Of a DNA stretch of 64,000 nt, positions 1 through 64,000 are shown piece by piece. The notes beneath the pieces were generated by a model. That model was not told where the DNA came from. It searched no databases and saw nothing but the letters and a program-made list of their open reading frames with translations. Both the position numbers and the translations under genes were made by a program. Positions within the stretch are counted from its first letter, which is position 1; each line of letters opens with the position of its first letter. The DNA comes from Euzebya rosea (lineage in GTDB: Bacteria; Actinomycetota; Nitriliruptoria; Euzebyales; Euzebyaceae). The stretch is from assembly GCF_003073135.1 (NCBI RefSeq), contig NZ_PGDQ01000010.1, positions 124,001 through 188,000 of the forward strand, read 5' to 3'.

Positions 1-398
1 GCGAGCACGCCCTGCGACGCGAACTGCCCGTACTTCAGGTAGTTGACGAGGAACACGTCCGGCGGTGCGCCACCGGCGAAGGACGTCGTCAGGTTGGCCA
101 GCAGGTCGTCCTGCTTGGCGACCGGGTTCAGCGTCACGGTGACGTCGGGGTTGGCGGACTCGAAGGAGTCGACAAGCGCCTGGTACCCGGCGATCTCGGC
201 CGGCCCCCCGAAGAGGGTGACCTCGATGTCGACGGCCTCGCCGTCGACCGGGTCGGTGTCCGCCGAGGTGTCGCCACCGGCGTCGGTCGCGGTGTCGGTC
301 GCCGTGTCGTCGCTGCCGGCGTCGGTGCCCGAGCAGGCCGTGGCGAGGATCGCCATGGTGAGGAGAAGCGCGAGGAGGCCGATCGACCGGCGCAGCAT
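1..398 (-). CDS. Carbohydrate ABC transporter substrate-binding lipoprotein (partial)
   Basis: This is the first 132 residues of an extracellular solute-binding protein; the rest lies beyond the window's left edge. It starts with an ATG at 398, a hydrophobic signal peptide and a lipobox (LATAC, Cys about residue 22), then a T/D/G-rich linker typical of actinobacterial lipoproteins. The mature part reads VTLFGGPAEIAGYQALVDSF followed by a GGAPPDVFLVN motif, typical of MalE-like sugar-binding proteins. The stop of the permease gene lies just 5 bases upstream, so the two are co-transcribed. It would sit anchored outside the membrane and deliver a sugar or related solute to the permease. Confidence 0.88.
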   Translation of the reverse strand, partial: MLRRSIGLLALLLTMAILATACSGTDAGSDDTATDTATDAGGDTSADTDPVDGEAVDIEVTLFGGPAEIAGYQALVDSFESANPDVTVTLNPVAKQDDLLANLTTSFAGGAPPDVFLVNYLKYGQFASQGVL

Positions 399-403
399 CG
401 AGG

Positions 404-1252
404 TCACGTGGAGGTCCCCTTTCTCAGGGTGTCGAGGGGGTTGTCGTCGAACAGTCGGTGGGCCAGCAGGAAGACCGCGACGCTGGGAAGGCTGAACACG
501 ACCGCACCGGCCATGAGGAGCGGGAACTCCGTCGGCCGCAGCAGCTTGAGGGTGTCCAGGCCCAGCGGAAGTGTGTAGTTCTCCTGCCCGCGCAGGTACA
601 GCAGGGCGTCCACGAAGTTCCCCCAGTGGAACGTGAACGCCAGTATGGCCACGGCGAGGGTCGCGGTGCGAACCTGCGGCATCGCGATGCGTCGCCAGAT
701 GGTCCACGTCGATGCACCCTCGAGCCGGGCCGCATGCAGCTGGGAGTCGCTGATGCCGTGGAACGCCCATGCGTAGACGAGGACGAGGAACGGCGACGTG
801 CCGAGCAGGGCCGGGGCGATCAGCGGCAGGATCGAGCCGATCAGGTCGAACCAGGCGTAGACGCGGAACCGGGTGGCCCACAGGGCGCTCGCGGGGACCA
901 GCATGACCAGCAGGCTCGCCAGCACCGCCAGCCGCTTGGCCCGGTCCTGGAGCAGCCGGATCCCGAAACCGGCCCACGAGGCGACCAGCACGGTGAGCGG
1001 GACCGCGACCAGCGCCACGACGACGGAGTTGCGCAGGTAGGTGGTGACGGGAAGCAGGTCGGTGAGCAGGCCGTAGGCACGGAGGGTGGCGCCGGGCGGC
1101 ACGAACTCCACACCGCCCGGCGGCGGGGCGCCGAGGGGTCGCAGGCTGCCCATGACCATCGCGATCAGGGGGACGACGAACAGCCCGGCCAGCAGACCGG
1201 GCAGCAGATAACGCAGGGCGAAGGCTCCCGGTCCGGTCCGTCTCGACTGCAT
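404..1252 (-). CDS. Carbohydrate ABC transporter permease, MalG type
   Basis: A 282-aa inner-membrane permease with about six hydrophobic segments. The EAA loop that contacts the ATPase is visible (HAARLEGASTWTIWRRIAMP, about residues 172-191), and the protein has the length and layout of MalG/ABC type-1 sugar permeases. It is the first gene of its operon, ahead of the binding-protein gene. No MalF-type partner lies upstream because the next gene diverges 33 bases away, so a second permease, if any, must lie beyond the window's left edge. Confidence 0.88.
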   Translation of the reverse strand: MQSRRTGPGAFALRYLLPGLLAGLFVVPLIAMVMGSLRPLGAPPPGGVEFVPPGATLRAYGLLTDLLPVTTYLRNSVVVALVAVPLTVLVASWAGFGIRLLQDRAKRLAVLASLLVMLVPASALWATRFRVYAWFDLIGSILPLIAPALLGTSPFLVLVYAWAFHGISDSQLHAARLEGASTWTIWRRIAMPQVRTATLAVAILAFTFHWGNFVDALLYLRGQENYTLPLGLDTLKLLRPTEFPLLMAGAVVFSLPSVAVFLLAHRLFDDNPLDTLRKGTST

Positions 1253-1285
1253 GTGCGCCTGTCAGTGTAGGTCCAGCCCGTAGGC

Positions 1286-2398
1286 TTGGTCGCCGTGCCC
1301 CAACGCCCCACCCCCGTTCGACCCGCCTACGACGGCGCCTGGATCGGCGGCATCGTCCCCGGCCTGCAGTCGCCGACCCCGCCCGAGTGGCTGCCGGACG
1401 TCGCCGCCGCGGCCAGCCGCGTCGTCGTGCTGGTGCTCGACGGGCTGGGCTGGACCATGCTGCGCGACCATGCGGATCGGATGCCGACCCTGGCCGGCAT
1501 GGACGGTGGCCACATCACCTGCGCTGCGCCGTCCACCACGGCTGCCGGCCTGCCCTCGATCACGACGGGCCTGACGCCTGCCGAGCACGGTTTGCTCGGC
1601 TACCGAATCGGCCTGGACGCGGGTGTGCTCAACGTGCTGGCGTGGCGGCTGGACACGGGCAAGCGTGGCCCCGAACCCGACACGATCCAGCCCCACCCCT
1701 CCTTCGGCGGTCGCACCGTCCCCGTGGTCGTGAAGGCCGAGTTCGAGGGGTCCGGCTTCACCGGTGCGCACCTGCCCGGCAACTCAATGCGTGGCTGGCA
1801 GACCCCGGCGGTGCTGCGCGAGCAGGTTCGCACGGCCCTGGCCGAGGACGCCCGCGTCGTCTACGCCTACTACGACGGCATCGACAAGGTCGCCCATCCC
1901 CACGGCCTGCACGGCCCCTTCTTCACCGCCGAGCTCGGTGACACCGACCGGCTGGTCGGCGAGCTGCTGGACATCATCCCCCGCGACGGTGCCCTCGTCG
2001 TCACCGCCGACCACGGCCACGTCGAGGTCGGCCCAGACGAGATCAGGGAGGTCGACGTCGACAGCCGCTTGATCCGGCGGCTGGCCGGGGAGAGCCGGTT
2101 CCGGTCGGTCTACGCGCGGACCAACAAGCAGAAAGCGCTGTACGAGGCGTGCATGGAGGCCCACGGCGAGGAGTCCTGGGTGTTCACCCGCGAGGAGCTC
2201 TTCGACGACGGCTGGCTGGGCGTGGGCGGCCCGGTCCACCACCACCGGCGGGTCGGCGACGTCGTCCTTGCCCCCTTCGCCGACATCGGGTTCGCCGACC
2301 CGGCCACCCCCCGCGAGAACAACATGGCCTCACGTCACGGCAGCCTGACCGAACGCGAGATGCTGGTCCCCCTCCTCGCCGCCCCCGGCCGCGCCTGA
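1286..2398 (+). CDS. Alkaline phosphatase family protein (type I phosphodiesterase/nucleotide pyrophosphatase-like)
   Basis: A 370-aa predicted cytoplasmic metal-dependent hydrolase of the alkaline phosphatase superfamily. Visible motifs are the N-terminal metal site (VVVLVLDGLGW), the nucleophile region with a candidate catalytic Thr (STTAAGLPSITTGLTPAEHG), a YYDGIDKVAHPHG segment and a C-terminal TADHGHVEVG metal site. The longest start is TTG at 1286; GTG at 1295 (protein starting MPQRPTPV) is equally plausible. No signal peptide is evident. It diverges from the sugar ABC operon, and its substrate is not predictable. Confidence 0.82.
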   Translation: MVAVPQRPTPVRPAYDGAWIGGIVPGLQSPTPPEWLPDVAAAASRVVVLVLDGLGWTMLRDHADRMPTLAGMDGGHITCAAPSTTAAGLPSITTGLTPAEHGLLGYRIGLDAGVLNVLAWRLDTGKRGPEPDTIQPHPSFGGRTVPVVVKAEFEGSGFTGAHLPGNSMRGWQTPAVLREQVRTALAEDARVVYAYYDGIDKVAHPHGLHGPFFTAELGDTDRLVGELLDIIPRDGALVVTADHGHVEVGPDEIREVDVDSRLIRRLAGESRFRSVYARTNKQKALYEACMEAHGEESWVFTREELFDDGWLGVGGPVHHHRRVGDVVLAPFADIGFADPATPRENNMASRHGSLTEREMLVPLLAAPGRA

Positions 2399-2460
2399 CC
2401 CCCGCCGACCCCGGCCGACCCCGTCCGACCCCGGCCGTCTCGGCCGTCTCGCCGGGCCCT

Positions 2461-2653
2461 TCGGCGCGATCGGGGCCTGCGTCGTCCAGGGACGATGACC
2501 GGCACGATCCGCTCGGCCGCCCCTCACCCCGATCGGCGCGATCGGGGCCTGCGTCGTCCGGGGACGATGACCGGCACGATCCGCTCGGCCGCCCCTCACC
2601 CCGATCGGCGCGATCGGGGCCTGCGTGGTCCAGGGACGATGACCGGCACGATC
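2461..2653. repeat. 72-bp tandem repeat (about 2.7 copies) between convergent genes
   Basis: Units start at 2461, 2533 and 2605; the third is cut at about 2653. Copies differ at only one or two bases. Each unit contains the self-complementary-like core GATCGGCGCGATC. The sequence just after the array (about 2650-2662) holds the reverse complement GATCGCGCCGATC, so the last copy can fold into a hairpin. It lies between two convergent genes and could act as a bidirectional terminator. The rest of 2399-2714 shows no gene. Confidence 0.85.
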
Positions 2654-2714
2654 GCGCCGATCCGCGGGCAGGGGAGGAGGGGAGGCCCTCCCTACGACAC
2701 GCCTGCGGCTCTTC

Positions 2715-5387
2715 TCACCCCACGCCTGCGGCGTTGGCCAGCTGGGCGCCCACGTCCTCCGACACCGCGGCCGTGCCGCCGGCGATCCGCAGCCGGCTGA
2801 CGTCGGTCTCGCGGAGGAACGACTCGGTCGGGGCGCCGACGGTGTCGCGAGGGGTCAGCAGGAGCACGCCGCCACGGGCGATCGCCGCCGGTCCTGCGGC
2901 CAGGGCGTCGGGGAAGGCGTCGCCGCTGGCGACCAGCGTCACGTCCTCCCGGGCCCCGGCAGCCACGGCGGCCCGCGCAGCCAGCACGGCGGTCTCGACG
3001 TGATCGGCCCCCGCGAGCTCCTCGACGCGGTCCACGTGGGCACGCAGCCCGTCGAGCAGGGACGGCTGCACGATTCCCCGGCCACCGACGACGGTCACCG
3101 ACTCCGCCGCGAGGTCGGCCAGCGCCCGGGCCGTCGGGTCCGGCACGACGTCGGCGCCGGCCAGCAGCAGGGGCCGTCGGGCGTGGCCGGCCAGCGATGC
3201 CGCCGCCAGCGCATCCTCGAACCGGCTGCCGAGCGCCACGAGCGGCGGGCCCACCGACTCACCCCTGGAGGTCCACTCCCGTGCCGCACGCACGGCGATC
3301 TCGGCGGCGGTGGCGAACCGGTCGGGCCCTGCCTCGCGCTCGACGGTCCCGACGACGCCACGCAGCTGCTGCTCGACCGCCGTCGACTGCGCCGCCGTCC
3401 CACCCAGCAGGATCACGTGCTGCACGCCGAGCCGTCGCAGCTCGTCGGCCACGCGATCGTCCAGGCGGTCGGCGGGGTTCAGCAGCACCGGGCCGTCGAC
3501 GGCGGTGGCCAGCGGCGCGGCGGCCAGCGCGTCGGGGAACGCGTCGGCTCGGGCGATCACGGCCGTGGACGCCCCCGCGGGGAACGCGTCGGTCGCCAGC
3601 TCGATCGCCGTGGCGATGCGGTCGGCTCCGGCCAGCCGCAGCCCCGAGGGTTCACCGACGGAGGAGAAGTCGGACTCCAGCACCTGGACCGGCCCCGTGG
3701 CGTAGGTCCGGGACGTCGCCACGCCGCCGGGTGAGGTGGCCTCGGCGTGCACCCAGTACTCGCCGGCCGGCAGCCCGCGGGTGTTCCAGGTGAACGTGTT
3801 GACCCCCGCCGACGTCGTGATGCCCGTCGCGATCCGCTGGCCGTTGAACCCCCGGTCGTTGGAGTCGGCGTACAGCGCGATCGTCGTCCCGGGCTGGTGG
3901 GCGTCGTCGATCCAGGTGATGTCGAAGCTGCCGTGCGCCTCGTCGTCGGCGGCCAGGCGGATCTCGTCGATATGCCAGCGCTTGGGTCCGATGTCCTCGT
4001 TGACGTCCCAGCGCAGCTCGTGGGTCGTGCCGCCGGTGCCCCATCCGGGCTGGCCGAGGTCCTCCTCCATGATCGCGCTGGGCGGGTCGCTTCCCATGAC
4101 CACGGTGTAGGTGTCGGTGTCGGTGTAGGTCACGACCTCCGCGGACTGCTGCCAGACGTGGCTGCCGTCCTGTCGCCACGAGATGCGACCGTGGGCCCCA
4201 CCACCCGGGTCCCAGCTCAGGTCGAACGGTCCGTCGTAGCTCATCGTGACCGTGAATCGGTGGTAGCGGTGGGCCTGCAGGTCGGTACCCGGCCCCGAGA
4301 GGAGGATCCACGGGTCGCGCGGGTTGATGCCGCCCATGTCGTTGGTGCCGTGCATCATCCCGCCGGTGAAGGACACGTCGGTGATGTTGTCCATCGCCAG
4401 CACGTCGCTGCCGTCGGAGAAGTCCCACGGGTTGCCCAGCACCGCCGTCGCGAAGTCCTCGCCGCCGGTGACGTCGGGGTCGAGGATGCGGATCCGTGGC
4501 GCCGCCTCGATGACCAGGGGAGAGGAGTACGCCGACGTCGTCGATCCGTTGCGGGCCAGGAAGCGGTAGGTGCCGGCGGGGTGGGCGGCCACGTCGAACT
4601 GGCCGCTGCCGCTCAGCCCGTCGGTGGTGGCGACGACGCCCCACCCGGGGTTGTCGGCGGTGTTGTTGGTCGGGTCGCTGTCGGCGTCCCACAGCAGCTC
4701 GCCGGTGCCGGTCAGGGAGGGGTTTGAGAAGGTGACGCGGGCCGGTTCGGCGGTGCCGTGCAGGCGCATCCAGTCGATCTCGTAGGACACCGTCTGCGAG
4801 GCACCGATGGCCAGTCGCAGCGCCTGGATGTCGCCGGCCCACGGCTGGCCCTCACCCTGCCGGAGGTCCACGGTGACCGTCTGCCAGCCGGTGCTGGTCA
4901 TGAGGAACCCGGCGGTGCCCTCGCACCCGGCGTCGATGTCGGGACAGGTCTGCCACGTCACCTGGCCGGCGGTCGTGATGGGCGTGTTGATGCGCATCGA
5001 GAGGTGGGTGTACCGGGTGGGGTCGACCGGGTTGACGGGACCGTCGCGGCCGACCCGGATGGCGCCGGGGAAGTTCGCCCAGATCGGATGGACGTGGCCG
5101 GTGCCCTCGAAGGTCATGCGCAGGCGGCCGTCGCCGACGGTCACCGACGAGGCGCCCTGCACGGGACCGGGGTCGGTCGGCAGGTCCTCGCGGTTGTCGT
5201 AGTCCCACGGGTCGCCGAACCGCTCGGTGGCGTAGTCGGGCGCCTCGCCGCGCAGCAGCTGGCCGGTGACCGACGGCGCACCGAACCCCTGTGCGCGGGC
5301 GCTCGTCGGCACCGCGACCGACCCGGCGCATGCCAGGAGGATCGCGATCACCGTGGACAGGACTGCTCGAGGGTGGGTGCTCGCCAT
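2715..5387 (-). CDS. Secreted protein with C-terminal cell-wall-binding repeat 2 domains
   Basis: An 890-aa exported protein. Residues 1-33 form a signal peptide ending in ARA-Q. The first 570 residues contain at least two beta-sandwich, carbohydrate-binding-like regions and an Ig/fibronectin-like stretch (residues about 500-560, ending GLPAGEYWVHAEATSPGG). From about residue 578 to the end there are three CW_binding_2 repeats, with hallmarks LAGADRIATAIELA, ADAFPDALAAAPLA and VILLGGTAA; the second and third are more diverged. Such repeats hold proteins on the actinobacterial or clostridial cell wall. No catalytic motif was recognised, so the role of the N-terminal part is unknown. It is monocistronic, ATG at 5387. 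Confidence 0.85.
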   Translation of the reverse strand: MASTHPRAVLSTVIAILLACAGSVAVPTSARAQGFGAPSVTGQLLRGEAPDYATERFGDPWDYDNREDLPTDPGPVQGASSVTVGDGRLRMTFEGTGHVHPIWANFPGAIRVGRDGPVNPVDPTRYTHLSMRINTPITTAGQVTWQTCPDIDAGCEGTAGFLMTSTGWQTVTVDLRQGEGQPWAGDIQALRLAIGASQTVSYEIDWMRLHGTAEPARVTFSNPSLTGTGELLWDADSDPTNNTADNPGWGVVATTDGLSGSGQFDVAAHPAGTYRFLARNGSTTSAYSSPLVIEAAPRIRILDPDVTGGEDFATAVLGNPWDFSDGSDVLAMDNITDVSFTGGMMHGTNDMGGINPRDPWILLSGPGTDLQAHRYHRFTVTMSYDGPFDLSWDPGGGAHGRISWRQDGSHVWQQSAEVVTYTDTDTYTVVMGSDPPSAIMEEDLGQPGWGTGGTTHELRWDVNEDIGPKRWHIDEIRLAADDEAHGSFDITWIDDAHQPGTTIALYADSNDRGFNGQRIATGITTSAGVNTFTWNTRGLPAGEYWVHAEATSPGGVATSRTYATGPVQVLESDFSSVGEPSGLRLAGADRIATAIELATDAFPAGASTAVIARADAFPDALAAAPLATAVDGPVLLNPADRLDDRVADELRRLGVQHVILLGGTAAQSTAVEQQLRGVVGTVEREAGPDRFATAAEIAVRAAREWTSRGESVGPPLVALGSRFEDALAAASLAGHARRPLLLAGADVVPDPTARALADLAAESVTVVGGRGIVQPSLLDGLRAHVDRVEELAGADHVETAVLAARAAVAAGAREDVTLVASGDAFPDALAAGPAAIARGGVLLLTPRDTVGAPTESFLRETDVSRLRIAGGTAAVSEDVGAQLANAAGVG

Positions 5388-5447
5388 CCTCGGACGGATC
5401 GGCGGGCCGCGACGCGATCTGCAGACTACTTGGCGTACACGAAATGA

Positions 5448-6302
5448 CTAGTCGTGAATACGGTGGGTAGCGGTGTAGGTGGTGAAGTCGCCGTCCCTGG
5501 CGAAGCCGACCAGGGTCAGCCCCACCTCCTCGGCAAGCTCGACCGCGAGCGTCGTCGGGGCCGACACGGCCACGACCATCGGGATGCCGGCGACCGCGGC
5601 CTTGGCCACGATCTCGAAGGCGACGCGGCCCGAGGTGAACAGGATCGTCCCGGCCAGCGGCAGCCGGCCGGCGGTCGCGGCCCATCCGACGACCTTGTCC
5701 ACGGCGTTGTGGCGTCCCACGTCCTCGCGGAGCGCCAGCAACGAGCCGTCCGCGGCGAACGAAGCCGCCGCATGCATGCCGCCTGTGGCCTCGAACCCCG
5801 GCTGCGCGGCCCGGGCTGCCGGGGGGATGCCAGCGATCACGTCGGCGTCCACGGTCAGCGGGTCCTCGGCCACCGATCCCGCCCGCTCGCGGAGGTCGGC
5901 GACGACATCGGCGCCGCAGACGCCGCAGGCGGAGGTCACCACCGTCTGCCGACGACGGACAACCGCCACACCCCCGCCGTCTCGGGTGGCGACGTTCACC
6001 ACGTTGAAGTCGCCGCTGTAGGGGCCCGCCAGGTCCGCGGCGGTGGGTGCGGCGACGACCTCGCCGGCGTCCACGCCGCAGTAGCTCATGCCGCCCACAC
6101 GGTCGGGTGACACCCCGCCGTCGGTTATGGCGAAGCCCAGCGCGAGGTCGAAGTCGTGTCCGGGGGTTCGCATGGTCGTGGCGACGACGTCGCCGTCGAC
6201 CCGGATCTCCAGCGGCTCCTCGACCGCGAGGCTGGCCCGTCCGCCGATGCTGGCCCCGTCGCGGAACCGGCGGACCTTCCTGCGTCGTGTGGCGCCGGCC
6301 AT
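5448..6302 (-). CDS. fdhD: Formate dehydrogenase accessory sulfurtransferase FdhD
   Basis: A 284-aa FdhD. This family moves sulfur from a cysteine desulfurase to the molybdenum cofactor so that formate dehydrogenase becomes active. The essential CxxC is present (SACGVCG, Cys126 and Cys129), as are the family segments EEPLEIRVDGD, TPGHDFDLALGF and the C-terminal SRVAFEIVAKAAVAGIPMVVAVSAPT-like block. Its ATG overlaps the stop of the upstream DUF6457 gene by one base (TGATG), showing co-translation. No formate dehydrogenase structural gene lies in the window. Confidence 0.95.
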   Translation of the reverse strand: MAGATRRRKVRRFRDGASIGGRASLAVEEPLEIRVDGDVVATTMRTPGHDFDLALGFAITDGGVSPDRVGGMSYCGVDAGEVVAAPTAADLAGPYSGDFNVVNVATRDGGGVAVVRRRQTVVTSACGVCGADVVADLRERAGSVAEDPLTVDADVIAGIPPAARAAQPGFEATGGMHAAASFAADGSLLALREDVGRHNAVDKVVGWAATAGRLPLAGTILFTSGRVAFEIVAKAAVAGIPMVVAVSAPTTLAVELAEEVGLTLVGFARDGDFTTYTATHRIHD

Positions 6303-6598
6303 CAGGCCGTGGAGGCGGCGTCGGCGGCAGCGGTGCCGCCCTCGTCCGGGTCGGCCCCGTCGGCCATCGTGGCCTCCAGCGCCGTGATCGCGGCCCTGAC
6401 ACGCGCCGTCCGTTCATCGGCGGAGTCCTCGGCAGAGAGGGTCAGCGCCAGCGCCCACGCGGTCAGCGGGGCGTAGCGCCGTTCGCTGCCGTGGGCCACC
6501 ACCCTGGTCAGGTCGAGCACCGCGGTGCGTTCCTCGGCGGTGATCTCGGGGGTCCCGAGGAGGGCGGCGAGCTGGGCGAAGAACGCGTCGTCGGACAT
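6302..6598 (-). CDS. DUF6457 domain-containing protein
   Basis: A 98-aa small, acidic, mostly helical protein starting MSDDAFFAQLAALLG. An ATG 12 codons further upstream exists, but the shorter start matches the conserved beginning. DUF6457 proteins are commonly found beside molybdenum-cofactor genes in actinobacteria, and here the gene is coupled to fdhD. The biochemical function is unknown. The C-terminal Ala/Gly/Asp-rich tail looks disordered. Confidence 0.7.
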   Translation of the reverse strand: MSDDAFFAQLAALLGTPEITAEERTAVLDLTRVVAHGSERRYAPLTAWALALTLSAEDSADERTARVRAAITALEATMADGADPDEGGTAAADAASTA

Positions 6599-6656
6599 GG
6601 CCCCAAGCCTGACAGCACCCGCCCCCGCTGTCACGAGCGTCCTCTACGCTGCCGAC

Positions 6657-7559
6657 ATGCCGATCACCGCCGAGATGCCGTACCGCAAGCGGACCGTGGA
6701 CGTCGAGGGCGTCGCCATGGCCACCGTCGACGAGGGGGAGGGGTCGGCCGTCGTGTTCCTGCACGGCAACCCGACGTCGAGCTACCTGTGGCGCAACGTC
6801 ATGCCGCACGTCGCGGACCTCGGCCGGATCGTCGCGCCGGACCTGGTCGGCATGGGCGACTCGGCCCGGCTGCCGGACTCCGGCCCGGATCGCTACACCT
6901 TCGTCGAGCACCGTCGGTACCTCGACGGCCTGCTGGACGCGCTGGACCTGGGTGACCGGATCACGCTGGTCATCCACGACTGGGGCAGCGCGCTGGGCTT
7001 CGACTGGGCCCGCCGCCACCCCGAGCGGGTCGAGGGCATCTGCTACACCGAGGCCATCTGCGGTCCGGTGTCCTTCGACGACTGGCCCGAGGCGGCGCAG
7101 CGGGTGTTCGGCGGTATGCGCAGCGAGGCGGGGGAGGAGATGGTGCTGGACAAGAACGTCTTCGTCGAGCGCATCCTCCCCTCCTCGATCATGCGTGACC
7201 TGACGGAGGAGGAGATGGCGGCCTACCGTGCCCCGTTTGCCGACCCGGGCGAGGCGCGCCGGCCGACGCTGACGTGGCCCCGGCAGATCCCCTTCGACGG
7301 CGAGCCGGCTGACACCGCGGAGATCATCGACGCCTACGCCACGTGGCTGCCGACCACCGACGACCTGCCGAAGCTGTACCTCCACGCCGAGCCGGGATTC
7401 CTGTCCCAGGTCTACGCCGACCGCTGTCGCACGTGGCCCAACCAGGTCGAGTCGACGATCAGCGGCATCCACTTCGTGCAGGAGGACTCGCCGGACGAGA
7501 TCGGCGCGGCGCTGCGGGACTGGGTGCTCGACATACGTGCAGGTCAGATGCCTGCTTGA
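6657..7559 (+). CDS. Haloalkane dehalogenase (alpha/beta hydrolase, HLD-II-like)
   Basis: A 300-aa cytoplasmic enzyme expected to hydrolyse a carbon-halogen bond to an alcohol plus halide. Counting from the ATG at 6657, the catalytic set falls at Asn38 and Trp109 (halide-stabilising), Asp108 (nucleophile, in HDWGSALGFDW), Glu132 (charge relay, in YTEAIC) and His272 (in SGIHFVQED). These are the numbers used for LinB of the HLD-II group. An upstream extension to 6525 is open but antisense to the DUF6457 gene. It is the last gene before the accessory island and shows no operon partner. Confidence 0.93.
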   Translation: MPITAEMPYRKRTVDVEGVAMATVDEGEGSAVVFLHGNPTSSYLWRNVMPHVADLGRIVAPDLVGMGDSARLPDSGPDRYTFVEHRRYLDGLLDALDLGDRITLVIHDWGSALGFDWARRHPERVEGICYTEAICGPVSFDDWPEAAQRVFGGMRSEAGEEMVLDKNVFVERILPSSIMRDLTEEEMAAYRAPFADPGEARRPTLTWPRQIPFDGEPADTAEIIDAYATWLPTTDDLPKLYLHAEPGFLSQVYADRCRTWPNQVESTISGIHFVQEDSPDEIGAALRDWVLDIRAGQMPA

Positions 7560-8097
7560 GGCTGCGCAATGCCGTCGGCCAACTGTCCCTGGCAGTGAAT
7601 GACTGCAGAGTTGACTGCATCCGCCGGTTCACTCTCCGTCTCGGCGACTCCAGTCCACGGTCCTCCCGTCGCGTAGCCACTTTGGCGCGTCCAGGGCCAG
7701 GGTTGCGTACGTGCCGCTGTCGCGGACTTGTCCCCAGCCTCTTGTGCGGCTCTGGGGGGCCGCGGACGCCCGCGTACGGTTGGCGTCCCGTCTTGGCCGC
7801 CGATGACTGCGACGGACTATCGGCCGACACGGAAGGTGGTACCGACGACCGTTTGGATCGGCGCTGAGCCGTCCGGCGGGTGACCGCCAGGCGGTTGATC
7901 CAGTCGGTCAGATTCCTGTGGTTGGGGTGCCGCGGGAGCTGCCGGGGTCGGCCCCGGGGATGGGTTGTCGTAGTCGCGACGTACCTTCTTGTCGTCCGGG
8001 GCGGCCATGCGATCGCCTTGGCAGGCAAGACGTTATTAACGACGACGATAGGAAGTGCCTCATGCGTTCAAGACGTCAACCCAAGAGGGATCGGGAG
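7560..8097. other. Gene-poor stretch at left edge of accessory island
   Basis: No convincing gene is seen in these 538 bases: the open frames have non-coding-like composition (Arg, Cys and Trp rich) and no ribosome binding site. The only notable element is the AT-rich palindrome at 8031-8041. The stretch separates the dehalogenase gene from the first island operon and is where an integration junction would be expected, but no tRNA gene or obvious target duplication is visible. Confidence 0.55.
8031..8041. promoter_or_regulatory. Palindromic motif CGTTATTAACG, copy 1
   Basis: The AT-rich 11-mer lies 56 bases before the ATG at 8098. The reverse complement CGTTAATAACG recurs at 13786-13796 and 21198-21208, each time just upstream of an island gene. 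The motif is near-palindromic apart from its central A/T pair, as expected for a dimeric regulator's operator or a recombinase core site. Confidence 0.55.
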
Positions 8098-8283
8098 ATG
8101 ACCTTCCAGCTTGCGGTCGGATGCGGCCTGGCCCTGCTCGGCGCCGCCGCCGGCCTCGGCTTCTGGGCCGTCGTGCTCTGGCTCGCAGCGCGACTCATCG
8201 GCGTCCCGGCCACCTCTGCCCAGATCATCGGAGTAGCGCTGGTGGTCTCGGCGACCACCACGACCTGGGTGGCACGGCGATGA
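8098..8283 (+). CDS. Small two-helix membrane protein (hypothetical)
   Basis: A 61-aa protein of almost only two hydrophobic helices (residues about 5-32 and 38-55) and a short basic tail. ATG at 8098 is preceded by GGGA-type purines. It is the first gene of a likely operon, with its stop overlapping the next start (ATGA). The motif at 8031-8041 lies in its promoter region. Function unknown; small membrane proteins of this type occur both in defence cassettes and in mobile elements. Confidence 0.55.
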   Translation: MTFQLAVGCGLALLGAAAGLGFWAVVLWLAARLIGVPATSAQIIGVALVVSATTTTWVARR

Positions 8284-8477
8284 GCGCAGTACCGCGTCGC
8301 CCTACCCGCCCACTACCGCAGATCCTCGTGTGCCTCCGCCATCTGCAGAACCAGGTGGACGATCGCGCCTACCGCCGCCCCGCAGGCGTGGCGCTCGGTC
8401 ATTCCGGCCACTGGAACACCTGGGGTTGGCGCCACCCGAGGCCACGCGACCAGATCGGGGCCGAGGACGGCCGCTGA
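8280..8477 (+). CDS. Hypothetical protein
   Basis: A 65-aa Arg/Pro/His-rich soluble protein beginning MSAVPRRPTRPLPQILVCLRHLQ. Its ATG overlaps the stop of the preceding membrane protein gene, which is the main reason to believe it. No family was recognised. A further 24-codon frame (8479-8553) continues to, and overlaps, the GTG of the 372-aa gene; it may be only a translational linker. Confidence 0.4.
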   Translation: MSAVPRRPTRPLPQILVCLRHLQNQVDDRAYRRPAGVALGHSGHWNTWGWRHPRPRDQIGAEDGR

Positions 8478-8549
8478 CATGGCGCAGGGGATCATACGGC
8501 GGCGGCCTGGTGCTGCCGGCCTGCCCGCCGCAAGAGGAAGGAGTAGAAG

Positions 8550-9668
8550 GTGAAACGTCAATCAGGACTGACTGTCGTCCACGAACCCCGGTTCAGCGGG
8601 ATCGACTGGACCGTGGACGTCCTCATCCGGGGCGGGCACCAACCCGTCCTCGGCGCGGGCTCACGGTCGTGGACACCGAGGCACGGGGGCGTCCCACTGG
8701 AGACTCAGGCGCACCTCGCACTTGTTGGCCTCCTCCGGGCACTCCCGGCCGCCGACGTCGCCCAAGCCATCAACTCCGTGATGGGGTTCCCGGCGCTGTT
8801 CCTCGACGCCGGGACCACACACGGCGGGCGATGGCGGGGCGCAGTGGGGTTGGAGCTGAAGCGGCCTGGATACCCCGAGGGGCCCCTGTTGGAACAGGTG
8901 AGGCGCCAGATGGCGGATCGGGACCAGCATGCCCCCAACGCCTCGCTGCTGTGGTTGGGGGGCCAGGATCCCCCATCGGCTCTCCTCGACCTCGCCGACC
9001 AGCGCTTCCGTGCAACGAGCCTTGCGGACCTCACCGACGTCCTGGTCTCAGTCGGCAATGTCGACGGAGAGACACGCGAACTGGCGCGACGTGCCGTCCG
9101 TCTCCTCGGCATCCCTATAGGTACGGACGTGCCGTCGAGTCGGGGGGCGAGTCGCCGCCGTCACGTGGACATCCTTGCGCGGCACCATCGGCTCGCGTCG
9201 CCCGTCCCCCTGTTTGGCGGTCGACGCCTCGTTTCCTCCTCGAACGGCTTGGCCGACCTCGACATCTGGGTCAACCGGCGGGCGGCCGTGGACCATCTAC
9301 GGGGGAGCGTCCCCTTGCTCGAGGGCCGTGAGCGACTGCATGTCATCGCCGATGTGCTCGCGGGCGCCCACATCGCGGGCCTCCTTCGCCGACCACCGCC
9401 GCCTCCGGCAGGTCCCCCCACGCTCCTCACAGGTGTCCGACTCCCCGACGGCCGCGATCTGTGGCTCCTGACGGAGCGCACGGTCCGTGAACTGTGTCGC
9501 CGGGCCGGGATGGCCACGTCAGCGGGACGCGTGCCGGTCGAGGTCTGGACCGAGCGGCCCGCTTCCCGTCAACGGGTGTTTGCCGCCGGGGAGGTCGTTG
9601 GGCACGTCGAGGACAAGCTCACTCGCGATGAGTTGTTGGACGTGCTGGCCCCGGCGGCTCCCGCGTAG
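8550..9668 (+). CDS. Hypothetical protein, possible PD-(D/E)XK-like fold
   Basis: A 372-aa soluble protein with GTG start at 8550, preceded by AGGAAGGAG. No family was recognised with confidence. In the first third a D...GAVGLELKRPG segment (residues about 82-102) is followed by LLEQVRRQMADRD and a strand ASLLWLGG. This order resembles the D-x(n)-ExK and Q-helix layout of PD-(D/E)XK nucleases, but that is only pattern inference. The C-terminal half has a proline-rich linker (RRPPPPPAGPP) and a beta-rich domain. It is the largest product of the 8.1-9.7 kb operon. Confidence 0.5.
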   Translation: MKRQSGLTVVHEPRFSGIDWTVDVLIRGGHQPVLGAGSRSWTPRHGGVPLETQAHLALVGLLRALPAADVAQAINSVMGFPALFLDAGTTHGGRWRGAVGLELKRPGYPEGPLLEQVRRQMADRDQHAPNASLLWLGGQDPPSALLDLADQRFRATSLADLTDVLVSVGNVDGETRELARRAVRLLGIPIGTDVPSSRGASRRRHVDILARHHRLASPVPLFGGRRLVSSSNGLADLDIWVNRRAAVDHLRGSVPLLEGRERLHVIADVLAGAHIAGLLRRPPPPPAGPPTLLTGVRLPDGRDLWLLTERTVRELCRRAGMATSAGRVPVEVWTERPASRQRVFAAGEVVGHVEDKLTRDELLDVLAPAAPA

Positions 9669-9898
9669 GCGTGAACGCGTTGCGCGGGTGGAATCTGCGC
9701 GGGGCCAAGCTGGCCGCATGTCGATGCTGGTGGGTCCGAGCGAGGCACGGACCGGTCCTATCGCGTTGCCATCTTCACGCGGGCTGGAGTCATGGCTGGT
9801 CACTGGGTGGGCGGGCCCGCGGGTACTCGGGCAGGATGTTGAGGTGGGGGGGTAGCTTCGTGGGGGTGGACGGCAGGGAAGGGAGGCCTCACGGAGTG

Positions 9899-10228
9899 GT
9901 GTCCGGGCCTGATATGGGACGGGTGAAGGCCGATGCGGGCGAAGACTTCGCCGAGGCCGGTCCGGACGGCAAGCCCGTCCACCGGCCTTGGTGGTGGGCC
10001 CTCCGGGACTTGGATGATTCGGCGTTGCACGCCCATGTACGCGAGGCCGGGTGGACCCGGGTTGCCGACGACTCCGGCCGGCCTGACTCAGCAGGCGAGG
10101 GTCACTCGCGGCGGGGCCATCTGGTCTTCCCGACCGGGGTGGAGTGCATGTGCTGCAAGTTCAGGTGGCTATTGCGCACCGGTACGGCGCCCAACGTCGT
10201 AGGCCTTGACGCGAATCTCCGGCCATGA
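9899..10228 (+). CDS. Hypothetical protein
   Basis: A 109-aa product if translation starts at one of the paired GTG codons at 9896/9899, about 10 bases after GGGAGG. The frame stays open back to 9671, but that part has non-coding composition. Features are a WWWALRDLDDSALHAHVREAGW helix and a VECMCCKFRW Cys cluster near the end. No family recognised. The 230 bases before it and the 160 bases after it show nothing else. Confidence 0.35.
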   Translation: MSGPDMGRVKADAGEDFAEAGPDGKPVHRPWWWALRDLDDSALHAHVREAGWTRVADDSGRPDSAGEGHSRRGHLVFPTGVECMCCKFRWLLRTGTAPNVVGLDANLRP

Positions 10229-10388
10229 AGGGTCGCATCGCATCGGCTCCCGCTAGCAGGAACGGAGCCCGAGGGCGCACCTGACCACCGGGCCCGCGAT
10301 CGGTCGCAAATCGCGCTTGGGCCCCGTGAAGACCTGCAAGCCCGTCCGATGACTACAGTGGGGGGTGTTGACCGGGACGGGAGGTCGG

Positions 10389-11597
10389 ATGCAGGGAGAG
10401 GACTTCGTCGGCAGGGCCGAGGAACTCGACGCCCTGAAGGGCTTTCTCGCGGACGATGCGCAGGTGCTGGCGGTCCATGGGATCGGCGGCGTGGGGAAGA
10501 GCGCCCTGGTCGGACGGTTCAAGGAGCTGGCCGAGACCACTGGTGTGCGGGTGTCCATGCGCAACGCACCAAACGGGACGATCGGAGTGCCGCGGTTCCT
10601 CAAGGAGGTCAGCGGCGATCTCGGTGAGGGGCACGTCGCCTTCGACCGCCTAAACGCCGAACTGGATGAGTACTTGCGGCGGGAGTCGGTACTCGAGGGT
10701 GGCGGGGGCGCTGCTGGACTGCTTGGCGCGATCGGTCTGGTCAAGGAGCCAACCGGGCTCTCAGCAGCTGCTTCCAGGCTCGGACAGACGTTGGGCGCCC
10801 GCTCCCGGGACCGGCTGGCCGCGGACAGCTACTGGCGCGGAGCACCGGCCAGTCTTGCCGAGGCCTTCGGCGAGGGTTGCGACGGATTGATGCTTGGCAG
10901 GCCGAGCGTGGTCGTCATCGATCGGTGGGAGTACGCCTCCGACTTCGACGTGTTCGCCTGCGAGACGCTGGTCCCGCGCTTGCCGAGGTCGGTCAAGGTC
11001 ATCGTGGCGGGACGTAAGGATCTGGCGATCAGCAACCCGAGATGGCTGTCCGGGAGGATCGGGTTGCATCCAGGGGTCCACGTCGACGAGTTCGCCCCAG
11101 AGGACGCACGGGAGTTCCTTCGTCGCGCGGGATTGGAGGAGGCCAGCCGACAGAACGAGGTGCTGGCCGTCGTTGGCGGGTTCCCGCTGCTGCTGGTCCT
11201 GCTGCGAACGCTCGCGCGGGGACCAGGTGGCTGGGACGCGGTCGGTCCCCTCCAGCCGCGCGACAACAACCAGCTCGCCCGCCTACTACTCGAGCGCATC
11301 CTCGATGCCCCCGGCGGGGAGGAACTCGGGCCGGCACTGGAACTGGGTTGCATTCCGGATCACCTGACCCCGGCACTGGTCGGGGTGGTACTCGAAGTCG
11401 AGGAGCCGGAGGCAGCCCGCATCTACGACCTGCTCGACGACAGCGAGTTGACCGAACCGCATCCATCCGGCATCCGGATCCACGACCGGGTCCGGGAGCT
11501 TCTTCTCGACCGTTTGAAGTTCAACCGGCCCGATGCCTTCCAGGCAGTCTCGGCAAGGGTTGTCGACCACTACCGGCGTCAGGTCCCGCGCCCATGA
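10389..11597 (+). CDS. STAND-type P-loop NTPase
   Basis: A 402-aa NTPase. The ATG at 10389 is chosen over GTG 10365 because a GGAGG lies five bases before it. Motifs: FVGRAEELDAL at the N-terminus, Walker A GIGGVGKS (residues about 31-38), a Walker-B-like VVVIDRWE, sensor IVAGRKDL, and the GGFPLLLVLL (GxP) motif of STAND/AP-ATPases, followed by winged-helix-like sequence. STAND proteins are ATP-switched signal sensors. Its stop overlaps the ATG of the TPR gene (ATGA), so the usual NTPase-TPR fusion is here split into two coupled subunits. No effector domain is fused. Confidence 0.8.
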   Translation: MQGEDFVGRAEELDALKGFLADDAQVLAVHGIGGVGKSALVGRFKELAETTGVRVSMRNAPNGTIGVPRFLKEVSGDLGEGHVAFDRLNAELDEYLRRESVLEGGGGAAGLLGAIGLVKEPTGLSAAASRLGQTLGARSRDRLAADSYWRGAPASLAEAFGEGCDGLMLGRPSVVVIDRWEYASDFDVFACETLVPRLPRSVKVIVAGRKDLAISNPRWLSGRIGLHPGVHVDEFAPEDAREFLRRAGLEEASRQNEVLAVVGGFPLLLVLLRTLARGPGGWDAVGPLQPRDNNQLARLLLERILDAPGGEELGPALELGCIPDHLTPALVGVVLEVEEPEAARIYDLLDDSELTEPHPSGIRIHDRVRELLLDRLKFNRPDAFQAVSARVVDHYRRQVPRP

Positions 11598-12559
11598 ATC
11601 TGGACCCGATCATCGGGCTGGTCACAGCCTTGACCCAGATGGACGATGACATCGGCGCGGCGTCGGAGTTGACCGACTTCATCGAGGATCTTCGAGCCTC
11701 CGGCGATCTCGCGTCCGCTCGACGACTGGTCAACGACGTCAAGGACGCACCGTGGGACGAGCGTCTCAGGGGAGTGGTCACCTACGCCGCTGGCTATCTG
11801 GCCGACCTCGACGGCAAGCCGTCTGAGGCGATGACGCACTTCCGTGCCTCACGACGACACTTCGCGGCGGTCGGCCTGAGAGACCTTGAAGCCGTGGCGC
11901 TGTTCCAGATCGGAGCGCTGCATCGGGAGTCGGGCGATCTAGCGGCGGCGTCCGCTTCGCTCGCAGAGGCTATTGGGGTTGCCGAAGGCGAACTCGTCCG
12001 AGCCCGCGCAAGTCACAACCACGTACACGTCCTTCACCAGATGGGGGAGCAACAACTGGCGATCTCGCTGCAGGAGGAATGCCTGCGGACGTTCGACCGT
12101 CACGACGACCACGTCAACGCTGCCTCGGCACGCCTCAGCCTCGGCGTCATGTTGACCGAGGAGCAGCGCTTCGACGAGGCACTCGGTCCCCTCTTGTCCG
12201 CAGCGGTGTCGTTCGCCGCCCTGCCGAACGACATCGGCGGGGGCCAAGCCAGCAGCCTCGCCGTGCTCGCCCAGATCGTGGCGAGGACAGGCGACCATGC
12301 CAACGCCATCCTCGTCCTTGACCGCTGCGCGGCTCTGTTCCTTGATGCCGGCCTGGTGGTCCGCGCTGCCACGGTGATGCTCGACATGGGCAAGATCTGC
12401 TTCGGCGCCGATGATCACGAAGCCGCGCGACTTCAGCTCGATGCTTCCGAGCGCGGCTTTGCTTCGGTGGAGGATGCCCGTGGAGTTGCCGCGGTCCGCG
12501 CGCTACGCAATCTGCTCCGCGAACCCGATGGGGACGGCGACTCTCCCAAGTTCGAGTGA
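11594..12559 (+). CDS. TPR-repeat protein, partner of the STAND NTPase
   Basis: A 321-aa all-helical protein with about six to seven tetratricopeptide-like repeats from residue 50 to the end (for example AVALFQIGALHRESGDLAAASASLAEAI). TPRs usually form the sensor or scaffold half of STAND proteins. The start at 11594 overlaps the NTPase stop, making a two-gene translational unit. The signal sensed is unknown. Confidence 0.75.
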   Translation: MNLDPIIGLVTALTQMDDDIGAASELTDFIEDLRASGDLASARRLVNDVKDAPWDERLRGVVTYAAGYLADLDGKPSEAMTHFRASRRHFAAVGLRDLEAVALFQIGALHRESGDLAAASASLAEAIGVAEGELVRARASHNHVHVLHQMGEQQLAISLQEECLRTFDRHDDHVNAASARLSLGVMLTEEQRFDEALGPLLSAAVSFAALPNDIGGGQASSLAVLAQIVARTGDHANAILVLDRCAALFLDAGLVVRAATVMLDMGKICFGADDHEAARLQLDASERGFASVEDARGVAAVRALRNLLREPDGDGDSPKFE

Positions 12560-12570
12560 GGCGGCCCTTG

Positions 12571-12615
12571 CCCAGGTCGCGTCCGCCACCCCCCATGGTG
12601 GACGCCACGCTGGGC
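12571..12615. terminator. Bidirectional hairpin between convergent genes
   Basis: The core stem is GCGTCC(g)CCACC paired with GGTGGACGC (12579-12605), and the outer bases CCCAG...CTGGG extend the pairing. It lies between the TPR gene and the convergent 173-aa gene, so it can serve both. No U-tract is obvious, which is common in high-GC actinobacteria. Confidence 0.55.
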
Positions 12616-12698
12616 CCAGGTTCGTGGAGGCCTGAAGTTTGCGGCCTGACGGGTGAGGTGGGCACGTTCGGCGACTGTCGGTGCGGATCCGATGCCGC

Positions 12699-13220
12699 TC
12701 AGGCACGGCGGATGTCGAAGGTTTCCAATCCGATCTCAGCGATCACTGTCTCCTCCTCGCCCGCGTCGGCCCACTCCGCACCGTCGGGCAGTCCCTGAAT
12801 GACGGAGAGTCCGCACTCGTCGTCGGTCCATATGGTGGCCACCCCCCAGCTCCAGAGCACCGTCCCGGAACGGCGGTGTCTGACCTGTCGGCCCCCGGCG
12901 GTTAGGACCCAGGTGCCGTCGGCCCTGATCGCTCCGCCGTGGCGGATCGGTTCCGCGCCTGACCCTGCCCGAGGGATCGGGTCGCATCGGTCGGTGGGCA
13001 GATGCAGGCGCCAGCCCTCGGTGAGGAGATCCCACGCGTGCGGGTCCTCGCCGGCGAGCCCGAGGCAGGACAGCAGGTCCAGGGGTCGGATGTGGGCGGT
13101 CGTCGCAGGGCGGTCCGGCCACGTCACCGTTGCCCAGCAGGCGTCGACGACGATCTCGGCCTGTCTGCCGTCCCGGGTGTGGTGAAGCTGCCAGTTCGTG
13201 ATGTCGTGATGGTCGGTCAT
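12699..13220 (-). CDS. Hypothetical protein
   Basis: A 173-aa soluble, Trp-rich protein (many W in short beta-like strands, such as WQLHHTRDGRQAEIVVDACWATVTW). No family recognised. Its ATG at 13220 overlaps the stop of the upstream HTH gene (ATGA), so both are made from the promoter carrying the 13782-13800 palindrome. Confidence 0.6.
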   Translation of the reverse strand: MTDHHDITNWQLHHTRDGRQAEIVVDACWATVTWPDRPATTAHIRPLDLLSCLGLAGEDPHAWDLLTEGWRLHLPTDRCDPIPRAGSGAEPIRHGGAIRADGTWVLTAGGRQVRHRRSGTVLWSWGVATIWTDDECGLSVIQGLPDGAEWADAGEEETVIAEIGLETFDIRRA

Positions 13221-13768
13221 GTCGGTCCTTCACTTGGTGTGGTGGGTGCGGGTCCGGCCTTCGCCGCACCGCGGGTGTTGAGGTGGGCGAGCCCGTTGGC
13301 GTCGGCGTGGCGTGCCACGGTTTGGGGACTCACGCCTTGGCGCCGTGCGATCTCGGCGTAGCTGAACCCCTCTAGGAGCCACGCCTGCAGGTCGTCGGGG
13401 TTGAGGCGTCGAGCGACGTCGCGTCGGCGCCTGGCCGCTTGTCCGCCCCCGGTCCTGGCGATGGTGCACTGGCGTAGCTGGGAGGCCGATAGCGGCACGC
13501 CAGCGGTGGCGAGCAGCCGCGCGACCGTGGACCAGCTGGTTGCCTGGCGTCGCTTCTCCACGTCGATCTGGCCCCTGATGCGGTCCCGGAGCGTCGCCCG
13601 CCACAGGCCGGTCAACAGCGTGTAGGCCGAGGCCAGCGCGATGAGGCGCTCGCGGCCCGGATGGCTGTTTCTGAGCGTGAGTGCACTGTCGGTGAGGTCG
13701 CGGGCAGCCTGCTCGAGCTGGTCAGCGAGTTCGGTTGTCGGTTGTGGGTAGTCGGGTTCTCTGGTCAC
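13217..13768 (-). CDS. HTH-domain DNA-binding protein
   Basis: A 183-aa protein, GTG at 13768. The N-terminal 110 residues are helical. The C-terminal part has a resolvase/Hin-type helix-turn-helix (LLEGFSYAEIARRQGVSPQTVARHADANGL, residues about 132-161) and a short Pro/Thr tail. The module resembles the HTH repeats in the 1239-aa recombinase of this island. A near-perfect 19-bp palindrome starts 13 bases before its start codon, suggesting autoregulation or regulation by another island protein. Confidence 0.65.
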   Translation of the reverse strand: MTREPDYPQPTTELADQLEQAARDLTDSALTLRNSHPGRERLIALASAYTLLTGLWRATLRDRIRGQIDVEKRRQATSWSTVARLLATAGVPLSASQLRQCTIARTGGGQAARRRRDVARRLNPDDLQAWLLEGFSYAEIARRQGVSPQTVARHADANGLAHLNTRGAAKAGPAPTTPSEGPT

Positions 13769-13781
13769 GTCCTGCTCCCAA

Positions 13782-13800
13782 GTGTCGTTAATAACGGCAC
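13782..13800. promoter_or_regulatory. Palindromic motif, copy 2 (GTGTCGTTAATAACGGCAC)
   Basis: Core CGTTAATAACG at 13786-13796, extended here to a 19-bp near-perfect palindrome. It lies between the divergent genes starting at 13768 (minus) and 13901 (plus), close enough to the minus-strand start to overlap its promoter. Immediately beyond, 13802-13819 reads CTAGCGCGTGGGTGCGAC, which matches the flank of copy 3. Confidence 0.6.
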
Positions 13801-13900
13801 TCTAGCGCGTGGGTGCGACGTGGTCACACTCCGGCTGGTTGGGGAGGCCCGTCCGGCCTGCCGCCGGCCGATAGGGTGAGGGCATGTGCAGGGCGATCTC

Positions 13901-14218
13901 ATGAGCGACTCCAAGGAAGGCATCGGCGGGATCGGTCGGGAGTTCTGGTCCGATCCCCGTGTTGGTGCGGCGCTCCGGTCATTGGCCCTCCGACACGGGC
14001 GGGGTGACGGGCTCGACGAGGTGGTGGTCGCGTTCGCGGCCGAGGAGACCGCGAGGGACTTCGTCACCGGGCTGGTGGCCGAGGCCGTCGGCGGCGAGCA
14101 CAGTTGGTCGGCGGTCGCTGAACGTCTCGGACTGTCACGACCTGCCGTCACCCAGCGCTACGACCCGGCGCAGCGAGAGGCCAACCGCCAGCGTCAGATC
14201 CGGCACCAGGCGCGCTGA
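13901..14218 (+). CDS. Small HTH-domain protein
   Basis: A 105-aa protein (ATG 13901; GTG 13886 is an alternative). The C-terminal third has a clear helix-turn-helix, HSWSAVAERLGLSRPAVTQRYD, followed by a basic Arg/Gln tail suited to DNA backbone contact. It diverges from the other HTH gene across the 13782-13800 palindrome and is a candidate regulator of the island. Target genes are not known. Confidence 0.6.
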   Translation: MSDSKEGIGGIGREFWSDPRVGAALRSLALRHGRGDGLDEVVVAFAAEETARDFVTGLVAEAVGGEHSWSAVAERLGLSRPAVTQRYDPAQREANRQRQIRHQAR

Positions 14219-14480
14219 CCACCGAGGCATTCAACACGTGTCCCCCGCGGCTCGAATCACGCGGTCGTCGTCGCGGAAGGCGGGTCGGATACATCGGCCG
14301 CGTCGCGCCGATCTGCCGGGGTCAGACGAGACCGCGCTCACGCATGGTCGTCAACGCCCAGTCGCGGTATGGCGCGACGTCGAACCTCGCGTCGAGGAGC
14401 ATCTGCTCGGTCAAGCTGAATACGGGGGTTCGACTACCCTCACCCGCTCCACCCACACGGGACGCGGTCGGCCCGAGGGT
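14219..14480. other. Intergenic stretch with weak coding and tmRNA-end-like signals
   Basis: No gene is well supported. On the minus strand a short frame (14322-about 14456) ends FSLTEQMLL...MRERGLV and looks mildly protein-like, but has no ribosome binding site. On the plus strand 14424-14454 (GGGGGTTCGACTACCC then CCGCTCCACC) faintly resembles the 3' end of tmRNA or tRNA, without the rest of such a gene. Confidence 0.3.
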
Positions 14481-14864
14481 TCAGCCGGGTGTTCGTGCCA
14501 TCGCGATCGCCCCGGCCATCGGTCGGACATGCGTGAGCGAGATCGTGACGAGCACACCCAGCGAACGGGCCCGGCGTGCGACCTCGCCGTGTAATGCGAC
14601 GGCTGTGTCCGGGCCGCCTCCGACGACCTCCACGTCAAGGGGTTCCAGGCCCGGCATCCCTAGGCACTTGTGGACGGCCTCCTTGGCCGCCAGACGCGCG
14701 GCCAGGCATTGACCGGGATCCGGTTCGCCACGGCTGTAGGCGACCTCGCCGGCATGGAACAACTCTTCCAGCAGTCGTGGGTTGCGCTTCAGCTTCTCGG
14801 CCAATCGGTCCGGCTCAACGAGGTCGATCCCCACGTACGGCACTGTCGGCAATTCCTGCATCAT
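14481..14864 (-). CDS. acpS: Holo-ACP synthase (4'-phosphopantetheinyl transferase, AcpS type)
   Basis: A 127-aa AcpS-type enzyme that transfers phosphopantetheine from CoA to the serine of an acyl carrier protein. Visible family motifs are VGIDLVEPDRL (Mg-binding Asp region), FHAGEVAYSR, the ARLAAKEAVHKCLG helix and the C-terminal ISLTHVRPMAGAIAMA. The gene diverges from an ACP gene with only 53 bases between, so this is most likely a dedicated modifying enzyme for that carrier. The AT-rich spacer (reads TATAGGATAATCAAGC before the ATG) suggests a -10 box so close that the mRNA could be leaderless. Confidence 0.88.
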   Translation of the reverse strand: MMQELPTVPYVGIDLVEPDRLAEKLKRNPRLLEELFHAGEVAYSRGEPDPGQCLAARLAAKEAVHKCLGMPGLEPLDVEVVGGGPDTAVALHGEVARRARSLGVLVTISLTHVRPMAGAIAMARTPG

Positions 14865-14917
14865 GCTTGATTATCCTATACGATGTCGACTATTCCGACA
14901 CACTGGAGGTCCCCGTG
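14865..14917. promoter_or_regulatory. Divergent AT-rich promoter between acpS and the ACP operon
   Basis: These 53 bases are among the most AT-rich of the island. They include TTATCCTATACGATG (plus strand), whose complement offers TANNNT-type -10 boxes towards acpS. GGAGG lies 8 bases before the ACP start at 14918. The XRE-family regulator encoded two genes downstream is the obvious candidate to bind here, by analogy with other XRE/ImmA pairs. Confidence 0.5.
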
Positions 14918-15205
14918 ATGCCAACCGCGAGCCCCGCCGCCCCTCCCGCCACATGGACCCCGACGGCCCTGCAGGCCGTGGTCCTGGATCTGCTTGCAGA
15001 ACTCCTGATGGAGGACCGCGAGGAGTTGGAGCAACGGCTCTCAGTGACCCCTGCCATGCCCGTGGACTCCTTGGACATGATGGATATTATCGCCGGGTTC
15101 AAGCAGCGGACGGGCCTGTCGGTCCACAAGGGCCGCCTCCGCAGGCACCACATGCGGTCGGTCAGCGCGTTTGTCGGGTTCGTCAGCAGCCGGTCCGGCA
15201 CGTGA
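14918..15205 (+). CDS. Acyl carrier protein
   Basis: A 95-aa single-domain carrier protein. After a Pro/Ala-rich 12-residue lead, the domain contains the phosphopantetheine site VDSLDMMDII with Ser51, and a preceding four-helix-type segment. The last 30 residues are unusually basic (HKGRLRRHHMRSVSAF), unlike acidic fatty-acid ACPs. First gene of a seven-gene operon; GGAGG precedes the ATG, and the stop overlaps the next start (GTGA). It probably carries an acyl or aminoacyl group as a thioester for the enzymes downstream; the cargo is unknown. Confidence 0.82.
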   Translation: MPTASPAAPPATWTPTALQAVVLDLLAELLMEDREELEQRLSVTPAMPVDSLDMMDIIAGFKQRTGLSVHKGRLRRHHMRSVSAFVGFVSSRSGT

Positions 15206-15573
15206 CCGGCACCGACGACGGGACGCCTGATGAGGCGGCAGCCCTAGCACGACGCCTGAAGCAGGCTCGTGAGTTCCTCAACCTGTCCCAGCAGTTCGTG
15301 GCCGAGCAGACCGGAATCAGCCGGACCGCCGTGTCCGACATCGAACGCGGCGCACGTCGCGTGGAGAGCCTGGAGCTGAAGCGCCTCGCGCGGCTGTACC
15401 GGATGCCGGTCGACTACTTCCTCGGCGGCGGATCGGTCGAGGGCGCCGCCGAGGCGACCAGCACGGCGCTCGCCCGCGCAGCGGGCGATCTGGACGAGGA
15501 GGCGCAGGAGGAAGTCATCCGCTTCGCGCTGTTTCTCAGGAACTACCGGACCCCAGGGGAGGGCGGCTCGTGA
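15202..15573 (+). CDS. XRE-family transcriptional regulator
   Basis: A 123-aa protein with an N-terminal HTH_XRE domain (ARRLKQAREFLNLSQQFVAEQTGISRTAVSDIERGARRVESLELKRLARLYRMP, split over residues about 14-68) and a C-terminal helical tail. GTG at 15202 overlaps the ACP stop; its own stop overlaps the ImmA gene start (GTGA). In elements such as ICEBs1 an XRE repressor (ImmR) is cleaved by the adjacent ImmA peptidase; the same pairing is inferred here. Confidence 0.88.
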   Translation: MTGTDDGTPDEAAALARRLKQAREFLNLSQQFVAEQTGISRTAVSDIERGARRVESLELKRLARLYRMPVDYFLGGGSVEGAAEATSTALARAAGDLDEEAQEEVIRFALFLRNYRTPGEGGS

Positions 15574-16586
15574 CGACCTGGGAGGAGGCCAACCGCAGGG
15601 CCGGTGTCATGGCTGGGGAATGGCACGCCGAACTCGGCATCGACCTGTCCCGCCCGGTCGACCCGTTCGATGCCATCCGCCGTCTCGGCATCATCCTGGC
15701 CTTCGGCAGGCTCGGAAGGACGTCCGGCCTGTACCTTCCGGCGGGACCGGCTCAACCCCAGCCGGGGATCCTGCTCCACGTCGGGCACCCTCGCACACGG
15801 CAACGCTACTCCGCGGCGCACGAGCTCGGCCACCACGTGTTCGGGCACGCAATGGGAGTCGACGGCGACCTCGAACGGGCCCGCCGGAAGGAAACGGGCT
15901 GGACGACTGAGGAGAAGGAGGCCGAAGCGTTCGGCGCATGGTTCCTGATGCCCCGTCGGCTCGTGAGAACGGGGCTGCGCACCCTCGGCATCGACACCCC
16001 GAGGGATCCGTTGGACGTCTATGCGCTGTCGCTGTGGTTGGGGACCAGCTACACCGCCACCGCCCACCAGCTCGCAACCGTGCGGATCGTCGGTCGTGAC
16101 GACGCGTCGAGGTGGGCCACAGTCCCACCCCGCACCATCAAGCGCACGATCGCCGGGACGATGGTGCCCGACATCATGCGAAACGACGTCCTGTGGGTCG
16201 ACGTGCGACGGGCGGCTCACGAGGTCAGCGGGCGGCCAGGGGACAGGATCGTGGTAACCGTCGACGACGTGCCTAGCAGCGGGATCACTTGGAGGGTCGC
16301 CGAACGATCGGTGTTGCCCCTGGCGGCGGACTCCTTCATGGATGACTGGGATGCCGACATCCACCTCGTCCACGACGACGGTGAACTGGCCGGCGGGACC
16401 TATCCGCGGTCCTTCGCACTCGACGTCCCCCCTGGCATCGGGGTGGGCCCGCACCCGCTTGAGCTGATCCGCGACCGGCCCTTCGACGAAAGCGAACCCG
16501 TTGAACGCGTCAGGATTCCCGTGACGATCGATCCCGGTCTGAGCGGCCTACAGCTCCCCGAGGCTGCAATGGCCATGCACTCCTGA
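15570..16586 (+). CDS. ImmA/IrrE-family metallopeptidase fused to a chagasin-like cysteine-protease inhibitor domain
   Basis: A 338-aa two-domain protein. The N-terminal domain is an ImmA/IrrE zinc peptidase with AAHELGHHVFGH (HELGH at 84-88) and the downstream EAEAFGAWFLMP block. Residues about 205-320 look like a chagasin (inhibitor family I42) beta-sandwich: an NPTTGYxW-like loop PSSGITW (235-241), a GG loop (275-276) and an RPW-like loop RPF (303-305), in the right order. Chagasins block papain-family peptidases, and the next gene, one base downstream, encodes one. The fold assignment of the second domain is by motif order, not by search. Confidence 0.8.
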   Translation: MTTWEEANRRAGVMAGEWHAELGIDLSRPVDPFDAIRRLGIILAFGRLGRTSGLYLPAGPAQPQPGILLHVGHPRTRQRYSAAHELGHHVFGHAMGVDGDLERARRKETGWTTEEKEAEAFGAWFLMPRRLVRTGLRTLGIDTPRDPLDVYALSLWLGTSYTATAHQLATVRIVGRDDASRWATVPPRTIKRTIAGTMVPDIMRNDVLWVDVRRAAHEVSGRPGDRIVVTVDDVPSSGITWRVAERSVLPLAADSFMDDWDADIHLVHDDGELAGGTYPRSFALDVPPGIGVGPHPLELIRDRPFDESEPVERVRIPVTIDPGLSGLQLPEAAMAMHS

Positions 16587-16587
16587 C

Positions 16588-17202
16588 ATGGACCACCGAT
16601 CAGCACAGACACCGGTCCGCGACCAAGGGTCCCGGCCGACGTGCGTCGGGTTCGCCGTGGCTGCGGCCCATGAATGGCATTCGGGTGCGGACCAGGTCAT
16701 GTCGCCTGAGGACGTGATGTGGGCGGGCCACCAGATCGGAGGGATCCCTGGCCGCGAGGACATCAGCGTCCAGTGGGCCCTGGAAGGACTCGACGTCCAC
16801 GACCTCACCACGGAGCACGCGTGGCCGTACGGACGCCCCACCTGGCAGCACGGACGACCGCACGAGGCCCGTGACCCCGCCAACCGGGCCTCGGTCCCGG
16901 AATGGCGTCGCGCCGCCCCCTGCGACTTCGGCACCGTCGCCGACAGCGCGACCGATGGCAAGCCCGTCATCCTCACCCTCCGTCTCGTCCCCGCCGCCTG
17001 GTACACCGACGGGCCTGTGGACGCCCCTGCGGGCCTGAGGACGTTCGGCAGTCACGCCGTCCTCGTTGTCGGCACCCAGGCGAAGTCGCTGGTGGTCAAG
17101 AACTCCTGGGGCGACGGCTGGCAGACCGGCGGCTACGGCCTCGTCACCCGCGAGTACGTCGACGCCTATGGCGTCGTGGCACACACCCTGTTTGGAGCCT
17201 GA
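16588..17202 (+). CDS. Papain-like cysteine peptidase (family C1), cytoplasmic
   Basis: A 204-aa protease with the full papain catalytic set: Gln13 (oxyanion) and Cys19 in VRDQGSRPTCVGFA, His156 in GSHAVLVVG, and Asn172 in VKNSWGDGW. It has no signal peptide and no propeptide (Cys19 is near the start), so it would be active on folding unless inhibited. The chagasin-like domain encoded directly upstream is the likely inhibitor. Two bases separate its stop from the thymidylate-synthase-like gene. The substrate may be an operon protein or a host target; a transpeptidase-type role is an alternative. Confidence 0.85.
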   Translation: MDHRSAQTPVRDQGSRPTCVGFAVAAAHEWHSGADQVMSPEDVMWAGHQIGGIPGREDISVQWALEGLDVHDLTTEHAWPYGRPTWQHGRPHEARDPANRASVPEWRRAAPCDFGTVADSATDGKPVILTLRLVPAAWYTDGPVDAPAGLRTFGSHAVLVVGTQAKSLVVKNSWGDGWQTGGYGLVTREYVDAYGVVAHTLFGA

Positions 17203-17204
17203 TC

Positions 17205-17978
17205 ATGACCGACCGCTACCTCGAGGCCGACAACGTCTCCACCGGCTGGCTGGCCGCCACCAGGCTGCTCGCGTCATCCGGCAACCCTTGGAAGCACGTT
17301 CACCTCATCCTTCGAATCGCCGACCCGACGGCCGAGACACCCGAGATCCGCACGGCGGCCCAGGACCTCATCGACACCGTCAACCGGCGGCGATCGGAGC
17401 AGGACCACCTGCCACACATCGACACGACCCGCAACACCATCTTCCCGGTGGCCTTCACCGGACGCACCGACGGCCCCGAGGACCTCGCGGCCTACTACCG
17501 CGACCGGTACAGAGATATTCAGCGGTACAGAGGGAACCGGCTCGGCACGTACTTCGGTCGGATCGTGGCGTATCCCACACCCGGTGGTAAGTCGATTGAC
17601 CAGCTCTCCAACACCGTGGAGAAGCTCCGCTCATCCATCACCAAGAACCAGAACAGGACGTCCCGGTACGAGATCGCGATCTACGCGCCGGGCAGGGACC
17701 GCAATATGTGGATGAGTTTCCCCTGTCTGGCCCACGTGTCGCTGCACTACCACGCGGGGCGGTTGCACATGCAGGCCATCTACCGCAACGAATCGCTGGT
17801 CCCGCGGGCCTACGGCAACTACCTCGGGCTCGGTCAGCTGCTGGCCTACATCGCCGACCACTCCGGCGCCGAGGTGGGGGAGCTCCTGATGACGCTCGGG
17901 CATGTCGAGATGGGCGTCAACATCACGCCGGTCCGCGAGATGCTGAGGGGTCTAGCCGACCCTCCCGAAGCGGCCTGA
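17205..17978 (+). CDS. Thymidylate-synthase-superfamily protein (possible dUMP hydroxymethylase)
   Basis: A 257-aa ThyA-fold protein. Counting from the active cysteine (Cys174, in SFPCLAHVSL), Arg194 follows at +20 and Asn205 at +31, the same spacing as Cys146, Arg166 and Asn177 in E. coli ThyA. The N-terminal segments NTIFPVAF and NRLGTYFGRI also match. Asn205 indicates a uracil rather than cytosine base. The residues after Cys (Leu for His) and the RSxD motif (RNES) differ, so the reaction is probably not plain dTMP synthesis. Family relatives hydroxymethylate dUMP or dCMP in phages. Next gene: an HMUDK_hel-like protein. Confidence 0.78.
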   Translation: MTDRYLEADNVSTGWLAATRLLASSGNPWKHVHLILRIADPTAETPEIRTAAQDLIDTVNRRRSEQDHLPHIDTTRNTIFPVAFTGRTDGPEDLAAYYRDRYRDIQRYRGNRLGTYFGRIVAYPTPGGKSIDQLSNTVEKLRSSITKNQNRTSRYEIAIYAPGRDRNMWMSFPCLAHVSLHYHAGRLHMQAIYRNESLVPRAYGNYLGLGQLLAYIADHSGAEVGELLMTLGHVEMGVNITPVREMLRGLADPPEAA

Positions 17979-18030
17979 CTGCCCGGGTCGCCAGCGGCAC
18001 GCCATCGCAGGGTTGTGGAATGCTCCTGTC

Positions 18031-19056
18031 ATGGAGCCCACCCCGCGACCCGACGTTTACGACACCTACTGGCGGTTCGCCGCGGAACGCCAGCGGATCT
18101 TCATGCAGCGCACGTACGGCCGTCCAGGCCCCTGGACCGACGATCCGATCCTCACCGAGTACAAGTTCTGCAACACCTTCAGGGCGTCCGACCGCGTCTC
18201 GCAGTACCTCATCCGCGATGTTATCCACGGCGAACGAGGCCGCGGGTTGCCCGCGGAGGACGTGTTCCTCCGCATCGTTCTGTTCCGTCTCTTCTCCAAG
18301 GAACGGACATGGCAGCGGTTGGAGGAGGCCACGGGCGGCGTGCGGCGGAGCACCCTGGACACCGCCCTCCTGGGTGAGGTCCTGGACCGCACCCGCCGCG
18401 ACGGTGCCATCTACACCTCGGCGTTCATCCTCTGCGCCCACGACGCCTACGGCCACTCCTCCAAGCACCGCAACCACCTCGAGCTCGTGCAGCGCATGTT
18501 CGCGCCCGGCGGCCTCGGGGGAAGGCTCGCACGGGCCCGCGACCTCGGAGAGGTCGTCGCGCGGCTGGCGGAATGGCCGATGATCGGACCGTTCATGAGC
18601 TACCAACTGGCGGTGGACCTGAACTACAGCGGCGAGCTCGACTTCGACGAGGACGACTACACCGTCGCCGGCCCCGGTGCCGTCCGAGGCCTGAACAAGG
18701 TCTTCGCCGACTTCGGGTCATATACGCCCTCCCAGCTGATCATGCGGATGGTCGACCGTCAGGAGGAGGAGTTCGACCGCCTCGGTCTGACGTTCGGCGG
18801 ACTGTTCGGCCGTCGACTCCACGCCATCGACTGCCAGGGTCTGTTCTGCGAAACCGACAAGTACTCCCGCGCCGCGTTCCCGGACCTGAAGAGCAACCGC
18901 GTCCGCATCAAGCAGCGCTACACCCGCAGCGGACCGCTCGAACCGCCTTTCTACCCGCCGAAGTGGGGCCTCAACGACAAGCTCCCCGCACCTGCCGACG
19001 GGTCACCCGCCGGGGTGCAGACCCCCTTGTTCACGACCGAACCGGTCCCGGTGTGA
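18031..19056 (+). CDS. HMUDK_hel / aGPT-PPlase-like DNA-base hypermodification protein
   Basis: A 341-aa all-helical protein matching, by remembered consensus, the family called 5-hmdU DNA kinase helical domain (HMUDK_hel) or alpha-glutamyl/putrescinyl-thymine pyrophosphorylase. Key block near the N-terminus: YWRFAAERQRIFMQRTYG, then PWTDDPILTEYKFCN, then RASDRVSQYLIRDVI. Further on are FMSYQLAVDLNYS (residues about 190-202) and a late GLFCETDKYSR. In phages such proteins act on 5-hydroxymethyluracil in DNA when building hypermodified thymines. No P-loop kinase domain is fused. It follows the ThyA-like gene after 52 bases, a pairing that supports a base-modification role. Confidence 0.75.
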   Translation: MEPTPRPDVYDTYWRFAAERQRIFMQRTYGRPGPWTDDPILTEYKFCNTFRASDRVSQYLIRDVIHGERGRGLPAEDVFLRIVLFRLFSKERTWQRLEEATGGVRRSTLDTALLGEVLDRTRRDGAIYTSAFILCAHDAYGHSSKHRNHLELVQRMFAPGGLGGRLARARDLGEVVARLAEWPMIGPFMSYQLAVDLNYSGELDFDEDDYTVAGPGAVRGLNKVFADFGSYTPSQLIMRMVDRQEEEFDRLGLTFGGLFGRRLHAIDCQGLFCETDKYSRAAFPDLKSNRVRIKQRYTRSGPLEPPFYPPKWGLNDKLPAPADGSPAGVQTPLFTTEPVPV

Positions 19057-19114
19057 CGCCCTCCCCGTCCCACCGCACTGCCCGCTACCCCACCACAGCC
19101 GCGGCGATGTCTGA

Positions 19115-20077
19115 GTGGACGGCGTGACCGGGTTCTCCGCGGAGCTCTGCCGGCGGACCCTCGAACGAGCGGCGGCCTTCGAAGAGGACCAGCGGATCGC
19201 CGTCCTCGGTGCGACACCGGCCGGCCGCGCGGTGACCGCCGCCCTTGTCCGGGTCGGCCTCGGCGACCTTGTCACGGGACTGTTCGACGACGAAGGGATC
19301 GCGGTGACGTCGATGGCCGACCTGCCAGGGGCGGCACCGACCCTGCTGGTGATCGCCCACGACGACGCCAAGGAGGCCTGGCTCCTGCGGGCCCGGGACC
19401 TGCTCGACGGCCAACGCCCACCCCCGGACGTCGTCATCGCCGGGACCGGCCATCTCGCCTTCAACGACGAACGGTACGCCCGGCTCGACGCCCCGGCCCT
19501 CGTCCCGTCCTACGCGACCGGATCACCGCACACACGCCACCACATCTACAACTGCCTGACCGCAGCCGCCACCGCGGGGTTGGACGGCGCGATCGTTGAG
19601 TTCGGAGCATTCAAAGGCGGCACCACCGCATGGATGGCCCGCGTCGCATCGGATCTGGGCATCGACGGGCCCGTGATCGGATTCGACACCTGGGACGGCT
19701 TCCCCGCCCGACGGTCCTTGCTGGACCTGTACGAACACCCGCGCTGCGTGTTCGGAGACCTTGACGCCGTCAGGGCCTACACCGCACCGTACGGTGTCGA
19801 GCTCGTCGCCGGTGACATCACCGAGACCTTCCACAGGTTGGCCGGCATGCCATTGCTGCTGTCGTTCTTCGACACCGACAACTACAGCCCGGCACGCGCC
19901 GCCCTGGAACTCTGTGCCGATCAGACCGTCGTGGGCGGCTCGATCGTGTTAGACCACGTCGCGACCCTTCCCGATTACGTCGACACCGTCGGGGAAAGAA
20001 TCGCCGCGGCCGAGGTCCTCGACGACAGACCGTTCCTGCACCTGCACGACACCGGGGTCTACACGCGGATCCGCTGA
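19115..20077 (+). CDS. TylF/MycF-type SAM-dependent methyltransferase
   Basis: A 320-aa protein (GTG 19115; GTG 19124 is possible; no good ribosome binding site). Residues 1-130 are a Rossmann-like region (QRIAVLGATPAGRAVTAALV). The C-terminal part is the TylF-type methyltransferase: GAIVEFGAFKGGTTAWMARVA (SAM-binding loop), VIGFDTWDGFPARRS, and the metal-site-like SFFDTDNYSPARAALE. TylF relatives O-methylate sugars in antibiotics. In this operon it may methylate the group added to the nucleotide or the ACP cargo. Its stop lies five bases from the convergent MazG gene. Confidence 0.82.
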   Translation: MDGVTGFSAELCRRTLERAAAFEEDQRIAVLGATPAGRAVTAALVRVGLGDLVTGLFDDEGIAVTSMADLPGAAPTLLVIAHDDAKEAWLLRARDLLDGQRPPPDVVIAGTGHLAFNDERYARLDAPALVPSYATGSPHTRHHIYNCLTAAATAGLDGAIVEFGAFKGGTTAWMARVASDLGIDGPVIGFDTWDGFPARRSLLDLYEHPRCVFGDLDAVRAYTAPYGVELVAGDITETFHRLAGMPLLLSFFDTDNYSPARAALELCADQTVVGGSIVLDHVATLPDYVDTVGERIAAAEVLDDRPFLHLHDTGVYTRIR

Positions 20078-20082
20078 CCCGG

Positions 20083-20955
20083 TCAGGCAGACGAGTACTC
20101 GATCGTCCCGATCTGCAGATCCAGCCTGAGGACCCCCCCGTGACCGTCGCGCAACGCACGCCAGATCTCGAAGGACCGCAGAATCGCCCGCTCCCACTGG
20201 GACGCCGTCCTGTCCCGGACCTCCAAGCCGGCCGTCAGCCGACGGATGGTCGTGAGCAGGGAGAAATCGACGTGCTCGACGTCCGCCAGATAGCCGACGT
20301 CGGCGGCGTAGTCGAACGCGAACGCCGCGATCGCCTCCTCGATCACCATGGCCCGTCCAGCGTCCTCCACCTCCCTGACGTACGGGACGCTGTCACGCCG
20401 CCGATTGAGGAACCGTCGCACCACGGGTGACCATCCCAGGAGGGCGGCATAGGTGAAGTGGAACGCGTCGTGATACCGATAGCCGTCGTTAGCATACGAG
20501 TTGTCGGTCAGCCGGTCCCCGAGCTGCCGGCCCCCCTCGAAGGCCCGGACCTCGACCTTGCCGTCATCCGCCAGTGTCTCCTCGAAGCGGACCTCCAACC
20601 GCCTGGGCAGCTGCTCCTCCACCGGGTATGCCTCGTCCAACAGCGGGGGCTGGCTGGTCTGGGTGGGCCAACGCCCCGCGACCTTGTGTAGGTTTGCCAA
20701 CGCGATCTTGTCCATCGACAGGCCAAGCTTGCTCGCGACGTTGGCGCAGTACCAAAGGATGTCGCCGATCTCGTCGGCCATCTCGCTTGCGAACAACTCG
20801 TAGGCGTCTCCGTCACGGAGCCACTTCTTCACATGGCGGGTAAGGGAACCGACCTCCGAAGCCAACCCGACGATCGGGAAGAGCACTGCGGTCGTGTCCT
20901 CTCCGGGGCGCTGGTCGGTCGCCACCGCCCTCGTCTGGTACTCGCTCAACTCCAT
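20083..20955 (-). CDS. MazG-like nucleoside triphosphate pyrophosphohydrolase with C-terminal extension
   Basis: A 290-aa protein (ATG 20955 after AGGAGG). The first 105 residues form a MazG-type helical NTP-PPase: LFPIVGLASEVGSLTRHVKKWLRD and EMADEIGDILWYCANVASKLGL supply the paired EExxE/ExxD-like acidic residues. The remaining 185 residues are a helical, His/Asp-containing domain (YRYHDAFHFTYAALLGWSPVV) seen in larger MazG-like proteins of unknown role. MazG enzymes remove the pyrophosphate from unwanted NTPs or dNTPs. Converging on the modification operon, it could clear unmodified or modified dNTPs. Confidence 0.78.
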   Translation of the reverse strand: MELSEYQTRAVATDQRPGEDTTAVLFPIVGLASEVGSLTRHVKKWLRDGDAYELFASEMADEIGDILWYCANVASKLGLSMDKIALANLHKVAGRWPTQTSQPPLLDEAYPVEEQLPRRLEVRFEETLADDGKVEVRAFEGGRQLGDRLTDNSYANDGYRYHDAFHFTYAALLGWSPVVRRFLNRRRDSVPYVREVEDAGRAMVIEEAIAAFAFDYAADVGYLADVEHVDFSLLTTIRRLTAGLEVRDRTASQWERAILRSFEIWRALRDGHGGVLRLDLQIGTIEYSSA

Positions 20956-21263
20956 TGCGTCCTCCTGATCGCGATGATGGTTCGGTCGAAGACACACCGG
21001 GCGACGGTTCTTGGTTGCGGCAGGTGACGACCTCTAGGTGTACCTCCCAGCGAGGTTGTTGACGCGCGACCGGCACCAAGGGCTGGCTGAGCTGACGGGT
21101 GGAGCCCGTGACCCGTTTCATGGACAAACGGATACTCAAAGACCACTGGCCGCCCCGGGAAGACGATCCTCCCCGGGCTGTCACACCCACGCACTAGCGT
21201 TAATAACGTCATTCAAGTTAGTGGTGGCCCCAACCGACACCCAACTCAGCCAAGGACACACCC
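20956..21263. promoter_or_regulatory. Divergent regulatory region between MazG-like gene and recombinase
   Basis: No gene is seen in these 308 bases. The right part contains the CCCGGG-based inverted repeat at about 21154-21177, then CTAGTGCGTGGGTGTGAC (read on the minus strand, 21180-21197) abutting the CGTTAATAACG motif at 21198-21208, then AAGGA before the recombinase ATG. It could hold promoters for both genes and, as a region next to an integrase gene, could also contain an attachment site. Confidence 0.5.
21198..21208. promoter_or_regulatory. Palindromic motif CGTTAATAACG, copy 3
   Basis: The motif sits 55 bases before the recombinase ATG, close to the 56-base spacing of copy 1 from its gene. 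The 18 bases at 21180-21197, read on the minus strand, match 13802-13819 beside copy 2 at 16 of 18 positions (CTAGYGCGTGGGTGYGAC), so copies 2 and 3 share more than the 11-mer. Confidence 0.6.
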
Positions 21264-23186
21264 ATGCACGACGACGATCATCACCTCGACCCCTCGCGCC
21301 TGCGGGCACCCGACGACCTTTCCGGGCTCGTCGACCTCGAAGCCGTGCCGACGCCCCTGTTCGACCTGAAGCCGACACCCTGCTCGACCGCCGGGTGTGA
21401 GGGGACGACCACCTCAACCGGGGGGCTGTGCGGTCCCTGCCTCAACGCGGCAACCGAGGCCCGCCAGACCAGCCCAAGTCCGCGCCTGTCCCGTCCCCCC
21501 GGACGGCTTGGGCTCGACGAACTCCTCGCTCGCAGCGCCGCCCTGGCTGGTCGCGTCACCGAGGACGCCGAACCGGAGATGCGCAACCACGCCCGCGATC
21601 TCCAGGAGTTCTGCCGGGAGACGGGTGCCGGGACGCGTCTGGACGACATCGACGTGTGGGTCCTGACCGACCTCGCGGAGATCCGTGCCTACGCACTGGA
21701 CCTCCTGGACCGCTACGGACTACCCCTCCCCGAACCCAACGGCCCCACGCCGAACGTGGACATCGACGACCGGATCAACCGGGGCACCTGGGACCGTCGG
21801 TTCCACCTGCTCGACCGCTGGCACATGCGCCACAACGTCGCGCCCCCCTGGCGGACGCTCGCCGAACACCCCTCCGGCGGACTGTTCGTCAGGGACCTGC
21901 GGGCCGCATACCTCAAGGCCCACAGCGGACAGGCCCGCGACCCCCTCGAACTCGACGTCCTCTTTCGCCTGCTGATCGGCCTCGGACGTCCCGACCCCCA
22001 CCAGCTGAATACCGCCGCACTGATCGCTGCGGCGACACACCCCGACGTCGCGTTGGACGGCACACGTGTCGCCGACGGCGCACGGATCCCACTCAACCTC
22101 TGGCGCGACCTGGAGGTCCACCAGGTCCGCGATGACGGCGTCACGATCCGTGCGACGGTCCGCTCCAACCGGCTTATCCGCGAGGTCCTCGTCCCGCCCG
22201 GGCCCGCGGCCCACGTGCGGGCCCTGCTCGACCTTCGACGAGGCGGCGCGACGGAAGGGCCGTTGTTCCGCAACGCCAACGGGCAGCCGTTCGGTCCCAA
22301 CGGCGTCCCCACATCCCTGCGGAACGCCATCGCCACCCACGGCCACTCCCTCCCGGACTGGCAGGCGGGCAGGGGCATCATCCGGATGCCGAAGCCGGGT
22401 GAGGGCGAGGTCCTCATCGATCGGGTCCTCCGACTCCCCGACGAGGCCCTCCGCGATGCCGCATGGCTCGCCAACGCCTTCTGGACCGCCTCTAGGGGCG
22501 GGGAGACACTGAACCGGACCGTTCGCGACGCCGTACCGAGCGCCGCCGGCATCCTCTGGCGGCTGCCCCGCAAGCCCGACAAGGTCGGCCGCCGCACCCC
22601 TTACCTCGCACCCCACCTCCGCTGGCGCGAGGTGGATCCCGCCAACCTGCTGCTCCGCTGGCGTGGCCGGCTTGCCGCCCTCTGGCGAGGTCAGGGACAC
22701 GACCCCGGCCGGTTCGGTCCCGACTGCCGGCTGTTCCCCACCGACCTGAACGACGTTGTCGCCGTCCCCGCCGACGTCATCCGCCGTTTCAACCGCAGGG
22801 TCGCCGGCTACCAGACGCGCTTCGCGTTCCTGCCCGACTACCTCAACCTGGGCACCCATTCCCTGCGGTCCGGACTCGTGACCAGCGGTCGGACCCTGGG
22901 GATCCCTGACCCCTCACTGATGCAGCAGGGCGGATGGCACGACGTCACGGTGTTCCACAGCTACTTCGCCACGATCCGGCCCGGTTCGGCGAGCCATGCG
23001 ACCACGCTGATGGTCGCCGCCTTCGACCCCGCTGCACCGGTCACCGGCGGCCTCGGCGAACGGATCGCAGGGATTCTTGCGGGCCTGGACGACACCTGCG
23101 GCTGCCTGGTCTGCACCGAGTTGACCTACCCGGTGGCTGACATCGAGGAGGTCATCAGGTCCAACGGGTTGGACCGACCCCACTGA
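21264..23186 (+). CDS. Tyrosine recombinase/integrase-like protein with N-terminal zinc ribbon
   Basis: A 640-aa protein. A short Cys cluster near residues 40-60 (CSTAGC...CGPC) suggests a zinc ribbon. The middle is helical and fits core-binding domains. The C-terminal part carries tyrosine-recombinase signatures: an Arg in FWTASRGGETLNR, THSLRSGLVTSG (HxxR-type), GGWHDVTVFHSYF with the presumed nucleophile Tyr and the W/H position before it. It is larger and more diverged than classical phage integrases. Expected to cut and rejoin DNA at specific sites, perhaps mobilising this island. AAGGA precedes the ATG. Confidence 0.72.
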   Translation: MHDDDHHLDPSRLRAPDDLSGLVDLEAVPTPLFDLKPTPCSTAGCEGTTTSTGGLCGPCLNAATEARQTSPSPRLSRPPGRLGLDELLARSAALAGRVTEDAEPEMRNHARDLQEFCRETGAGTRLDDIDVWVLTDLAEIRAYALDLLDRYGLPLPEPNGPTPNVDIDDRINRGTWDRRFHLLDRWHMRHNVAPPWRTLAEHPSGGLFVRDLRAAYLKAHSGQARDPLELDVLFRLLIGLGRPDPHQLNTAALIAAATHPDVALDGTRVADGARIPLNLWRDLEVHQVRDDGVTIRATVRSNRLIREVLVPPGPAAHVRALLDLRRGGATEGPLFRNANGQPFGPNGVPTSLRNAIATHGHSLPDWQAGRGIIRMPKPGEGEVLIDRVLRLPDEALRDAAWLANAFWTASRGGETLNRTVRDAVPSAAGILWRLPRKPDKVGRRTPYLAPHLRWREVDPANLLLRWRGRLAALWRGQGHDPGRFGPDCRLFPTDLNDVVAVPADVIRRFNRRVAGYQTRFAFLPDYLNLGTHSLRSGLVTSGRTLGIPDPSLMQQGGWHDVTVFHSYFATIRPGSASHATTLMVAAFDPAAPVTGGLGERIAGILAGLDDTCGCLVCTELTYPVADIEEVIRSNGLDRPH

Positions 23187-23193
23187 CTGAACG

Positions 23194-23268
23194 GCTCGAT
23201 CCAGGTCGAGCGACCCGGTCCGCCGTACGAGCGGTCGGATCGCACCCGGGTCCGACCGTCCGGCTCGT
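23194..23268. terminator. Two hairpins between convergent genes
   Basis: The first is GCTCGA-tccagg-TCGAGC at 23194-23211, just after the recombinase stop. The second, at 23227-23268, pairs ACGAGC-GGTCGGA with TCCGACC...GGCTCGT. The region lies between the recombinase gene and the minus-strand ImmA/IrrE gene that ends at 23361. Confidence 0.6.
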
Positions 23269-23360
23269 TCGCGCTCTCGCGCCTGGGTGCGCCGTCGCCG
23301 CTGGCCTCAGCCATGCATGAGCTGGGGTTGGACGGTGGTTGGCGCGGCCGGCTACGAGAC

Positions 23361-24173
23361 TCATGGCGCGGTTCTCCTGCTGTGCGAGCAGAAGTCGGTG
23401 CTCCAGGCCAGGTGTCTGCCGTCCTGTCGTGCGATCAGGATCGTCACCTGCCGGCTGGATCGATAGCCGGAGCCGACGATCTCGTGGTCGACGGCCGACT
23501 CGGCACAGCGGGCACTGAACTCGATCGGGACCTCGCGATCCACCGGCAACGCCGACAGCTGCGCCTGGGACTCAAGGCCGACGCAGAGTTCGTCGAGCTG
23601 ATCTCGTCGCATGCCCACCACCCCGCGTGGCCGGCCGAAGGCCGGTGACAGGAACCGCCACAGGCGGACGGGCCGCCCCACACGTCGGAGGCGGACGGCA
23701 ACGGCGGAGAGGGTCACGCGGTACGCCCTTGCCATTGCCTGGAAGTCTCCGATCGACAACGCGTCGCGGCGGGCCAGGGCCCGCATGTCGTCGGTCGGCA
23801 ACAACATCGCTCCCGCGACGGCGTCGCACAGTCGCTCCAGGTCCCACCCACCCGCCGGAAGCGTGGAGCCGTGGACGCGGGCCCGCTCGACCAGGACGTG
23901 GCCGAGTTCGTGAGCGAACGTGAATCGCAGGCGGGATTCGCTTGCCAGTTCTTCCCTCAGGTACACCACCGGTAGCCCCTCCTCCCAGCGGGTGAGACCT
24001 CGCCAGGCCTGCGATGCCGGCGCCTGACGCACTCGGACCCGAAGCTCACGGGCCACTGCGTCCAGATCCACAGCTCTTGGTGCCCCCCCGAGGGTCGGAC
24101 GGTGGAGGCCGGCAAGCAGTTCGTCGGCTCGTCGGGCTGTGGACACCGACCATGGGCGGCCTCTACCGGCCAC
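23361..24173 (-). CDS. ImmA/IrrE-family metallopeptidase
   Basis: A 270-aa zinc peptidase with HELGH at residues 88-92 (RFTFAHELGHVLVERA) and the third-ligand region LCDAVAGAMLLP. The C-terminal 100 residues form an extra domain, different from the chagasin-like domain of the other ImmA protein in this island. GTG at 24173 overlaps the end of the upstream gene by 11 bases, so the two are a unit. The upstream protein is the natural candidate for its cleavage target or regulator. Confidence 0.85.
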   Translation of the reverse strand: MAGRGRPWSVSTARRADELLAGLHRPTLGGAPRAVDLDAVARELRVRVRQAPASQAWRGLTRWEEGLPVVYLREELASESRLRFTFAHELGHVLVERARVHGSTLPAGGWDLERLCDAVAGAMLLPTDDMRALARRDALSIGDFQAMARAYRVTLSAVAVRLRRVGRPVRLWRFLSPAFGRPRGVVGMRRDQLDELCVGLESQAQLSALPVDREVPIEFSARCAESAVDHEIVGSGYRSSRQVTILIARQDGRHLAWSTDFCSHSRRTAP

Positions 24174-25377
24174 GCAGGATCTCCTCGTGGAGATTGGCCC
24201 AGTCCGCTGTGCTCACCAGCATCAGGTGCTGTGCGGCCTCCCCGGTGACCAAGCCGAGGCCCAGACGGGCGGCACGTTCGAGCATCTGCGCCCGGATCGG
24301 CTGGGGGACCGGCTCGGCCGCGCAGTAGCTGTCGAAGGTCGAGCGCGCCGGGTCGGGGAGCAGTGAGGCGAGGGGGGTGGGCGCGATCGTGCTGTCAGGA
24401 TGCAACTGGATCCCTAGGAGGACCTCGAGTGCTCGCAGCTGTTCAGCGGTCAGCGAGGCGAGTGCCAGTGGGTGCACGGCGGCGACGGTTGCCTGCTCCC
24501 GGGTCAGCGGCAGGCTGTCGGGCCACTCGGCATCGCCTCCTCGCAGGGACAGCGCGCGGCCGAGCGCGTCTGCAGGCCCCTGCCACACCCGGCGCTTCGA
24601 AGCGCGCCGGTTCGCGGTCAGGACCAGACGCTGCCTGAGCTGGTGGAGGCGCTCGCCGAGCAGCCTGGGAAGTTCGGGCGGTGCGTCGTAGACGAGCGGT
24701 GGGAGGGTGGCGCCAACCTTGGGGTTCGCGTACAGGTAGGACAGCGGCCCGACGTGCTGTCGGACGATGGGCAGGATCAGGGCGCCGATGCCGCGCAGCC
24801 GCTGGACCTGGGCTCCGACGCCCTGGGACCCTGGCACGACGAAGACCGCGACGAGGTCGGCCTCCCACGTGATGTCGCACCCGGAGTGGTCCTCGTGCAA
24901 CGGGTGGCCCACGATGTCGAGCCATTCCAGCCGGGTGTTGGACACCAGGTCGCTGATGTAGTCCTCCACGATCCGGCGCTCCTCGCCGGCCTGGTTGGTG
25001 TCGGCCTGGGCGAACAGCGCCCTCGGCCGCACCGCCGTCGGCGAGACCGCCTCCCACAGCGTCAGCTGTCCGGCGCGCCCCGACGGCCGTTCGTCGTCAT
25101 CGGACTGTTCGACCGCGGACATGTCGAACGGCAGGTCGTGTTCCCGACAGAACACTTGGGCAACCCCGAGGGCGAGCTCATCCGTTCGCGGTCCGGCCCC
25201 CATGGCTTCGACCAAGCCGCGAACCACCAGTTGGACGTAGTCGCGTGCGCCGATCTCCCGCCCCTCCAGGGGATGCGCCACCCTCCGCACCCGATCCGGG
25301 CGAAGGTTGTGGGCAAAGCCGACCTCGTCGGCGACCCAGGCGGCGGTCCGCTCCGTCCACCCAGGTTCAACGATCAT
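24163..25377 (-). CDS. Hypothetical protein, partner of ImmA/IrrE peptidase
   Basis: A 404-aa soluble protein. ATG at 25377 is preferred because the 13 codons before it run into an operator-like repeat array. The N-terminal 100 residues are helical and may bind DNA (TERTAAWVADEVGFAHNLRPDRVRRVAHPL), though no standard HTH is certain. The centre includes ILPIVRQHVGPLSYLYANPKVG. No family recognised. In other ImmA/IrrE systems the adjacent gene encodes the cleaved repressor, so a regulatory role is inferred. Confidence 0.55.
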   Translation of the reverse strand: MIVEPGWTERTAAWVADEVGFAHNLRPDRVRRVAHPLEGREIGARDYVQLVVRGLVEAMGAGPRTDELALGVAQVFCREHDLPFDMSAVEQSDDDERPSGRAGQLTLWEAVSPTAVRPRALFAQADTNQAGEERRIVEDYISDLVSNTRLEWLDIVGHPLHEDHSGCDITWEADLVAVFVVPGSQGVGAQVQRLRGIGALILPIVRQHVGPLSYLYANPKVGATLPPLVYDAPPELPRLLGERLHQLRQRLVLTANRRASKRRVWQGPADALGRALSLRGGDAEWPDSLPLTREQATVAAVHPLALASLTAEQLRALEVLLGIQLHPDSTIAPTPLASLLPDPARSTFDSYCAAEPVPQPIRAQMLERAARLGLGLVTGEAAQHLMLVSTADWANLHEEILRGR

Positions 25378-25392
25378 GACCCACAGCAAACC

Positions 25393-25423
25393 ATGTGCGT
25401 ACGATGTGCGCAACATGTGCGTA
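25393..25423. repeat. Three 11-bp-phased direct repeats (operator-like)
   Basis: ATGTGCGTA, ATGTGCGCA and ATGTGCGTA start at 25393, 25404 and 25415, an exact 11-base spacing that places each copy on the same face of the helix. They lie 16-46 bases before the start codon of the 404-aa gene and upstream of the divergent RHH gene, a classic arrangement for cooperative repressor binding. Confidence 0.65.
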
Positions 25424-25555
25424 GAAGGTTGCTCGAACGCACAGGATGTGGGACACTAGGGGGCCGGCACACGAGTGCCGCCCGGTCTACGCGCCGATAC
25501 GCGCCGACTCGCCCCACCCCGAAGCACCCATGGCTCGATGAGAGGAATCACCACC

Positions 25556-25765
25556 GTGCCCGAAACCGTACGAATCTCCGCGAACCTCGCCCCTGAGGTC
25601 GTCGACGCACTGAGGTCGCTCGCCGAGCGTCGCGGCACCACCATGACCGAGGTGCTCCGACGGGCCATCTCCCTGGAGCAGTTCCTCGACGAACGCCTCC
25701 GGGACGGCGGTCGCCTGATGATCGAGGATGAGGACGAGAAGCTCAGCACCGTCGTCCGCTACTAG
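25556..25765 (+). CDS. Ribbon-helix-helix (CopG/Arc-type) DNA-binding protein
   Basis: A 69-aa protein if GTG 25556 is used (GAGGA 10 bases before); ATG 25538 would add six residues. Sequence VRISANLAPEVVDALRSLAERRGTTMTEVLRRAISLEQFL is a typical RHH fold: beta strand, helix, turn, helix. The acidic tail (EDEDEKLS) is unusual. Such proteins are often antitoxins or plasmid/ICE repressors; the next gene, five bases on, encodes a membrane protein. It may bind the phased repeats at 25393-25423. Confidence 0.75.
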   Translation: MPETVRISANLAPEVVDALRSLAERRGTTMTEVLRRAISLEQFLDERLRDGGRLMIEDEDEKLSTVVRY

Positions 25766-25770
25766 CCGCC

Positions 25771-26214
25771 GTGCCCGACCACGACGATGAGCCCGGCCCT
25801 CCGGCAGAGCCCCGTCGGGACTCCGACAAGGACCCGGCCGTGACGGCTGCCGGTGACCCACCGCCCGGCGAGGCCGACCGCGGAGGTCGGACCGGAGCCG
25901 ACGATATCGTGCCGTCGGGTGAGGCCGAGGTCGACCTCGGCACCGATGCAGGCCCACTGCTTCGCACCGACGCCCAACCGGAGAAGGCCCGCGACCAGGT
26001 CCGGGCAATCATCGCCTACGCGCTCCTGGGTCTGCTGGCCGTCATCGTCCTCACCAGCGCAGCGATGCTGCTGATCGCCTGGGGCAAGGACGACGCATCG
26101 GAGAGGATCGAAGACCTCGTCGAGGTGCTGCAGGTCGTCCTGCCGCCCGTCGTTGCGGTCGTCGGAAGCGTCACCGGCTTCTACTACGGATCCCAGGACC
26201 GTCCCCGCAAGTGA
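25771..26214 (+). CDS. Membrane protein with long disordered N-terminus
   Basis: A 147-aa protein. The first 70 residues are Pro/Gly/Asp/Glu-rich and probably disordered; two transmembrane helices follow (residues about 78-102, IIAYALLGLLAVIVLTSAAMLLIAWG, split by family length, and about 120-138, VLPPVVAVVGSVTGFYYG). Organisation resembles small actinobacterial membrane proteins linked to conflict or RHH genes. Function unknown. Likely co-transcribed with the RHH gene. Confidence 0.6.
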   Translation: MPDHDDEPGPPAEPRRDSDKDPAVTAAGDPPPGEADRGGRTGADDIVPSGEAEVDLGTDAGPLLRTDAQPEKARDQVRAIIAYALLGLLAVIVLTSAAMLLIAWGKDDASERIEDLVEVLQVVLPPVVAVVGSVTGFYYGSQDRPRK

Positions 26215-26241
26215 CGGGACGCCGCGCACCCAATCGTGAGG

Positions 26242-26280
26242 GGCCCGGCGACACCCTGAGCGAGACGTGGGTGTCGGGCC
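26242..26280. terminator. Hairpin between convergent genes
   Basis: GGCCCGGCGACACC pairs with GGTGTCGGGCC around a loop of about 13 bases. It lies between the membrane-protein gene and the convergent 1239-aa recombinase gene. Confidence 0.65.
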
Positions 26281-26333
26281 TCCCCCGGGGCTCGTGGTGG
26301 CCGCCTCGCCCACCCGGCTGGGGCGTTCCCTGC

Positions 26334-29300
26334 TCAGCCGTCGGGGGAGACGAGGGCCGCGAGCAGCGCGGACCGTCGTGATCCAGACCGGTCGAGAAGT
26401 CGGTCGTCGACGAGTTCGCTGATGGTGATCGCGAGGTCGACCGCCCCGGCTGAGCGGATGACGGGGTCCTGCCGGGTCAGGTAGATCGTCGTCGTCGATG
26501 GGTGTGCGTGTCCGAGGTGGCGTTGGACGGCGAGCAGGTCCCTGGTGATCTCGGCGTGGTAAATCGCCCCGGACGGTCGGAGGCTCCGGGGGAGCAGCCC
26601 GGCCAGGTCCGGCACGTCCTCACACATCCGGTCCCACGCTGCACGTCGTTCGTGGTAGCGGCTCGAGTAGTCGTGAGCGGAACCGCGTCCGGCCCACATC
26701 AGTCGGCCGTCGCCCGCCGCGGCGTGGCGGGCGAGATCCAGGAGGCGGCGGGGGTCCAGGGCGTCGTCGGTGTGCGGCATCCACACCGTGTAGGGCCGGA
26801 ACCCGCCCCGCTTTGTGGCACCACGGACGTCGAGTCGGACCGCGTCGGGGTGGGCGTGGAGATCCTCGGCGTGGATCGCGTCGATGCTGCCCGGCCGCAA
26901 TGCACCGGCGAACCCCGCCACGAGGAACCCGATCGTGGTGGGGTCCGACGCGGCGTCGGCTAGACCGAGGAACACCTCCCGTGTGGCCACCGGCGGCTGC
27001 CGGCGCTCCACAACGACTCCGCGGTCGCGTTCCTCCTCGATGGCCCTTGCGACGGTCTGACGTGCGGGGCCGAGCCAGGCGCTGGCGATGCTCGGCGACG
27101 GCGCGAGCCGCCCGAGGAGGAACAGGTCACGCTCGAGTGCCGTCGCAGCCGTCGATTTGTTGCACAGCTCGTCCATCACCCAACGGTGGATCCCCTCCGG
27201 GGTGCGGGTGATGATCGACACGGTGTCGGGGTCGGCGTCGGGGTGCAGGGCGGCGACGGCCTCCTGGACTCGCTGCCCCACCGCCGCCGACGACCTCGGC
27301 CGCGAGTGGCCGGGGAGCAGCTCGGTGTCGATGAGGAGTCGGCGGACGGCCTCGACCGCCCCCGGCAGGTCATTCGGGCCGATGAGGGAGAAGGGCTCGG
27401 AGGACCGTGTGACCGCGATGTACTCGCTGGTCCCGGTCATCTCCCGGCGCACTCTCGTCTGCCACGCGTCCAGGTCGATGCCGGGGTCGGCCAGGTCGCC
27501 GGCGTCGACGTAGGTGGCGGTGTGCCCGGCCTGCAGCTCGTGGCCGAGGAGTACGACGACCTCCGACCAGCCGAGCCGGTGGTAGGTCAGCGTCGCCGCG
27601 GTCCGCCGGAACGTGCCGGAGGTGATCGAGGAGGGGTGCCAGCCGAGCCGGGTGCACCAGCGGGCGAGGGTCTTGCGGTACGCCGACTCGCTGAGCAGGT
27701 CGCTGAGCCGCCGAGCGTCGACGGGGATGTGCGGTGCGAGAGCGGCGGCGGCGCAGGCCGGGCACAGGTGGTGGTCGGGGGTGTGGTCGATGCGGGTCCA
27801 CCGCTGCCCGGTCTTGGTCGGTGTGCGGGTGGGGGAGTGGTGGCCGTCCGCGGCGCCGCGGATCTGTGCGACGGAGACCCCGAGCGGGTCCATGCCGCGC
27901 ATCGCCTGGACGTGCGCGAGCCGGCCGGCGAAGACAACGGCGAGCGTTCGCAGTCGGGCGTCCGCCAGCACGACGGCGGGGTCGTCGTACGCCTGGCGTC
28001 GGTGGCGCCAGGGCCGCTGTGCGACACCGGCGGCCACCACCTGGGCGAGGCCGGCCGCGGACAGGCCGGCTGCTACGACCACGGTGTCGTCCAGGGTTGT
28101 GCCGCCGACGCGGACGGTCGGGCTGTCGACGATGATGTTGCTGCGGTCGAGCAGATGGGGGGCCAGACCGTGCGCGTGGAGCACGGGGTGGAGCAGGGCG
28201 GCGGCCGCGGCGGTCTGCCAGGTCGTCGGGGCGAACCAGGCCGGGTGGTCGGCGAGCAACCGTGAGACGGCGACCAGGGGGGCGGCGAAGGCCTTGGTGG
28301 TCCGCCGATTCCGCGGAGGTCGGGGTCCGATCGCCCTGACGACCGGCCGTACGAGCCGGGTGACGGGCTGGCGGTCCTGGCGGGCGCACATGGCGTTGAG
28401 GTCGGTGACGATGGTGTCGGCGAGGGCGTGGACCTCCGCGCCGGCAAGGTGTTCGGCGTGCAGGAACGCCGCGACGTGCCACTCCTCGACGGTGCCCAGG
28501 TCCAGCCCCGCCGCGGCCGCCCAGCGGCTGAAGCGCAATGACCGCCAGGACTGCAGGGCGGCCGCGTCGGCGTCTCGTCGCCGACGTCCCGTGGGCCGAC
28601 CGGCCCCGGTGAGCCCGACCCTGGCGAGGTGGGTGCGAAGGGTGTTGACCGTGACGCCGAGCCGGTCCGCGATCTCGGCGTGGGTGTGCCCCTCGGCGAT
28701 GAGGTCGGCAAGTTCACCGCGTGTGGAGGTCACCGGGACCGCGGTCGCGGCGAGGGTCAGGCCGAGCCGTCGCAGCGCGCGGTTGGTCTCCGCCCCCGTC
28801 GTGCCCAGCCTCGCAGCGACGTCCGCCCGGGTGCCGCCGGCGGCACGGGCCGCGGCGACCGCTTCGCGGACGGCGTCGTCTTCTGGTCGGGGTGCGGTCC
28901 ACCACCTCAACCCGGCTCCCGCCAGCCTGCGGCTGAGGGTCCCGGGGGTGATGTCGAGTTCGGTGGCGGTCGTTGTGATGGTCGCACGTCGGGCGGCGGC
29001 ACCGGCAACGATCTCGGCGAGATCGCGTTCGGCATCGTCTGGCGGGGCCCACCAGTCGACCCCGGCGGCGTCCAGCCTGTCGATGAGCACCCGGGTGGTC
29101 ACCCCGGCCCGGTGGGCCAGCCCGTGACGCGACCAGCCGCGGCGTCTGGCAAGGTCAACGGCGCCTGAGGGGTCGCCCTCGAGGTCGATCGCCAGCTCGA
29201 CGGTCGACGACCTCGGGCGGCGACCGGGGCCCCCGTCCGCGTGGTGGCTCCCGGTCCACCACTCGACGCCCGCTCGACGCAGCCTCCTGCGTACCGCGTC

Positions 29301-30053
29301 CGCGGTCGTGCCGAGCTCCTCGGCGAGCCGGGCCTGGGTCCAGCCGTTGGCCGCGGCCGTGGCGACGTGCTCCGCCCACACGGCCGGGTCGGGGGGAGGG
29401 TGGCGACGTACACCCTTCTCGTTCATCCGGTTGCGGAGCACATGGACGGTCGTGCCCAGGTGGGCGGCGAGTTGCTCGTTGGTCCAGCCCTGTTCGTTGC
29501 CGAGCGCGACCGCAGCCGCCACGTCACCGTCCCAGCCGCGGGGCACGGGCTTGGCGGCCCGTGCGGCCCTGAGCGTGGCGGACTGGTCGCGCCACCAGGC
29601 CACCCCGTCGCGGTCGAGTGCGGCGTCCAGCGTCGGGCGGGACACCCCCAGGTGCTCACACAGCCGGCCCTTGGTCCAGCCCCGCTCGGCGGCCAGGGCG
29701 ACGACGGCGGCGGCGTCGGGCACCGACCGGCCTGGCCCGCGCCGTTCCCAGACCAGGCCGAGCGCGTCCATGCGAGCGGTCAGGGTCTTGACGGTGACAC
29801 CGAGCCGCTCGGCCACCATCCGCTTGGACGCGCCCGCAGCGGCCCCCCGGGCCACGGCGGTTGTGACCTCGGCGTCGTCGGGCCGGTGGCGACGCCACGC
29901 GAGACCGTCGGCGTCGAGGGCGGCGACGAGCGCCTTGCGGTCCACCCCGAGACGCCGCGCGACTGCGGCCATCGATTCCCCCTGCGCCCGCGCGTCGGCG
30001 GCCAGCGTCGCCAGGTCCGACCCCGCCGGCAGCCCCCCGGCACTCACCGCCAC
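26334..30053 (-). CDS. Giant tyrosine recombinase: nine HTH-like repeats plus two catalytic domains
   Basis: A 1239-aa protein (GTG 30053). Residues 14-483 contain about nine tandem HTH units of 40-60 residues, each ending in a G-[VL]-x-W-like turn (GLAWRR, GLVWERR, GVAWWRD, GVEWWTG, GVDWWAP, GLRWWTA) with cores such as AVARRLGVDRKALVAALD. Two recombinase domains follow. Domain 1 (about 490-860) has GTFRRTAATLTYHRLG, LLGHELQAGHTATYVD (Tyr about 848) and a CPAC pair. Domain 2 (about 940-1210) has FAGALRPGSI (Arg about 1053), LRPSGAIYHAEI and RHLGHAHPSTTTIYL (Tyr about 1191). The repeats probably read a long DNA site. Two catalytic domains in one chain is exceptional. Confidence 0.8.
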   Translation of the reverse strand: MAVSAGGLPAGSDLATLAADARAQGESMAAVARRLGVDRKALVAALDADGLAWRRHRPDDAEVTTAVARGAAAGASKRMVAERLGVTVKTLTARMDALGLVWERRGPGRSVPDAAAVVALAAERGWTKGRLCEHLGVSRPTLDAALDRDGVAWWRDQSATLRAARAAKPVPRGWDGDVAAAVALGNEQGWTNEQLAAHLGTTVHVLRNRMNEKGVRRHPPPDPAVWAEHVATAAANGWTQARLAEELGTTADAVRRRLRRAGVEWWTGSHHADGGPGRRPRSSTVELAIDLEGDPSGAVDLARRRGWSRHGLAHRAGVTTRVLIDRLDAAGVDWWAPPDDAERDLAEIVAGAAARRATITTTATELDITPGTLSRRLAGAGLRWWTAPRPEDDAVREAVAAARAAGGTRADVAARLGTTGAETNRALRRLGLTLAATAVPVTSTRGELADLIAEGHTHAEIADRLGVTVNTLRTHLARVGLTGAGRPTGRRRRDADAAALQSWRSLRFSRWAAAAGLDLGTVEEWHVAAFLHAEHLAGAEVHALADTIVTDLNAMCARQDRQPVTRLVRPVVRAIGPRPPRNRRTTKAFAAPLVAVSRLLADHPAWFAPTTWQTAAAAALLHPVLHAHGLAPHLLDRSNIIVDSPTVRVGGTTLDDTVVVAAGLSAAGLAQVVAAGVAQRPWRHRRQAYDDPAVVLADARLRTLAVVFAGRLAHVQAMRGMDPLGVSVAQIRGAADGHHSPTRTPTKTGQRWTRIDHTPDHHLCPACAAAALAPHIPVDARRLSDLLSESAYRKTLARWCTRLGWHPSSITSGTFRRTAATLTYHRLGWSEVVVLLGHELQAGHTATYVDAGDLADPGIDLDAWQTRVRREMTGTSEYIAVTRSSEPFSLIGPNDLPGAVEAVRRLLIDTELLPGHSRPRSSAAVGQRVQEAVAALHPDADPDTVSIITRTPEGIHRWVMDELCNKSTAATALERDLFLLGRLAPSPSIASAWLGPARQTVARAIEEERDRGVVVERRQPPVATREVFLGLADAASDPTTIGFLVAGFAGALRPGSIDAIHAEDLHAHPDAVRLDVRGATKRGGFRPYTVWMPHTDDALDPRRLLDLARHAAAGDGRLMWAGRGSAHDYSSRYHERRAAWDRMCEDVPDLAGLLPRSLRPSGAIYHAEITRDLLAVQRHLGHAHPSTTTIYLTRQDPVIRSAGAVDLAITISELVDDRLLDRSGSRRSALLAALVSPDG

Positions 30054-30373
30054 GCCACCGCGAGGCGTAGGTCCGGCTCACACCGGCCGGGCCCCCGCAG
30101 CCTGGTCGGTTCACATCGGCCAGCCCGCGGACCTCCCACAACTTCACACCGGAGGGCTCCTTTCAAGGCCGAAGGAGACTCATCGGTGTGATTCGACATG
30201 CGCGGTGGATGGTCGGTGGGATTCGGTGGTGAATGAGGTTGGCATGGGTGTGATGTGTAGCCGTGTCCCAGCCGGAGCGAGGTGATCCGGACCCCTGCTG
30301 GGAGGCATGACGCAGTAGTTGCGCCTCGCGAACTGCGTGGGCGGGTGGACGGGCCCGTCCACCCTCGACGGCC
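30054..30373. other. Intergenic region upstream of the giant recombinase
   Basis: No gene is supported in these 320 bases. It should contain the promoter of the 1239-aa recombinase (minus strand). It also holds imperfectly repeated GGTGTGAT/GGGATTCGG words at 30184-30260 and, at 30343-30364, a perfect 22-bp inverted repeat that belongs to the end of the glycosyltransferase gene. Confidence 0.45.
30343..30364 (-). terminator. Perfect 22-bp inverted repeat after the glycosyltransferase gene
   Basis: Eleven bases (GGGTGGACGGG) are followed immediately by their exact reverse complement. It starts 10 bases after the glycosyltransferase stop on the minus strand and is a likely factor-independent terminator, although there is no loop in the perfect form and no U-tract. 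Confidence 0.6.
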
Positions 30374-32068
30374 TCATGGCGACGGTGTCGCGGCGTAGGG
30401 GCCTACCGCCCAGGTGATGTTGGTCGCGCAACCGCGCCATCTGAAGCGGCGGCGTGCGCGAGTGCGCAGGTCGGCCGCGCGCCGATTGGCTCCATCGAGG
30501 TCGTCGAGCAATTCGACGATTGCGTCGCGCCATGCCGTCGCGGGGTCTACACCGCCGATCTCGCGGACGGGCAGCCGGATCTCCGGGGCGAGATCGGTGA
30601 GCAGCATCCCGGCTCCGCTCTCGTCGGAGACCAGCACGGGGATCCCCTCACCGATCGCCTCGAAGGCGACCAGGCCGAACCCCTCGACCGCCGAGGGGAC
30701 GAGCACCGCCGCCGCCCGTCCGAAGTGGTCCCGGAGTACGTCCGGGTCGTCAGTGAACGGCTGCATCTCCACGTCCAGGCCCCGTCCATCCCAATTCTCG
30801 ATTATGTGCGCGCGCAGGTCCGCCCGTTCGGCGTCCGGCACCCCGACGAGGAGAAGATGGGGACGGGTCTCGCGTGGCCTGTCGATGGACGCGAGCGCCC
30901 GGACGACTACGTCAACGCCCTTGATGGTGGCGTCCTCCAAACGGCCGAGGAGCAGCAGGACGGGACGGCCGCCTCGAGCGCGCGGCCTCGGTTCGGTGTC
31001 GGGAACGCCGGGGATCAGCGCGTGCACGTGGACGTCGTATCGGGCGCCAAGGTTGTTGGCCAGGTATCGCCCTATTGCGAAGACGTGATCTGCTGCGCGA
31101 GAGAGTGCTCGTTCGATGTCGTTTCTCATATGCGCGTCGTGCGTGACATTCGGCGTGTCTTTGAACGACGAGAGTTCGATGGGGTCCATGTGTAGAAGGT
31201 GGGCATACTGCGCGTCGACCGATCGGGCCAGTCCGATGGCCTGCTGCCCGGTCACCCTGCCGTGGCCGATCACCAGATCGACCCGCTGGGGCAGCCCGGG
31301 GTGCCGTCCCGTCAGATACACCAGCCCGTCGTCGACGATCGGGACGTGGTCGCTCCAGGCCAGGAGTGTGACGTCGCGTTGTGCGGCGTCTTCGACCTCG
31401 TGCTCGCCTGCCTCAGGGACGATGGTGTAGGTGTCGTGCATGGTGGCGAGCGCGCTGGCGAGTTCACGGTTGACCGTCGAGACCCCACCCTTTGACGACC
31501 GCCATTCGGTGCCCACGAGGACGATGTGCAGCCGCTCGAAGCGGAGTGGATCGTCCGGAGGTCCCGTGTGGACGTAGGAGCTAATCTCCGCATGGTGCAG
31601 CCATTCCGGGTGCGCGTTGCAGGCCATCTTGGCCACGCGCTCGGCCCTAGCGTCGTCCATCGTGTCGAGCCATGCGAGCAGTGTTTTGTGATCCTGCACC
31701 GCCGCGGCGTCGACCGCGTCGGCTAGCTGTCCGTCCCAGCTTCCCACGTCGTATTGCTCGCCGACCCAAAGCCGCATGTCCGACTGCACGTCATGGCCGT
31801 CAGACCACCAATCAAGGTCCAGACCGACCCCACAGGTGGCACATGCGTCCGGGACGGAGTCGGCGTTGTACCACTCCACGCAGACGGGACAGGGCACGGT
31901 ACGGTTCCCGCACGCGTCGCACTGCTCCAACTCCACCTGCCCGTATGCGACCACGACGTCTGCCTCGGCTCCTGTCGTGACGATGGCGTTCGCCACCTCC
32001 ACGACCTGCCAATCCCCCAGGCAGGAGATCCCGTTGCCCCAGTCCATGTGCACGTCGATCTTCTCCAC
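30374..32068 (-). CDS. GT4-family glycosyltransferase with N-terminal zinc-ribbon region
   Basis: A 564-aa protein (GTG 32068). Residues about 48-85 contain CDAC...CPVC...CATC, a likely zinc ribbon. A helical region follows, then a two-Rossmann GT-B enzyme: GTEWRSSKGGVSTVNRELA (N-terminal glycine loop), LLLGRLEDATIKGVDVVVRAL, and PSAVEGFGLVAFEAIGEGIPVLVSDESG (the E-x7-E acceptor/nucleotide-sugar site). GT4 enzymes move sugars from nucleotide donors. The fused zinc ribbon and the isolated position in a mobile island suggest a role other than cell-wall synthesis, such as modification of a macromolecule in a conflict system; this is inference. Confidence 0.75.
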   Translation of the reverse strand: MEKIDVHMDWGNGISCLGDWQVVEVANAIVTTGAEADVVVAYGQVELEQCDACGNRTVPCPVCVEWYNADSVPDACATCGVGLDLDWWSDGHDVQSDMRLWVGEQYDVGSWDGQLADAVDAAAVQDHKTLLAWLDTMDDARAERVAKMACNAHPEWLHHAEISSYVHTGPPDDPLRFERLHIVLVGTEWRSSKGGVSTVNRELASALATMHDTYTIVPEAGEHEVEDAAQRDVTLLAWSDHVPIVDDGLVYLTGRHPGLPQRVDLVIGHGRVTGQQAIGLARSVDAQYAHLLHMDPIELSSFKDTPNVTHDAHMRNDIERALSRAADHVFAIGRYLANNLGARYDVHVHALIPGVPDTEPRPRARGGRPVLLLLGRLEDATIKGVDVVVRALASIDRPRETRPHLLLVGVPDAERADLRAHIIENWDGRGLDVEMQPFTDDPDVLRDHFGRAAAVLVPSAVEGFGLVAFEAIGEGIPVLVSDESGAGMLLTDLAPEIRLPVREIGGVDPATAWRDAIVELLDDLDGANRRAADLRTRARRRFRWRGCATNITWAVGPYAATPSP

Positions 32069-32315
32069 GCCTTCATCCTATTGAGAAGGTCGGGTGCTCA
32101 CCTGCCTCTCCGACGGTGCATCTCGGTACCCCCTTCGGGCACCCTTGTGCGCAGACTCGTCATCCTCATGGGGCAAGGTGAACTGTCGACAGCGTCGGGT
32201 CGCGTCGGTCCCCATCAGGGCCTCGGCGAGCTCGGAGACGACAGACTGCTCTTGGGCCGTCGTGCGTTGCCTTCGTGCTATGGGAGACGCTCGATCTCTC
32301 AGATCATGGCTGCGG

Positions 32316-32880
32316 CCCTCCGAGGAGCTGATCGAGGTCGAGCTCACTGCCAAGGTCGGCGCCGAGCCTGGGGAGCGGAATCCCGTTCCGCCTCAACCAG
32401 CGCAACGGCCACCGCCCCATGCTGCTCTCGACCCCGGCGGGCGATGTCGAGGTCGCGACCAAGCTGCGCAAGGGCAGCTTCTTCCCCGAGCTGCTCGAGC
32501 CTCGCCGTCGCATCGACAAGGCCCTGTGGGCGGGGATCATGCGTGCCTACATCACCGGGACTACCTCGAGGGAGGTCGATAGGACTCGTCAAGGCCTTGG
32601 GCCGTGAGAGACATCTCGAGAGTCGACGGTGAGCCCTGTGCGCAAGCTCATCGACGACGGCGTCGCGATCCTGCGGCAGCCCCGGCCGGATCCTCAGCCG
32701 TTCTGCTACGTCTGGTTGGGCGCGCCCTACGCCCACGTCCGCGAGGCCGGCCAGGTCGTCAGGAAGCCGTTGTCATCGCTACCGGTGTCCGCGGTGATGG
32801 GCGCCACGAGGTCCTCGGGGTCGACACCGGCAACTCTGCGAACGGGAAAGGCTGTACGAGTTCTCCGCAGCCTTGCGGAC
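32316..32880 (+). pseudogene. IS256-family (mutator type) transposase remnant
   Basis: Translated pieces in several frames follow the order of IS256 transposases: SEELIEVELTAKVGAEPGER (about 32316-32385), FRLNQRNGHRP and KLRKGSFFPELLEPRRRIDKAL (about 32388-32520), TGTTSREVD, LVKALGRE (about 32583), IDDGVAILRQPRPDPQPF and YVWLGAPYAHVREAGQVV (about 32650-32760), then EAVVIATGVRGDGRHEVLGVDTG (about 32765-32835). At least three frameshifts and loss of the C-terminal catalytic part make it non-functional. The 250 bases before it (32069-32315) show no supported gene. Confidence 0.75.
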
Positions 32881-32883
32881 GGC

Positions 32884-32969
32884 CACACACGGCGCTGGGC
32901 TGGCGCACTTCTGCTGAGGCGCTCGAGCAGCTACTGCGAGCCGCTGAACAGACAGGCGTTGCGACGACG
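32884..32969 (+). pseudogene. IS30-like transposase C-terminal fragment
   Basis: About 28 codons read HTALGWRTSAEALEQLLRAA followed by EQTGVATT. This resembles the tail of IS30-type transposases (RPRKTLGW-TPAEAL...VATT). It directly follows the IS256 fragment, so two insertion events and decay have occurred here. From 32970 to 33111 nothing further is recognised. Confidence 0.5.
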
Positions 32970-33111
32970 GTTGAGCCGAAGCAGTTCACGTGGCGGATGT
33001 TCACCCCTTCGTGGTCGAAGCTCGCCAGATCACCACCGCAGCATGAGCGTCCAGTCACCAGACTTCACGAAACTCATGGCACCACCGAGGCCTTCACATC
33101 ACCCGGGCGCC

Positions 33112-34749
33112 TCACCCGTCGGCTGGGCCCTGGATGGCCAGGCTTCCCTCCCGGTGCTGCGCGCGAAGCAGCTTCTTATCGTACTTGCCGACCGACGTCT
33201 TCGGGACCTCTTCGATGAAGGTCCAACGCTCCGGAATCCACCACTTGGCAACCTTGTCGGCGAGGTACTGCTGCAGGTCACTCGGCGTCGTGAACGCGTG
33301 GGGGGTCAGCACGACGCAGGCCAGAGGCCGCTCCGTCCACTTATCGTCCGGGATCCCGATGACTGTTGCCTCCACCACCTCCGGATGACCGATGATGGCG
33401 TTCTCCAAGTCGACGGAGGAAATCCACTCCCCACCCGACTTGATGACGTCCTTGGTCCGGTCCACGACCTGCATGAAACCATTGGGTTCGACAAGGCCCA
33501 CGTCGCCGGTCCGGAGCCAGCCGTCCTCGGTGAACTTCTCCGGGTCGTCGACGTTGTGGTAACGCCTGGCTATCCAGGGGCCCCTCACCTGCACCTCGCC
33601 GACCGACTGGCCGTCCCAAGGTTGCTCGATGCCACCATCGACGATCCTCAGCTCAACGCCGGGCACGAGCCGTCCAGTCTTCGCTCGCCAGTTCGCCTGG
33701 GTTTCAGGGTCGTCGGCGGCGCTCGCTGGCGGGATCGACAGGGTCCCGAGCGGTGACATCTCCGTCATTCCCCAGCCTTGGACGATCTTCACGCCATGAT
33801 CGATGTCGAAGGCCAGGACCATGGATCTGGGCACGGCTGCGCCGCCGACGACGACACGTTGGAGTGACGACAGGTCGATGTCGGTCTGGCGACCCAGCTG
33901 GAGGACGCCGTTCCACACGGTCGGGACCGCCGCGGAGAAGTTCGGTTGCTCGGCCTCGATGAAGCGTACCAACGGTTCGGGCTGGAGAAACGGTCCCGGC
34001 TGGAGGATGTCGGAGCCCATGGCCCAGCAGATGTAGATGAGGCCCCATGCGTTCGCGTGGAACTGCGGCACAACGATGAGGCTCCGGTCCCCCTCGCTGA
34101 CATGGAGGCCCCCTGCGGCAGCCCCCATGGCGTGCGTCCACTGGGATCGATGGCTGTACGCCACGCCCTTGGGGCTGCCAGTGGTGCCGGACGTGTGGCA
34201 CAGCATGCTGGCGGCCGACTCCTCCACATGGGGCCAGGCGAAGCCCGACGGCGGATCCCTCAGGAGGTCGTCGTAGCGAATGACCGGACGATCGAGGAGT
34301 GAGACGTCCCCCTCACCGACCACCACGACATGCTCTACCGTCCGCAGTGCGTCCCCTGCCTGGGCCAGCAACCCGATGAGGGACCCGTCCACGAGGATGA
34401 CCCGGTCACCACCGTCCCGGATGACGTAGTCAAGCTGGTCCGCCGACAGGCGGATGTTGAGCGTGTGCAGGACCGCCCCCATGCACGGGACGGCGAAGTA
34501 CGCCTCCACATGCTCCTGGTTGTTCCACATGAACGTGCCGACCACATCGCCCGGCTGAACTCCCAAGGACGCGAGCCCAGCGGCCAGACGCTGTGTCCGA
34601 TCGGCCGTCTCGGCGAACGTCACACGTCGCGATGCGTCCCCGAGCCACGTGACCACCTCGCGTTCTGCGTGCACCCGTGAGCCGTGCCGGAACAGCTGTG
34701 TCACGGTCAGGGGCAGATCGTCCATCATCGTGCTGGTGATCATCGTCAT
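33112..34749 (-). CDS. Acyl-CoA synthetase (AMP-dependent, FadD-like)
   Basis: A 545-aa ATP-dependent CoA ligase that activates a carboxylic acid through an acyl-AMP. Motifs: [18 protein letters not shown] (P-loop, residues about 184-201), [22 protein letters not shown] (A5) and the hinge [23 protein letters not shown] with the catalytic lysine near the end ([11 protein letters not shown]). ATG 34749 follows AAAGG; ATGs at 34743 and later are possible. It is the last gene of a six-gene minus-strand operon of hotdog enzymes. Its substrate is likely medium-chain or branched/cyclic, judging only from the neighbours. Confidence 0.9.
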
Positions 34750-34800
34750 CCTTTCTGGCAGGGTGCGTGTCCGCGGTCTTTCCTCGGTCGTTGCCTCGGA

Positions 34801-35328
34801 TCAGTCCTGAAGACCGAATCGTGCGCTGGGATCTGAGAGATGGGCGAAGTCGACCTCCACGAAGTGGGCCGTCGCGGTGACGATCTGACGGCCGCCCTGG
34901 CTCGCCGAGGCCTCCAGATGGAGGTCACGTCCTCGGCGTTCCACCAGTGAGGCAGTCAGATGGGTGTCGACGTCGAGCCGAGTCGGCAGCCGATAGGTGA
35001 CGTGGAGGTCCCTCGTGACCGCAGGGACCATGATGCGGACCAGGACGAAGCCGAACAGATCGTCCAGCACTGCTGCGACCGCGCCTCCGTGTGCGACACC
35101 CGGCGCCCCCCCGTGAGACGCATCGAACTGCTGCGTCGCCTGGACTGCGTGACCGTCGGCCGCGAACACCTGCAGCCCCAGCCCTGAGGGGTTCTCCTCG
35201 CCGCACACGAAGCACCACGGGGCGTGCGGGGGCAGCCGCTCGCCTGCAGCCCACCCGCCCTTCTCGAAGGCATCACGGATGGCTTGCCCCAAGGCCACGG
35301 CATCCTGCCCGCCGGGACCTGCCGTCAT
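34801..35328 (-). CDS. PaaI-family thioesterase (hotdog fold)
   Basis: A 175-aa hotdog protein; ATG 35328 overlaps the BtrH-like gene stop (ATGA). APWCFVCGEENPSGLGLQV and GVAHGGAVAAVLDDLFG (with the catalytic-type HGG and Asp) are typical of PaaI-like thioesterases. Expected to release CoA from stalled acyl-CoA intermediates. In the middle of the six-gene operon. Confidence 0.82.
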   Translation of the reverse strand: MTAGPGGQDAVALGQAIRDAFEKGGWAAGERLPPHAPWCFVCGEENPSGLGLQVFAADGHAVQATQQFDASHGGAPGVAHGGAVAAVLDDLFGFVLVRIMVPAVTRDLHVTYRLPTRLDVDTHLTASLVERRGRDLHLEASASQGGRQIVTATAHFVEVDFAHLSDPSARFGLQD

Positions 35329-36416
35329 CCCTCTGCCCGATGGCCGGCCGGCGTCGTGCGTGCTGCGAGTTCCAGAGCAGCGCACGCAGCCCGCTCCAGA
35401 TGGGTGATCTCGCGCACGGTGTCTTCGAGCTCACGGAGTGAGGACGACTCCCCAACGCACGCTGTTGCGAGTGACGACCACGCCCTGGCGGCGGTCTCCC
35501 ATGCCTGGCCAGCCTCGGCGAAGGGGGCGCTCTCGAGTCGGTCCGCGACGTCGGTGCAGAACTCCGCCTGGAGCCGTCGGAACAGACCACCCCCCGTCCC
35601 AGCCTTCTCGATGAACACCGCCAGGGCCCGGCGGGACTGCGACAGGGCCTCCTCGTCCATGACCGAGGCCCACGAGCCGAGATCGGCGGCGAAGGTCTCC
35701 AGGCCCTTCAGCCCGGTGCCAGTGACCGTCCTTGGCGGTAGCGCGATCGGATCGAAGAGCTGACCCGCGCCCTCCCTCAGCTGGCGAGCCGCAGCCGCCG
35801 CAGCGGATGTCGCTGCCGTGGCGAGGTCCGGCAGCTCGTGCGGAAAGCGCATCGGCCAGGTCGCGTAGCGAACGGGATCGGGGAACCCGGTCGAGGAACG
35901 GGCTCGGTCGAGGTCCTCGGCAGGGACTACCTGGGGCTCGATCCGGTCATTGTCAACAACGGTGACCGTGCCGGCCGTCTCGTCGTAGCCGATGGCCACG
36001 ATGTCGTGACGGGTGTTGGACAGCTGGACGCGCAGGTACGGCAGGAACGCGATGTCGGCGTTGAGCATCACCGGGCGGCCTTGGTCCAGCTCGTCGGTGA
36101 GCCACCTCCAGGCAACGGCCGGGTCGTCGGTCTGGTTCCGGGAGGTCTCCACTCCCAGCCGCGCGCACACGTTGGCTTCCAGTTCGGCGTCCCGACCAAC
36201 GAGGTAGACCGGGGGAGTGAGGCCGGGGACCCGCAGGTAGGTGAAGGCCAGCGATCCCCCCAGGCCGAACACCAGGCCCTCGCTGAGCGGTCGACCCCAG
36301 TCCAGTCCCGCCCACGTGAGCAGATCTCGCAGAGCGCCAGAGCCGCAATGACCTCCGAGCCGCTGGGGGTACCCATCGATGTGCACTGCGCGCCGCATCG
36401 TCCTGTCTCCAACCAT
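35325..36416 (-). CDS. BtrH N-terminal domain / DUF4872-like protein
   Basis: A 363-aa protein (ATG 36416; ATG 36398 with GGAG is an alternative). The start contains GGHCGSGALRDLLTWAG, the conserved HC of the BtrH_N fold, then LFGLGGSLAFTYL. The next part, NTRHDIVAIGYDETAGTVTVVDNDR, fits the peptidase-C39-like half. The C-terminal 150 residues are helical (DUF4872-like). BtrH itself transfers an acyl group from an acyl carrier protein to an aminoglycoside. In a fatty-acid-type catabolic operon its role is unclear; acyl transfer between thiols or to an amine is possible. Confidence 0.75.
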   Translation of the reverse strand: MVGDRTMRRAVHIDGYPQRLGGHCGSGALRDLLTWAGLDWGRPLSEGLVFGLGGSLAFTYLRVPGLTPPVYLVGRDAELEANVCARLGVETSRNQTDDPAVAWRWLTDELDQGRPVMLNADIAFLPYLRVQLSNTRHDIVAIGYDETAGTVTVVDNDRIEPQVVPAEDLDRARSSTGFPDPVRYATWPMRFPHELPDLATAATSAAAAAARQLREGAGQLFDPIALPPRTVTGTGLKGLETFAADLGSWASVMDEEALSQSRRALAVFIEKAGTGGGLFRRLQAEFCTDVADRLESAPFAEAGQAWETAARAWSSLATACVGESSSLRELEDTVREITHLERAACAALELAARTTPAGHRAEG

Positions 36417-36464
36417 GACCTTCTTGTACCGCTTGCGATCAGCGGTTGTAAAATCGACCGCTGG

Positions 36465-36899
36465 TCAAGACCGTCGAGGGGGGCTCGCCGACCGCGTCCA
36501 GGGCGGGGCGGTCCGCGGTGCCATCGTCGCCAGCTCCACCCACACACGGACGTTGGTGCCGGTGGCGAGGATCTGGCCATCGCGCGAGAAGGTGTGCGTG
36601 GTGCTGAAGCTCGTACGTCTGGCCTCGCGCAGCACGACCTCCTGCACCAACTCGTCTCCGCTGCGAGCAGCCACGTGACAGTCCAGCTCCGAGTGGACCA
36701 CTGGAGCCCCCCAGCCGTCAGCCAGGTCTTCCCACACCGGGTGGCCCAGCACGGCGAAGAGCTGTTGATCCCCCTCCGACATCCATCGGCGGTAGGTGTT
36801 GAAGAAGATCAGGCCCGAGTAGTCATCGTCCCCCACGAAGACCCGCCGGTCCACCGCCAACGTCGCCACCGCATCCCCGGCCTCCGGGCGGGCCGTCAC
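36465..36899 (-). CDS. Acyl-CoA thioesterase (4HBT-type hotdog)
   Basis: A 144-aa protein. GTG 36899 overlaps the stop of the MaoC gene (GTGA), which decides the start. DRRVFVGDDDYSGLIFFNTYRRWMSEGDQ has the order of 4-hydroxybenzoyl-CoA-type thioesterases (D...G...F..Y). Expected to hydrolyse an acyl-CoA. A small inverted repeat (AGCGGT...ACCGCT) lies between it and the BtrH-like gene. Confidence 0.75.
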   Translation of the reverse strand: MTARPEAGDAVATLAVDRRVFVGDDDYSGLIFFNTYRRWMSEGDQQLFAVLGHPVWEDLADGWGAPVVHSELDCHVAARSGDELVQEVVLREARRTSFSTTHTFSRDGQILATGTNVRVWVELATMAPRTAPPWTRSASPPRRS

Positions 36900-37285
36900 C
36901 GTCGTACCGTCGCACGGCCACGACCGACGACCGTGCCCTGCTGGTTGCGGACTGCGAGGGTCAGCTCCAACTCCCCGGCTCCCACCTCCTGCACAACGGC
37001 CTCGGCATCCAGGACGTCCCCTGGGAAGACCGGTGCAGTGAGGTCGACCCGCCAACGACGCACCGCAGCCACCCCGAAGGCGCGGGTCAGCATGGCTCCG
37101 GCGTAGCCCAGTACGAAGGTGCCGTGTGCGATCACGCCCGGCATGCCGGTCTGGCGGGCGAAGTCGTCCTCGACGTGCACGGGGTTCGGGTCACGCATCG
37201 CCACCGCCATGAAGGCGATGTTCATACGCCCGATCGGATCGGATCGGAGGGAGGCGGCGATCTCACCGACGGTGAAAGAAGACAT
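36896..37285 (-). CDS. MaoC-family dehydratase (R-specific enoyl-CoA hydratase-like)
   Basis: A 129-aa single hotdog protein with the hydratase motif RDPNPVHVEDDFARQTGMPGVIAHG (Asp32, His37). It adds water to, or removes it from, enoyl-CoA. It is paired with the FAS1-like hotdog gene three bases upstream. In actinobacteria such pairs form a heterodimeric hydratase (as in the steroid-side-chain ChsH1-H2 type), so each may be only half of the enzyme. Confidence 0.85.
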   Translation of the reverse strand: MSSFTVGEIAASLRSDPIGRMNIAFMAVAMRDPNPVHVEDDFARQTGMPGVIAHGTFVLGYAGAMLTRAFGVAAVRRWRVDLTAPVFPGDVLDAEAVVQEVGAGELELTLAVRNQQGTVVGRGRATVRR

Positions 37286-37288
37286 GGT

Positions 37289-37702
37289 TCAACCCTTCTG
37301 GATCGTCGTGGACCGCTCACGCATCGCGAGCGTGCCGTCCTCGGTGATGTAGTCCGTGGTGAGCTCCACGAAGGTGAGGGGCCCGTTTCGCCCGTCCTTG
37401 GTCACCACGCTGGAGACCACCGGCCGAACGTCGAGCACGTCGCCCACGCGGATGGGGGCGTACTCCTCGATGTCGGCCCCGCCGTACATCGCCTTCATGA
37501 AGTCGATCTCCATGGCGTCGTGAACCGGATGCGCACCATAGGTCGTGACGTACATCAGGAAACCCGGCGGTACGGGTGCGCCCGCCTCCGCCGCCCAACC
37601 CTCCTCCGGGCCGATGCCCAGTGCAAGGACGAACTCCTCCGCACGTGCAGCAGTCACGGTGAAGCTGCCTGGGGGAAACGCGTAGCCGACATCGCGAACC
37701 AT
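37289..37702 (-). CDS. FAS1-like dehydratase-domain protein (MaoC N-terminal type)
   Basis: A 137-aa hotdog protein starting MVRDVGYAFPPGSFTVTAARAEEFVLALG; ATG 37702 follows AGGAGGTCCC. It contains VPPGFLMYVTTYGAHPVHDAMEIDFMKAMYGG, typical of the FAS1-like dehydratase half, which usually lacks the catalytic residues and shapes the substrate pocket of a MaoC partner. First gene of the minus-strand operon 37702-33112, opposite the TCGAT-N6-ATCGA site at 37729. Confidence 0.8.
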   Translation of the reverse strand: MVRDVGYAFPPGSFTVTAARAEEFVLALGIGPEEGWAAEAGAPVPPGFLMYVTTYGAHPVHDAMEIDFMKAMYGGADIEEYAPIRVGDVLDVRPVVSSVVTKDGRNGPLTFVELTTDYITEDGTLAMRERSTTIQKG

Positions 37703-37728
37703 GGGACCTCCTGAGATTTGGTACTTGT

Positions 37729-37744
37729 TCGATCCATCAATCGA
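37729..37744. promoter_or_regulatory. Putative TetR operator, site A (TCGAT-N6-ATCGA)
   Basis: Perfect half-sites TCGATCCATCAATCGA in the divergent promoter between the FAS1-like gene (minus) and the thiolase gene (plus). Related sites lie at 42010, 55827 and 61434. The TetR gene of the cluster is at 60024-60659. Confidence 0.6.
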
Positions 37745-37787
37745 CCCTAGTGTAGGGCGTGTCACCGCCAAGAGGCAAGCAACCGCA

Positions 37788-38969
37788 ATGGAGTCGAACG
37801 TGCGCAACGTGGCAGTTGTCGGGGTCGGTCAGACCGCTTTTGGGAAGTTCCTGGACCGAAGCCTGAAGGGACTCGGGGCCGAGGCCATCGCCGGTGCGCT
37901 CGATGATGCCGGGGCCCGTGCCGCAGATGTCCAAGCGGTCTTCGCGGCCAACGCGATCGCGGGCCTCATCACGGGGCAGGAGATGGTCCGCGGGCAGGTG
38001 GTGCTCACAGCGACGGGGATCGAAGGGGTCCCGGTCGTCAACGTCGAGAACGCGTGCGCCGGCGGAGCGACGGCCCTGCACCTGTCATGGATGGCCGTTG
38101 CGTCAGGGCAGGTCGACGTCGCGCTTGCCTTCGGGGCGGAGAAGATGGCCCATGAGGACAAGCGGAAGCCGGTTCTGGCCATCGCCACAGCGATGGACGT
38201 CGAGGAGCCGATCGACGTCGACTCCCCCTCGCCGTTCATGAGCCACTATGCCTCCCGCATCCGTCGGTACATGTCCGATACCGGGGCCACAGCGACGGAC
38301 TTCGCGATGGTCGCGACGAAGGCGCAGCGCAACGGGGCCCTCAACGACCTGGCGCAGTACGGCGACGCTTCAATCACCCCCGAGGACATCCTCCGGGCCC
38401 GGTCGGTCGCAGATCCGTTGACCGTGCCGATGTGCTCGCCGATCGGGGACGGGGCCGCCGCGGTCCTCCTCGTGGCCCAGGACGCACTGAACCGCTTCCC
38501 GGACGCCCAACCCCTTTACATCCGTGCGTCGGTGCTCGTCTCCGGTTCCGACCCTGATGGTGGTGGCGCCGGCGCCATCGAACGCGCTGCCCGCGCTGCC
38601 TACGACCAAGCCGGCGTCGGGCCTGAGGACCTCGATCTCGTCGAGCTTCACGACGCCAACGCGGCATCGGAGGTCATGCGCTACGAATCCCTCGGGCTCG
38701 CCGCGGCCGGCGACGGCCCGAAGCTGGTTCGCACCGGGACCACCGCGCGGGACGGAGAGCTGCCCGTGAACCCCTCGGGGGGACTGATCGCCCGCGGTCA
38801 CCCAGTCGGGGCGACCGGATGCGCGCAGATCTACGAGCTGGCCACGCAGCTGCGAGGACGAGCAGGTGCACGCCAGGTGGCCACACCACGAGTTGCGCTG
38901 GCGGAGAACGGCGGGGGATGGGTCCGCGGGGATGTCGCCGCCGACGCCGTCCACATCCTCACCACCTGA
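37788..38969 (+). CDS. Thiolase-family protein (SCPx/lipid-transfer type acetyl-CoA acetyltransferase)
   Basis: A 393-aa thiolase. ATG 37788; GTG 37800 is possible. The nucleophile is Cys90 in NVENACAGGATALH, with GHPVGATGCAQIYELATQL near the C-terminus. It would cleave a 3-ketoacyl-CoA using CoA. Thiolases of this SCPx-like group often work with a DUF35 zinc protein on branched or steroid-type substrates. First gene of the plus-strand run 37.8-41.9 kb. Confidence 0.88.
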   Translation: MESNVRNVAVVGVGQTAFGKFLDRSLKGLGAEAIAGALDDAGARAADVQAVFAANAIAGLITGQEMVRGQVVLTATGIEGVPVVNVENACAGGATALHLSWMAVASGQVDVALAFGAEKMAHEDKRKPVLAIATAMDVEEPIDVDSPSPFMSHYASRIRRYMSDTGATATDFAMVATKAQRNGALNDLAQYGDASITPEDILRARSVADPLTVPMCSPIGDGAAAVLLVAQDALNRFPDAQPLYIRASVLVSGSDPDGGGAGAIERAARAAYDQAGVGPEDLDLVELHDANAASEVMRYESLGLAAAGDGPKLVRTGTTARDGELPVNPSGGLIARGHPVGATGCAQIYELATQLRGRAGARQVATPRVALAENGGGWVRGDVAADAVHILTT

Positions 38970-39064
38970 GCAACGCAGAGCAGGCGACTCAGCGAACAAC
39001 CAAGGGGTCCATCCGGATCGATGAGTGCTGTGGGCAGGTCGTCGACAGCTGACAAGGAGAGAAC

Positions 39065-39820
39065 ATGAGCAGGCTACAGGGAAGGGTGGCGATCGTCACC
39101 GGTAGCGGGCGTGGGATCGGGCGCGCCATCGCACGACGCATGGCGAGCGAGGGGGCCCGCGTGATGATCAACGATGTCGACGAGGGTCCAGCGAAGGAAA
39201 CGGTCCAGGCGCTGAATGAGGAAGGCTTCGACGAGGTGGCGATGACCGTGGCCGACATCGCCGACCGTGACGCGGCTGGGGAGGTCGTGGCCCACGCGGC
39301 AGAGCGTTGGGGTCGCGTCGACGTCCTGGTGAACAACGCGGGGCTCTGGCGTGACTCCCTGGTGGAGAAGATGGAACCAGAGATGTTCGACTTCGTGGTG
39401 AAGGTCAACCTCTACGGGACGTTCTGGATGACCCAGCACGCGTGGAACCACATGAAGCAGCAGGGCGGGGGGAGCATCATCAACTTCACCTCACAGGCGG
39501 GGCTGGGGGGCAACATCGGTCAGGCCAACTACTGCGCCGCCAAGGCTGCCATCGTGGGTCTGACCCGCAGCAACGCCAAGGAGTTCGCCCGCAAGAACGT
39601 CCGGGTGAACGCCGTCTCACCAGCCGCGGCTGGTACCCGCGCCCTGGAGGGCCTCGAGGATCGGTTCGTGGAAACCTTCACCAAGATGCTGCCGCTCGGA
39701 CGCTTCGGCGAACCGGACGAGATCGCCGCCGCCGTCGCGTTCCTGGCCTCCGACGACGCGTCGTTCGTGACGGGGCAGGTCCTCGGTGTGGACGGTGGCT
39801 TCTCCATCGGGAAGCCATGA
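39065..39820 (+). CDS. Short-chain dehydrogenase/reductase (FabG-like)
   Basis: A 251-aa SDR. Motifs: TGSGRGIGRAIA (NAD(P)-binding), NNAG, INFTSQAGLGGNIGQANYCAAKAA with the Ser-Tyr-Lys triad, and the C-terminal FVTGQVLGVDGGFS. A 3-hydroxyacyl-CoA dehydrogenase role fits the beta-oxidation-like setting. Its stop overlaps the MaoC start (ATGA). Confidence 0.88.
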   Translation: MSRLQGRVAIVTGSGRGIGRAIARRMASEGARVMINDVDEGPAKETVQALNEEGFDEVAMTVADIADRDAAGEVVAHAAERWGRVDVLVNNAGLWRDSLVEKMEPEMFDFVVKVNLYGTFWMTQHAWNHMKQQGGGSIINFTSQAGLGGNIGQANYCAAKAAIVGLTRSNAKEFARKNVRVNAVSPAAAGTRALEGLEDRFVETFTKMLPLGRFGEPDEIAAAVAFLASDDASFVTGQVLGVDGGFSIGKP

Positions 39821-40254
39821 TGGTCGGCAAGAAGAAGTTGGGCGATGTGGAACTTGGCGAGAAGATCGTCGGGCGATCGATCACCATCGGTGAGTGGCAC
39901 GTCATGACCTTCGCGGGGCTGACGGGTGACTTCTACCCGCTACACACCGACGCGGAGTTCGCAGCAGGGTCGCCGTTCAGCGGGCGGATCGCCCATGGCC
40001 TCCTCACCTTCGTGGTCGGTGCAGGCTTTCTCGCCAACGAGCTGGCTGACTATGACGTGGTGGCTGCCCTGGGATTCGGCGCCACCCGCTTCACCTCACC
40101 GGTCATGTTCGGCGACACCATCACCCCGACCGGCACCGTCACCGAGGTCGCGCCGAAGGAAGGGCGTGGCGTCGTGGCGTTCGATATCGACATTACCAAC
40201 CAGAGGGGCGAGACCGTCGTCTCCTCAAGCATGCAGGTCATGATTCGCGCCTAG
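39817..40254 (+). CDS. MaoC-family dehydratase
   Basis: A 145-aa hotdog hydratase with FAGLTGDFYPLHTDAEFA...GRIAHGLLT, containing the usual Asp/His pair. ATG 39817 overlaps the SDR stop. It probably hydrates the enoyl-CoA that the SDR then oxidises. Confidence 0.85.
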   Translation: MMVGKKKLGDVELGEKIVGRSITIGEWHVMTFAGLTGDFYPLHTDAEFAAGSPFSGRIAHGLLTFVVGAGFLANELADYDVVAALGFGATRFTSPVMFGDTITPTGTVTEVAPKEGRGVVAFDIDITNQRGETVVSSSMQVMIRA

Positions 40255-40290
40255 GTAGCGCGCACATCACGTGAGAAGGAGCACAAGCAA

Positions 40291-41481
40291 ATGAGCACAA
40301 GACGACCACAGGTGGCGATGATCGCCGCTGGCGTGACCAAGTGGGGCGCCCGACAGGCATCCTACCGGGACCTGGCCAGTGAAGCCGGGAAGAACGCCTT
40401 CGACTCCAACCCAAACCTCCGTCCCATGGACGTGGACGGCATCATCGCCTCCTCGGTGTACCCGGAACGGTCTGCCTACCAGGGCAAGGTCGCTCCGCTG
40501 CTGGCGGAAACGCTTGGGATCCGACCCCGGATGTTCGAACGGGTCGAGAACCAGTGCGGCTCGGGAACCGCGGCCATACGAACTGCGCAGTGGGCCATCA
40601 TGGCCGGTGCGGCCGACGTCGTGGCCGTGGTCGGTGTGGAGAAGATGCTGTTGCCCAACCCCGGAGAGGTGTTCACCAACGCCTTGGCCGGCCTGGACCG
40701 TGACTGGGAGGGAGCCCTTGGAGTCACGCCTCCCGGGGCATTCGCACTGGCGGCGAAGGCCCACATGGAGAAGTACGGCACGACCGAGGAGCAGCTGGCC
40801 ATGGTCTCGGTGAAGAACCATGCCCACTCGATGAAGAACCCCTATGCACACTTTCACAAGGGCCCGGACCTCGACGCGGTGATGGCCTCGCGCCCAATCG
40901 CAACCCCGTTCAAGCTCTTCGACTGTGCACCCAACACCGACGGGGCCGCCGTGGTGGTCCTTGCGAACGCCGAGCGCGCCAAGGCGCTGTGTGAGGATCC
41001 GGTCTGGATGCTTGGGTCCGGTCAGGGGTTCGATGCCTACACCATGGCGAACATGAGCCGCGACTGGTCGTACTGGCCGGCCATTGAACAGGCGGGCAGG
41101 GGAGCCTACGAGTCCGCCGGCCTCACCTCGTCCGACATCGATCTGCTCGAGACGCATGACTGCTTCACGATCTCCGAGATCCTGCAGTACGAAGGGCTTG
41201 GCCTCTGTGAGAGGGGCGAGGGAGGCCACTTCGTCGAGAGCGGTGGATCCGACTACGGAGGGAAGGTCGTGGTGAACCCGCGTGGCGGGCTGCTCGCATG
41301 TGGGCACCCCATCGGCGCAACCGGCGTGGCACAGGCGCACGAGATGTTCGTGCAGCTCCGTGACGAGGCCGGGGAGCGACAGGTCGATGGCGCCCAGGTC
41401 GGCATGTCGCTGACGATGAGCAACATCGGCTCCGAGGCGCATTGCGTGCTGTGGGGCACCGACGAGGTCGCAGCGGCATGA
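40291..41481 (+). CDS. Thiolase-family protein (acetyl-CoA acetyltransferase-like)
   Basis: A 396-aa thiolase of the same SCPx-like class as the 37.8 kb gene. Nucleophile Cys89 is in ENQCGSGTAAIRTA; the C-terminal catalytic region has GHPIGATGVAQAHEM. It is coupled by ATGA overlap to the DUF35 gene, a common pairing in which the zinc/OB protein forms part of the thiolase complex. Confidence 0.88.
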   Translation: MSTRRPQVAMIAAGVTKWGARQASYRDLASEAGKNAFDSNPNLRPMDVDGIIASSVYPERSAYQGKVAPLLAETLGIRPRMFERVENQCGSGTAAIRTAQWAIMAGAADVVAVVGVEKMLLPNPGEVFTNALAGLDRDWEGALGVTPPGAFALAAKAHMEKYGTTEEQLAMVSVKNHAHSMKNPYAHFHKGPDLDAVMASRPIATPFKLFDCAPNTDGAAVVVLANAERAKALCEDPVWMLGSGQGFDAYTMANMSRDWSYWPAIEQAGRGAYESAGLTSSDIDLLETHDCFTISEILQYEGLGLCERGEGGHFVESGGSDYGGKVVVNPRGGLLACGHPIGATGVAQAHEMFVQLRDEAGERQVDGAQVGMSLTMSNIGSEAHCVLWGTDEVAAA

Positions 41482-41921
41482 CGACGGACGCTGCCTACTG
41501 GACCGTCCTGGACGCCTTCCCACAGCAGTATGAGGACGGCAACAAGCTTGCACCCTTCTACGACGCTCTGCGGGATGACCGCTTCACCACCACACGCTGC
41601 AACGCCTGCCGTGAGGTTCTCTGGCCGCCACGTTCCGTCTGCCCGGAATGCATGTCCGACGATCTGTCGTGGGAGGAGATGCCAGCCGTCGGCACGGTGT
41701 ACAGCTTCACCGTCCAGGTTGCCGGGGTCCCGGCGGGCTTCGAACCTCCGCTCGTCTACGCGCTGGTGGACTTCGACAACGGAATCCGTCTCTTCACCGC
41801 CATCGTGGACTGCGCCCCCGAGGAGGTCGCGGTCGGCTCGAAGGTGGAGGCGGTGGTACGTGAGGTCCTTCCTGACCAGCAGGGACGAACACGGGTGATG
41901 CCCTACTTCCGCCTGGCCTGA
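41478..41921 (+). CDS. Zn-ribbon OB-fold protein (DUF35 family)
   Basis: A 147-aa acyl-CoA-associated protein. A zinc ribbon is formed by Cys41, Cys44, Cys55 and Cys58 (CNACREVLWPPRSVCPEC), followed by an OB-fold (GTVYSFTVQVAGVPAGFEPPLVYALVDF). DUF35 partners bind CoA substrates and help thiolases or MaoC-type hydratases. Last gene of the 37.8-41.9 kb run, followed by a strong hairpin. Confidence 0.9.
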   Translation: MTTDAAYWTVLDAFPQQYEDGNKLAPFYDALRDDRFTTTRCNACREVLWPPRSVCPECMSDDLSWEEMPAVGTVYSFTVQVAGVPAGFEPPLVYALVDFDNGIRLFTAIVDCAPEEVAVGSKVEAVVREVLPDQQGRTRVMPYFRLA

Positions 41922-41936
41922 AGTCTCGAGTGCTGT

Positions 41937-41964
41937 CGGCCCGGTCCCCCATGGGGCCGGGCCG
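41937..41964 (+). terminator. Strong hairpin terminator
   Basis: CGGCCCGG at 41937-41944 pairs exactly with CCGGGCCG at 41957-41964, with further C/G pairing inside. It lies 15 bases after the DUF35 stop and ahead of the next promoter region. Confidence 0.75.
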
Positions 41965-42009
41965 ACCGCGGTTCATGGGTCGACATAACGACTCAGAGTC
42001 AAAAAGTGA

Positions 42010-42025
42010 TTGACTAATCGATCGA
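42010..42025. promoter_or_regulatory. Putative TetR operator, site B
   Basis: TTGACTAATCGATCGA, one perfect and one weak half-site, in an AT-rich promoter region 69 bases before the binding-protein gene. TTGACT may also serve as the -35 box, so repressor binding would block RNA polymerase. Confidence 0.5.
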
Positions 42026-42093
42026 ACGTTCATATCTTGCGTCCACGGGGTCTCGCGAGCCGTGCGACCCACCAGTATCGAAAGGGCCGACCC

Positions 42094-43356
42094 ATGCGTT
42101 TCCTCTTCACCTTCAGGCTCATCGGGATGTGTCTGTCCATGGCCGTCTTGGTCGCCGCGTGTGGTGACAGCGCCGACACCCCGACGGCTGCCAGCGACCC
42201 AACGAGCGCGGAGTCAACGGGAGCCGTCGAGACCGATGGGGAAGTAGGGGCCACGACCGCCGTCCGTGGGATCGATGATGACACCATCACCCTTGGGGCC
42301 ATCCTCGACCTGTCGGGTCCCTACAACGCTGCAGGTGTCCTCATGCGGGACGGGGTCGAGGCCTGGGTGCAACAGGTCAACGCCGACGGCGGCGTCCACG
42401 GGCGTCAGGTGGAGGTCATCTACGAGGACAACCAGTCCGACCCCTCGGCAACACTGGCTGCGGCCAACAAGCTGATCTTCAACGACGGAGTCTTCGCGCT
42501 CGCCGGCGTGCACGGTTCGGCGGCCTTCGGCGCGATCCTCGATCTCGTCGAGGAGGAGGAGGTGATCAGCTTCTCGCTGGGGCTATCGGAGGAGATGTAC
42601 AACCCCACCAAGGATCACGTGTTCGTGGCAGCGGTGCCCTACGCCGCCCAGATGGAGCGCGGGGTGCACCACCTGGTGGAGGAGATGGGTGTGGCGCGCC
42701 CCGCGGTCCTGTACCAGGACGATGAGTTCGGCGAGTCCGGGCTGGCCGGCTTCGATGCGGCAGCCGAGGCACTCGGCCTGGAGGTCGCTGCGCGCGAGAC
42801 GTTCGTTCGGGGTAGTGACGACGTCTCTGCCCAGGTGCAGGCCATCATCGACGCTGGCGCCGACGCGGTCGCCTGCGTGTGCATCTACACCCAGTCAGGC
42901 CTGCTGCGTCGCGAGTTGGGGCGTCTGGGCGCCGACGACGTGCCTGCATTCGCCATCAACCCTTCGGTTGGCGCCCCGTACTTCGAGATCGCCGGCGGCA
43001 GTGCGGACAACTTCTTCGCAGCCGACTACTACGCCCACCCCGGGGACCCGACCTACGAGGCAGCCGACGCGGCGGTGCAGGCGGCGCACGGCCGGGCAGC
43101 GGAGACCTTCGATCTCTTCGGGCTGGTCAATACCGCAGTACTGCTGCAGGCAATGCAGGACGCGGCGGAGCTCACCCCCAGCGGTGTGGTCGAGGCCCTT
43201 AACGCCATGGACGGTGTCGAAATCCCCGGCTTCGTCCCACCAGTTGAGTTCGGACCCGATCAGCACGTCGCGAGCCTTGCCAGCGCGGTGTACGCCGCGA
43301 ATCCCGAGGACGGGGACTGGCAGCGGGTGGGGGACCCTGTCGCCCCGGCCGAGTAG
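42094..43356 (+). CDS. LIV-type ABC transporter substrate-binding lipoprotein 1
   Basis: A 420-aa periplasmic-binding-protein-like lipoprotein. Signal peptide and lipobox LVAAC (Cys about residue 23), a T/S/A-rich linker, then ITLGAILDLSGPYNAAGVLMRDGVEAWVQQVNADGGVHGRQVEVIYEDN, split over the first lobe, typical of LivJ/receptor-ligand-binding family 6. It captures the transported acid outside the cell. First gene of the transporter operon; the next gene encodes a CoA ligase. Confidence 0.88.
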   Translation: MRFLFTFRLIGMCLSMAVLVAACGDSADTPTAASDPTSAESTGAVETDGEVGATTAVRGIDDDTITLGAILDLSGPYNAAGVLMRDGVEAWVQQVNADGGVHGRQVEVIYEDNQSDPSATLAAANKLIFNDGVFALAGVHGSAAFGAILDLVEEEEVISFSLGLSEEMYNPTKDHVFVAAVPYAAQMERGVHHLVEEMGVARPAVLYQDDEFGESGLAGFDAAAEALGLEVAARETFVRGSDDVSAQVQAIIDAGADAVACVCIYTQSGLLRRELGRLGADDVPAFAINPSVGAPYFEIAGGSADNFFAADYYAHPGDPTYEAADAAVQAAHGRAAETFDLFGLVNTAVLLQAMQDAAELTPSGVVEALNAMDGVEIPGFVPPVEFGPDQHVASLASAVYAANPEDGDWQRVGDPVAPAE

Positions 43357-43443
43357 GACGGCGGGTCGGAGGCCTCTCCCTCCAGCTGGCCCCCGACCCG
43401 TCCGTCCCTCGACCACCGTCCCAGCCAACACGGGAGTGCACCA

Positions 43444-45351
43444 ATGACCGATCTGGTCGGCTCCGCGACCCGCCCCCCGGCCGGCGGGAACCGCATGGCA
43501 GCCCCAGCACGTGAATCGGCCCATCTCGACCTGGCGTCGCTGACCATCGGTGCGGCTCTTCGCGAACGCGCCGCGCGCAGCCCGAACGACGTCGTCGTGA
43601 GGGAGAAGGATCAGGGGGTCTACCACGCCCACACATGGGCGCAGTACATGGAGGACGTGACCGCACTCGCGTGCGCGATGCGCCGACGCGGACTTCGCCC
43701 CGGGCAGCACGTGGCGGTCATGGGCGACCCGACCTACCGGTTCATGCTTGCCGACGCCGCGGTGATCCTCGCCGGGGGTGTCGCGTTCGGGATATACACC
43801 ACGTGCTCACCGGAGGAGGTCCGCCACCAGATCCGGACTGCAGGGGCCACGATCCTGATCGCGGAGAACCAGGAGTACGTCGACCGGTTCCTCGACGTGT
43901 CCAGCGACTGTCCCACGGTCGACCACGTCATCGTGGACGACACGCGTGCGCTGTTCGGCTATGACGACCACAGGATCGAGTCGTTCGACGACGTACTGGC
44001 CGAAGGTGCGGTGGCCTCGCCGGAGGAACAGGCCGACCTGCTGGACGTGGCCGCGACGGTGTCGGTGGACGACCCGGCAATGCTCATCTTCACGTCGGGC
44101 ACGACGGGACCGTCCAAGGCCGCGATGATCACCCATCGCAACGTGTTGGTGGGCGGTGCGCTGCAGCTCTGCACGGTCTTCCCGGAATTGCACCGCCGGG
44201 GGGAGGTGCGGGTGGTGGCGCACCTCTCGCTCGCACACGCCTTCGAGCGGATCATCGCGCTGTACTCCCCGATCCTGTCACGCATGGTCGTCCACACCGG
44301 CGAGGGGCTGGAGACGCTCTCGACAACGCTGTTTGAGGTCCAGCCCAACATGTTCCACGCCGTCCCCCGTGTCTGGCAGAAGTTGGCGGCCGGGGCGATC
44401 ACCAGCATCGAGCGGGCGGGCGGGATCAAGCAGCGCGCCTACGAGGCCGCTATGCGGGTCGCCAGGCGGCACCGCCGTGCGCCCTCGCCGGCGACGGGGC
44501 TCGCCTACCGACTGGCCAGCCTGCTGGTGTTCCGACCGATGCTGCGGAAGTTCGGACTGGCGAAGGTACGGTTCGGCATCACGGGTGGAACCCACATCCC
44601 ACCTGAGGTCCAGCGCACGTGGCAGCTGTGGGGGGTCAACCTGCTCAATGCCCTCGGGATGACCGAGGTCGGCTTCGTCGCGTTCCAGACCGGGGCGTTC
44701 CCCGAACCGGGAAGCGTCGGGACGCCCGTGCCCGACGTGGAGGTCCGCGTCGCTGAGGACCAGGAGCTGCTGTACCGGGGGCCCGGAGTGTTCACGGGCT
44801 ACCTCAACGAGCCGCAGAAGACCGCTGAGGTCTTCCACGGGGGCTGGTTCGCCAGCGGGGACGTCGGCGAGATCACCCCCGAGGGCCACCTGGTCCTGCG
44901 TGATCGCAAGAAGGACATCATGATCACCGCTGGCGGCAAGAACATCACCCCCAGCCTGATCGAGAACGTGATGAAGGCCAGTCCGTACATCTCCGAGCTG
45001 GTGCTGATCGCCGACGGGCGAAAGTTCCCCACCGCCCTGGTCGAGATCGATCGGACGACCGTGGAGGACTGGGCCCGGGCCAACGGGCACCTCTACACCA
45101 GCTTCGGAAGCCTGACCAGACTACCCGCCGTCGTTCAGCTCATCGAGCAGGAGATCGCCAAGAGCAATGCGGAGTTGGCCCGCGTCGAGCAGGTCAAGCG
45201 CTTCAGGATCATCCCGAAGGAACTTGACCCTGAGGAGGGGGATACCACACCAACCCGCAAGGTTCGCCGCGGGCAGTTCCAGAAGATGTTCCAAGACCTC
45301 GTGGACGACATGTACGCCGAAGAAGCCGCCGAACTCGCGCGGTTCAGCTAG
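43444..45351 (+). CDS. Long-chain-type acyl-CoA synthetase (AMP-dependent)
   Basis: A 635-aa ligase of the long-chain FadD15-like subfamily. Motifs: FTSGTTGPSKAAMITHRN (P-loop), LSLAHAFERI, LNALGMTEVGF, and the hinge DRKKDIMITAGGKNITPSLIEN. Its place inside a transporter operon suggests that the imported acid is trapped as the CoA ester as soon as it enters. GGGAG precedes ATG 43444. Confidence 0.88.
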   Translation: MTDLVGSATRPPAGGNRMAAPARESAHLDLASLTIGAALRERAARSPNDVVVREKDQGVYHAHTWAQYMEDVTALACAMRRRGLRPGQHVAVMGDPTYRFMLADAAVILAGGVAFGIYTTCSPEEVRHQIRTAGATILIAENQEYVDRFLDVSSDCPTVDHVIVDDTRALFGYDDHRIESFDDVLAEGAVASPEEQADLLDVAATVSVDDPAMLIFTSGTTGPSKAAMITHRNVLVGGALQLCTVFPELHRRGEVRVVAHLSLAHAFERIIALYSPILSRMVVHTGEGLETLSTTLFEVQPNMFHAVPRVWQKLAAGAITSIERAGGIKQRAYEAAMRVARRHRRAPSPATGLAYRLASLLVFRPMLRKFGLAKVRFGITGGTHIPPEVQRTWQLWGVNLLNALGMTEVGFVAFQTGAFPEPGSVGTPVPDVEVRVAEDQELLYRGPGVFTGYLNEPQKTAEVFHGGWFASGDVGEITPEGHLVLRDRKKDIMITAGGKNITPSLIENVMKASPYISELVLIADGRKFPTALVEIDRTTVEDWARANGHLYTSFGSLTRLPAVVQLIEQEIAKSNAELARVEQVKRFRIIPKELDPEEGDTTPTRKVRRGQFQKMFQDLVDDMYAEEAAELARFS

Positions 45352-45371
45352 CCCCCGACAGGAGCCACATC

Positions 45372-46706
45372 ATGCGCACGACCCCCTCCCTCCGACCCCT
45401 CCTATTCCTGCTGGTGCTCGCACTCGTGGTCACCGCCTGCAGCGGAACCGAGGACGCCGACCTGACTGAGGACGGCTCGACCACCGAGGACGCCACGGCT
45501 GACGAATCGTCGGCCGCCACCGACGACAGCGCTCAGGAGGCGCCGGCATCGGGCGACCCATACCGGATCGGCTGGCTGACCGACGCCTCATCGGTGACGC
45601 GTGGGACCTACTTCCCGGAGTTCGAGGGCGCACAGCTGTTCGTGCAGCAGCTCAACCAGGCCGGCGGGATCCATGGACGTCCCATCGAGCTGGAGATGCG
45701 CGACATGCAGATCGACCAGGAACTGGCGGTCACGTTGTCCACCGAACTCGTCGACAGCGGGGTCCTGATGCTCGCCGGGGGGACGATCGAGGGGCGGATG
45801 CCCCCGGTCTTCGAGGTCGTGCGCCAAGCTGGCGTTCCGTTCCTGACCGGCCACTCGGCCCGCCCGGACATGTTCCCGCCCGAGCCCGACCCGCTGCTGT
45901 TCACGGTCGGCAACGTGTTCGAGGCCATGTCGGATGCACGCGTGGAACTCTGGCCGCTGGTCTTCGGTGACGAGTTCCCCGACGGGGGGACGGTGTCGTG
46001 CTACATCCACGAAGGCCCCGCGGCGTTCGCCGTGTGCGAGCGGTGGCTGGAGGCACTTGAGGCTGCGACGTCCTGGAGTGCAGGCTCGGTGATCAACGCC
46101 CCCCTCCAGACCTCGGATTTCTCCAGCTTCGTCCAACCGTTGGTCGACGAAGACCCTGATGCGTTCTTCGACATCTCCATCGCCTCCCATGCGATCGGTG
46201 TTGCAGTGGCGGCGCGCAACGCCGGGTACGCCGGACCGATCGCCTTCTCCATGACCGCCACGCCCGAGACCGACATCCAGACGGTTGTGGAGCAGGTCGG
46301 CCCCGACAACATCTGGGCGCTCTCCAACATCACATCCATCGACGAGACCGACGTTCCGGAGATCCAGCAGATCCTGGCCGCGGCCGAGGAGTTCGGCACA
46401 GAGATCACGCCGAACTCTGCAACCGTCAACGGTTGGCTGATGGGCATGGTCATCGCCGACTCCCTTGAGCGTTGCGGGGCCGACTGCGACCCAGCCGGGC
46501 TTCGCGATGCCCTTGAGACCCTCGACCTCGACACCGTTGGACTGACCGGTGGCCCCTTGCGGTTCAGCGAGACCGACCACGTGGGACCACGCTACTGGAC
46601 CGGCTACCGGCTCAATCCTGACACCGGTGTGCTCGAACGGGCGATCGACACGTGGGTGGAGTTCGATTCCGCCACCGATCTGCTGAGTCCGCTGGCCACC
46701 GAGTAG
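45372..46706 (+). CDS. LIV-type ABC transporter substrate-binding lipoprotein 2
   Basis: A 444-aa lipoprotein with lipobox VVTACSG (Cys about residue 24) and a D/E/T-rich linker. The receptor fold begins YRIGWLTDASSVTRGTYFPEFEGAQLFVQQLNQAGGIHGRP. It is clearly distinct from binding protein 1, so the two may feed different substrates into, or belong to different halves of, the duplicated transporter. Confidence 0.87.
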   Translation: MRTTPSLRPLLFLLVLALVVTACSGTEDADLTEDGSTTEDATADESSAATDDSAQEAPASGDPYRIGWLTDASSVTRGTYFPEFEGAQLFVQQLNQAGGIHGRPIELEMRDMQIDQELAVTLSTELVDSGVLMLAGGTIEGRMPPVFEVVRQAGVPFLTGHSARPDMFPPEPDPLLFTVGNVFEAMSDARVELWPLVFGDEFPDGGTVSCYIHEGPAAFAVCERWLEALEAATSWSAGSVINAPLQTSDFSSFVQPLVDEDPDAFFDISIASHAIGVAVAARNAGYAGPIAFSMTATPETDIQTVVEQVGPDNIWALSNITSIDETDVPEIQQILAAAEEFGTEITPNSATVNGWLMGMVIADSLERCGADCDPAGLRDALETLDLDTVGLTGGPLRFSETDHVGPRYWTGYRLNPDTGVLERAIDTWVEFDSATDLLSPLATE

Positions 46707-46754
46707 CCGACGGTCGCGACAGGACGTCTCCGTCAGAAGGGAAGTGCAGGGCCA

Positions 46755-47636
46755 GTGACGTTGCTCATCGACATCCTCAGCCTCGCGGCGACGTACGCGG
46801 TCATGGCGAGCGGCTTCGTGGTCGTCTACCGCACGTCCCGCGTGCTGAACCTGGCACAACCCGGGTTCGTGCTGCTGGCAGGCTACCTCGCGGTAGACCT
46901 GCTCCCGGATGCGGCTGGACGATCGGCGAACCCGTGGGTCCTGCCGTTCGCCGTGGTCAGCCTGCTGCTGGGAGGAGCCGCTGTGGGGGGACTGGTCTAC
47001 TGGGCCCTCATCCGTCCGTTGGCCGGCCAGAGTCGCATCTCGCTCATCATGATGACCCTGGCGATGCTCTTCCTGCTTCAGGCCCTGACCCAGTACATAT
47101 GGTCCGGGGCCAACAGCTTCATCCCTCTACCGGGTAACCAGACCGCACTCGAATTGCTCGGATCCCGAGTCCGGCTCTTCGACCTGGTCGCCATCGGATT
47201 GGGGGCACTCGTGCTCGGCCTGATCGGCGTGCTGTATTCACGATCACGGTTCGGGATCCACATGCGCGCGGTCGCCGAGAACCCTGCGTTGGCCTCCCGC
47301 CGCGGGATCGACATCGACCGTGTCGGCGCGATGTCGTGGGCGCTTGCCACCAGCCTCGCAGTGGTCTCCGCCCTTCTCACCGGCATGCAGTCCCCCGTCT
47401 CCCCCCTGCTGATCGGCGCGACGCTCAAGGGGTTCTCCGTGGCATTGGTGGGTGGCTTGGACAGCCTCGCCGGTATCGCCCCGGCCGCCCTGCTCATCGC
47501 CTTGATGGAGGTTCTCGTCATCCAGTTCGTGGACCAGCAGCTGGGCCAGACCGTCCCTTTCGTGGTGATGCTCGCAGTCCTGATGCTTCGGCCGTGGGGA
47601 CTGCGCGGCACGGTGGAGGAGCTCGACCGTGTCTGA
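46755..47636 (+). CDS. LIV-type ABC permease (LivH-like) 1
   Basis: A 293-aa permease with about eight hydrophobic segments. Contains MASGFVVVYRTSRVLNLAQPGFVLLAGYLAV near the start and the LivH-type MRAVAENPALASRRGIDIDRVGAMSWALA loop. The GTG of the next gene overlaps its end by eight bases. Confidence 0.9.
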   Translation: MTLLIDILSLAATYAVMASGFVVVYRTSRVLNLAQPGFVLLAGYLAVDLLPDAAGRSANPWVLPFAVVSLLLGGAAVGGLVYWALIRPLAGQSRISLIMMTLAMLFLLQALTQYIWSGANSFIPLPGNQTALELLGSRVRLFDLVAIGLGALVLGLIGVLYSRSRFGIHMRAVAENPALASRRGIDIDRVGAMSWALATSLAVVSALLTGMQSPVSPLLIGATLKGFSVALVGGLDSLAGIAPAALLIALMEVLVIQFVDQQLGQTVPFVVMLAVLMLRPWGLRGTVEELDRV

Positions 47637-48738
47637 CGGCATCCTGCATCGTGCCCGCTACGGCACGCCGTATCTCCTCCGCGACCATTCCGACCTGGTC
47701 CGACTCCACCCCTGGTCGATCCACCGGGTCGCGGGATGGGCCCTGCTGGCGATCGTGATCCTCACCCTCCCTTTGGTCGCGTCCTCCTTCTTCGTCAACG
47801 TGGCGAACTTCGTCCTCATCGCCGCGATCGGCGCCCTGGGCCTGCAGGTCGTCACGGGAATGGCCGGCCAGCTCAGCCTGGGTCACGCCGCGTTCCTCGC
47901 CACGGGGGCCTTCCTGGCCGCCGGACTCCATCTGCACCTCTCGGTCCCGTTCTGGCTGGCCTTGCCTGCGGCGGGACTTGCCGGGGCGGCGCTGGGTCTC
48001 GTCTCCGGCCTGCCGGCGTTGCGTCTGCGGGGCCTCTACCTCGGGATCACCACACTCGCCGTCCAGTCGGTCGTCCTGACCGTCGCGCTTCGTTACCAGA
48101 CCTACCTGCAGGACTCGCGCGGGACGGGTGCGGACCTCACCGTCCCCGCACCAACCCTGGGTCCCCTCCTGATGGACGACGCGGTCGCCTGGTACCCGTT
48201 CCTGATCGTATGCACGACCATCGCGGTGGTCTGGACGTCCAACACCAGGCGGTCTGTCCTCGGGAGGGCCTGGGTTGCCGTCCGAGAGGGCGAGGTCGCC
48301 GCGGAGGCTCTCGGTGTGCCGGTCCGAGGAGCCAAGGTGCTCGCATTCGTGATCAGCGGCGCCATCGGCGCGATCGCCGGAGCGATCAGCGCGTACTACT
48401 TCCGCAGCGTGAGCGTCGAGGACTTCGACCTGGTCGTCAGCGTGGAGTACCTGGCCATGATCATCATCGGTGGCTTGGGGACAGTCCAGGGTGCTGTCCT
48501 CGGCGCCGCCTTCGTGACGGCCACCCCCTTCGTCGTGGGCGAACTGGTGCTTCGACTGGGGCTGCAGCCCACACTAGGCCGACACCTGCGGAGCATCGAG
48601 CTCGGCGTGTTCGCGGTTGTCACCGTGGCGTTCCTGCTGTTCGAGCCCCGGGGCCTCAGTGGAACCTGGCGGCGGTTCAGGGCGTACTTCGAGCGCTGGC
48701 CGTACGGGTTCGTGGACGTGCAGAGGAGCCAGCGGTGA
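47629..48738 (+). CDS. LIV-type ABC permease (LivM-like) 1
   Basis: A 369-aa permease with LivM signatures GMAGQLSLGHAAFLATGAFLAAGL and GRAWVAVREGEVAAEALGVPVRGAKVLAFVISGAIGAIAG. The N-terminal 35 residues are a cytoplasmic lead and the C-terminus is basic. Its stop overlaps the ATPase start (GTGA). Confidence 0.9.
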   Translation: MSDGILHRARYGTPYLLRDHSDLVRLHPWSIHRVAGWALLAIVILTLPLVASSFFVNVANFVLIAAIGALGLQVVTGMAGQLSLGHAAFLATGAFLAAGLHLHLSVPFWLALPAAGLAGAALGLVSGLPALRLRGLYLGITTLAVQSVVLTVALRYQTYLQDSRGTGADLTVPAPTLGPLLMDDAVAWYPFLIVCTTIAVVWTSNTRRSVLGRAWVAVREGEVAAEALGVPVRGAKVLAFVISGAIGAIAGAISAYYFRSVSVEDFDLVVSVEYLAMIIIGGLGTVQGAVLGAAFVTATPFVVGELVLRLGLQPTLGRHLRSIELGVFAVVTVAFLLFEPRGLSGTWRRFRAYFERWPYGFVDVQRSQR

Positions 48739-49550
48739 ACGGAGCGACCCCCGCATCGGCAAGCGGGACTCCCATCCTTGAGCTGGAACAGGTCGAGGTG
48801 GTCTACAACAGGCTCGCCACCGCGATCACCGGCGTGACCGTGGAGGTGACGGCTGGTGGCATCACCGCGGTCCTCGGCACCAACGGCGCCGGCAAGACCA
48901 CGACGCTGAAGGCGATCTCGGGCTTCCTCTCCGCCGACAACGCCGACATCGTCGACGGCCGCATCCTCCTCAACGGTGACGACATCACCGGAATGGCGCC
49001 GCATCGGGTGGCCCGCGAGGGGATCGCCCTTGTACCGGAGCGCGACAAGGTCTTCGACACCCTCACAGTGCTTGACAACCTCAGGGCATCTGCCCGCGTG
49101 CCCGACGGGGTGGAGGATGCGTTCGAGGCCTTCCCCCGACTGAAGGCGGTGGAACAGAACCTCGCCGGGTACCTCAGCGGCGGGGAGAAGCAGATGCTCG
49201 CCATGGCCATGGCGTTGTCCACGGGACCAAGTCTGCTGCTGGTTGACGAGCTGTCGTTGGGGCTCGCACCGATGATCGTCAGCACGTTGCTGCACGACCT
49301 TCGGCGAGTGCAACGGTCGAGGGGCATCTCGGTGCTTCTGGTCGAGCAGAACGCCCTTGCCGCCCTCGAGGTCGCGGACTACGGCTATGTGATCGAGGAC
49401 GGGAGGATCGTCTTCGACGGAACCCCGAGCCAACTCCTGGATCACGGCGACATCAAGGAGTTCTACCTGGGCACCGGAAGCGCGGACGTCGCCCGTCGTT
49501 CCTATCGGGACGTCCGACAATATCGACGCAAGCGGAGGTGGTGGGGTTGA
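48735..49550 (+). CDS. LIV-type ABC ATP-binding protein (LivF-like) 1
   Basis: A 271-aa ATPase: Walker A GTNGAGKTT, signature LSGGEKQML, Walker B LLLVDELSLGLAP and VEQN H-loop region. The C-terminal tail (YRDVRQYRRKRRWWG) resembles the tail of the third ATPase of the set, suggesting duplication. Confidence 0.9.
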   Translation: MNGATPASASGTPILELEQVEVVYNRLATAITGVTVEVTAGGITAVLGTNGAGKTTTLKAISGFLSADNADIVDGRILLNGDDITGMAPHRVAREGIALVPERDKVFDTLTVLDNLRASARVPDGVEDAFEAFPRLKAVEQNLAGYLSGGEKQMLAMAMALSTGPSLLLVDELSLGLAPMIVSTLLHDLRRVQRSRGISVLLVEQNALAALEVADYGYVIEDGRIVFDGTPSQLLDHGDIKEFYLGTGSADVARRSYRDVRQYRRKRRWWG

Positions 49551-50371
49551 CCAATCCCATGCTCGAGATCGACCAGGTGACCATCAGGTTCGGGGCCATC
49601 GAGGCAGTAGCGGACGCCACCTTCTCCCTCGGGGACGACGAGTTGCTGGCGCTGATCGGCCCGAACGGCGCAGGCAAGACGGCCTTGCTCAACAGCGTGT
49701 GCGGCATCTACGTGCCGGCCGCCGGCGACGTCCGTGTGAACGGACGCTCAACGGTCGGCTCGGCCCCGGTCGAGATCGCATCCTCGGGCATCGGCAGGGC
49801 GTTCCAGCACGGGGAGTTGTTCAAGGGCCTGACCGTCACCGAGAACCTGCTTGTGGGTCGGACGCCCAAGCTGTGGAGATCCGCGGCGTGGGCAGGGGTG
49901 CGTCTGGGCCCGTACCTGCGGCGAGAGGTTGAGGCAGTCGCCCGCGTGGAGGAGGTCATGGACTTCTTCGAGATCAGCCGGCACCGCACCACACCAGTCG
50001 AGGACCTCCCGTTCGGACTGCAGAAGCTGGTTGGCGTCGCGAGGGCTCTGTGCGGTGATCCCAAGGTGCTGCTGCTCGACGAGCCATCGTCCGGTCTGAC
50101 CCGCCAGGAGAAGGAGGACTTCTCGCGATTCCTGCTCCGCATCAGGCACGACCTGGGCCTTCCGGTCCTGTGGATCGAGCACGACATGCAGATGGTCATG
50201 GACCTCGCCGACCGGATCGTCGTCCTGGACTACGGACGGATCATCGCCGACGGGCCCCCGGACCAGGTCGCGTCCAACCCGGCAGTGATCGATGCCTACC
50301 TTGGCCGACCGATGACCACCTCCGATGCCCCTGCGGCGGCCTCCGTCCGGACTGGGTCGGTGCAACGTTGA
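49547..50371 (+). CDS. LIV-type ABC ATP-binding protein (LivG-like) 1
   Basis: A 274-aa ATPase with Walker A GPNGAGKT, a short FGLQKLVGVARAL signature region in place of LSGGQ, Walker B VLLLDEPSSGL and WIEHDMQMVMDLAD. TTG 49547 is chosen because it overlaps the preceding stop (TTGA), as at 50368; GTG 49538 or ATG 49559 are alternatives. Confidence 0.88.
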   Translation: MTNPMLEIDQVTIRFGAIEAVADATFSLGDDELLALIGPNGAGKTALLNSVCGIYVPAAGDVRVNGRSTVGSAPVEIASSGIGRAFQHGELFKGLTVTENLLVGRTPKLWRSAAWAGVRLGPYLRREVEAVARVEEVMDFFEISRHRTTPVEDLPFGLQKLVGVARALCGDPKVLLLDEPSSGLTRQEKEDFSRFLLRIRHDLGLPVLWIEHDMQMVMDLADRIVVLDYGRIIADGPPDQVASNPAVIDAYLGRPMTTSDAPAAASVRTGSVQR

Positions 50372-51168
50372 GCCTCCTCCACGTCAACAACCTCAAGGTG
50401 ACCTACAACGACGTCGTGCTCGTCCTGCGGGGTCTCTCCTTCCAGGTCCCGGAGGGGTCGGTGGTTGCACTTCTTGGCAGCAACGGGGCTGGAAAGACCA
50501 CCACGCTGAAGGCGCTCACCGGCCTGCTGCGCTACGAGGACGGCGAGGTCGAGGATGGGCAGATGGACTTCGGTGGTGAACCCCTCCGCGGGCTTCCGCC
50601 AGAGCGGATAGTGGATCTGGGACTGTCGCTGGTTCCGCAAGGCAGACGGGTCTTCGAGGACCTGTCGGTCGAGGAGAACCTGCGGATCGGCGGCTTCCGA
50701 CGCCCCGATCAGTCCGAGGTTCGCGGGGAGTGCGAGCTGTTCCTCGGTCAGTTCCCGCGACTCCGTCAGAAACGTCACCAGCCAGCCGGACTGCTCTCCG
50801 GCGGGGAGCAGCAGATGCTCGTGCTTGGTCGGGCCCTCCTGGCACGTCCGAAGTTGCTGTTGCTTGACGAACCCTCCTTGGGGCTCGCCCCGCTCCACGT
50901 CGCCGAGGCCTTCCGCACGCTGCGTCACATCAATCGCGACCTCGGCACCACGATCTTGGTGGTCGAGCAGAACGCCGGCTCCGCCCTGGCGATCGCGGAG
51001 TACTGCTATGTGATGGAGAACGGACGCATCGTCATCGACGGCACCAGCGAGGAGCTACTTGCCAACGAGGACGTGCAGGAGTTCTACCTCGGGATGAGTG
51101 ATCTCGACCAACGACGACGGTACGACGCCGTCAAGGCCTACCGCAGACGAAAGAGGTGGCTCTCATGA
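50368..51168 (+). CDS. LIV-type ABC ATP-binding protein (LivF-like) 2
   Basis: A 266-aa ATPase: GSNGAGKTT, LLSGGEQQML, LLLLDEPSLGLAP, VVEQNAG. TTG 50368 overlaps the preceding stop (TTGA), giving the canonical N-terminus LLHVNNLKVTYNDV. C-terminal tail is again basic (YRRRKRWLS). Confidence 0.9.
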   Translation: MSLLHVNNLKVTYNDVVLVLRGLSFQVPEGSVVALLGSNGAGKTTTLKALTGLLRYEDGEVEDGQMDFGGEPLRGLPPERIVDLGLSLVPQGRRVFEDLSVEENLRIGGFRRPDQSEVRGECELFLGQFPRLRQKRHQPAGLLSGGEQQMLVLGRALLARPKLLLLDEPSLGLAPLHVAEAFRTLRHINRDLGTTILVVEQNAGSALAIAEYCYVMENGRIVIDGTSEELLANEDVQEFYLGMSDLDQRRRYDAVKAYRRRKRWLS

Positions 51169-51989
51169 CCGTTGGACTCAAGGTCCGTGACCTGACCCTC
51201 CACTTGGGTGGGGTGACGGCGCTGAGCAACGTCGACCTGACCGTGCACCCGAGCACCGTGCACGCGCTGATCGGCCCGAACGGTGCCGGGAAGACCAGCT
51301 TCTTCAACTGCATATCGGGCTTCTATCGACCCACACCCACCTCCTCGGTCGTGCTGGGGGAGGACGAGCTCCTTGGCCGGCGGCCCGACCAGGTGGCCCA
51401 GCTCGGCGTCGCCCGGGTCTTTCAGAACGTCGAGCTGTTCGGACGGGCGACGACCTTGCAGAACATGATGATGGGACGTCATCGGCTCATGCGCTCCACG
51501 CTGTTGAGCGATGCCCTCTGGCTGCGTCGTACGCGACGTGAGGAGACGGATCACCGGGCACGTGTGGAGGAGCTCATCGAGTTCCTGGAGATGGAGGACG
51601 TTCGCGATGTCGCGACCTATGACCTGCCCTACGGGATGCAGAAGCGTGTGGAGCTCGGGCGTGCGCTCGCGATGGAACCGCGCCTGTTGCTGTTGGACGA
51701 ACCAGTGGCGGGCATGAACACCGAGGAGAAGGAGGACGTGGCGCGCTTCGTGCTCGACATCAAGCGGCTGCTGAACGTGACGATGATACTCATCGACCAT
51801 GACATGCACTTCGTGATGGACCTCGCCGATCATGTTTCCGTCCTGGAGTTCGGCACGCTCATCGCTGATGGGACTCCTGGCCAGGTGCAAGGCGACGAGC
51901 GGGTGATCGAGGCCTACCTTGGCGGGGCTGAAGGCCTGGACCTGTCCATCGATGGGCAGGACAGCTGGGTTGGGGCGCTACGACGATGA
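51165..51989 (+). CDS. LIV-type ABC ATP-binding protein (LivG-like) 2
   Basis: A 274-aa ATPase: Walker A GPNGAGKT, signature-region LPYGMQKRVELGRAL, Walker B LLLLDEPVAGM, IDHDMHFVMDLADH. ATG 51165 overlaps the previous stop (ATGA); GTG 51156 would add three residues. It completes a four-ATPase set for two permease pairs. Confidence 0.9.
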   Translation: MTVGLKVRDLTLHLGGVTALSNVDLTVHPSTVHALIGPNGAGKTSFFNCISGFYRPTPTSSVVLGEDELLGRRPDQVAQLGVARVFQNVELFGRATTLQNMMMGRHRLMRSTLLSDALWLRRTRREETDHRARVEELIEFLEMEDVRDVATYDLPYGMQKRVELGRALAMEPRLLLLDEPVAGMNTEEKEDVARFVLDIKRLLNVTMILIDHDMHFVMDLADHVSVLEFGTLIADGTPGQVQGDERVIEAYLGGAEGLDLSIDGQDSWVGALRR

Positions 51990-53845
51990 ACGCGATTAGT
52001 CCACTCACCGTCCGCACACGCACCATTGACCGCGCCGACATCGGTGAACACGACACCTTCCCGAAGTTGCTGCGCCGCAACGCCCGGGACCGAGGGGAGC
52101 AGGTGGCTCTGCGTTGGAAGGAGCTCGGGGTATGGCGAGAAGCCACCTGGGAGCAGTACCACCAGCGAGTTCGTGACGTCGCCTTCGGGTTGATCGGACT
52201 GGGGGCGACACCGGGTTCGGACAGTATCGCGATCCTGGCCGACAACTGCGTCGAGTGGGTGCTGGCGGATCTCGGCGCGCAGTCCATCGGGGTGGTCTCC
52301 GTAGGCGTCTACCCGACCAACACGGCCCCGCAGGTCGAGTACATCGTGCAGCACGCTGGCTGTTCGGTGGCGGTGGTCTATGACCAGGAACAGCTGGACA
52401 AGCTCCTCGAGAGCGACCTTCCCGGCCTCCGCGCCATCGTTGTGGTCGAGGAGAAGGGCCTGGCGCGGTACGAGGACTCCCGGATCTACACCTTCGAGGA
52501 CCTCGAGTCCTTGGGGCACAAGCATCCTGACAACGACCCTGAGCAGTTCGACCGGTTCGTGGATGACACCACCACCGACGACGTCGGCATCATCGTCTAC
52601 ACCTCCGGCACCACCGGCCAGCCGAAGGGTGCGATGATCTCCCATCGCAACGTCCTGGCGATGGCCGACGGATGGTTGCAGCTGACACCCTTCCGGGAGG
52701 ACGACACCGTGGTGTCTTACCTCCCGCTGTGCCACATCCTCGAACGCTGCATGTCGGTGTTCCTCCCGCTGTTGGTGGGTTCCACCGTGCACTTCGGGGA
52801 GGGAGTGCACACCATCAGCAAGGACCTTCGCGAGATCGCTCCCACCGTCTTCGTCGGGGTGCCGCGCATCTGGGAGAAGATGCATGCCACCCACGAGGTG
52901 TCGATCAGCGAGAGCAGCCGCATGAACCGTGCGATGTTCCGCAGGGGGATGGCGATCGCCGAAGCCGTCCAGCGTCGTCGGGAGCAGGGCCAGTCCCTAC
53001 CGCTGGGCCTCCGCGTCGGATACTGGCTGGCTAGGGTGCTGGTGCTGGACGCGGTGGTGGATCAGCTGGGCCTTCGTCGCAGCAGGTTCCTGATGTGTGG
53101 CGCGGCACCGGTGGCCCCGGAGATCCTCCGCTTCTTCGATGCGCTCGGCCTGCCGGTCCGTGAGGCCTACGGACAGACCGAGTGCGCCGGACTCGCGACC
53201 ATCCACTCAGGCGATCAGCGGCGGTACGGAACGGTCGGGCACCTGTCCCCGGCGGTCCAGGTCCGACTGGCCGACGACGGCGAGATACTCCTACGCGGTG
53301 ACTCGGTCTTCCGCGGTTACCACCGCAACGACGAGGCCACCGCCAGAACCGTCGTGGACGGGTGGTTGCACACCGGTGATGTCGGGACCATGGACGGCGA
53401 CTGCCTCCGCATCACTGACCGGAAGAAGGACATCATCATCACCGCCGGGGGGAAGAACGTCTCGCCCCAGGAGGTGGAGAACCACCTCAAGCTGAGCCCG
53501 TATGTCAAGGAGGCGGTCGTCATCGGCGATCGGCGCAAGTATCTCGTCGCGCTCGTGCAGATCGACTACGAGAACACCGGCTTGTGGGCCGAGCGGGAAG
53601 GGATCGGGTACACCAACTACAAGGACTTGGCCACCACGCCCGAGGTCGCGGACATGGTCACCCAGGAGGTGCGGCGCCTGTCCGACCAGCTGGCCAGGGT
53701 GGAGCAGGTCAAGAAGGTGTCGATCCTCACCAAGGAGCTCGACGAAGACGATGACGAGCTGACGGCGACCCAGAAGGTTCGCCGAAGGGTGATCGAGGAG
53801 CGATACCACGAGCTCATCGAGTCCCTCTACACCGAGGTGCCCTAG
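51986..53845 (+). CDS. Long-chain-type acyl-CoA synthetase (AMP-dependent)
   Basis: A 619-aa ligase: VYTSGTTGQPKGAMISHRN, YLPLCHILERCMSVFLPL, REAYGQTECAGL, DRKKDIIITAGGKNVSPQEVENHL. The ATG overlaps the LivG stop and the gene is followed one base later by a second LivH gene, so this ligase too is embedded in the transporter operon. It is related to, but clearly distinct from, the 43.4 kb ligase. Confidence 0.9.
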   Translation: MNAISPLTVRTRTIDRADIGEHDTFPKLLRRNARDRGEQVALRWKELGVWREATWEQYHQRVRDVAFGLIGLGATPGSDSIAILADNCVEWVLADLGAQSIGVVSVGVYPTNTAPQVEYIVQHAGCSVAVVYDQEQLDKLLESDLPGLRAIVVVEEKGLARYEDSRIYTFEDLESLGHKHPDNDPEQFDRFVDDTTTDDVGIIVYTSGTTGQPKGAMISHRNVLAMADGWLQLTPFREDDTVVSYLPLCHILERCMSVFLPLLVGSTVHFGEGVHTISKDLREIAPTVFVGVPRIWEKMHATHEVSISESSRMNRAMFRRGMAIAEAVQRRREQGQSLPLGLRVGYWLARVLVLDAVVDQLGLRRSRFLMCGAAPVAPEILRFFDALGLPVREAYGQTECAGLATIHSGDQRRYGTVGHLSPAVQVRLADDGEILLRGDSVFRGYHRNDEATARTVVDGWLHTGDVGTMDGDCLRITDRKKDIIITAGGKNVSPQEVENHLKLSPYVKEAVVIGDRRKYLVALVQIDYENTGLWAEREGIGYTNYKDLATTPEVADMVTQEVRRLSDQLARVEQVKKVSILTKELDEDDDELTATQKVRRRVIEERYHELIESLYTEVP

Positions 53846-53846
53846 G

Positions 53847-54713
53847 ATGCGGCTCCTCCAGGTCCTCACCGACGGGCTTTCCAACGGCAGCCTCTACGCG
53901 CTCGTCGCGCTTGGGTTCGTCCTCGTCTACCGCTCCACCAAGGTGCTCAACTTCGCCCACGGCGAGTTGCTCATGGTGGGCGCCTACTTCGCGCTTGTGC
54001 TTCTCGTGGACCTCGACCTTCCCTACCTCCTCGCGGTTCCCGCCGCGATTGCCGGTGCAGGTCTGGTCGCCTGGGTGCTGCAGCGTTGGGTGCTCCGTCG
54101 ACTGCTCGACGAGGAGGTCTTCTCCGTCGTCCTCGTCACCCTTGGCCTCTCGCTGATCCTTCGGTCGGCCGTGGCCTTCGTGTTCGGTGTCCGTGAACGG
54201 GCACTCCCGGCTCCGGTGGACACCTACGTCGATGTCGGTCCGGTCAACGTCTGGAGCGTGCACCTGTTGGCGATAGGGGCGACGGTCCTCGTCTTCGCGT
54301 CCGTCGGGATGTTTTATCGGCGCAGCAGGTACGGGCTCGCGATGCGCGCCATGGCATCAGACCAGGCTGTCGCCCGCCTGATGGGTGTCAGCGCGTTCAC
54401 GGTGTTCGGGCTGTCATGGCTCATCGCCGGTGGCCTTGCCGCGGTGACCGGGGTGCTTGCGGGCCACACGGTCTTTGTGAGCAACAACCTGGGGTTTGTG
54501 GCCATCAGAGCACTGCCGGCGGCAGTGATCGGCGGTCTCGACAGCGTCCGAGGGGCCCTGCTGGGCGGTCTCCTGCTGGGCATGGTCGAACAGCTCGCGA
54601 GCTTCTATGTCGGGGGTGAGACCCGCGAGCTGGCGGCGTTCACCGCCCTACTCCTCGTCCTCGTCGTGCGGCCCTACGGGTTGTTCGGTACCCCAGAGAT
54701 AAAGAGGGTGTGA
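53847..54713 (+). CDS. LIV-type ABC permease (LivH-like) 2
   Basis: A 288-aa permease starting LLQVLTDGLSNGSLYALVALGFVLVYRSTKVLNFAHGELLMVGAYF, split over two helices, a very typical LivH N-terminus. Its stop overlaps the LivM start (GTGA). Confidence 0.92.
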   Translation: MRLLQVLTDGLSNGSLYALVALGFVLVYRSTKVLNFAHGELLMVGAYFALVLLVDLDLPYLLAVPAAIAGAGLVAWVLQRWVLRRLLDEEVFSVVLVTLGLSLILRSAVAFVFGVRERALPAPVDTYVDVGPVNVWSVHLLAIGATVLVFASVGMFYRRSRYGLAMRAMASDQAVARLMGVSAFTVFGLSWLIAGGLAAVTGVLAGHTVFVSNNLGFVAIRALPAAVIGGLDSVRGALLGGLLLGMVEQLASFYVGGETRELAAFTALLLVLVVRPYGLFGTPEIKRV

Positions 54714-55765
54714 CCCAGTTGGCACGTTCTGGAAACTTCCACACGAGCTACCGCAGCGAACGGGCGCTGTGGCCGACCACGGGCCGCCGCGCCTGGACCA
54801 CGCTCCTGGCGCTCGTGCTGGCGCTGTACCCTCTCATAGTTGGGGAGTACTTCGTCCACCTCGCCAACCAGGCACTGATCGTGGTGATCGGCGCAGTGGG
54901 CCTGTCCCTGCTCACCGGCCAGACGGGGCTCATCTCGCTCGCCCATGCCGCCTTCATCGCGGTCGGTGGCTATGCGGTCGGCGTCGTCTCGGTCCAGACC
55001 GAGCTCTCCCTGCTCACCGGCCTCGGCGTCGCCGTCCTGTGCGCGGTCGCTCTGAGCGTCCTGGTGGGCTTGCCCTCTCTACGGCTGGACAGCCTGTACC
55101 TCGCCATCGCCACGATGGCCTTCCACTTCGCGTTGCTGTTCACCGTGACCCGCTTCGAGCTGACCGGCGGGAACTTCGGGCTCCGGTTGGAGCAGACTCG
55201 GCTGTTGAACTGGATCATCGACACGCGTCGGGAGTTCTACGTCGTGCTTCTCGTCGTCGCAGTGGGGGCGGTGCTGATGGCCGCCAACCTCCGCCGCTCC
55301 CGGACCGGGAGGGCGTGGGGGGCAGTGCGAGACCGCGATCTGGCCGCACAGGCGATGGGGGTCAACCTCGCCAGGCTGAAGCTCTACGCGTTCGCGGTCA
55401 GCGGGGCGTACGGCGCGGTCGCCGGCGGACTCTCCGCGGCGTACCTCGGGACCACAGGACCTGACCACTACACCTTCGAGCTTGCGGTGCAGTACCTGGC
55501 CATCGTGATCGTGGGTGGCCTCACGTCCCTTGCCGGAACGGTGATGTCGGCGGTCCTGCTCTCGCTGATGCCCGAGTTCCTCCGGTTGGCCACAGGTTGG
55601 CTCCAGGGGCCCCTCCCTGCACTCGCGGACAACCTTCTCCTCCTGCAGTCCGGCCTGTATGGCCTTGTCCTGGTTGTGGTGCTGCTCGTCCAACCCGAGG
55701 GCCTGAACGGCATCTGGATCCGGGCCAAGCGATGGTGGTTGAACTACCCGTACAGCTACCGCTGA
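54710..55765 (+). CDS. LIV-type ABC permease (LivM-like) 2
   Basis: A 351-aa permease with GLSLLTGQTGLISLAHAAFIAVGGYAVG and GRAWGAVRDRDLAAQAMGVNLARLKLYAFAVSGAYGAVAG. Last gene of the long transporter run (42.1-55.8 kb). Confidence 0.92.
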   Translation: MTQLARSGNFHTSYRSERALWPTTGRRAWTTLLALVLALYPLIVGEYFVHLANQALIVVIGAVGLSLLTGQTGLISLAHAAFIAVGGYAVGVVSVQTELSLLTGLGVAVLCAVALSVLVGLPSLRLDSLYLAIATMAFHFALLFTVTRFELTGGNFGLRLEQTRLLNWIIDTRREFYVVLLVVAVGAVLMAANLRRSRTGRAWGAVRDRDLAAQAMGVNLARLKLYAFAVSGAYGAVAGGLSAAYLGTTGPDHYTFELAVQYLAIVIVGGLTSLAGTVMSAVLLSLMPEFLRLATGWLQGPLPALADNLLLLQSGLYGLVLVVVLLVQPEGLNGIWIRAKRWWLNYPYSYR

Positions 55766-55826
55766 GGCATCTGGGGGGACCTCGCCGGGCTTGACGCAAC
55801 GGAGACCCGCGCGCTACTATTCTCGA

Positions 55827-55842
55827 TAGATCAATCAATCGG
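55827..55842. promoter_or_regulatory. Putative TetR operator, site C
   Basis: TAGATCAATCAATCGG overlaps an AT-rich stretch (CTACTATTCTCGATAGATC) that likely holds the -10 box of the oxygenase operon, 36-51 bases before the PaaA-like ATG. Confidence 0.5.
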
Positions 55843-55877
55843 CATCGTGAGATCCGTCGACGAAAGGGAGGACTGCG

Positions 55878-56795
55878 ATGGCCAGTTCAACTGAGGCCAT
55901 GGAAGACGGCCGGCTTGCCGTCAAGTACGAGTTGTGGGACGACATGACCGACCAGTACCGGAGGTACGCGGCCAGGATCGCCGCGTTCCAGACGTTGGCG
56001 GAGGTTGTGGGGGTGTTGCCCTTCAGCGAGTGGGTCGACCGCGTTCCCACGTTCCACCGCAAGCAGATGCTGGTCGCCAAGATCCAGGACGAGGTCGGCC
56101 ACGGCCACGTCATGGCCCGGGTTGCGGAGGATCTGGGGCTGTCACGAGAACAGGTGATCGAGGACTTCCTCGACGGCAAGACCAAGCTGCTGTCGATCTT
56201 CCACTACGGGTTCGACGCGTGGGAGGAGATCGGCCCGGCCGCGCTGCTCATGAACTCCGCGGCCATCGTGCAGTTCCAGTCATTGGAGCAGGGGACCTAC
56301 CTTCCCTACGCACGGGCGCTTCGAAAGATCGAGAAGGAGGAGTCCTTCCACTACCACCACGCCCTCGACCTCACCCACGAGGTCCTCACCACAGGCACGC
56401 CGGAACAGCGGGCCATCGTGCAGGATGCCTTCGAGGTGTGGTTGCCCCGGATGCTGGCCTACTTCGGGCCTCCAGACTCCGACACCGTCGTTGACAACAC
56501 GATGTACAAGCTCGGGTTGAAGGTCGACAGCAACGACACCCTGCGTCAGCGATGGCTGGCGAAGATCATCCCGGTCTTCGAGCAGCTCGGCGTCGAGGTG
56601 CCGCATGATCTGGTTCATCTGGATGAGGACCGGGGCGAATGGGTCTATGCCACCCCGGACTGGGCGGAGACCAACGCCATGATCCAGCAGGGTGGACCGA
56701 GGGCAGCGGACTGGGAGGCCATGTTGCGCGACTCCTTCAGCCGTAACGCCCCGTACAAGCAGGCGGCGCTCAACGCCGATCTCGTCGCGGTCTGA
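55878..56795 (+). CDS. PaaA-like di-iron oxygenase subunit (ring 1,2-phenylacetyl-CoA epoxidase type)
   Basis: A 305-aa catalytic alpha subunit. The di-iron motifs are visible: KIQDEVGHGH (Glu72, His75) and KIEKEESFHYHHA (Glu155, His158). In the PAA pathway PaaABC(D)E epoxidises the ring of phenylacetyl-CoA. Sequence similarity is clear, but no PaaZ or PaaK is nearby, so another aryl- or cyclic acyl-CoA may be the substrate. First gene of an operon behind site C. Confidence 0.88.
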   Translation: MASSTEAMEDGRLAVKYELWDDMTDQYRRYAARIAAFQTLAEVVGVLPFSEWVDRVPTFHRKQMLVAKIQDEVGHGHVMARVAEDLGLSREQVIEDFLDGKTKLLSIFHYGFDAWEEIGPAALLMNSAAIVQFQSLEQGTYLPYARALRKIEKEESFHYHHALDLTHEVLTTGTPEQRAIVQDAFEVWLPRMLAYFGPPDSDTVVDNTMYKLGLKVDSNDTLRQRWLAKIIPVFEQLGVEVPHDLVHLDEDRGEWVYATPDWAETNAMIQQGGPRAADWEAMLRDSFSRNAPYKQAALNADLVAV

Positions 56796-57109
56796 TGGTG
56801 ACCGGCCACGTCATCGATGATGGCGCCTACGAGGTCTTCGGGCAGTTCGGAGCTGGCCGTGAGATCACCTACCTCGGCAGCGTGCGAGGGCGGGATGCCG
56901 AGCTGGCCTGGCATGCGGCCAAGGAGGTCTACACCCGGCGCGAGCGTGCCAGCCTGCTCTGGGTCGTTCCCCGCACCGCCATCACCAGCGGGGGAGCTGA
57001 TCGCCTGGTGACGCTGCTGTCCTCGACTCGGATGCCCTTCCGCACACCAGCCTATCCGGGTCGCAACCGTCGAAACCGTGTGGCGGTCTCGTCCGAGGAG
57101 TCGGCGTGA
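56795..57109 (+). CDS. PaaB-like oxygenase subunit
   Basis: A 104-aa protein with YEVFGQFGAGREITYLGSVRGRDAELAWHAAKEVYTRRERASLLWVV, the PaaB pattern, which bridges PaaA/PaaC heterodimers. TGATG overlap with PaaA. The C-terminal 35 residues are extended and basic. Confidence 0.83.
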   Translation: MVTGHVIDDGAYEVFGQFGAGREITYLGSVRGRDAELAWHAAKEVYTRRERASLLWVVPRTAITSGGADRLVTLLSSTRMPFRTPAYPGRNRRNRVAVSSEESA

Positions 57110-57846
57110 GCTCCCAACCCGGATGGGTCTCCCTCGTCGAGTCCTGGGCTGAGGACCTCTTCCTCCACGGCCACGACCTCGCTCGCTGGATCACCGACTA
57201 CGTCGACCTCGAGGAGTCGCTGGCTGTCGGCTCGATGAGCCAGGAGGACCTCGCCCACGCGGCTGCCCTCTGGTCTGCACTTGATCACGACCCGGAATGG
57301 CGCGATCAGAAGGTCTATCGGAGCGATCCAACCACATGGTGTCCGTCGCGTCTGTGCGCCAGCCGGCTTCGGGAGTGGCCGGACACCGTGGTACGGGGCC
57401 TTCTGGTCGCGGAGGGGGCACTGACGTTGCTGGAGCACCTGCGTGAACAGGCAGAGCCCCTCCGCCATGTGGCAGAGGTCCTCGCCGCAGAGCAGCGTCT
57501 GCACGCCCACCACTGGCAGCGATGGGTCCGTCTGCTCAGCCGCGATCCTGCCACCAGGGGGGAGTTCACCAAGGTGCTCGCGGACACCTGCGCCGTCGCG
57601 GGCGACCTGTTCGGTGCTCCACCGGGCCCGACGGAGGTCGACGGCGAGCGTCGTGAGGGCTTGCACGCCACATGGTCGGCGCGGGTTCGTTCGGTGCTGA
57701 CCGCTAGCGGGGTGGAGCCCCCGCAGCTACCGCCACGCTCGGCACGCACGTTCGTGGACGACCATTCTCCGTTGATCGTGATCCTGGAAGGCGCCCGAGG
57801 TGTACGGGCCGCCCATCCTGAATGGAACTACGAAGTCGTGGACTGA
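57106..57846 (+). CDS. PaaC-like structural oxygenase subunit
   Basis: A 246-aa helical protein. LFLHGHDLARWITDYVDLEESLAVGSMSQEDLAHAAAL and LRHVAEVLAAEQRLHAHHWQRWV are the PaaC-type helices. PaaC is the non-catalytic partner of PaaA. Starts at GTG 57106 by GTGA overlap. Confidence 0.83.
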   Translation: MSSQPGWVSLVESWAEDLFLHGHDLARWITDYVDLEESLAVGSMSQEDLAHAAALWSALDHDPEWRDQKVYRSDPTTWCPSRLCASRLREWPDTVVRGLLVAEGALTLLEHLREQAEPLRHVAEVLAAEQRLHAHHWQRWVRLLSRDPATRGEFTKVLADTCAVAGDLFGAPPGPTEVDGERREGLHATWSARVRSVLTASGVEPPQLPPRSARTFVDDHSPLIVILEGARGVRAAHPEWNYEVVD

Positions 57847-57901
57847 GCGCCGCCGACTTGTCCGCCCGGGAAGAACGTCCGCTGAGAAGAAGGAGTCCTG
57901 C

Positions 57902-58375
57902 ATGACTGACAAGATCGCCTCGATCCGACACGCGCTGGATCGCGTGGAGGATCCTGAGATCGCCATCAGCCTACGCGACCTCGGCGTTCTGCGTGAGGTC
58001 CAGGTGACTGACAGCCATGTACAGGTGCGCCTGGTACCCACCCGCGTCGCCTGCCCTGGAAGGGCGCTGATGGCCTCGCGGGTGCGTGAGGCCGTCGAGT
58101 CCGTGGACTCGACGTTGGCTGTGGACATCATCTGGGACCACGAGTCCTGGGATCCGGGCGACATCAGCCCTGCCGGCTGCTCGGTCCTGCACCAGCAGGG
58201 CTTCGTGGCCGAGTCCGCCGCTGACCCCGTCTGTCCGTATTGTGGCGGGCTGGAGCTTCGGCCGGCAGGTGACTTCGGAGGTTCTCTGTGCAAGCGTCCG
58301 TTCACCTGTAGCAGCTGTGGCTCCACCGTCGACATGCTGGCGGGCGCATCCCTTCCCCTTGTGCGGGTGACGTGA
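57902..58375 (+). CDS. PaaD-like iron-sulfur/zinc assembly protein
   Basis: A 157-aa MIP18-type protein: VEDPEIAISLRDLGVLREV at the N-terminus, ACPGRALMASRVREAV in the middle, and a C-terminal CPYCGG...CKRPFTCSSCG zinc/FeS ribbon as in PaaD. It probably helps load metal into the oxygenase reductase. AGAAGGAG precedes the ATG. Confidence 0.85.
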   Translation: MTDKIASIRHALDRVEDPEIAISLRDLGVLREVQVTDSHVQVRLVPTRVACPGRALMASRVREAVESVDSTLAVDIIWDHESWDPGDISPAGCSVLHQQGFVAESAADPVCPYCGGLELRPAGDFGGSLCKRPFTCSSCGSTVDMLAGASLPLVRVT

Positions 58376-59265
58376 GGATGCGGATCGAACGGTCCCACCG
58401 GCCGGTGTTCCCCCCCGTGTCGTTCGTTCTCGGCGAGCGACTCAGCCCCCCGAACTACGCGAGGTCGCTGGGGCTGGAGGACGCGGAGCTGCTGAATCTG
58501 CATGCCGCCCGCCTGGCCGGCCTGTCGGCTCGACCGGTGCCGCCCGCCATGTTCGGGTTCTTCCTCGCGGTGACCCCCGAGGACTTGACGGACACGCTGG
58601 CGTTCACCTGGGGGAGGACGCTCAACGTCGGAATCGACGTGCGCTGGTACGGCCTCCCGGTCACTGAGGAGGATCAGGTCACGGGGCAGGCCTCGGTTCT
58701 CGATGCCTGGGAGCGACCTGGGTCTCGGGGCGGGTACCGGCAGTTCCTCCGCCTGCGCGCCCGTTTCACCCGCGATGATGCACCGGTCTGCGATTGGGAG
58801 GTGCTCTTCACGGAGTCTCGTCACGAGGCCACAGTCGGTGAGGTCGATGACCATGATCCGCGCCCGGCGGCCGCCGAGCCGGCTGCTGAGTCTGCTTCGG
58901 CCATCGAGGACCTCCCGTCGGCCGTGAGTCCGACGGTGGACCGGATGATGCTCGCACGGTTGTCGGTGGCGCTGGACAACCCAGACCCGCTCCACCTCGA
59001 TGATGACGTGGCTCGTGCAGCCGGGTTCGATGCGGTTGTCGGTCAGGGATCGGCTGTCGTGGGCATGTTGCATGAACCCTGGCGGCGGGCGAAGGGGCTC
59101 GCGGCCCCAGTCGTGCTTCGGAGCCAGCAGGTCCGCCCCTATGGCATCGGCGACCGGCTGGTTGCCGACGGCCAGATGGTGGCCGCTGACGCAGGCCGGG
59201 CCCAGGTGCGCGATCAGGACGGGGAACTGATCGGCCGGGCGACACTGCAGGAGTTCGACGGATGA
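58372..59265 (+). CDS. Double-hotdog FAS1-like/MaoC fusion hydratase
   Basis: A 297-aa protein, GTG 58372 (GTGA overlap). The N-terminal half is FAS1-like (PPAMFGFFLAV) and the C-terminal half is MaoC-like with a LDNPDPLHLDDDVARAAGFDAVVGQG hydratase motif. The same two parts are separate genes at 36.9-37.7 kb, supporting that pair as a heterodimer. Likely hydrates the oxygenase product or a later enoyl-CoA. Confidence 0.78.
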   Translation: MRMRIERSHRPVFPPVSFVLGERLSPPNYARSLGLEDAELLNLHAARLAGLSARPVPPAMFGFFLAVTPEDLTDTLAFTWGRTLNVGIDVRWYGLPVTEEDQVTGQASVLDAWERPGSRGGYRQFLRLRARFTRDDAPVCDWEVLFTESRHEATVGEVDDHDPRPAAAEPAAESASAIEDLPSAVSPTVDRMMLARLSVALDNPDPLHLDDDVARAAGFDAVVGQGSAVVGMLHEPWRRAKGLAAPVVLRSQQVRPYGIGDRLVADGQMVAADAGRAQVRDQDGELIGRATLQEFDG

Positions 59266-60011
59266 CGGCGCCGTCGGACCGTGTGGCCCTGGTGACGGGT
59301 TCCGCACGCGGCATCGGCGTCGGCATCGTCGACCGGCTCCTCCGCGACGGGTTCAGGGTGGCAGTCGTCGACCTCGACGCAGACGCGGTCGACGAACGAG
59401 TTGCCGTCTGGCAGGGGCGAGGTCACACGGTCGTCGGCGTGGCCGCCGATGTGAGTGACCGCGATGCAGTACGAGCGGCTGTGTCCGCAGTCACGGAGGC
59501 CCTGGGGCCGGTTGACGTGGTGGTCAACAACGCCGGAGTGTGGACGTTCCAGCCTTTCGCCTCCTCCGAGCCAGCACAGTGGATGCGGGACATCAACGTG
59601 AACCTCGTCGGCACCCTGACCGTGACCAGGGAGGTCCTTCCCGGCATGCTCGCGCGGGGTCATGGCCGGGTGATCAACATCGTCTCGGACTCCGGCCGTG
59701 TGGGCGAACTCAACGTGGCCGCCTACGCGGCTGCCAAGGCCGGTGTCATGGGGTTCGCGCGTGCCCTCGCCAAGGAGGTCGGCCGAGACGGCGTCACGGT
59801 CAACAACGTGTCCCTGTCCACCACGCTAACCCCTGGTGCCCATGACACCTATGACGAGGCGCAACTCGCCAAGATGACCCGCAGGTACCCAGTGGGCCGC
59901 CTCGGCAGGCCAGCAGATGCAGCAGGTGCTGTCGCGTACTTCGCGTCAGGGGACGCCGAGTGGGTCACTGGCCAGACCCTGTCGGTCAATGGTGGCTACG
60001 CGATGCTCTGA
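59262..60011 (+). CDS. Short-chain dehydrogenase/reductase
   Basis: A 249-aa SDR: TGSARGIGVGIVDRLL, NNAGVW, IVSDSGRVGELNVAAYAAAKAG (Ser-Tyr-Lys) and VTGQTLSVNGGYAM. Probably oxidises a 3-hydroxyacyl-CoA or a diol. Last gene of the oxygenase operon, converging on tetR. Confidence 0.88.
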   Translation: MTAPSDRVALVTGSARGIGVGIVDRLLRDGFRVAVVDLDADAVDERVAVWQGRGHTVVGVAADVSDRDAVRAAVSAVTEALGPVDVVVNNAGVWTFQPFASSEPAQWMRDINVNLVGTLTVTREVLPGMLARGHGRVINIVSDSGRVGELNVAAYAAAKAGVMGFARALAKEVGRDGVTVNNVSLSTTLTPGAHDTYDEAQLAKMTRRYPVGRLGRPADAAGAVAYFASGDAEWVTGQTLSVNGGYAML

Positions 60012-60023
60012 GGGGTGACACGC

Positions 60024-60659
60024 TCACCGCGTCGGGGGCTGGTGCAATCCGATGAGATCGAGGAACACGGCGGCGATCTGGCCCGCCTGGAGCGGGCCGC
60101 TGGGCCGGAACCATCGGTGTGCCCAGCTGATCATCCCGACTATCCCCTGCGCAAGGACCCACGGAGGAGCGTTGGCAGGTAGGTCTCCGGAGGCCTGGAG
60201 CTCCTGGACGACCTCGCTGATGTGGCTCACGAATAGGCGTTCATCCTCTGCGATCTGATGTCGCAGCTCCTGCGACAGCTGGTGAAGCTCCTTGTAGTAC
60301 ACGGTGTAGGGGACCTGGCTCTCGACCACGGCCTCGGTGAACCGGGTCACTATCTCGGTGAGGTGGGCCCGTGGGTCGTCGCGGCTGCCCGAGTCCTCCA
60401 GGACCCCACGCATGGTCTGGTCGATACCCAAGGCGATCTCGTGAAGGAGGTCCTCCTTGGAACCCACGTAATGATAAATGGCTGGTTGCGACAGTCCGAC
60501 TCGCGCAGCGATGTCCTTGGTCGTCCCCGCGACGAAACCGCGTTCGGCGAAGACCTCGGCTGCCGCGGCAAGGATACGGCGTCGCTTGTCATCGAAGTCG
60601 CCGCCGGGTGGGGCGGTGGGCTGGCTCGGGATCGTCAATTCACCATCTGCTTTCCTCAT
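60024..60659 (-). CDS. TetR/AcrR-family transcriptional regulator
   Basis: A 211-aa repressor; ATG 60659 (MRKADGELT). The HTH is RILAAAAEVFAERGFVAGTTKDIAARVGLSQPAIYHYVGSKEDLL (two adjoining blocks), followed by a helical ligand domain similar to KstR2/FadR-type TetR_C. It lies 32 bases after an SDR gene and is likely co-transcribed from the promoter with site D, giving autoregulation. Acyl-CoA is the usual inducer in this group. Confidence 0.9.
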   Translation of the reverse strand: MRKADGELTIPSQPTAPPGGDFDDKRRRILAAAAEVFAERGFVAGTTKDIAARVGLSQPAIYHYVGSKEDLLHEIALGIDQTMRGVLEDSGSRDDPRAHLTEIVTRFTEAVVESQVPYTVYYKELHQLSQELRHQIAEDERLFVSHISEVVQELQASGDLPANAPPWVLAQGIVGMISWAHRWFRPSGPLQAGQIAAVFLDLIGLHQPPTR

Positions 60660-60691
60660 GACTGTTCGTTCGTCGGATCGCCCTGGGCGGC

Positions 60692-61414
60692 CTAGGTGTG
60701 CCCGGAGGAGAGTCCGCCGTCTACGTAGATCGTCTGACCCGAGACATACGCAGCTGCCGCGCTGCACAGGAAGTCAACCACACCGGCAACGTCCGAGGGG
60801 GTTCCCGCTCTCCGGGCCGGTACCCCGTTGATGAAGCGCTCGTAGGCTCCAGGAGCGCGGCGCCTGAACTCCGCGGTGCCTGGGGTGTCGATGACTCCGG
60901 GGCAGATCACGTTGGCCGTGATCCCTGCAGGCCCCCCCTCGATGGCCACCGTTCGTGCCAGGCCGACAAGGCCAGCCTTCGCTGCTGCGTAGTTGGCCTG
61001 TCCGAAGTTGCCGTCCTTGGCAATCGACGAGAGGTAGACCATCCGCCCCGACCCCGCCGCCACCATGGCCGGCCATATCGTTCGGGTGAGCAAGAAGCCC
61101 GCAGTGAGGTCGACACGGATCACCTGGTCCCAGTCGGCCAGGCCCATTCGTTCGATCCTGGCGTCCCGCTGAATCCCCGCGTTGGCTACGCCAACCGTGG
61201 GCGGATCGAAGCGTTCGGCGACCGTGGCAACCGCTTGAGCCAGTGTGTCCGCCTGACCGACATCGCACACCACACCCAGCATGTTCGGGCCGGAGAGCGA
61301 CTCCACTGCCGGGTCGAGGTCCAGTGCGCCGACCTGCAGGCCGGAGGCCTCCAGCGCTGCAGCCACACTCGCGCCGATGCCACGCGCCGCCCCGGTCACG
61401 ATCGCGGTAACCAT
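60692..61414 (-). CDS. Short-chain dehydrogenase/reductase
   Basis: A 240-aa SDR starting at ATG 61414 (MVTAIVTGAARGIGASVAAAL). Active-site region VYLSSIAKDGNFGQANYAAAKAGLVGL and C-terminal VSGQTIYVDGGLSSG. Co-directional with tetR and divergent from the crotonase gene across site D. Confidence 0.88.
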   Translation of the reverse strand: MVTAIVTGAARGIGASVAAALEASGLQVGALDLDPAVESLSGPNMLGVVCDVGQADTLAQAVATVAERFDPPTVGVANAGIQRDARIERMGLADWDQVIRVDLTAGFLLTRTIWPAMVAAGSGRMVYLSSIAKDGNFGQANYAAAKAGLVGLARTVAIEGGPAGITANVICPGVIDTPGTAEFRRRAPGAYERFINGVPARRAGTPSDVAGVVDFLCSAAAAYVSGQTIYVDGGLSSGHT

Positions 61415-61433
61415 CCCACTGACCCCCTTGTTG

Positions 61434-61449
61434 TCTATCGATGGATCGA
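61434..61449. promoter_or_regulatory. Putative TetR operator, site D
   Basis: TCTATCGATGGATCGA in the divergent promoter between the SDR-tetR unit and the crotonase gene; 20 bases from each start. It resembles site A most closely when read on the other strand (GTTCGATCCATCGATAGA). Confidence 0.6.
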
Positions 61450-61469
61450 ACGGTAACATCTAGGCGCAG

Positions 61470-62264
61470 ATGGTCCAAGATGCCTCCACGTCCGCGGTGC
61501 TCATGACCCACGCCGATGGTGTCCTGCACATCGAACTCAACAGGCCGGAGCGGCTCAACGCGCTTGACGCGGAGAGCGTCGAGCGGATTCGTGACGGTCT
61601 CATCGCCGTCGGCGACGAGCCCTCGGTCGGCGCCGTGGTGATCTCCGGGCGTGGCCGAGCCTTCTGCGCGGGGCGAGATCTGCGCACGCTGCATGCCATA
61701 CCGGACCGGCGCTCCATGTCGGTACAAGACCGGGCAGCGGCCCGTCGGGACGAGCACGATCGTCTCCTCAACGGGTTCACCGTGGTGACCCTTCTGCGCA
61801 CCGTGGGAGTCCCTTGCATCGCGGCTCTCCACGGAGCAGTGGCCGGGGCCGGACTGGGGATCGCGCTCGCCTGCGACCTGCGCGTGGTCGCCACGGATAC
61901 CACGCTGGTCTCCGCGTATGGTCGGATCGGCCTGCCGGGGGACTGGGGCGTCACCAGGATGCTGCCGCGCGTCGTGGGTGACGCCCTCGCAAGACGGATG
62001 CTCTTCACCGGGCACCGTCCGACGGTGGCCGAGCTGGAGGCCGTTGGCTTCGCCACCGCCGTTGTCCGGCCCGATGAGGCCACGGCTGCGGCACTCCGCC
62101 AGGGTGTCTCGCTGGCGGCCGGCCCGCGCATAGCCCACCACCACATGAAGGCACTGTTGCGCGACGACCGGTTGGTGGAGCATCTGGAGAAGGAGGTTCA
62201 TGCAACGATGCTGTGTCAGGAGACCGACGCGCATCGGGTCGCCCTTCAGGAGCTACTCACCTGA
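61470..62264 (+). CDS. Enoyl-CoA hydratase/isomerase family protein (crotonase)
   Basis: A 264-aa crotonase: ELNRPERLNALDAES, RAFCAGRDLRTL (oxyanion hole), ALHGAVAGAGLGIALACDLRV, GRIGLPGDWGVTRMLPRVVG. Both catalytic glutamates of classical hydratases are replaced (Gly in the GAGLGIAL segment; Tyr/Gly near SAYGRIG), while an Asp is present in LPGDWG. This points to an isomerase or a different crotonase reaction rather than simple hydration. Confidence 0.85.
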   Translation: MVQDASTSAVLMTHADGVLHIELNRPERLNALDAESVERIRDGLIAVGDEPSVGAVVISGRGRAFCAGRDLRTLHAIPDRRSMSVQDRAAARRDEHDRLLNGFTVVTLLRTVGVPCIAALHGAVAGAGLGIALACDLRVVATDTTLVSAYGRIGLPGDWGVTRMLPRVVGDALARRMLFTGHRPTVAELEAVGFATAVVRPDEATAAALRQGVSLAAGPRIAHHHMKALLRDDRLVEHLEKEVHATMLCQETDAHRVALQELLT

Positions 62265-62278
62265 GGCGTCTGCAACCC

Positions 62279-63436
62279 TCAGTAGGACTTGGGAAGTCCC
62301 AGCCCCCGCTCGGCAACGAAGTTGAGCACCATCTCACGGCTCACCGGGGCCGTCTTGAGGAAACGGGCCAGGCTCCAGAACTCTGCGATGCCGTACTCCT
62401 CGGCGAAGCCGTTGCCTCCATGGGCCTGCATCGACCGGTCGACAGCCATCATGGCCGCGTCGGCGGCAGCGAGCTTGGCCACGTTGCTGGCCATCCCGGC
62501 GTTGCGCCCTTGGTCGTACTCCCGCGCCGCGACACTGGTCATCTGTCTGGCGAGTTCGACCTGGACGAATGCTTCGGCAAGCGGGTGCGCCAGACCCTGG
62601 TGGCTTCCGATGGGCACACCCCAGACCTGACGCTGGTTGGCGTAGGTTGCCGCCCGGTCCAAGGCGTACCGGGCCACCCCGTTGGCCAGTGCGGCACCGA
62701 GGATCCGTTCGGGGTTGAGGCCGGCGAAAACCTGTCGCAGGCCTTCGCCTGCGCGTCCGATAAGGCGATCCTCGCTGAGGTGCACATCGTCGAAGTACAG
62801 GGTGTACTGACGTTCCGGAAGGGTCAGGGCGACGGGGATGGGGTCCTTCCGCAAGCCAGGAGCATCGGCATCGACGACGAACAGCGACAGCTCCCCGTGC
62901 CCCTTCTGATCAGTGCCGGTCCGGGCGACCACCAGGATGTGGTCGGCGACATCGACCCCAGTGATGTAGTACTTCTGTCCACGCAGGACCCAGCCGTCGC
63001 CATCACGCGTGGCCCGGGTCGTCAGGGCGTGGCTGTTGGAGCCAGCGTCCGGCTCGGTGATGGCGAATGCGAATATGGAGTCTCCCGCGGTCATTGAGGG
63101 CAGCCACTCCTTGCGCTGCTCGGGGTTGCCGAAACGTGCGATCACCGAGCCGCAGATGGCTGATGACACAACGATCATCATCAACGGCGAGCCGGTGGCG
63201 GCGAACTCCTCAGCCACCACCGCCAGTTCGGCGATGCCCATTCCCCCGCCGCCATGTTCCTCGGGGAGGTTCACCCCCACCAGTCCTGCCTCAGCGGCTG
63301 CCTGCCACAGCTCGTGGGTGTGCTCGTGCGCACGGGCCTTCGCCAGGAAGTAGTCGGGTCCGAAGTCCCTGCCGATGCGATTGATGGTGTCCCGGAGCAT
63401 CTGTTCATCGGGGTCGGTGCGCCACATCACGGTCAT
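62279..63436 (-). CDS. Acyl-CoA dehydrogenase
   Basis: A 385-aa flavoenzyme: FAFAITEPDAGSNSHALTTRATRDGDGWVLRGQKYYITG (FAD-binding and signature region) and a C-terminal MQAHGGNGFAEEYGIAEFWSLAR. The C-terminal helix usually carrying the catalytic Glu reads HGGNGFAEEYG, compatible with it. Coupled to the MaoC gene (ATGA) and probably paired with the partial dehydrogenase at the window end, since actinobacterial lipid-type ACADs are often heterotetramers of two adjacent genes. Confidence 0.9.
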   Translation of the reverse strand: MTVMWRTDPDEQMLRDTINRIGRDFGPDYFLAKARAHEHTHELWQAAAEAGLVGVNLPEEHGGGGMGIAELAVVAEEFAATGSPLMMIVVSSAICGSVIARFGNPEQRKEWLPSMTAGDSIFAFAITEPDAGSNSHALTTRATRDGDGWVLRGQKYYITGVDVADHILVVARTGTDQKGHGELSLFVVDADAPGLRKDPIPVALTLPERQYTLYFDDVHLSEDRLIGRAGEGLRQVFAGLNPERILGAALANGVARYALDRAATYANQRQVWGVPIGSHQGLAHPLAEAFVQVELARQMTSVAAREYDQGRNAGMASNVAKLAAADAAMMAVDRSMQAHGGNGFAEEYGIAEFWSLARFLKTAPVSREMVLNFVAERGLGLPKSY

Positions 63437-63921
63437 GTCGGGAACTCCTGCTCGTCGGGACTTTCAGTCGGAAGGGGGGTGTCGGTGGCCACTGAGTGAC
63501 GGGCGATGAGGCCGGTCGTCGAGAAGGACATGAGGACCGAGTCGCGTTGGTCCAGCACCTCGAAGTCCATTCGGATGAACCCGCGTCCGCGGCGGGTGAG
63601 CCGCCGTTCCGAGATCGTCACCCTCGCCCTCACGCGGTCCCCCGGCCGGGTTGGCGCGAACCAGCGGGCGTCGTCCAGCGAGATGCCGCCCTGACCATCG
63701 TGCTCCATGATCCCGTGCCCCATCCACAGCGACCAGGCGACGGCCATGGTGTGGAAACCCGAGGCGATCAACCCACCGAAGGCTCCCGCGTCCGCGACGC
63801 TTGGGTCGGTGTGCATGGGCTGGGGGTCGTACTCCTTTGCGAAAGCGATGATCTCGTCTGCAGAGATGCGTCGGTCGCGGGTGACATGAACCGAGCCCAG
63901 CTCTATGTCCTCGTACTTCAT
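63433..63921 (-). CDS. MaoC-family dehydratase
   Basis: A 162-aa hotdog hydratase with FAKEYDPQPMHTDPSVADAGAFGGLIASGFHTMA. Lies between, and overlaps, two acyl-CoA dehydrogenase genes (ATGA at both ends), so dehydrogenation and hydration enzymes are made together. Confidence 0.88.
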   Translation of the reverse strand: MKYEDIELGSVHVTRDRRISADEIIAFAKEYDPQPMHTDPSVADAGAFGGLIASGFHTMAVAWSLWMGHGIMEHDGQGGISLDDARWFAPTRPGDRVRARVTISERRLTRRGRGFIRMDFEVLDQRDSVLMSFSTTGLIARHSVATDTPLPTESPDEQEFPT

Positions 63922-64000
63922 CGGCCACCTCCACCTGTACTGAGCGCCGCCCGGCCGAGCATGTTCAGCAGACTCTCCGACGTGCCCCCAGCGATGGTCC
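63918..64000 (-). CDS. Acyl-CoA dehydrogenase, C-terminal fragment at window edge
   Basis: The last 26 codons read TIAGGTSESLLNMLGRAALSTGGGGR, carrying the IAGGTSE motif that ends acyl-CoA dehydrogenases. The gene continues beyond the window. Its stop overlaps the MaoC start (ATGA). Confidence 0.78.
   Translation of the reverse strand, partial: TIAGGTSESLLNMLGRAALSTGGGGR

Follow-up and report, generated by a model that had tools for sequence, protein, structure and literature searches.

An operon in a 64,000-nt stretch of the Euzebya rosea genome (the window; contig NZ_PGDQ01000010.1, positions 124,001 to 188,000) represents a gene cassette that, as judged from comparative genomics, is real, widely dispersed, and horizontally mobile. 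The core of the cassette encodes an acyl carrier protein (ACP), an XRE-family repressor, an ImmA metallopeptidase, a thymidylate-synthase-like (TS-like) enzyme, and either an HMUDK_hel protein or a UDG. The cassette probably serves, under inducible control, both to make and to process a pyrimidine nucleotide or DNA base modified at C5, most likely to hinder phages or mobile DNA.

Results

A tightly packed cassette recurs in distant phyla

An earlier note, made from the sequence of the window, had described a tight plus-strand operon of seven genes with a divergent AcpS gene at its left and a convergent MazG-like gene at its right. All nine genes were found at that position, and the gene families it named are borne out by Pfam matches (Table 1). 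The tight packing is also evident: ACP and XRE, as well as XRE and ImmA, overlap by 4 nt; gaps on either side of the C1 peptidase gene are 1 to 2 nt; and gaps of 52 and 58 nt separate TS-like from HMUDK_hel and HMUDK_hel from TylF, respectively. TylF ends 5 nt from the convergent MazG gene.

Table 1. Features of the cassette in the window (positions are those of the window).
Feature	Position	Strand	Evidence and remarks
AcpS, 4'-phosphopantetheinyl transferase	14481-14864	-	Pfam ACPS 38 bits; divergent from operon
Candidate XRE operator TGTCGACTATTCCGACA	14884-14900	.	Palindrome in AcpS-ACP intergenic promoter region
ACP, acyl carrier protein	14918-15205	+	Ser51 in P-V-D-S-L; PP-binding 17 bits (below Pfam cut-off)
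XRE-family repressor	15202-15573	+	Pfam HTH_3 47 bits
Metallopeptidase of the ImmA/IrrE family (motif HELGHH); chagasin-like I42 inhibitor domain at its C terminus	15570-16586	+	Peptidase_M78 41 bits; Inhibitor_I42 14 bits (below Pfam cut-off)
Papain-like C1 peptidase	16588-17202	+	Pfam Peptidase_C1 32 bits
TS-like enzyme	17205-17978	+	Pfam Thymidylat_synt PF00303 28 bits (cut-off 24)
HMUDK_hel protein, modeled HhH DNA-glycosylase fold, presumed DNA-base-acting	18031-19056	+	Pfam HMUDK_hel 302 bits
TylF/Methyltransf_24, predicted SAM-dependent O-methyltransferase	19115-20077	+	Pfam 28-34 bits
MazG with MazG_C domain	20083-20997	-	Pfam MazG_C 222 bits; convergent to operon

The core genes were read in 24 of 25 loci; the remaining locus, L073, is truncated by a contig end. 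In the nearest relative, L002, all nine genes (9/9) are present in the same order. Cassettes are carried by Actinomycetota, Alpha- and Betaproteobacteria, Cyanobacteriota, Thermodesulfobacteriota, and Haloarchaea, with gene order shared between distant phyla, and they frequently reside on plasmids, many of which are conjugative. The earlier note had named two outcomes that would speak against it, homologues never occurring together and unrelated folds for the proteins encoded at 17.2 and 18.0 kb. The homologues co-occur across phyla, and the two proteins did not prove to have unrelated folds.

Random genomes were also searched with a TS-like profile, which is independent of HMUDK_hel and thus unbiased by it. 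All seven strong matches were adjoined by XRE and ImmA, and each of the seven also had an HMUDK_hel or UDG gene adjacent to TS-like or in its vicinity. The frequency of the cassette was ~1% of sampled genomes. Since the gene order recurs in distant phyla and the random-genome matches agree in 7/7 cases, the association exceeds chance. The cassette was not found in two genomes of the same genus; four single-protein scans of IMG/VR viral contigs yielded no relatives of the cassette HMUDK_hel or TS-like proteins; and no TS-like protein of the cassette type was found among 50,697 phage records.

Beyond the core, AcpS, TylF, and the C1 peptidase are accessories, as are the dCTP deaminase, thymidylate kinase, and radical SAM genes that accompany some copies. 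The earlier note had counted TylF within the base-modification set; outside the window, it occurs in the L002 cassette and, in L004-L006, as part of an operon of another kind, TS-TylF-HMUDK_hel. MazG is frequent and occurs in both cassette subtypes; the second E of its first ExxE motif is absent in 12 of 12 aligned copies.

The predicted catalytic center of the TS-like enzyme is kept without its folate site

The AlphaFold model of the TS-like protein has a TS fold (Foldseek E values down to 4e-9; VIA Z of 13-16 against TS structures). The best matches, over ~195 residues, are the CMP 5-hydroxymethylase MilA (Z 16.4) and the dCMP hydroxylase AfhB (Z 16.0), which are the closest solved structures yet share 17-18% identity with it. 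We know of no ACP partner of either enzyme. The title of the AfhB-related entry 9iqc describes a flavin-dependent enzyme, which indicates that the TS fold tolerates a change of cofactor.

Residues required for C5 chemistry (Cys146, Asn177, and Tyr94 at ThyA positions) are each retained in 25/25 cassette copies. In contrast, the folate contact Asp169 and the dUMP phosphate/ribose contacts Arg21, His207, and Tyr209 are each found in 0/25, the C-terminal tail position is vacant in 23/25, and Gly173 of ThyA is replaced by Lys or Arg in all 25. Asp169, His207, Tyr209, and Arg21 are retained in 7/7 comparison TS proteins encoded near HMUDK_hel genes, and the TS of phage Epa5 keeps its folate and dUMP-sugar ligands. 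From these alignments, the cassette enzyme is one in which the putative covalent-catalysis residues are kept and the folate/dUMP-sugar site is lost. Loss of these ligands in every copy does not fit the ordinary ThyA-type 5-hydroxymethyl-dUMP synthase suggested by the earlier note, and with the phosphate/ribose contacts gone, the substrate is not fixed by sequence. A housekeeping role is unlikely, since the host also has ThyX and the TS-like gene is its sole PF00303 gene.

A tentative reading, on balance doubtful, is that the TS-like enzyme works without folate as a C5-alkylase or acylase and would be supplied with its carbon group by the phosphopantetheine arm of the partner ACP. The usual Cys-C6 adduct would make C5 reactive, either in a uracil-type nucleotide or in uracil within DNA, and the ACP arm would occupy the place that folate has in ThyA (note the Lys or Arg in place of Gly173). 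To our knowledge, no member of the thymidylate synthase superfamily depends on a carrier protein.

The carrier protein itself is found in 24/24 intact loci, including L083-L085 and L003, where a profile search placed it at 6304-6606, overlapping TS. Its phosphopantetheine Ser is invariant in 20/20 aligned copies and the preceding Asp is present in 19/20; the family profile matches ACPs of known structure with an E value of 1e-9. AcpS is also present in the L002, L003, L011, L022, and L083 cassettes, and a second host AcpS is located on contig C6. No gene that would obviously load the ACP was seen in the window operon.

HMUDK_hel resembles DNA glycosylases and is replaced by UDG in one branch

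The model of the HMUDK_hel protein (pLDDT 80.6) has as its top match 8z2n, a 5-PmdU glycinyltransferase (Z 11.2), and reaches Z values of 7-11 with PUGT, AGOG, Ogg, and the DUF2419 queuosine salvage enzyme. Since the best Foldseek E value was 7e-3, the match to the HhH fold is good but not decisive. With that strength, the model places the protein in the HhH DNA glycosylase superfamily, nearest to the phage DNA-base glycinyltransferase of PaMx11. HMUDK_hel and the likely PUGT encoded by phage Epa5 showed no significant similarity in sequence; the link to PUGT rests on structure. A P-loop motif was looked for and is absent from both the window HMUDK_hel protein and the operon, while elsewhere it is encoded by a separate gene (phage Epa5) or fused as a thymidylate kinase (L075). 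With no P-loop kinase and a modeled glycosylase fold, the protein calls for a change to the reading in the earlier note.

In one branch of cassettes, HMUDK_hel is replaced by UDG, an exchange that took place no more than once or twice on the TS-like tree. The exchange suggests that both proteins act on the same modified base.

XRE, ImmA, and a peptidase-inhibitor pair form a putative switch

Palindromes precede ACP in 19 of 24 loci, 13 of them of the same class as the window operator and 6 of a second class, against a background of ~0.01 per 203 bp (~1% expected). The cassette thus looks like an inducible, autorepressed operon with candidate XRE operators. As in the CapH/CapP pair of CBASS, a repressor is combined with an ImmA-type peptidase: XRE is weakly similar to CapH-type repressors (CapH profile E 2.9e-9), and ImmA matches CapP (PADLOC 52 bits; profile E 1.2e-14), its zinc motif being invariant among cassette copies.

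Unlike CapP, ImmA bears a chagasin-like tail in one set of cassettes, where it is paired with a C1 peptidase. The I42 tail occurs exactly where the C1 peptidase follows (Fisher p 2.8e-5, a value that overstates independence because the C1 label needs ~2 changes on the tree). Both I42 loops (G-Y-x-W and R-P-W) are clear in relatives; L003, which was missed by the I42 regular expression, has the first loop (GYRW) and lacks R-P-W. Gln, Cys, His, and Asn active-site motifs of the C1 peptidase are visible by eye, and papain/cathepsin matches were found in the PDB. Judged by these motifs and palindromes, the proteases and inhibitor are a regulatory module with conserved operators. The module is separable from the chemistry part with which the earlier note had joined it.

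Discussion

The theme of nucleotide or DNA-base modification proposed in the earlier note is judged right, and we envisage the following mode of action. XRE would repress the operon until DNA damage or infection sets off ImmA, on the model put forward for CapP, and ImmA then cuts XRE and turns the operon on. AcpS would arm the ACP, and the TS-like enzyme would put a one-carbon or ACP-borne group on C5 of a uracil-type nucleotide, with MazG clearing competing nucleotides. HMUDK_hel or UDG would then decorate or excise the modified base in DNA. In the window branch, TylF may cap a hydroxyl, and the chagasin domain of ImmA may restrain the C1 peptidase. By eye, defence neighbors were picked out at a few loci: Dsr2 near L068, LmuA/B near L022, and AbiE adjoining L071.

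Among the closest known systems are phage thymidine hypermodification pathways (Pseudomonas M6/PaMx11-like phages and Salmonella ViI), which share HMUDK_hel homologues (Vi01_130c of ViI, 279 bits) and TS-family enzymes with the cassette. It is unlikely, though conceivable, that the cassette likewise hypermodifies the DNA of its own element or host to resist restriction. M6-like phage Epa5 carries its HMUDK_hel and TS genes close to each other, LuckyBarnes does so too and has glycosyltransferases with them, and the residence of many cassettes on conjugative plasmids would suit self-protection. However, the operon appears repressed and inducible, a UDG would excise rather than protect, and cassette-type TS-like proteins are missing from the phage records searched. 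Epa5 also differs: it encodes its P-loop kinase separately and has a likely transferase, a flavoprotein, and a TS of the folate type but no ACP-XRE-ImmA, whereas the cassette TS lacks the folate site and the window operon lacks a P-loop kinase. Production of a modified nucleotide sensed by an effector, as in nucleotide-centered conflict systems, seems decidedly unlikely: HMUDK_hel genes do lie beside TIR proteins, a CBASS-type phospholipase, Nmad2, and ThsB-TIR, but these loci are without the ACP-XRE-ImmA-TS-like core, and no recurrent effector was found in the cassette itself.

The structural match to MilA, an enzyme of mildiomycin biosynthesis, together with a TylF methyltransferase and a carrier protein of kinds known from natural-product pathways, could point to a nucleoside natural product. 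Yet neighbors include no recurrent transporter, resistance gene, or assembly line, and a single core spans archaea, cyanobacteria, and proteobacteria under phage-repressor-like control, which makes this reading improbable. Least credible is an addiction module, akin to toxin-antitoxin systems, that stabilizes plasmids; several conserved folds for nucleotide and DNA-base chemistry and, in some copies, a dedicated AcpS would be excessive for that role, despite the XRE-ImmA pairs, plasmid residence, and small autoregulated operon.

Hindrance of phages or mobile DNA is the reading we prefer. According to the DefensePredictor report (PMC13092281), antiphage activity has been validated in E. coli for TS and 5-hmdU-kinase domains, and MazG/MazG-C/aGPT-PPlase are predicted to be defensive. 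The claim of the earlier note that no system with the full set has been described is in this respect overstated. The accessible text covers the same domain families and does not mention ACP, AcpS, C1 peptidase, or I42. "Distant" DNA searches of E. coli genomes gave no match to three cassette copies, so the E. coli systems may differ from the cassette. For the ACP-XRE-ImmA-TS core the claim holds within the accessible literature, whose coverage is partial, and an earlier description may exist.

The cassette ties together carrier proteins, thymidylate-synthase chemistry, and inducible mobile conflict systems, which are unlinked in the accessible literature. If ACP feeds the TS-like enzyme, DNA bases with new C5 modifications would come within reach. 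If the folate-free reading is true, the enzyme would be the first known carrier-protein-dependent member of the TS superfamily, and cellular genomes would encode a DNA-base hypermodification of a new kind. Should the cassette stop phages, it would offer a biochemical mechanism for the defensive and so far unexplained TS and 5-hmdU-kinase domains.

Results

All nine genes named in the earlier note are present at the positions it gave, and its family assignments were upheld by Pfam, NCBIfam, PHROGs, and PADLOC scans. The lowest single-copy scores, those of the acyl carrier protein (ACP; 17 bits), the thymidylate synthase–like (TS-like, PF00303) protein (28 bits), and the chagasin-like I42 tail of ImmA (14 bits), belong to assignments that became firm once relatives were included. 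The operon is compact, with two 4-nt overlaps and gaps of 1 to 2 nt as far as the TS-like gene, followed by gaps of 52 and 58 nt. Coordinates of individual features are listed in the table.

Features in the window and at related loci (L-numbers, loci from other genomes or plasmids)
Locus	Position	Strand	Feature
Window	10365-12559	+	AAA_16/NB-ARC-like STAND ATPase, then TPR protein; upstream of cassette
Window	14884-14900		Candidate operator, TGTCGG...CCGACA class, 5′ of ACP; palindrome search
Window	21264-23186	+	640-aa protein directly past MazG; tyrosine-recombinase-like C-terminal pattern by eye, no Pfam match
Window	23361-25416	-	Second ImmA/IrrE peptidase; its gene overlaps that of a 417-aa protein lacking Pfam matches
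Window	30374-32068	-	GT4-conflict glycosyltransferase (PF20706, 314 bits), family named after conflict systems; ~9 kb from cassette
L004, L005, L006, L008	7.4-11.1 kb (L006)		Distinct operon of ~530-aa TS fusion, TylF, and HMUDK_hel, without ACP or XRE-ImmA operon; Nmad2 and ThsB-like TIR genes nearby
L023 (Acinetobacter plasmid)	7222-8929	+	HMUDK_hel and dCTP deaminase, each split in two ORFs
L072	9471-11792	-	UDG gene in two pieces ~1.4 kb apart, as if insertion-interrupted
L075	4075-5778	-	HMUDK_hel with N-terminal thymidylate kinase fusion
L076	9879-11042	+	HMUDK_hel fusion retaining only the P-loop start of thymidylate kinase

A scan for HMUDK_hel with one genome per species yielded 12 loci. 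The gene order, which the earlier note had proposed to seek in other genomes, was found again: all nine genes are arranged identically in L002, an actinomycete MAG, and L003, L009, L011, and L012 carry subsets centered on XRE-ImmA-TS-HMUDK_hel. When plasmids were searched with the TS-like protein by tblastn, 19 records were matched, 11 of them typed as conjugative, in Streptomyces, several Alphaproteobacteria, Burkholderia, cyanobacteria, and one haloarchaeon. Gene order was the same in those records that were examined and in a Sinorhizobium plasmid reached via HMUDK_hel. To avoid ascertainment via HMUDK_hel, a TS-like profile was run against ~400 genomes of Actinomycetota, ~400 of Pseudomonadota, and ~300 from the phylum to which L009 belongs, giving seven new strong matches (at least 180 bits; next class, ~60). 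XRE-ImmA adjoins in all seven, with HMUDK_hel (six) or a uracil-DNA-glycosylase (UDG) gene (one) adjacent or close to the TS-like gene (~1.7 kb away in L067). The two same-genus genomes in this sample did not match the profile. The cassette is therefore a real and mobile one, found in few genomes (~1%).

The slot 3′ of the TS-like gene is occupied either by HMUDK_hel, as in the window, or by a UDG-family protein with a conserved H-P-S motif, a difference that amounts to one or two changes on the TS-like tree. In L019, HMUDK_hel lies some 3.7 kb off on the opposite strand; this locus clusters with UDG copies, but on a long branch.

Directly 5′ of XRE, every locus with that sequence available encodes a small protein in which D-S is followed by L, M, V, or K (N-S-K in L022); the exception is L003, where the ACP gene overlaps the TS-like gene instead. 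The serine is the sole fully invariant residue among 20 aligned copies, and the family profile matches acyl carrier proteins of known structure. Since the ACP accompanies both subtypes, it probably partners with the TS-like protein or with MazG_C, and not with HMUDK_hel.

Accessory genes encode AcpS, C1 peptidase, TylF (L002), MazG-MazG_C (many loci), dCTP deaminase, radical SAM, and, in some loci, a thymidylate kinase beside or fused to HMUDK_hel. A small protein, MazG-like by eye, replaces MazG-MazG_C in L003, L011, L019, and L022. The second glutamate of the first ExxE motif is absent from all 12 aligned cassette MazG copies, so their metal site may differ from that of classical MazG. An integrase annotated as site-specific, and similar in size to the 640-aa window protein, also lies past MazG in L021, the B. 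glumae cassette.

Palindromes 5′ of ACP fall into a 17-bp TGTCGG...CCGACA class (13 loci) and a 15-bp GTAAGAT...TCTTAC class (6 loci), the latter confined to one branch of the TS-like tree. Together, they occur at 19 of 24 loci versus 0.009 expected per locus, with the rest of the same loci as background. The cassette XRE and ImmA peptidase resemble the CapH/CapP pair. The simplest reading of these features is that the operon would be autorepressed and opened by a proteolytic switch.

The chagasin-like C-terminal domain of ImmA is present where a C1 peptidase gene follows and absent elsewhere. With the peptidase, the first inhibitor loop is found in 12 of 12 loci and the second in 11; both loops together occur in none of the 13 loci lacking it. 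Domain and peptidase co-vary consistently, although not as large-sample statistics, because the tree has only ~2 independent changes.

The AlphaFold model of the TS-like protein (six sequences; mean pLDDT 80) shows a TS fold. Its nearest structures are those of MilA, which hydroxymethylates CMP (Z 16.4), and AfhB, a dCMP hydroxylase from phage (Z 16.0), with ordinary TS next. In alignment with E. coli ThyA, Cys146, Asn177, and Tyr94 are kept in all 25 cassette copies, and the Gly173 position is always Lys or Arg. Asp169, His207, Tyr209, and Arg21 are kept in none and Glu58 in one, the Arg21 and Glu58 statements being weaker than those for the Cys146-Tyr209 region because the N-terminal third aligns unsurely. 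Folate and nucleotide residues are retained in seven other TS-family proteins that adjoin HMUDK_hel genes or occur in phages. In TS chemistry, the residues kept are enough for the Cys-C6 adduct and C5 activation; those lost bind folate and the dUMP sugar-phosphate. The lost folate site, the ACP in both subtypes, and the L003 gene overlap form the basis for supposing that the TS-like enzyme might be ACP-dependent, which we regard as rather unlikely. Other TS-family proteins (489 to 628 aa; L074, L077, and L078) are each followed by a HAD-like gene, and that of L074 has a PterinBD-DUF4346 domain.

The HMUDK_hel model (mean pLDDT 81) best matched a phage PaMx11 enzyme, PUGT, which acts as a 5-phosphomethyl-deoxyuridine glycinyltransferase (Z 11.2). 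Next came the DUF2419 enzyme of queuosine salvage and DNA glycosylases of the HhH type. The P-x-I-G-P-F-x-x-Y-Q motif of HMUDK_hel resembles an HhH hairpin. The case for a DNA-glycosylase-type fold is good but not decisive, since middling Z comes easily among helical folds and the best Foldseek E was 7e-3. The window protein has no P-loop; phage Epa5 has a separate P-loop kinase ORF (GTSGSGKST) 5′ of HMUDK_hel. The Pfam name should therefore not be taken as grounds for kinase activity of this protein.

Discussion

HMUDK_hel is also found at further loci of a conflict-like kind, where it is accompanied by TIR proteins, by Nmad2, or by a CBASS-type phospholipase. Across L086, L088, and L089 as a group, its neighbors are TIR proteins, a CBASS-type phospholipase together with MazG (on a Gloeothece plasmid), or radical SAM (on a Parabacteroides plasmid). 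The earlier note knew of no described system with this gene set. Nucleotide-modification conflict systems are already a known kind, which narrows that claim; within the papers searched, a core of ACP-XRE-ImmA-TS in which HMUDK_hel and UDG are exchangeable seems not to have been described.

The enzyme set (dU/dC nucleotide enzymes, TS-like protein, MazG, thymidylate kinase in some loci, and DNA-glycosylase-fold proteins) suggests that the cassette would make a C5-modified pyrimidine and then act on that pyrimidine in DNA. Dsr2, LmuA/B, and AbiE defense genes, picked out by eye, lie near a few cassette loci, and PMC13092281 reports that TS and 5-hmdU-kinase domains are active against phages. Together with inducible control and mobility, these neighbors and that report lead us to favor defense as the probable role of the cassette.

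What the first reader, a model, noticed from the sequence alone, without database searches (positions are those of the whole stretch)
17205..17978. Diverged thymidylate-synthase homologue keeping active-site spacing but losing flanking residues
Cys174, Arg194 and Asn205 keep the +20 and +31 spacing of E. coli ThyA Cys146, Arg166 and Asn177. However, His147 is Leu, and the RSxD motif is RNES. Asn suggests uracil specificity. The loss of flanking residues suggests altered chemistry, for example hydroxymethylation instead of methylation.
Basis: partly seen in the sequence, partly recalled or inferred. Interest (0 to 1): 0.62.

Follow-up and report, generated by a model that had tools for sequence, protein, structure and literature searches.

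The report
Thymidylate-synthase-like enzyme in a conflict operon
A distant, altered relative of the enzyme that makes the DNA building block thymidine sits in a mobile, repressor-controlled gene set shared by unrelated bacteria and an archaeon, which looks like a defence system that modifies nucleotides rather than ordinary metabolism.

Summary
In detail: the ORF at 17205-17978 (257 aa) is a true thymidylate synthase (TS) homologue (Pfam E 1.6e-6; profile-profile 98.1%, E 6.8e-14), with Cys174, Arg194, Asn205 at the stated spacing. Among 16 relatives, Cys, Asn and Tyr116 are invariant. The positions of E. coli Glu58, Asp169, His207 and Tyr209 are not kept, although equally distant TS homologues keep all four. 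His147 loss is not diagnostic.

The gene ends a tight five-gene run: acyl-carrier-like protein, XRE repressor, M78 peptidase, papain-like peptidase, TS-like. XRE and M78 lie by the TS-like gene in 16 of 16 loci from actinobacteria, proteobacteria, cyanobacteria and a haloarchaeon. Each locus has either HMUDK_hel or a uracil-DNA-glycosylase-like gene, never both. A palindromic candidate operator precedes the run. HMUDK_hel and MazG_C occur elsewhere with TIR, SLOG and Nmad2 genes.

Best reading: an inducible nucleotide-modification conflict system whose TS-like enzyme alters C5 of a uracil-type base. Hydroxymethylation is plausible but unproven; the carrier protein's role is open.

The parts
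17205..17978 (+). TS-like protein, 257 aa; Cys174, Asn205, Tyr116 invariant in the family
16588..17202 (+). papain-like (C1) peptidase, 204 aa, with the Cys, His and Asn of the catalytic triad and the NSWG motif
   Evidence: Pfam PF00112 2.1e-7; alignment of 9 loci; triad assignment recalled
15570..16586 (+). M78 (ImmA/IrrE) metallopeptidase with intact HExxH (HELGHH), 338 aa, CapP-like
   Evidence: Pfam PF06114 2.4e-10; PADLOC capP 1.2e-14
15202..15573 (+). XRE-type helix-turn-helix repressor, 123 aa, overlaps both neighbours
   Evidence: Pfam HTH_3 2.8e-12; PADLOC capH 1.4e-8 for a longer frame that contains it; coordinates
14918..15205 (+). small acyl-carrier-like protein, 95 aa, with DSL serine motif
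   Evidence: Pfam PP-binding 0.0053, 17.4 bits, under its cut-off of 20.8; Ser conserved in 17 of 17 aligned; relatives annotated as acyl carrier protein
14884..14900 (+). palindrome TGTCG-N7-CGACA, proposed operator of the XRE repressor
   Evidence: only match in 64 kb, 0.17 expected; similar site within 160 bp upstream of the carrier gene in 8 of 17 loci
14481..14864 (-). 4'-phosphopantetheinyl transferase (ACPS family), divergent from the operon
   Evidence: Pfam PF01648 1.4e-9; also in L003, L007, L009, L013, L026
18031..19056 (+). HMUDK_hel protein (PF18723, '5-hmdU DNA kinase, helical domain'), 341 aa; no P-loop kinase domain reported by Pfam
   Evidence: E 6.5e-90; relatives
19115..20077 (+). 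TylF-like methyltransferase, 320 aa; also near the TS-like gene in L003 and beside another TS and HMUDK_hel in L027
   Evidence: Pfam TylF 1.5e-6 and Methyltransf_24 7.7e-8
20083..20955 (-). MazG + MazG_C protein, 290 aa
   Evidence: Pfam MazG_C 5.6e-66 and MazG 4.6e-5

Best explanation
The gene belongs to a horizontally spread, inducible nucleotide-modification conflict (anti-invader) system. Proposed working: the XRE protein holds the operon off at the palindrome upstream of the carrier gene; on infection or DNA damage the linked M78 peptidase cuts the repressor, as CapP cuts CapH in CBASS. The TS-like enzyme then attacks C6 of a uracil-type base with Cys174, holds the base with Asn205, and puts a substituent, most likely a one-carbon hydroxymethyl group, on C5. 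The product, as nucleotide or once in DNA, is acted on by HMUDK_hel or, in other loci, a UDG-like protein, and MazG/MazG_C clears the modified nucleotide pool. Shown: homology, invariant residues, operon, gene swap, candidate operator. Inferred: repressor cleavage, the reaction, the substrate, the defence role. Unknown: what the carrier protein and papain-like peptidase do.
For: TS homology and invariant Cys/Asn/Tyr. XRE and M78 next to the TS-like gene in 16 of 16 loci; exactly one of HMUDK_hel (11) or UDG-like (5) in 16 of 16; MazG_C in 12 of 16. In 396 genomes of the phylum, full-length TS-like occurs in 3, HMUDK_hel in 5, MazG_C in 4; all 3 TS-like genomes and all 4 MazG_C genomes are among the 5 with HMUDK_hel. 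Thymidylate-kinase-like genes lie in 3 of 16 loci (L009, L013, L033; L033 confirmed by Pfam), which fits a nucleotide product. HMUDK_hel and MazG_C also lie with TIR, SLOG and Nmad2 genes and with a gene annotated as CBASS phospholipase and TIR genes. Patchy spread: 0 of 3 congeners have it, and 27 plasmid records do. DefensePredictor (PMC13092281; section 5, passages of section 8 and legends read) reports a TS and a 5-hydroxymethyluracil kinase among domains newly validated in E. coli anti-phage systems. SMUG1, a uracil-DNA glycosylase, excises 5-hmU and makes its incorporation toxic (PMC12699328, passages).
Against: No activity, structure or phage test exists for this family. Glu58 is not kept, so a folate-dependent transfer may be impossible or work differently; Arg194 is Ala in 4 of 16. 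PADLOC has no model for the TS-like, HMUDK_hel or MazG_C proteins beyond weak stray matches. I cannot tell whether the validated E. coli TS system has the same architecture. The UDG loci are clustered on the tree (2 changes), so the gene swap is about one or two events, not five. The carrier protein is unexplained and its Pfam match is under the cut-off.
Confidence: 0.5

Rival explanations
1. The TS-like protein is a catalytic enzyme with another chemistry or substrate: for example 5-hydroxylation, or action on a nucleotide not held by its 5'-phosphate, a base in DNA, or a signalling nucleotide.
For: Phosphate and 3'-OH contacts of ThyA are not kept while Cys, Asn and Tyr are. Foldseek's two best matches are TS-fold dCMP monooxygenase/hydroxylase entries 9iqc and 9iqu, but in the second look their Z (6.4, 5.8) is tied with ordinary TS and MilA, and the model is weak (pLDDT 50, pTM 0.52).
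Against: No flavin or other cofactor site was identified; thymidylate-kinase-like neighbours in 3 of 16 loci point to a free nucleotide product.
Confidence: 0.25
2. The TS fold is catalytically dead and serves as a sensor that binds uracil-type nucleotides, for example phage-derived ones.
For: Positions of Glu58, Asp169, His207, Tyr209 not kept; linkage to a repressor and a peptidase.
Against: The would-be nucleophile C174 is invariant in 16 of 16 across bacteria and an archaeon, as are N205 and Y116.
Confidence: 0.17
3. An ordinary, fast-evolving thymidylate synthase.
For: It is the only PF00303 match in the genome.
Against: Glu58 and other contacts not kept; the genome has a ThyX-family protein with an HRxxSxN-type motif; none of 3 congeners has the TS-like gene and all carry Thy1-family matches; no DHFR_1 match to recycle dihydrofolate, though that alone is uninformative since only 57 of 396 genomes of the phylum have one.
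Confidence: 0.05
4. A secondary-metabolite pathway (nucleoside natural product) that uses a carrier protein, a TS-like enzyme and a methyltransferase.
For: Phosphopantetheinyl transferase and TylF-like methyltransferase and a carrier-like protein; MilA is a TS-fold enzyme and ties among the fold matches (its role in mildiomycin is recalled).
Against: No synthase, adenylation or export genes in the shared core; the core spans bacteria and an archaeon on plasmids beside caspase, TIR, CRISPR and protein-kinase genes; TylF-like gene in only 2 of 16 TS-like loci.
Confidence: 0.08

Closest known systems
ThyA thymidylate synthase (PF00303)
   Same: Fold and C-terminal two thirds; Cys146, Asn177, Tyr94 and mostly Arg166 equivalents
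   Different: Glu58, Asp169, His207, Tyr209 and partner-subunit arginine positions not kept; sits in a mobile conflict-type operon; host has a ThyX-family protein
TS-fold pyrimidine hydroxymethylases (T4 dCMP hydroxymethylase, SPO1-type dUMP hydroxymethylase, MilA)
   Same: Same superfamily; Cys kept; MilA among the tied fold matches
   Different: Asn rather than the Asp recalled for the dCMP enzymes; Glu position not kept; no product known
Phage thymidine hypermodification systems (M6, ViI, phiW-14)
   Same: Shared PF18723 family: HMUDK_hel relatives in 378 phage records, mostly of Salmonella, Vibrio and Klebsiella phages (that ViI- and M6-like phages are among them is recalled); these phages are thought to phosphorylate 5hmdU in DNA with a 5hmdU DNA kinase (PMC6449724, passages)
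   Different: Here the domain stands alone, in a cellular operon with repressor, peptidases and carrier protein; no viral relative of the TS-like protein in three scans of viral contigs
CapH/CapP regulators of CBASS
   Same: XRE plus M78 pair; PADLOC capH and capP matches
   Different: No cyclase or Cap effector among the 18 window proteins scanned; controls a different set of genes
Nucleotide-centric conflict systems (Burroughs et al. 2015, recalled; DefensePredictor candidates)
   Same: HMUDK_hel, MazG_C, TIR, SLOG and Nmad2 company
   Different: The carrier-XRE-M78-(C1)-TS-like run was not described in any text I could read; the 2015 paper is not held, so it may be there

Membership tests
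ThyA thymidylate synthase | PF00303 homology | tested here: met
   E 1.6e-6, 27.9 bits against cut-off 24.3, residues 111-235; hhalign 98.1%
ThyA thymidylate synthase | catalytic Cys146 | tested here: met
   C174, 16 of 16
ThyA thymidylate synthase | base-reading Asn177 | tested here: met
   N205, 16 of 16
ThyA thymidylate synthase | Glu58 (role recalled) | tested here: not met
   aligned with N77; Glu in 1 of 16 there and 0 of 16 at T78; kept in 7 of 7 TS homologues
ThyA thymidylate synthase | Asp169, His207, Tyr209 (roles recalled) | tested here: not met
   1, 0 and 0 of 16; invariant in 7 of 7 TS homologues
ThyA thymidylate synthase | makes dTMP from dUMP | not testable with these tools
   needs an assay or complementation
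pyrimidine hydroxymethylase | product carries 5-hydroxymethyl | not testable with these tools
   needs LC-MS
pyrimidine hydroxymethylase | fold like MilA | tested here: inconclusive
   Z 6.5 with 5b6e, tied with ordinary TS; weak model
phage thymidine hypermodification system | PF18723 protein | tested here: met
   6.5e-90
phage thymidine hypermodification system | P-loop 5-hmdU kinase domain in that protein | tested here: not met
   only HMUDK_hel reported by Pfam at E up to 1
CapH/CapP-regulated CBASS | XRE + M78 pair with intact HExxH | tested here: met
CapH/CapP-regulated CBASS | CD-NTase next to it | tested here: not met
   none among the 18 window proteins scanned with PADLOC
nucleotide-centric conflict system | HMUDK_hel and MazG_C linked to known conflict genes | tested here: met
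   TIR, SLOG cluster2, Nmad2 in L046 and L047; genes annotated CBASS phospholipase and TIR in L031
nucleotide-centric conflict system | protects against phage | not testable with these tools
   a TS and a 5-hmdU kinase are reported in validated E. coli systems, but their architecture was not visible to me

The most novel reading that the evidence does not exclude
A cellular immune system that works by programmed base poisoning: on infection the cell makes a C5-modified uracil nucleotide with its own TS-like enzyme, it enters replicating invader DNA, and the linked UDG-like or HMUDK_hel protein turns it into breaks or a blocking adduct, while MazG/MazG_C cleans the host pool; a phosphopantetheine carrier supplies an acyl group for hypermodification or acts as a control part. 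That would be a defence built on a carrier protein and a self-made modified thymidine analogue, a kind I know no example of.
Probability: 0.17. Interest if true: 0.87.

Novelty: new variant of a known kind. Interest (0 to 1): 0.58.

Why it matters
It points to an uncharacterised TS subfamily that keeps the nucleophile but not most of the substrate contacts, tied to a regulated, often plasmid-borne gene set found in bacteria and an archaeon. If active, it would show cells, not only phages, making modified pyrimidine nucleotides as a weapon. It also gives a testable candidate operator, a defined minimal gene set, and a clean gene swap (HMUDK_hel for a UDG-like protein) that bears on what the poorly understood HMUDK_hel family does.

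Tried and rejected
Viral relatives of the TS-like protein: three scans of viral contigs with three family members and one with HMUDK_hel found none; a search with alignment A1 could not run. In the phage collection 3 records matched weakly; the one opened (L016) is a canonical-type TS, used as a control.

HMUDK_hel fold: no PDB relative by sequence (none up to E 1; best E 0.14, to aquaporins), and its model was too poor to use (pLDDT 38, pTM 0.31), so no fold search was made with it. I had thought of a helix-hairpin-helix glycosylase fold from its motif; that stays an untested recollection. The TS-like model is also weak (pLDDT 50.4, pTM 0.52); its best matches are the TS superfamily at Z 5.6-6.5, which supports the fold but settles no residue.

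DHFR argument: the host and three other TS-like hosts (G203, G255, G407) have no DHFR_1 match, which looked like support for a reaction that spares dihydrofolate; but only 57 of 396 genomes of the phylum have one, so 0 of 4 is expected and I dropped it.

E. coli homologue of the validated TS system: one DNA search with an Acinetobacter HMUDK_hel gene found nothing.

Rows dropped: of 9 genomes matched at 1e-5, six (L020-L025) match only part of the profile at E 3e-14 to 2.5e-7 and look like other TS families; they are not in the 16. Of 27 plasmid records I opened 12, chosen for taxonomic spread, not at random. L026 has a TS-like match that falls in separately annotated genes and is not counted among the 16.

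Errors and limits of mine: window 14911-15202, given as the carrier protein, is the wrong frame; the right one is 14918-15205, used. So the window's carrier match does not count; in that call the carrier was found by tblastn in 14 of the other 15 loci (not in L011, where an ORF in the same place aligns). The tblastn seeds came from some of the same loci, which therefore match themselves. The operator motif was read off these same upstream regions, so its count there is not an independent test; its rarity elsewhere is (13 matches in 384,684 bases). The per-sequence shuffles of the best inverted repeat were not significant for the window alone (54 of 60 shuffles as good).

Searches failed on a search term; some searches asked for papers that are not held (Iyer 2013, Burroughs 2015, Lee 2022, Lee 2018), so novelty against them is open. 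Literature searches listed no paper that I recognised as describing this operon.

Full report
What was checked. The ORF at 17205-17978 is as described. It matches thymidylate synthase profiles well beyond chance: PF00303 1.6e-6, PHROG 1.3e-7, and a TS alignment at 98.1% probability, E 6.8e-14, over 205 columns. C174, R194 and N205 align with E. coli C146, R166 and N177. A weak AlphaFold2 model (pLDDT 50, pTM 0.52) returns TS-superfamily structures at Z 5.6-6.5, all tied, among them ThyA, the CMP hydroxymethylase MilA and a TS-fold dCMP hydroxylase.

Residues. I aligned 16 full-length relatives and read the ThyA positions through the profile alignment. Kept in 16 of 16: C174, N205, Y116 (E. coli Tyr94), and Leu at the His147 position. 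Arg194 is kept in 12 and is Ala in 4. The Glu58 position is Asn77 or Thr78 in the window; Glu occurs in 1 of 16 and 0 of 16 there. Asp169 is kept in 1, His207 and Tyr209 in 0. The arginines that a ThyA subunit lends to its partner's phosphate site are not conserved. As a control, seven TS homologues (three of them only 19, 22 and 24% identical to E. coli ThyA) keep Glu58, Cys, Arg166, Asp169, Asn177, His207 and Tyr209 without exception, but the three distant ones lack His147. So loss of His147 says little, and loss of the other four says more. Roles of these residues are recalled from ThyA biochemistry.

Surroundings. Upstream lie, in one direction with overlaps of 4 bases or gaps of 1-2: a 95-aa acyl-carrier-like protein with a DSL serine (14918-15205), an XRE repressor (15202-15573), an M78 peptidase (15570-16586), a papain-like peptidase (16588-17202), then the TS-like gene (Pfam). 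A phosphopantetheinyl transferase gene diverges from the operon (14481-14864). Downstream are HMUDK_hel (18031-19056), a TylF-like methyltransferase (19115-20077) and, on the other strand, MazG-MazG_C (20083-20955).

Conservation. The same run recurs in a Solirubrobacterales MAG in the same order as far as HMUDK_hel, with the TylF-like gene further on (L003), on Streptomyces, alpha- and betaproteobacterial, cyanobacterial and haloarchaeal plasmids, and in two more genomes of the phylum. By tblastn, XRE and M78 are present in 16 of 16 TS-like loci, the papain-like gene in 8, MazG_C in 12, HMUDK_hel in 11, a UDG-like gene in 5; HMUDK_hel and UDG-like are never together and never both missing. 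The carrier slot is filled in all 16, and the serine is conserved in 17 of 17 aligned, L026 included. The UDG-like loci cluster on the family tree (2 changes), so the swap is one or two events. L009, L013 and L033 also have a thymidylate-kinase-like gene nearby (L033 confirmed by Pfam).

Base rates. In 396 genomes of the phylum, full-length TS-like occurs in 3, HMUDK_hel in 5, MazG_C in 4. All 3 TS-like genomes and all 4 MazG_C genomes are among the 5. By my own arithmetic, ignoring relatedness, chance is about 1e-6 and 5e-9. The two genomes with HMUDK_hel and MazG_C but no TS-like (G360, G279) have them beside SLOG-cluster2, TIR, ThsB-type TIR and Nmad2 genes; Gloeothece has them beside a gene annotated as CBASS phospholipase and TIR genes; Sinorhizobium chiapasense has TS-TylF-HMUDK_hel beside TIR genes. 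Caspase-family genes lie by L007, L012, L026 and L032 (for the annotated one by L012, Pfam found no match).

Regulation. TGTCG-N7-CGACA occurs once in the window, at 14884-14900, starting 34 bases before the carrier gene (0.17 expected in 64 kb). With one degenerate base per arm it lies within 160 bases upstream of the carrier gene in 8 of 17 loci, against 13 matches in 384,684 bases overall; a different palindrome (TAAGAT...TCTTA) does the same in 4 others, which are exactly the clade with Ala at position 194. The motif was read from these regions, so only its rarity elsewhere is a test. PADLOC places the pair nearest CapH and CapP among others. CapP derepresses some CBASS systems by degrading CapH (PMC12255303, passages).

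Host need. The host has one ThyX-family protein and no other TS; its three congeners lack the TS-like gene and have Thy1-family matches. The TS-like gene is therefore most likely accessory.

Reading. The pattern (regulated, mobile, patchy, next to conflict genes, nucleotide enzymes swapped around a constant regulator-peptidase module) fits a nucleotide-modification conflict system. DefensePredictor (section 5, and passages from section 8 and the legends, read) reports a TS and a 5-hydroxymethyluracil kinase among newly validated E. coli defence domains and lists MazG, MazG-C and UDG among predicted ones; I could not see whether the gene order matches. SMUG1 excises 5-hmU and makes incorporated 5-hmdU toxic (PMC12699328, passages), which is a precedent for poisoning by a modified uracil plus a glycosylase. 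The reaction itself is not shown. Asn205 argues for a uracil-type base; the missing Glu and phosphate contacts argue that the substrate or chemistry departs from ThyA. Hydroxymethylation is my first guess, at roughly one in three.

Novelty. No paper listed in nine searches was seen to describe this operon, but Burroughs 2015, the likeliest place, is not held. I rate it a new variant of a known kind.

Noticed in passing
window 30377-32068 (-): GT4-conflict glycosyltransferase (PF20706, 2e-93), another conflict-type gene about 10 kb from the operon.
   Followed up: no
window 23364-24173 (-): A second M78 peptidase, PADLOC capP 2.6e-19, beside a 417-aa protein (24166-25416) without Pfam match.
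   Followed up: no
window 26337-30053 (-): 1239-aa protein with several helix-turn-helix stretches and a sub-threshold phage-integrase match at its C-terminus.
   Followed up: no
L033 8919-9929: A second, canonical-type TS (PF00303 3.9e-21) follows HMUDK_hel in the same locus as the TS-like gene; L012 also has a second TS about 4 kb away.
   Followed up: partly
L020 456-1959: A methyltransferase that looks TylF-like (by eye, not scanned) directly before a partial TS homologue in another genome of the phylum, echoing the TylF-TS pairing of L027.
   Followed up: no
L026 6690-7524: TS-like match (7024-7491) falls in separately annotated hypothetical genes, followed by a dCTP-deaminase-like gene (PF22769 4.7e-16) and HMUDK_hel; the TS-like gene may be split or broken.
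   Followed up: partly
L006, L011, L012, L015 MazG_C proteins: The MazG domain of the UDG-type loci carries a long insertion, and the second Glu of the MazG ExxE motif (recalled) is mostly lost across the family.
   Followed up: no
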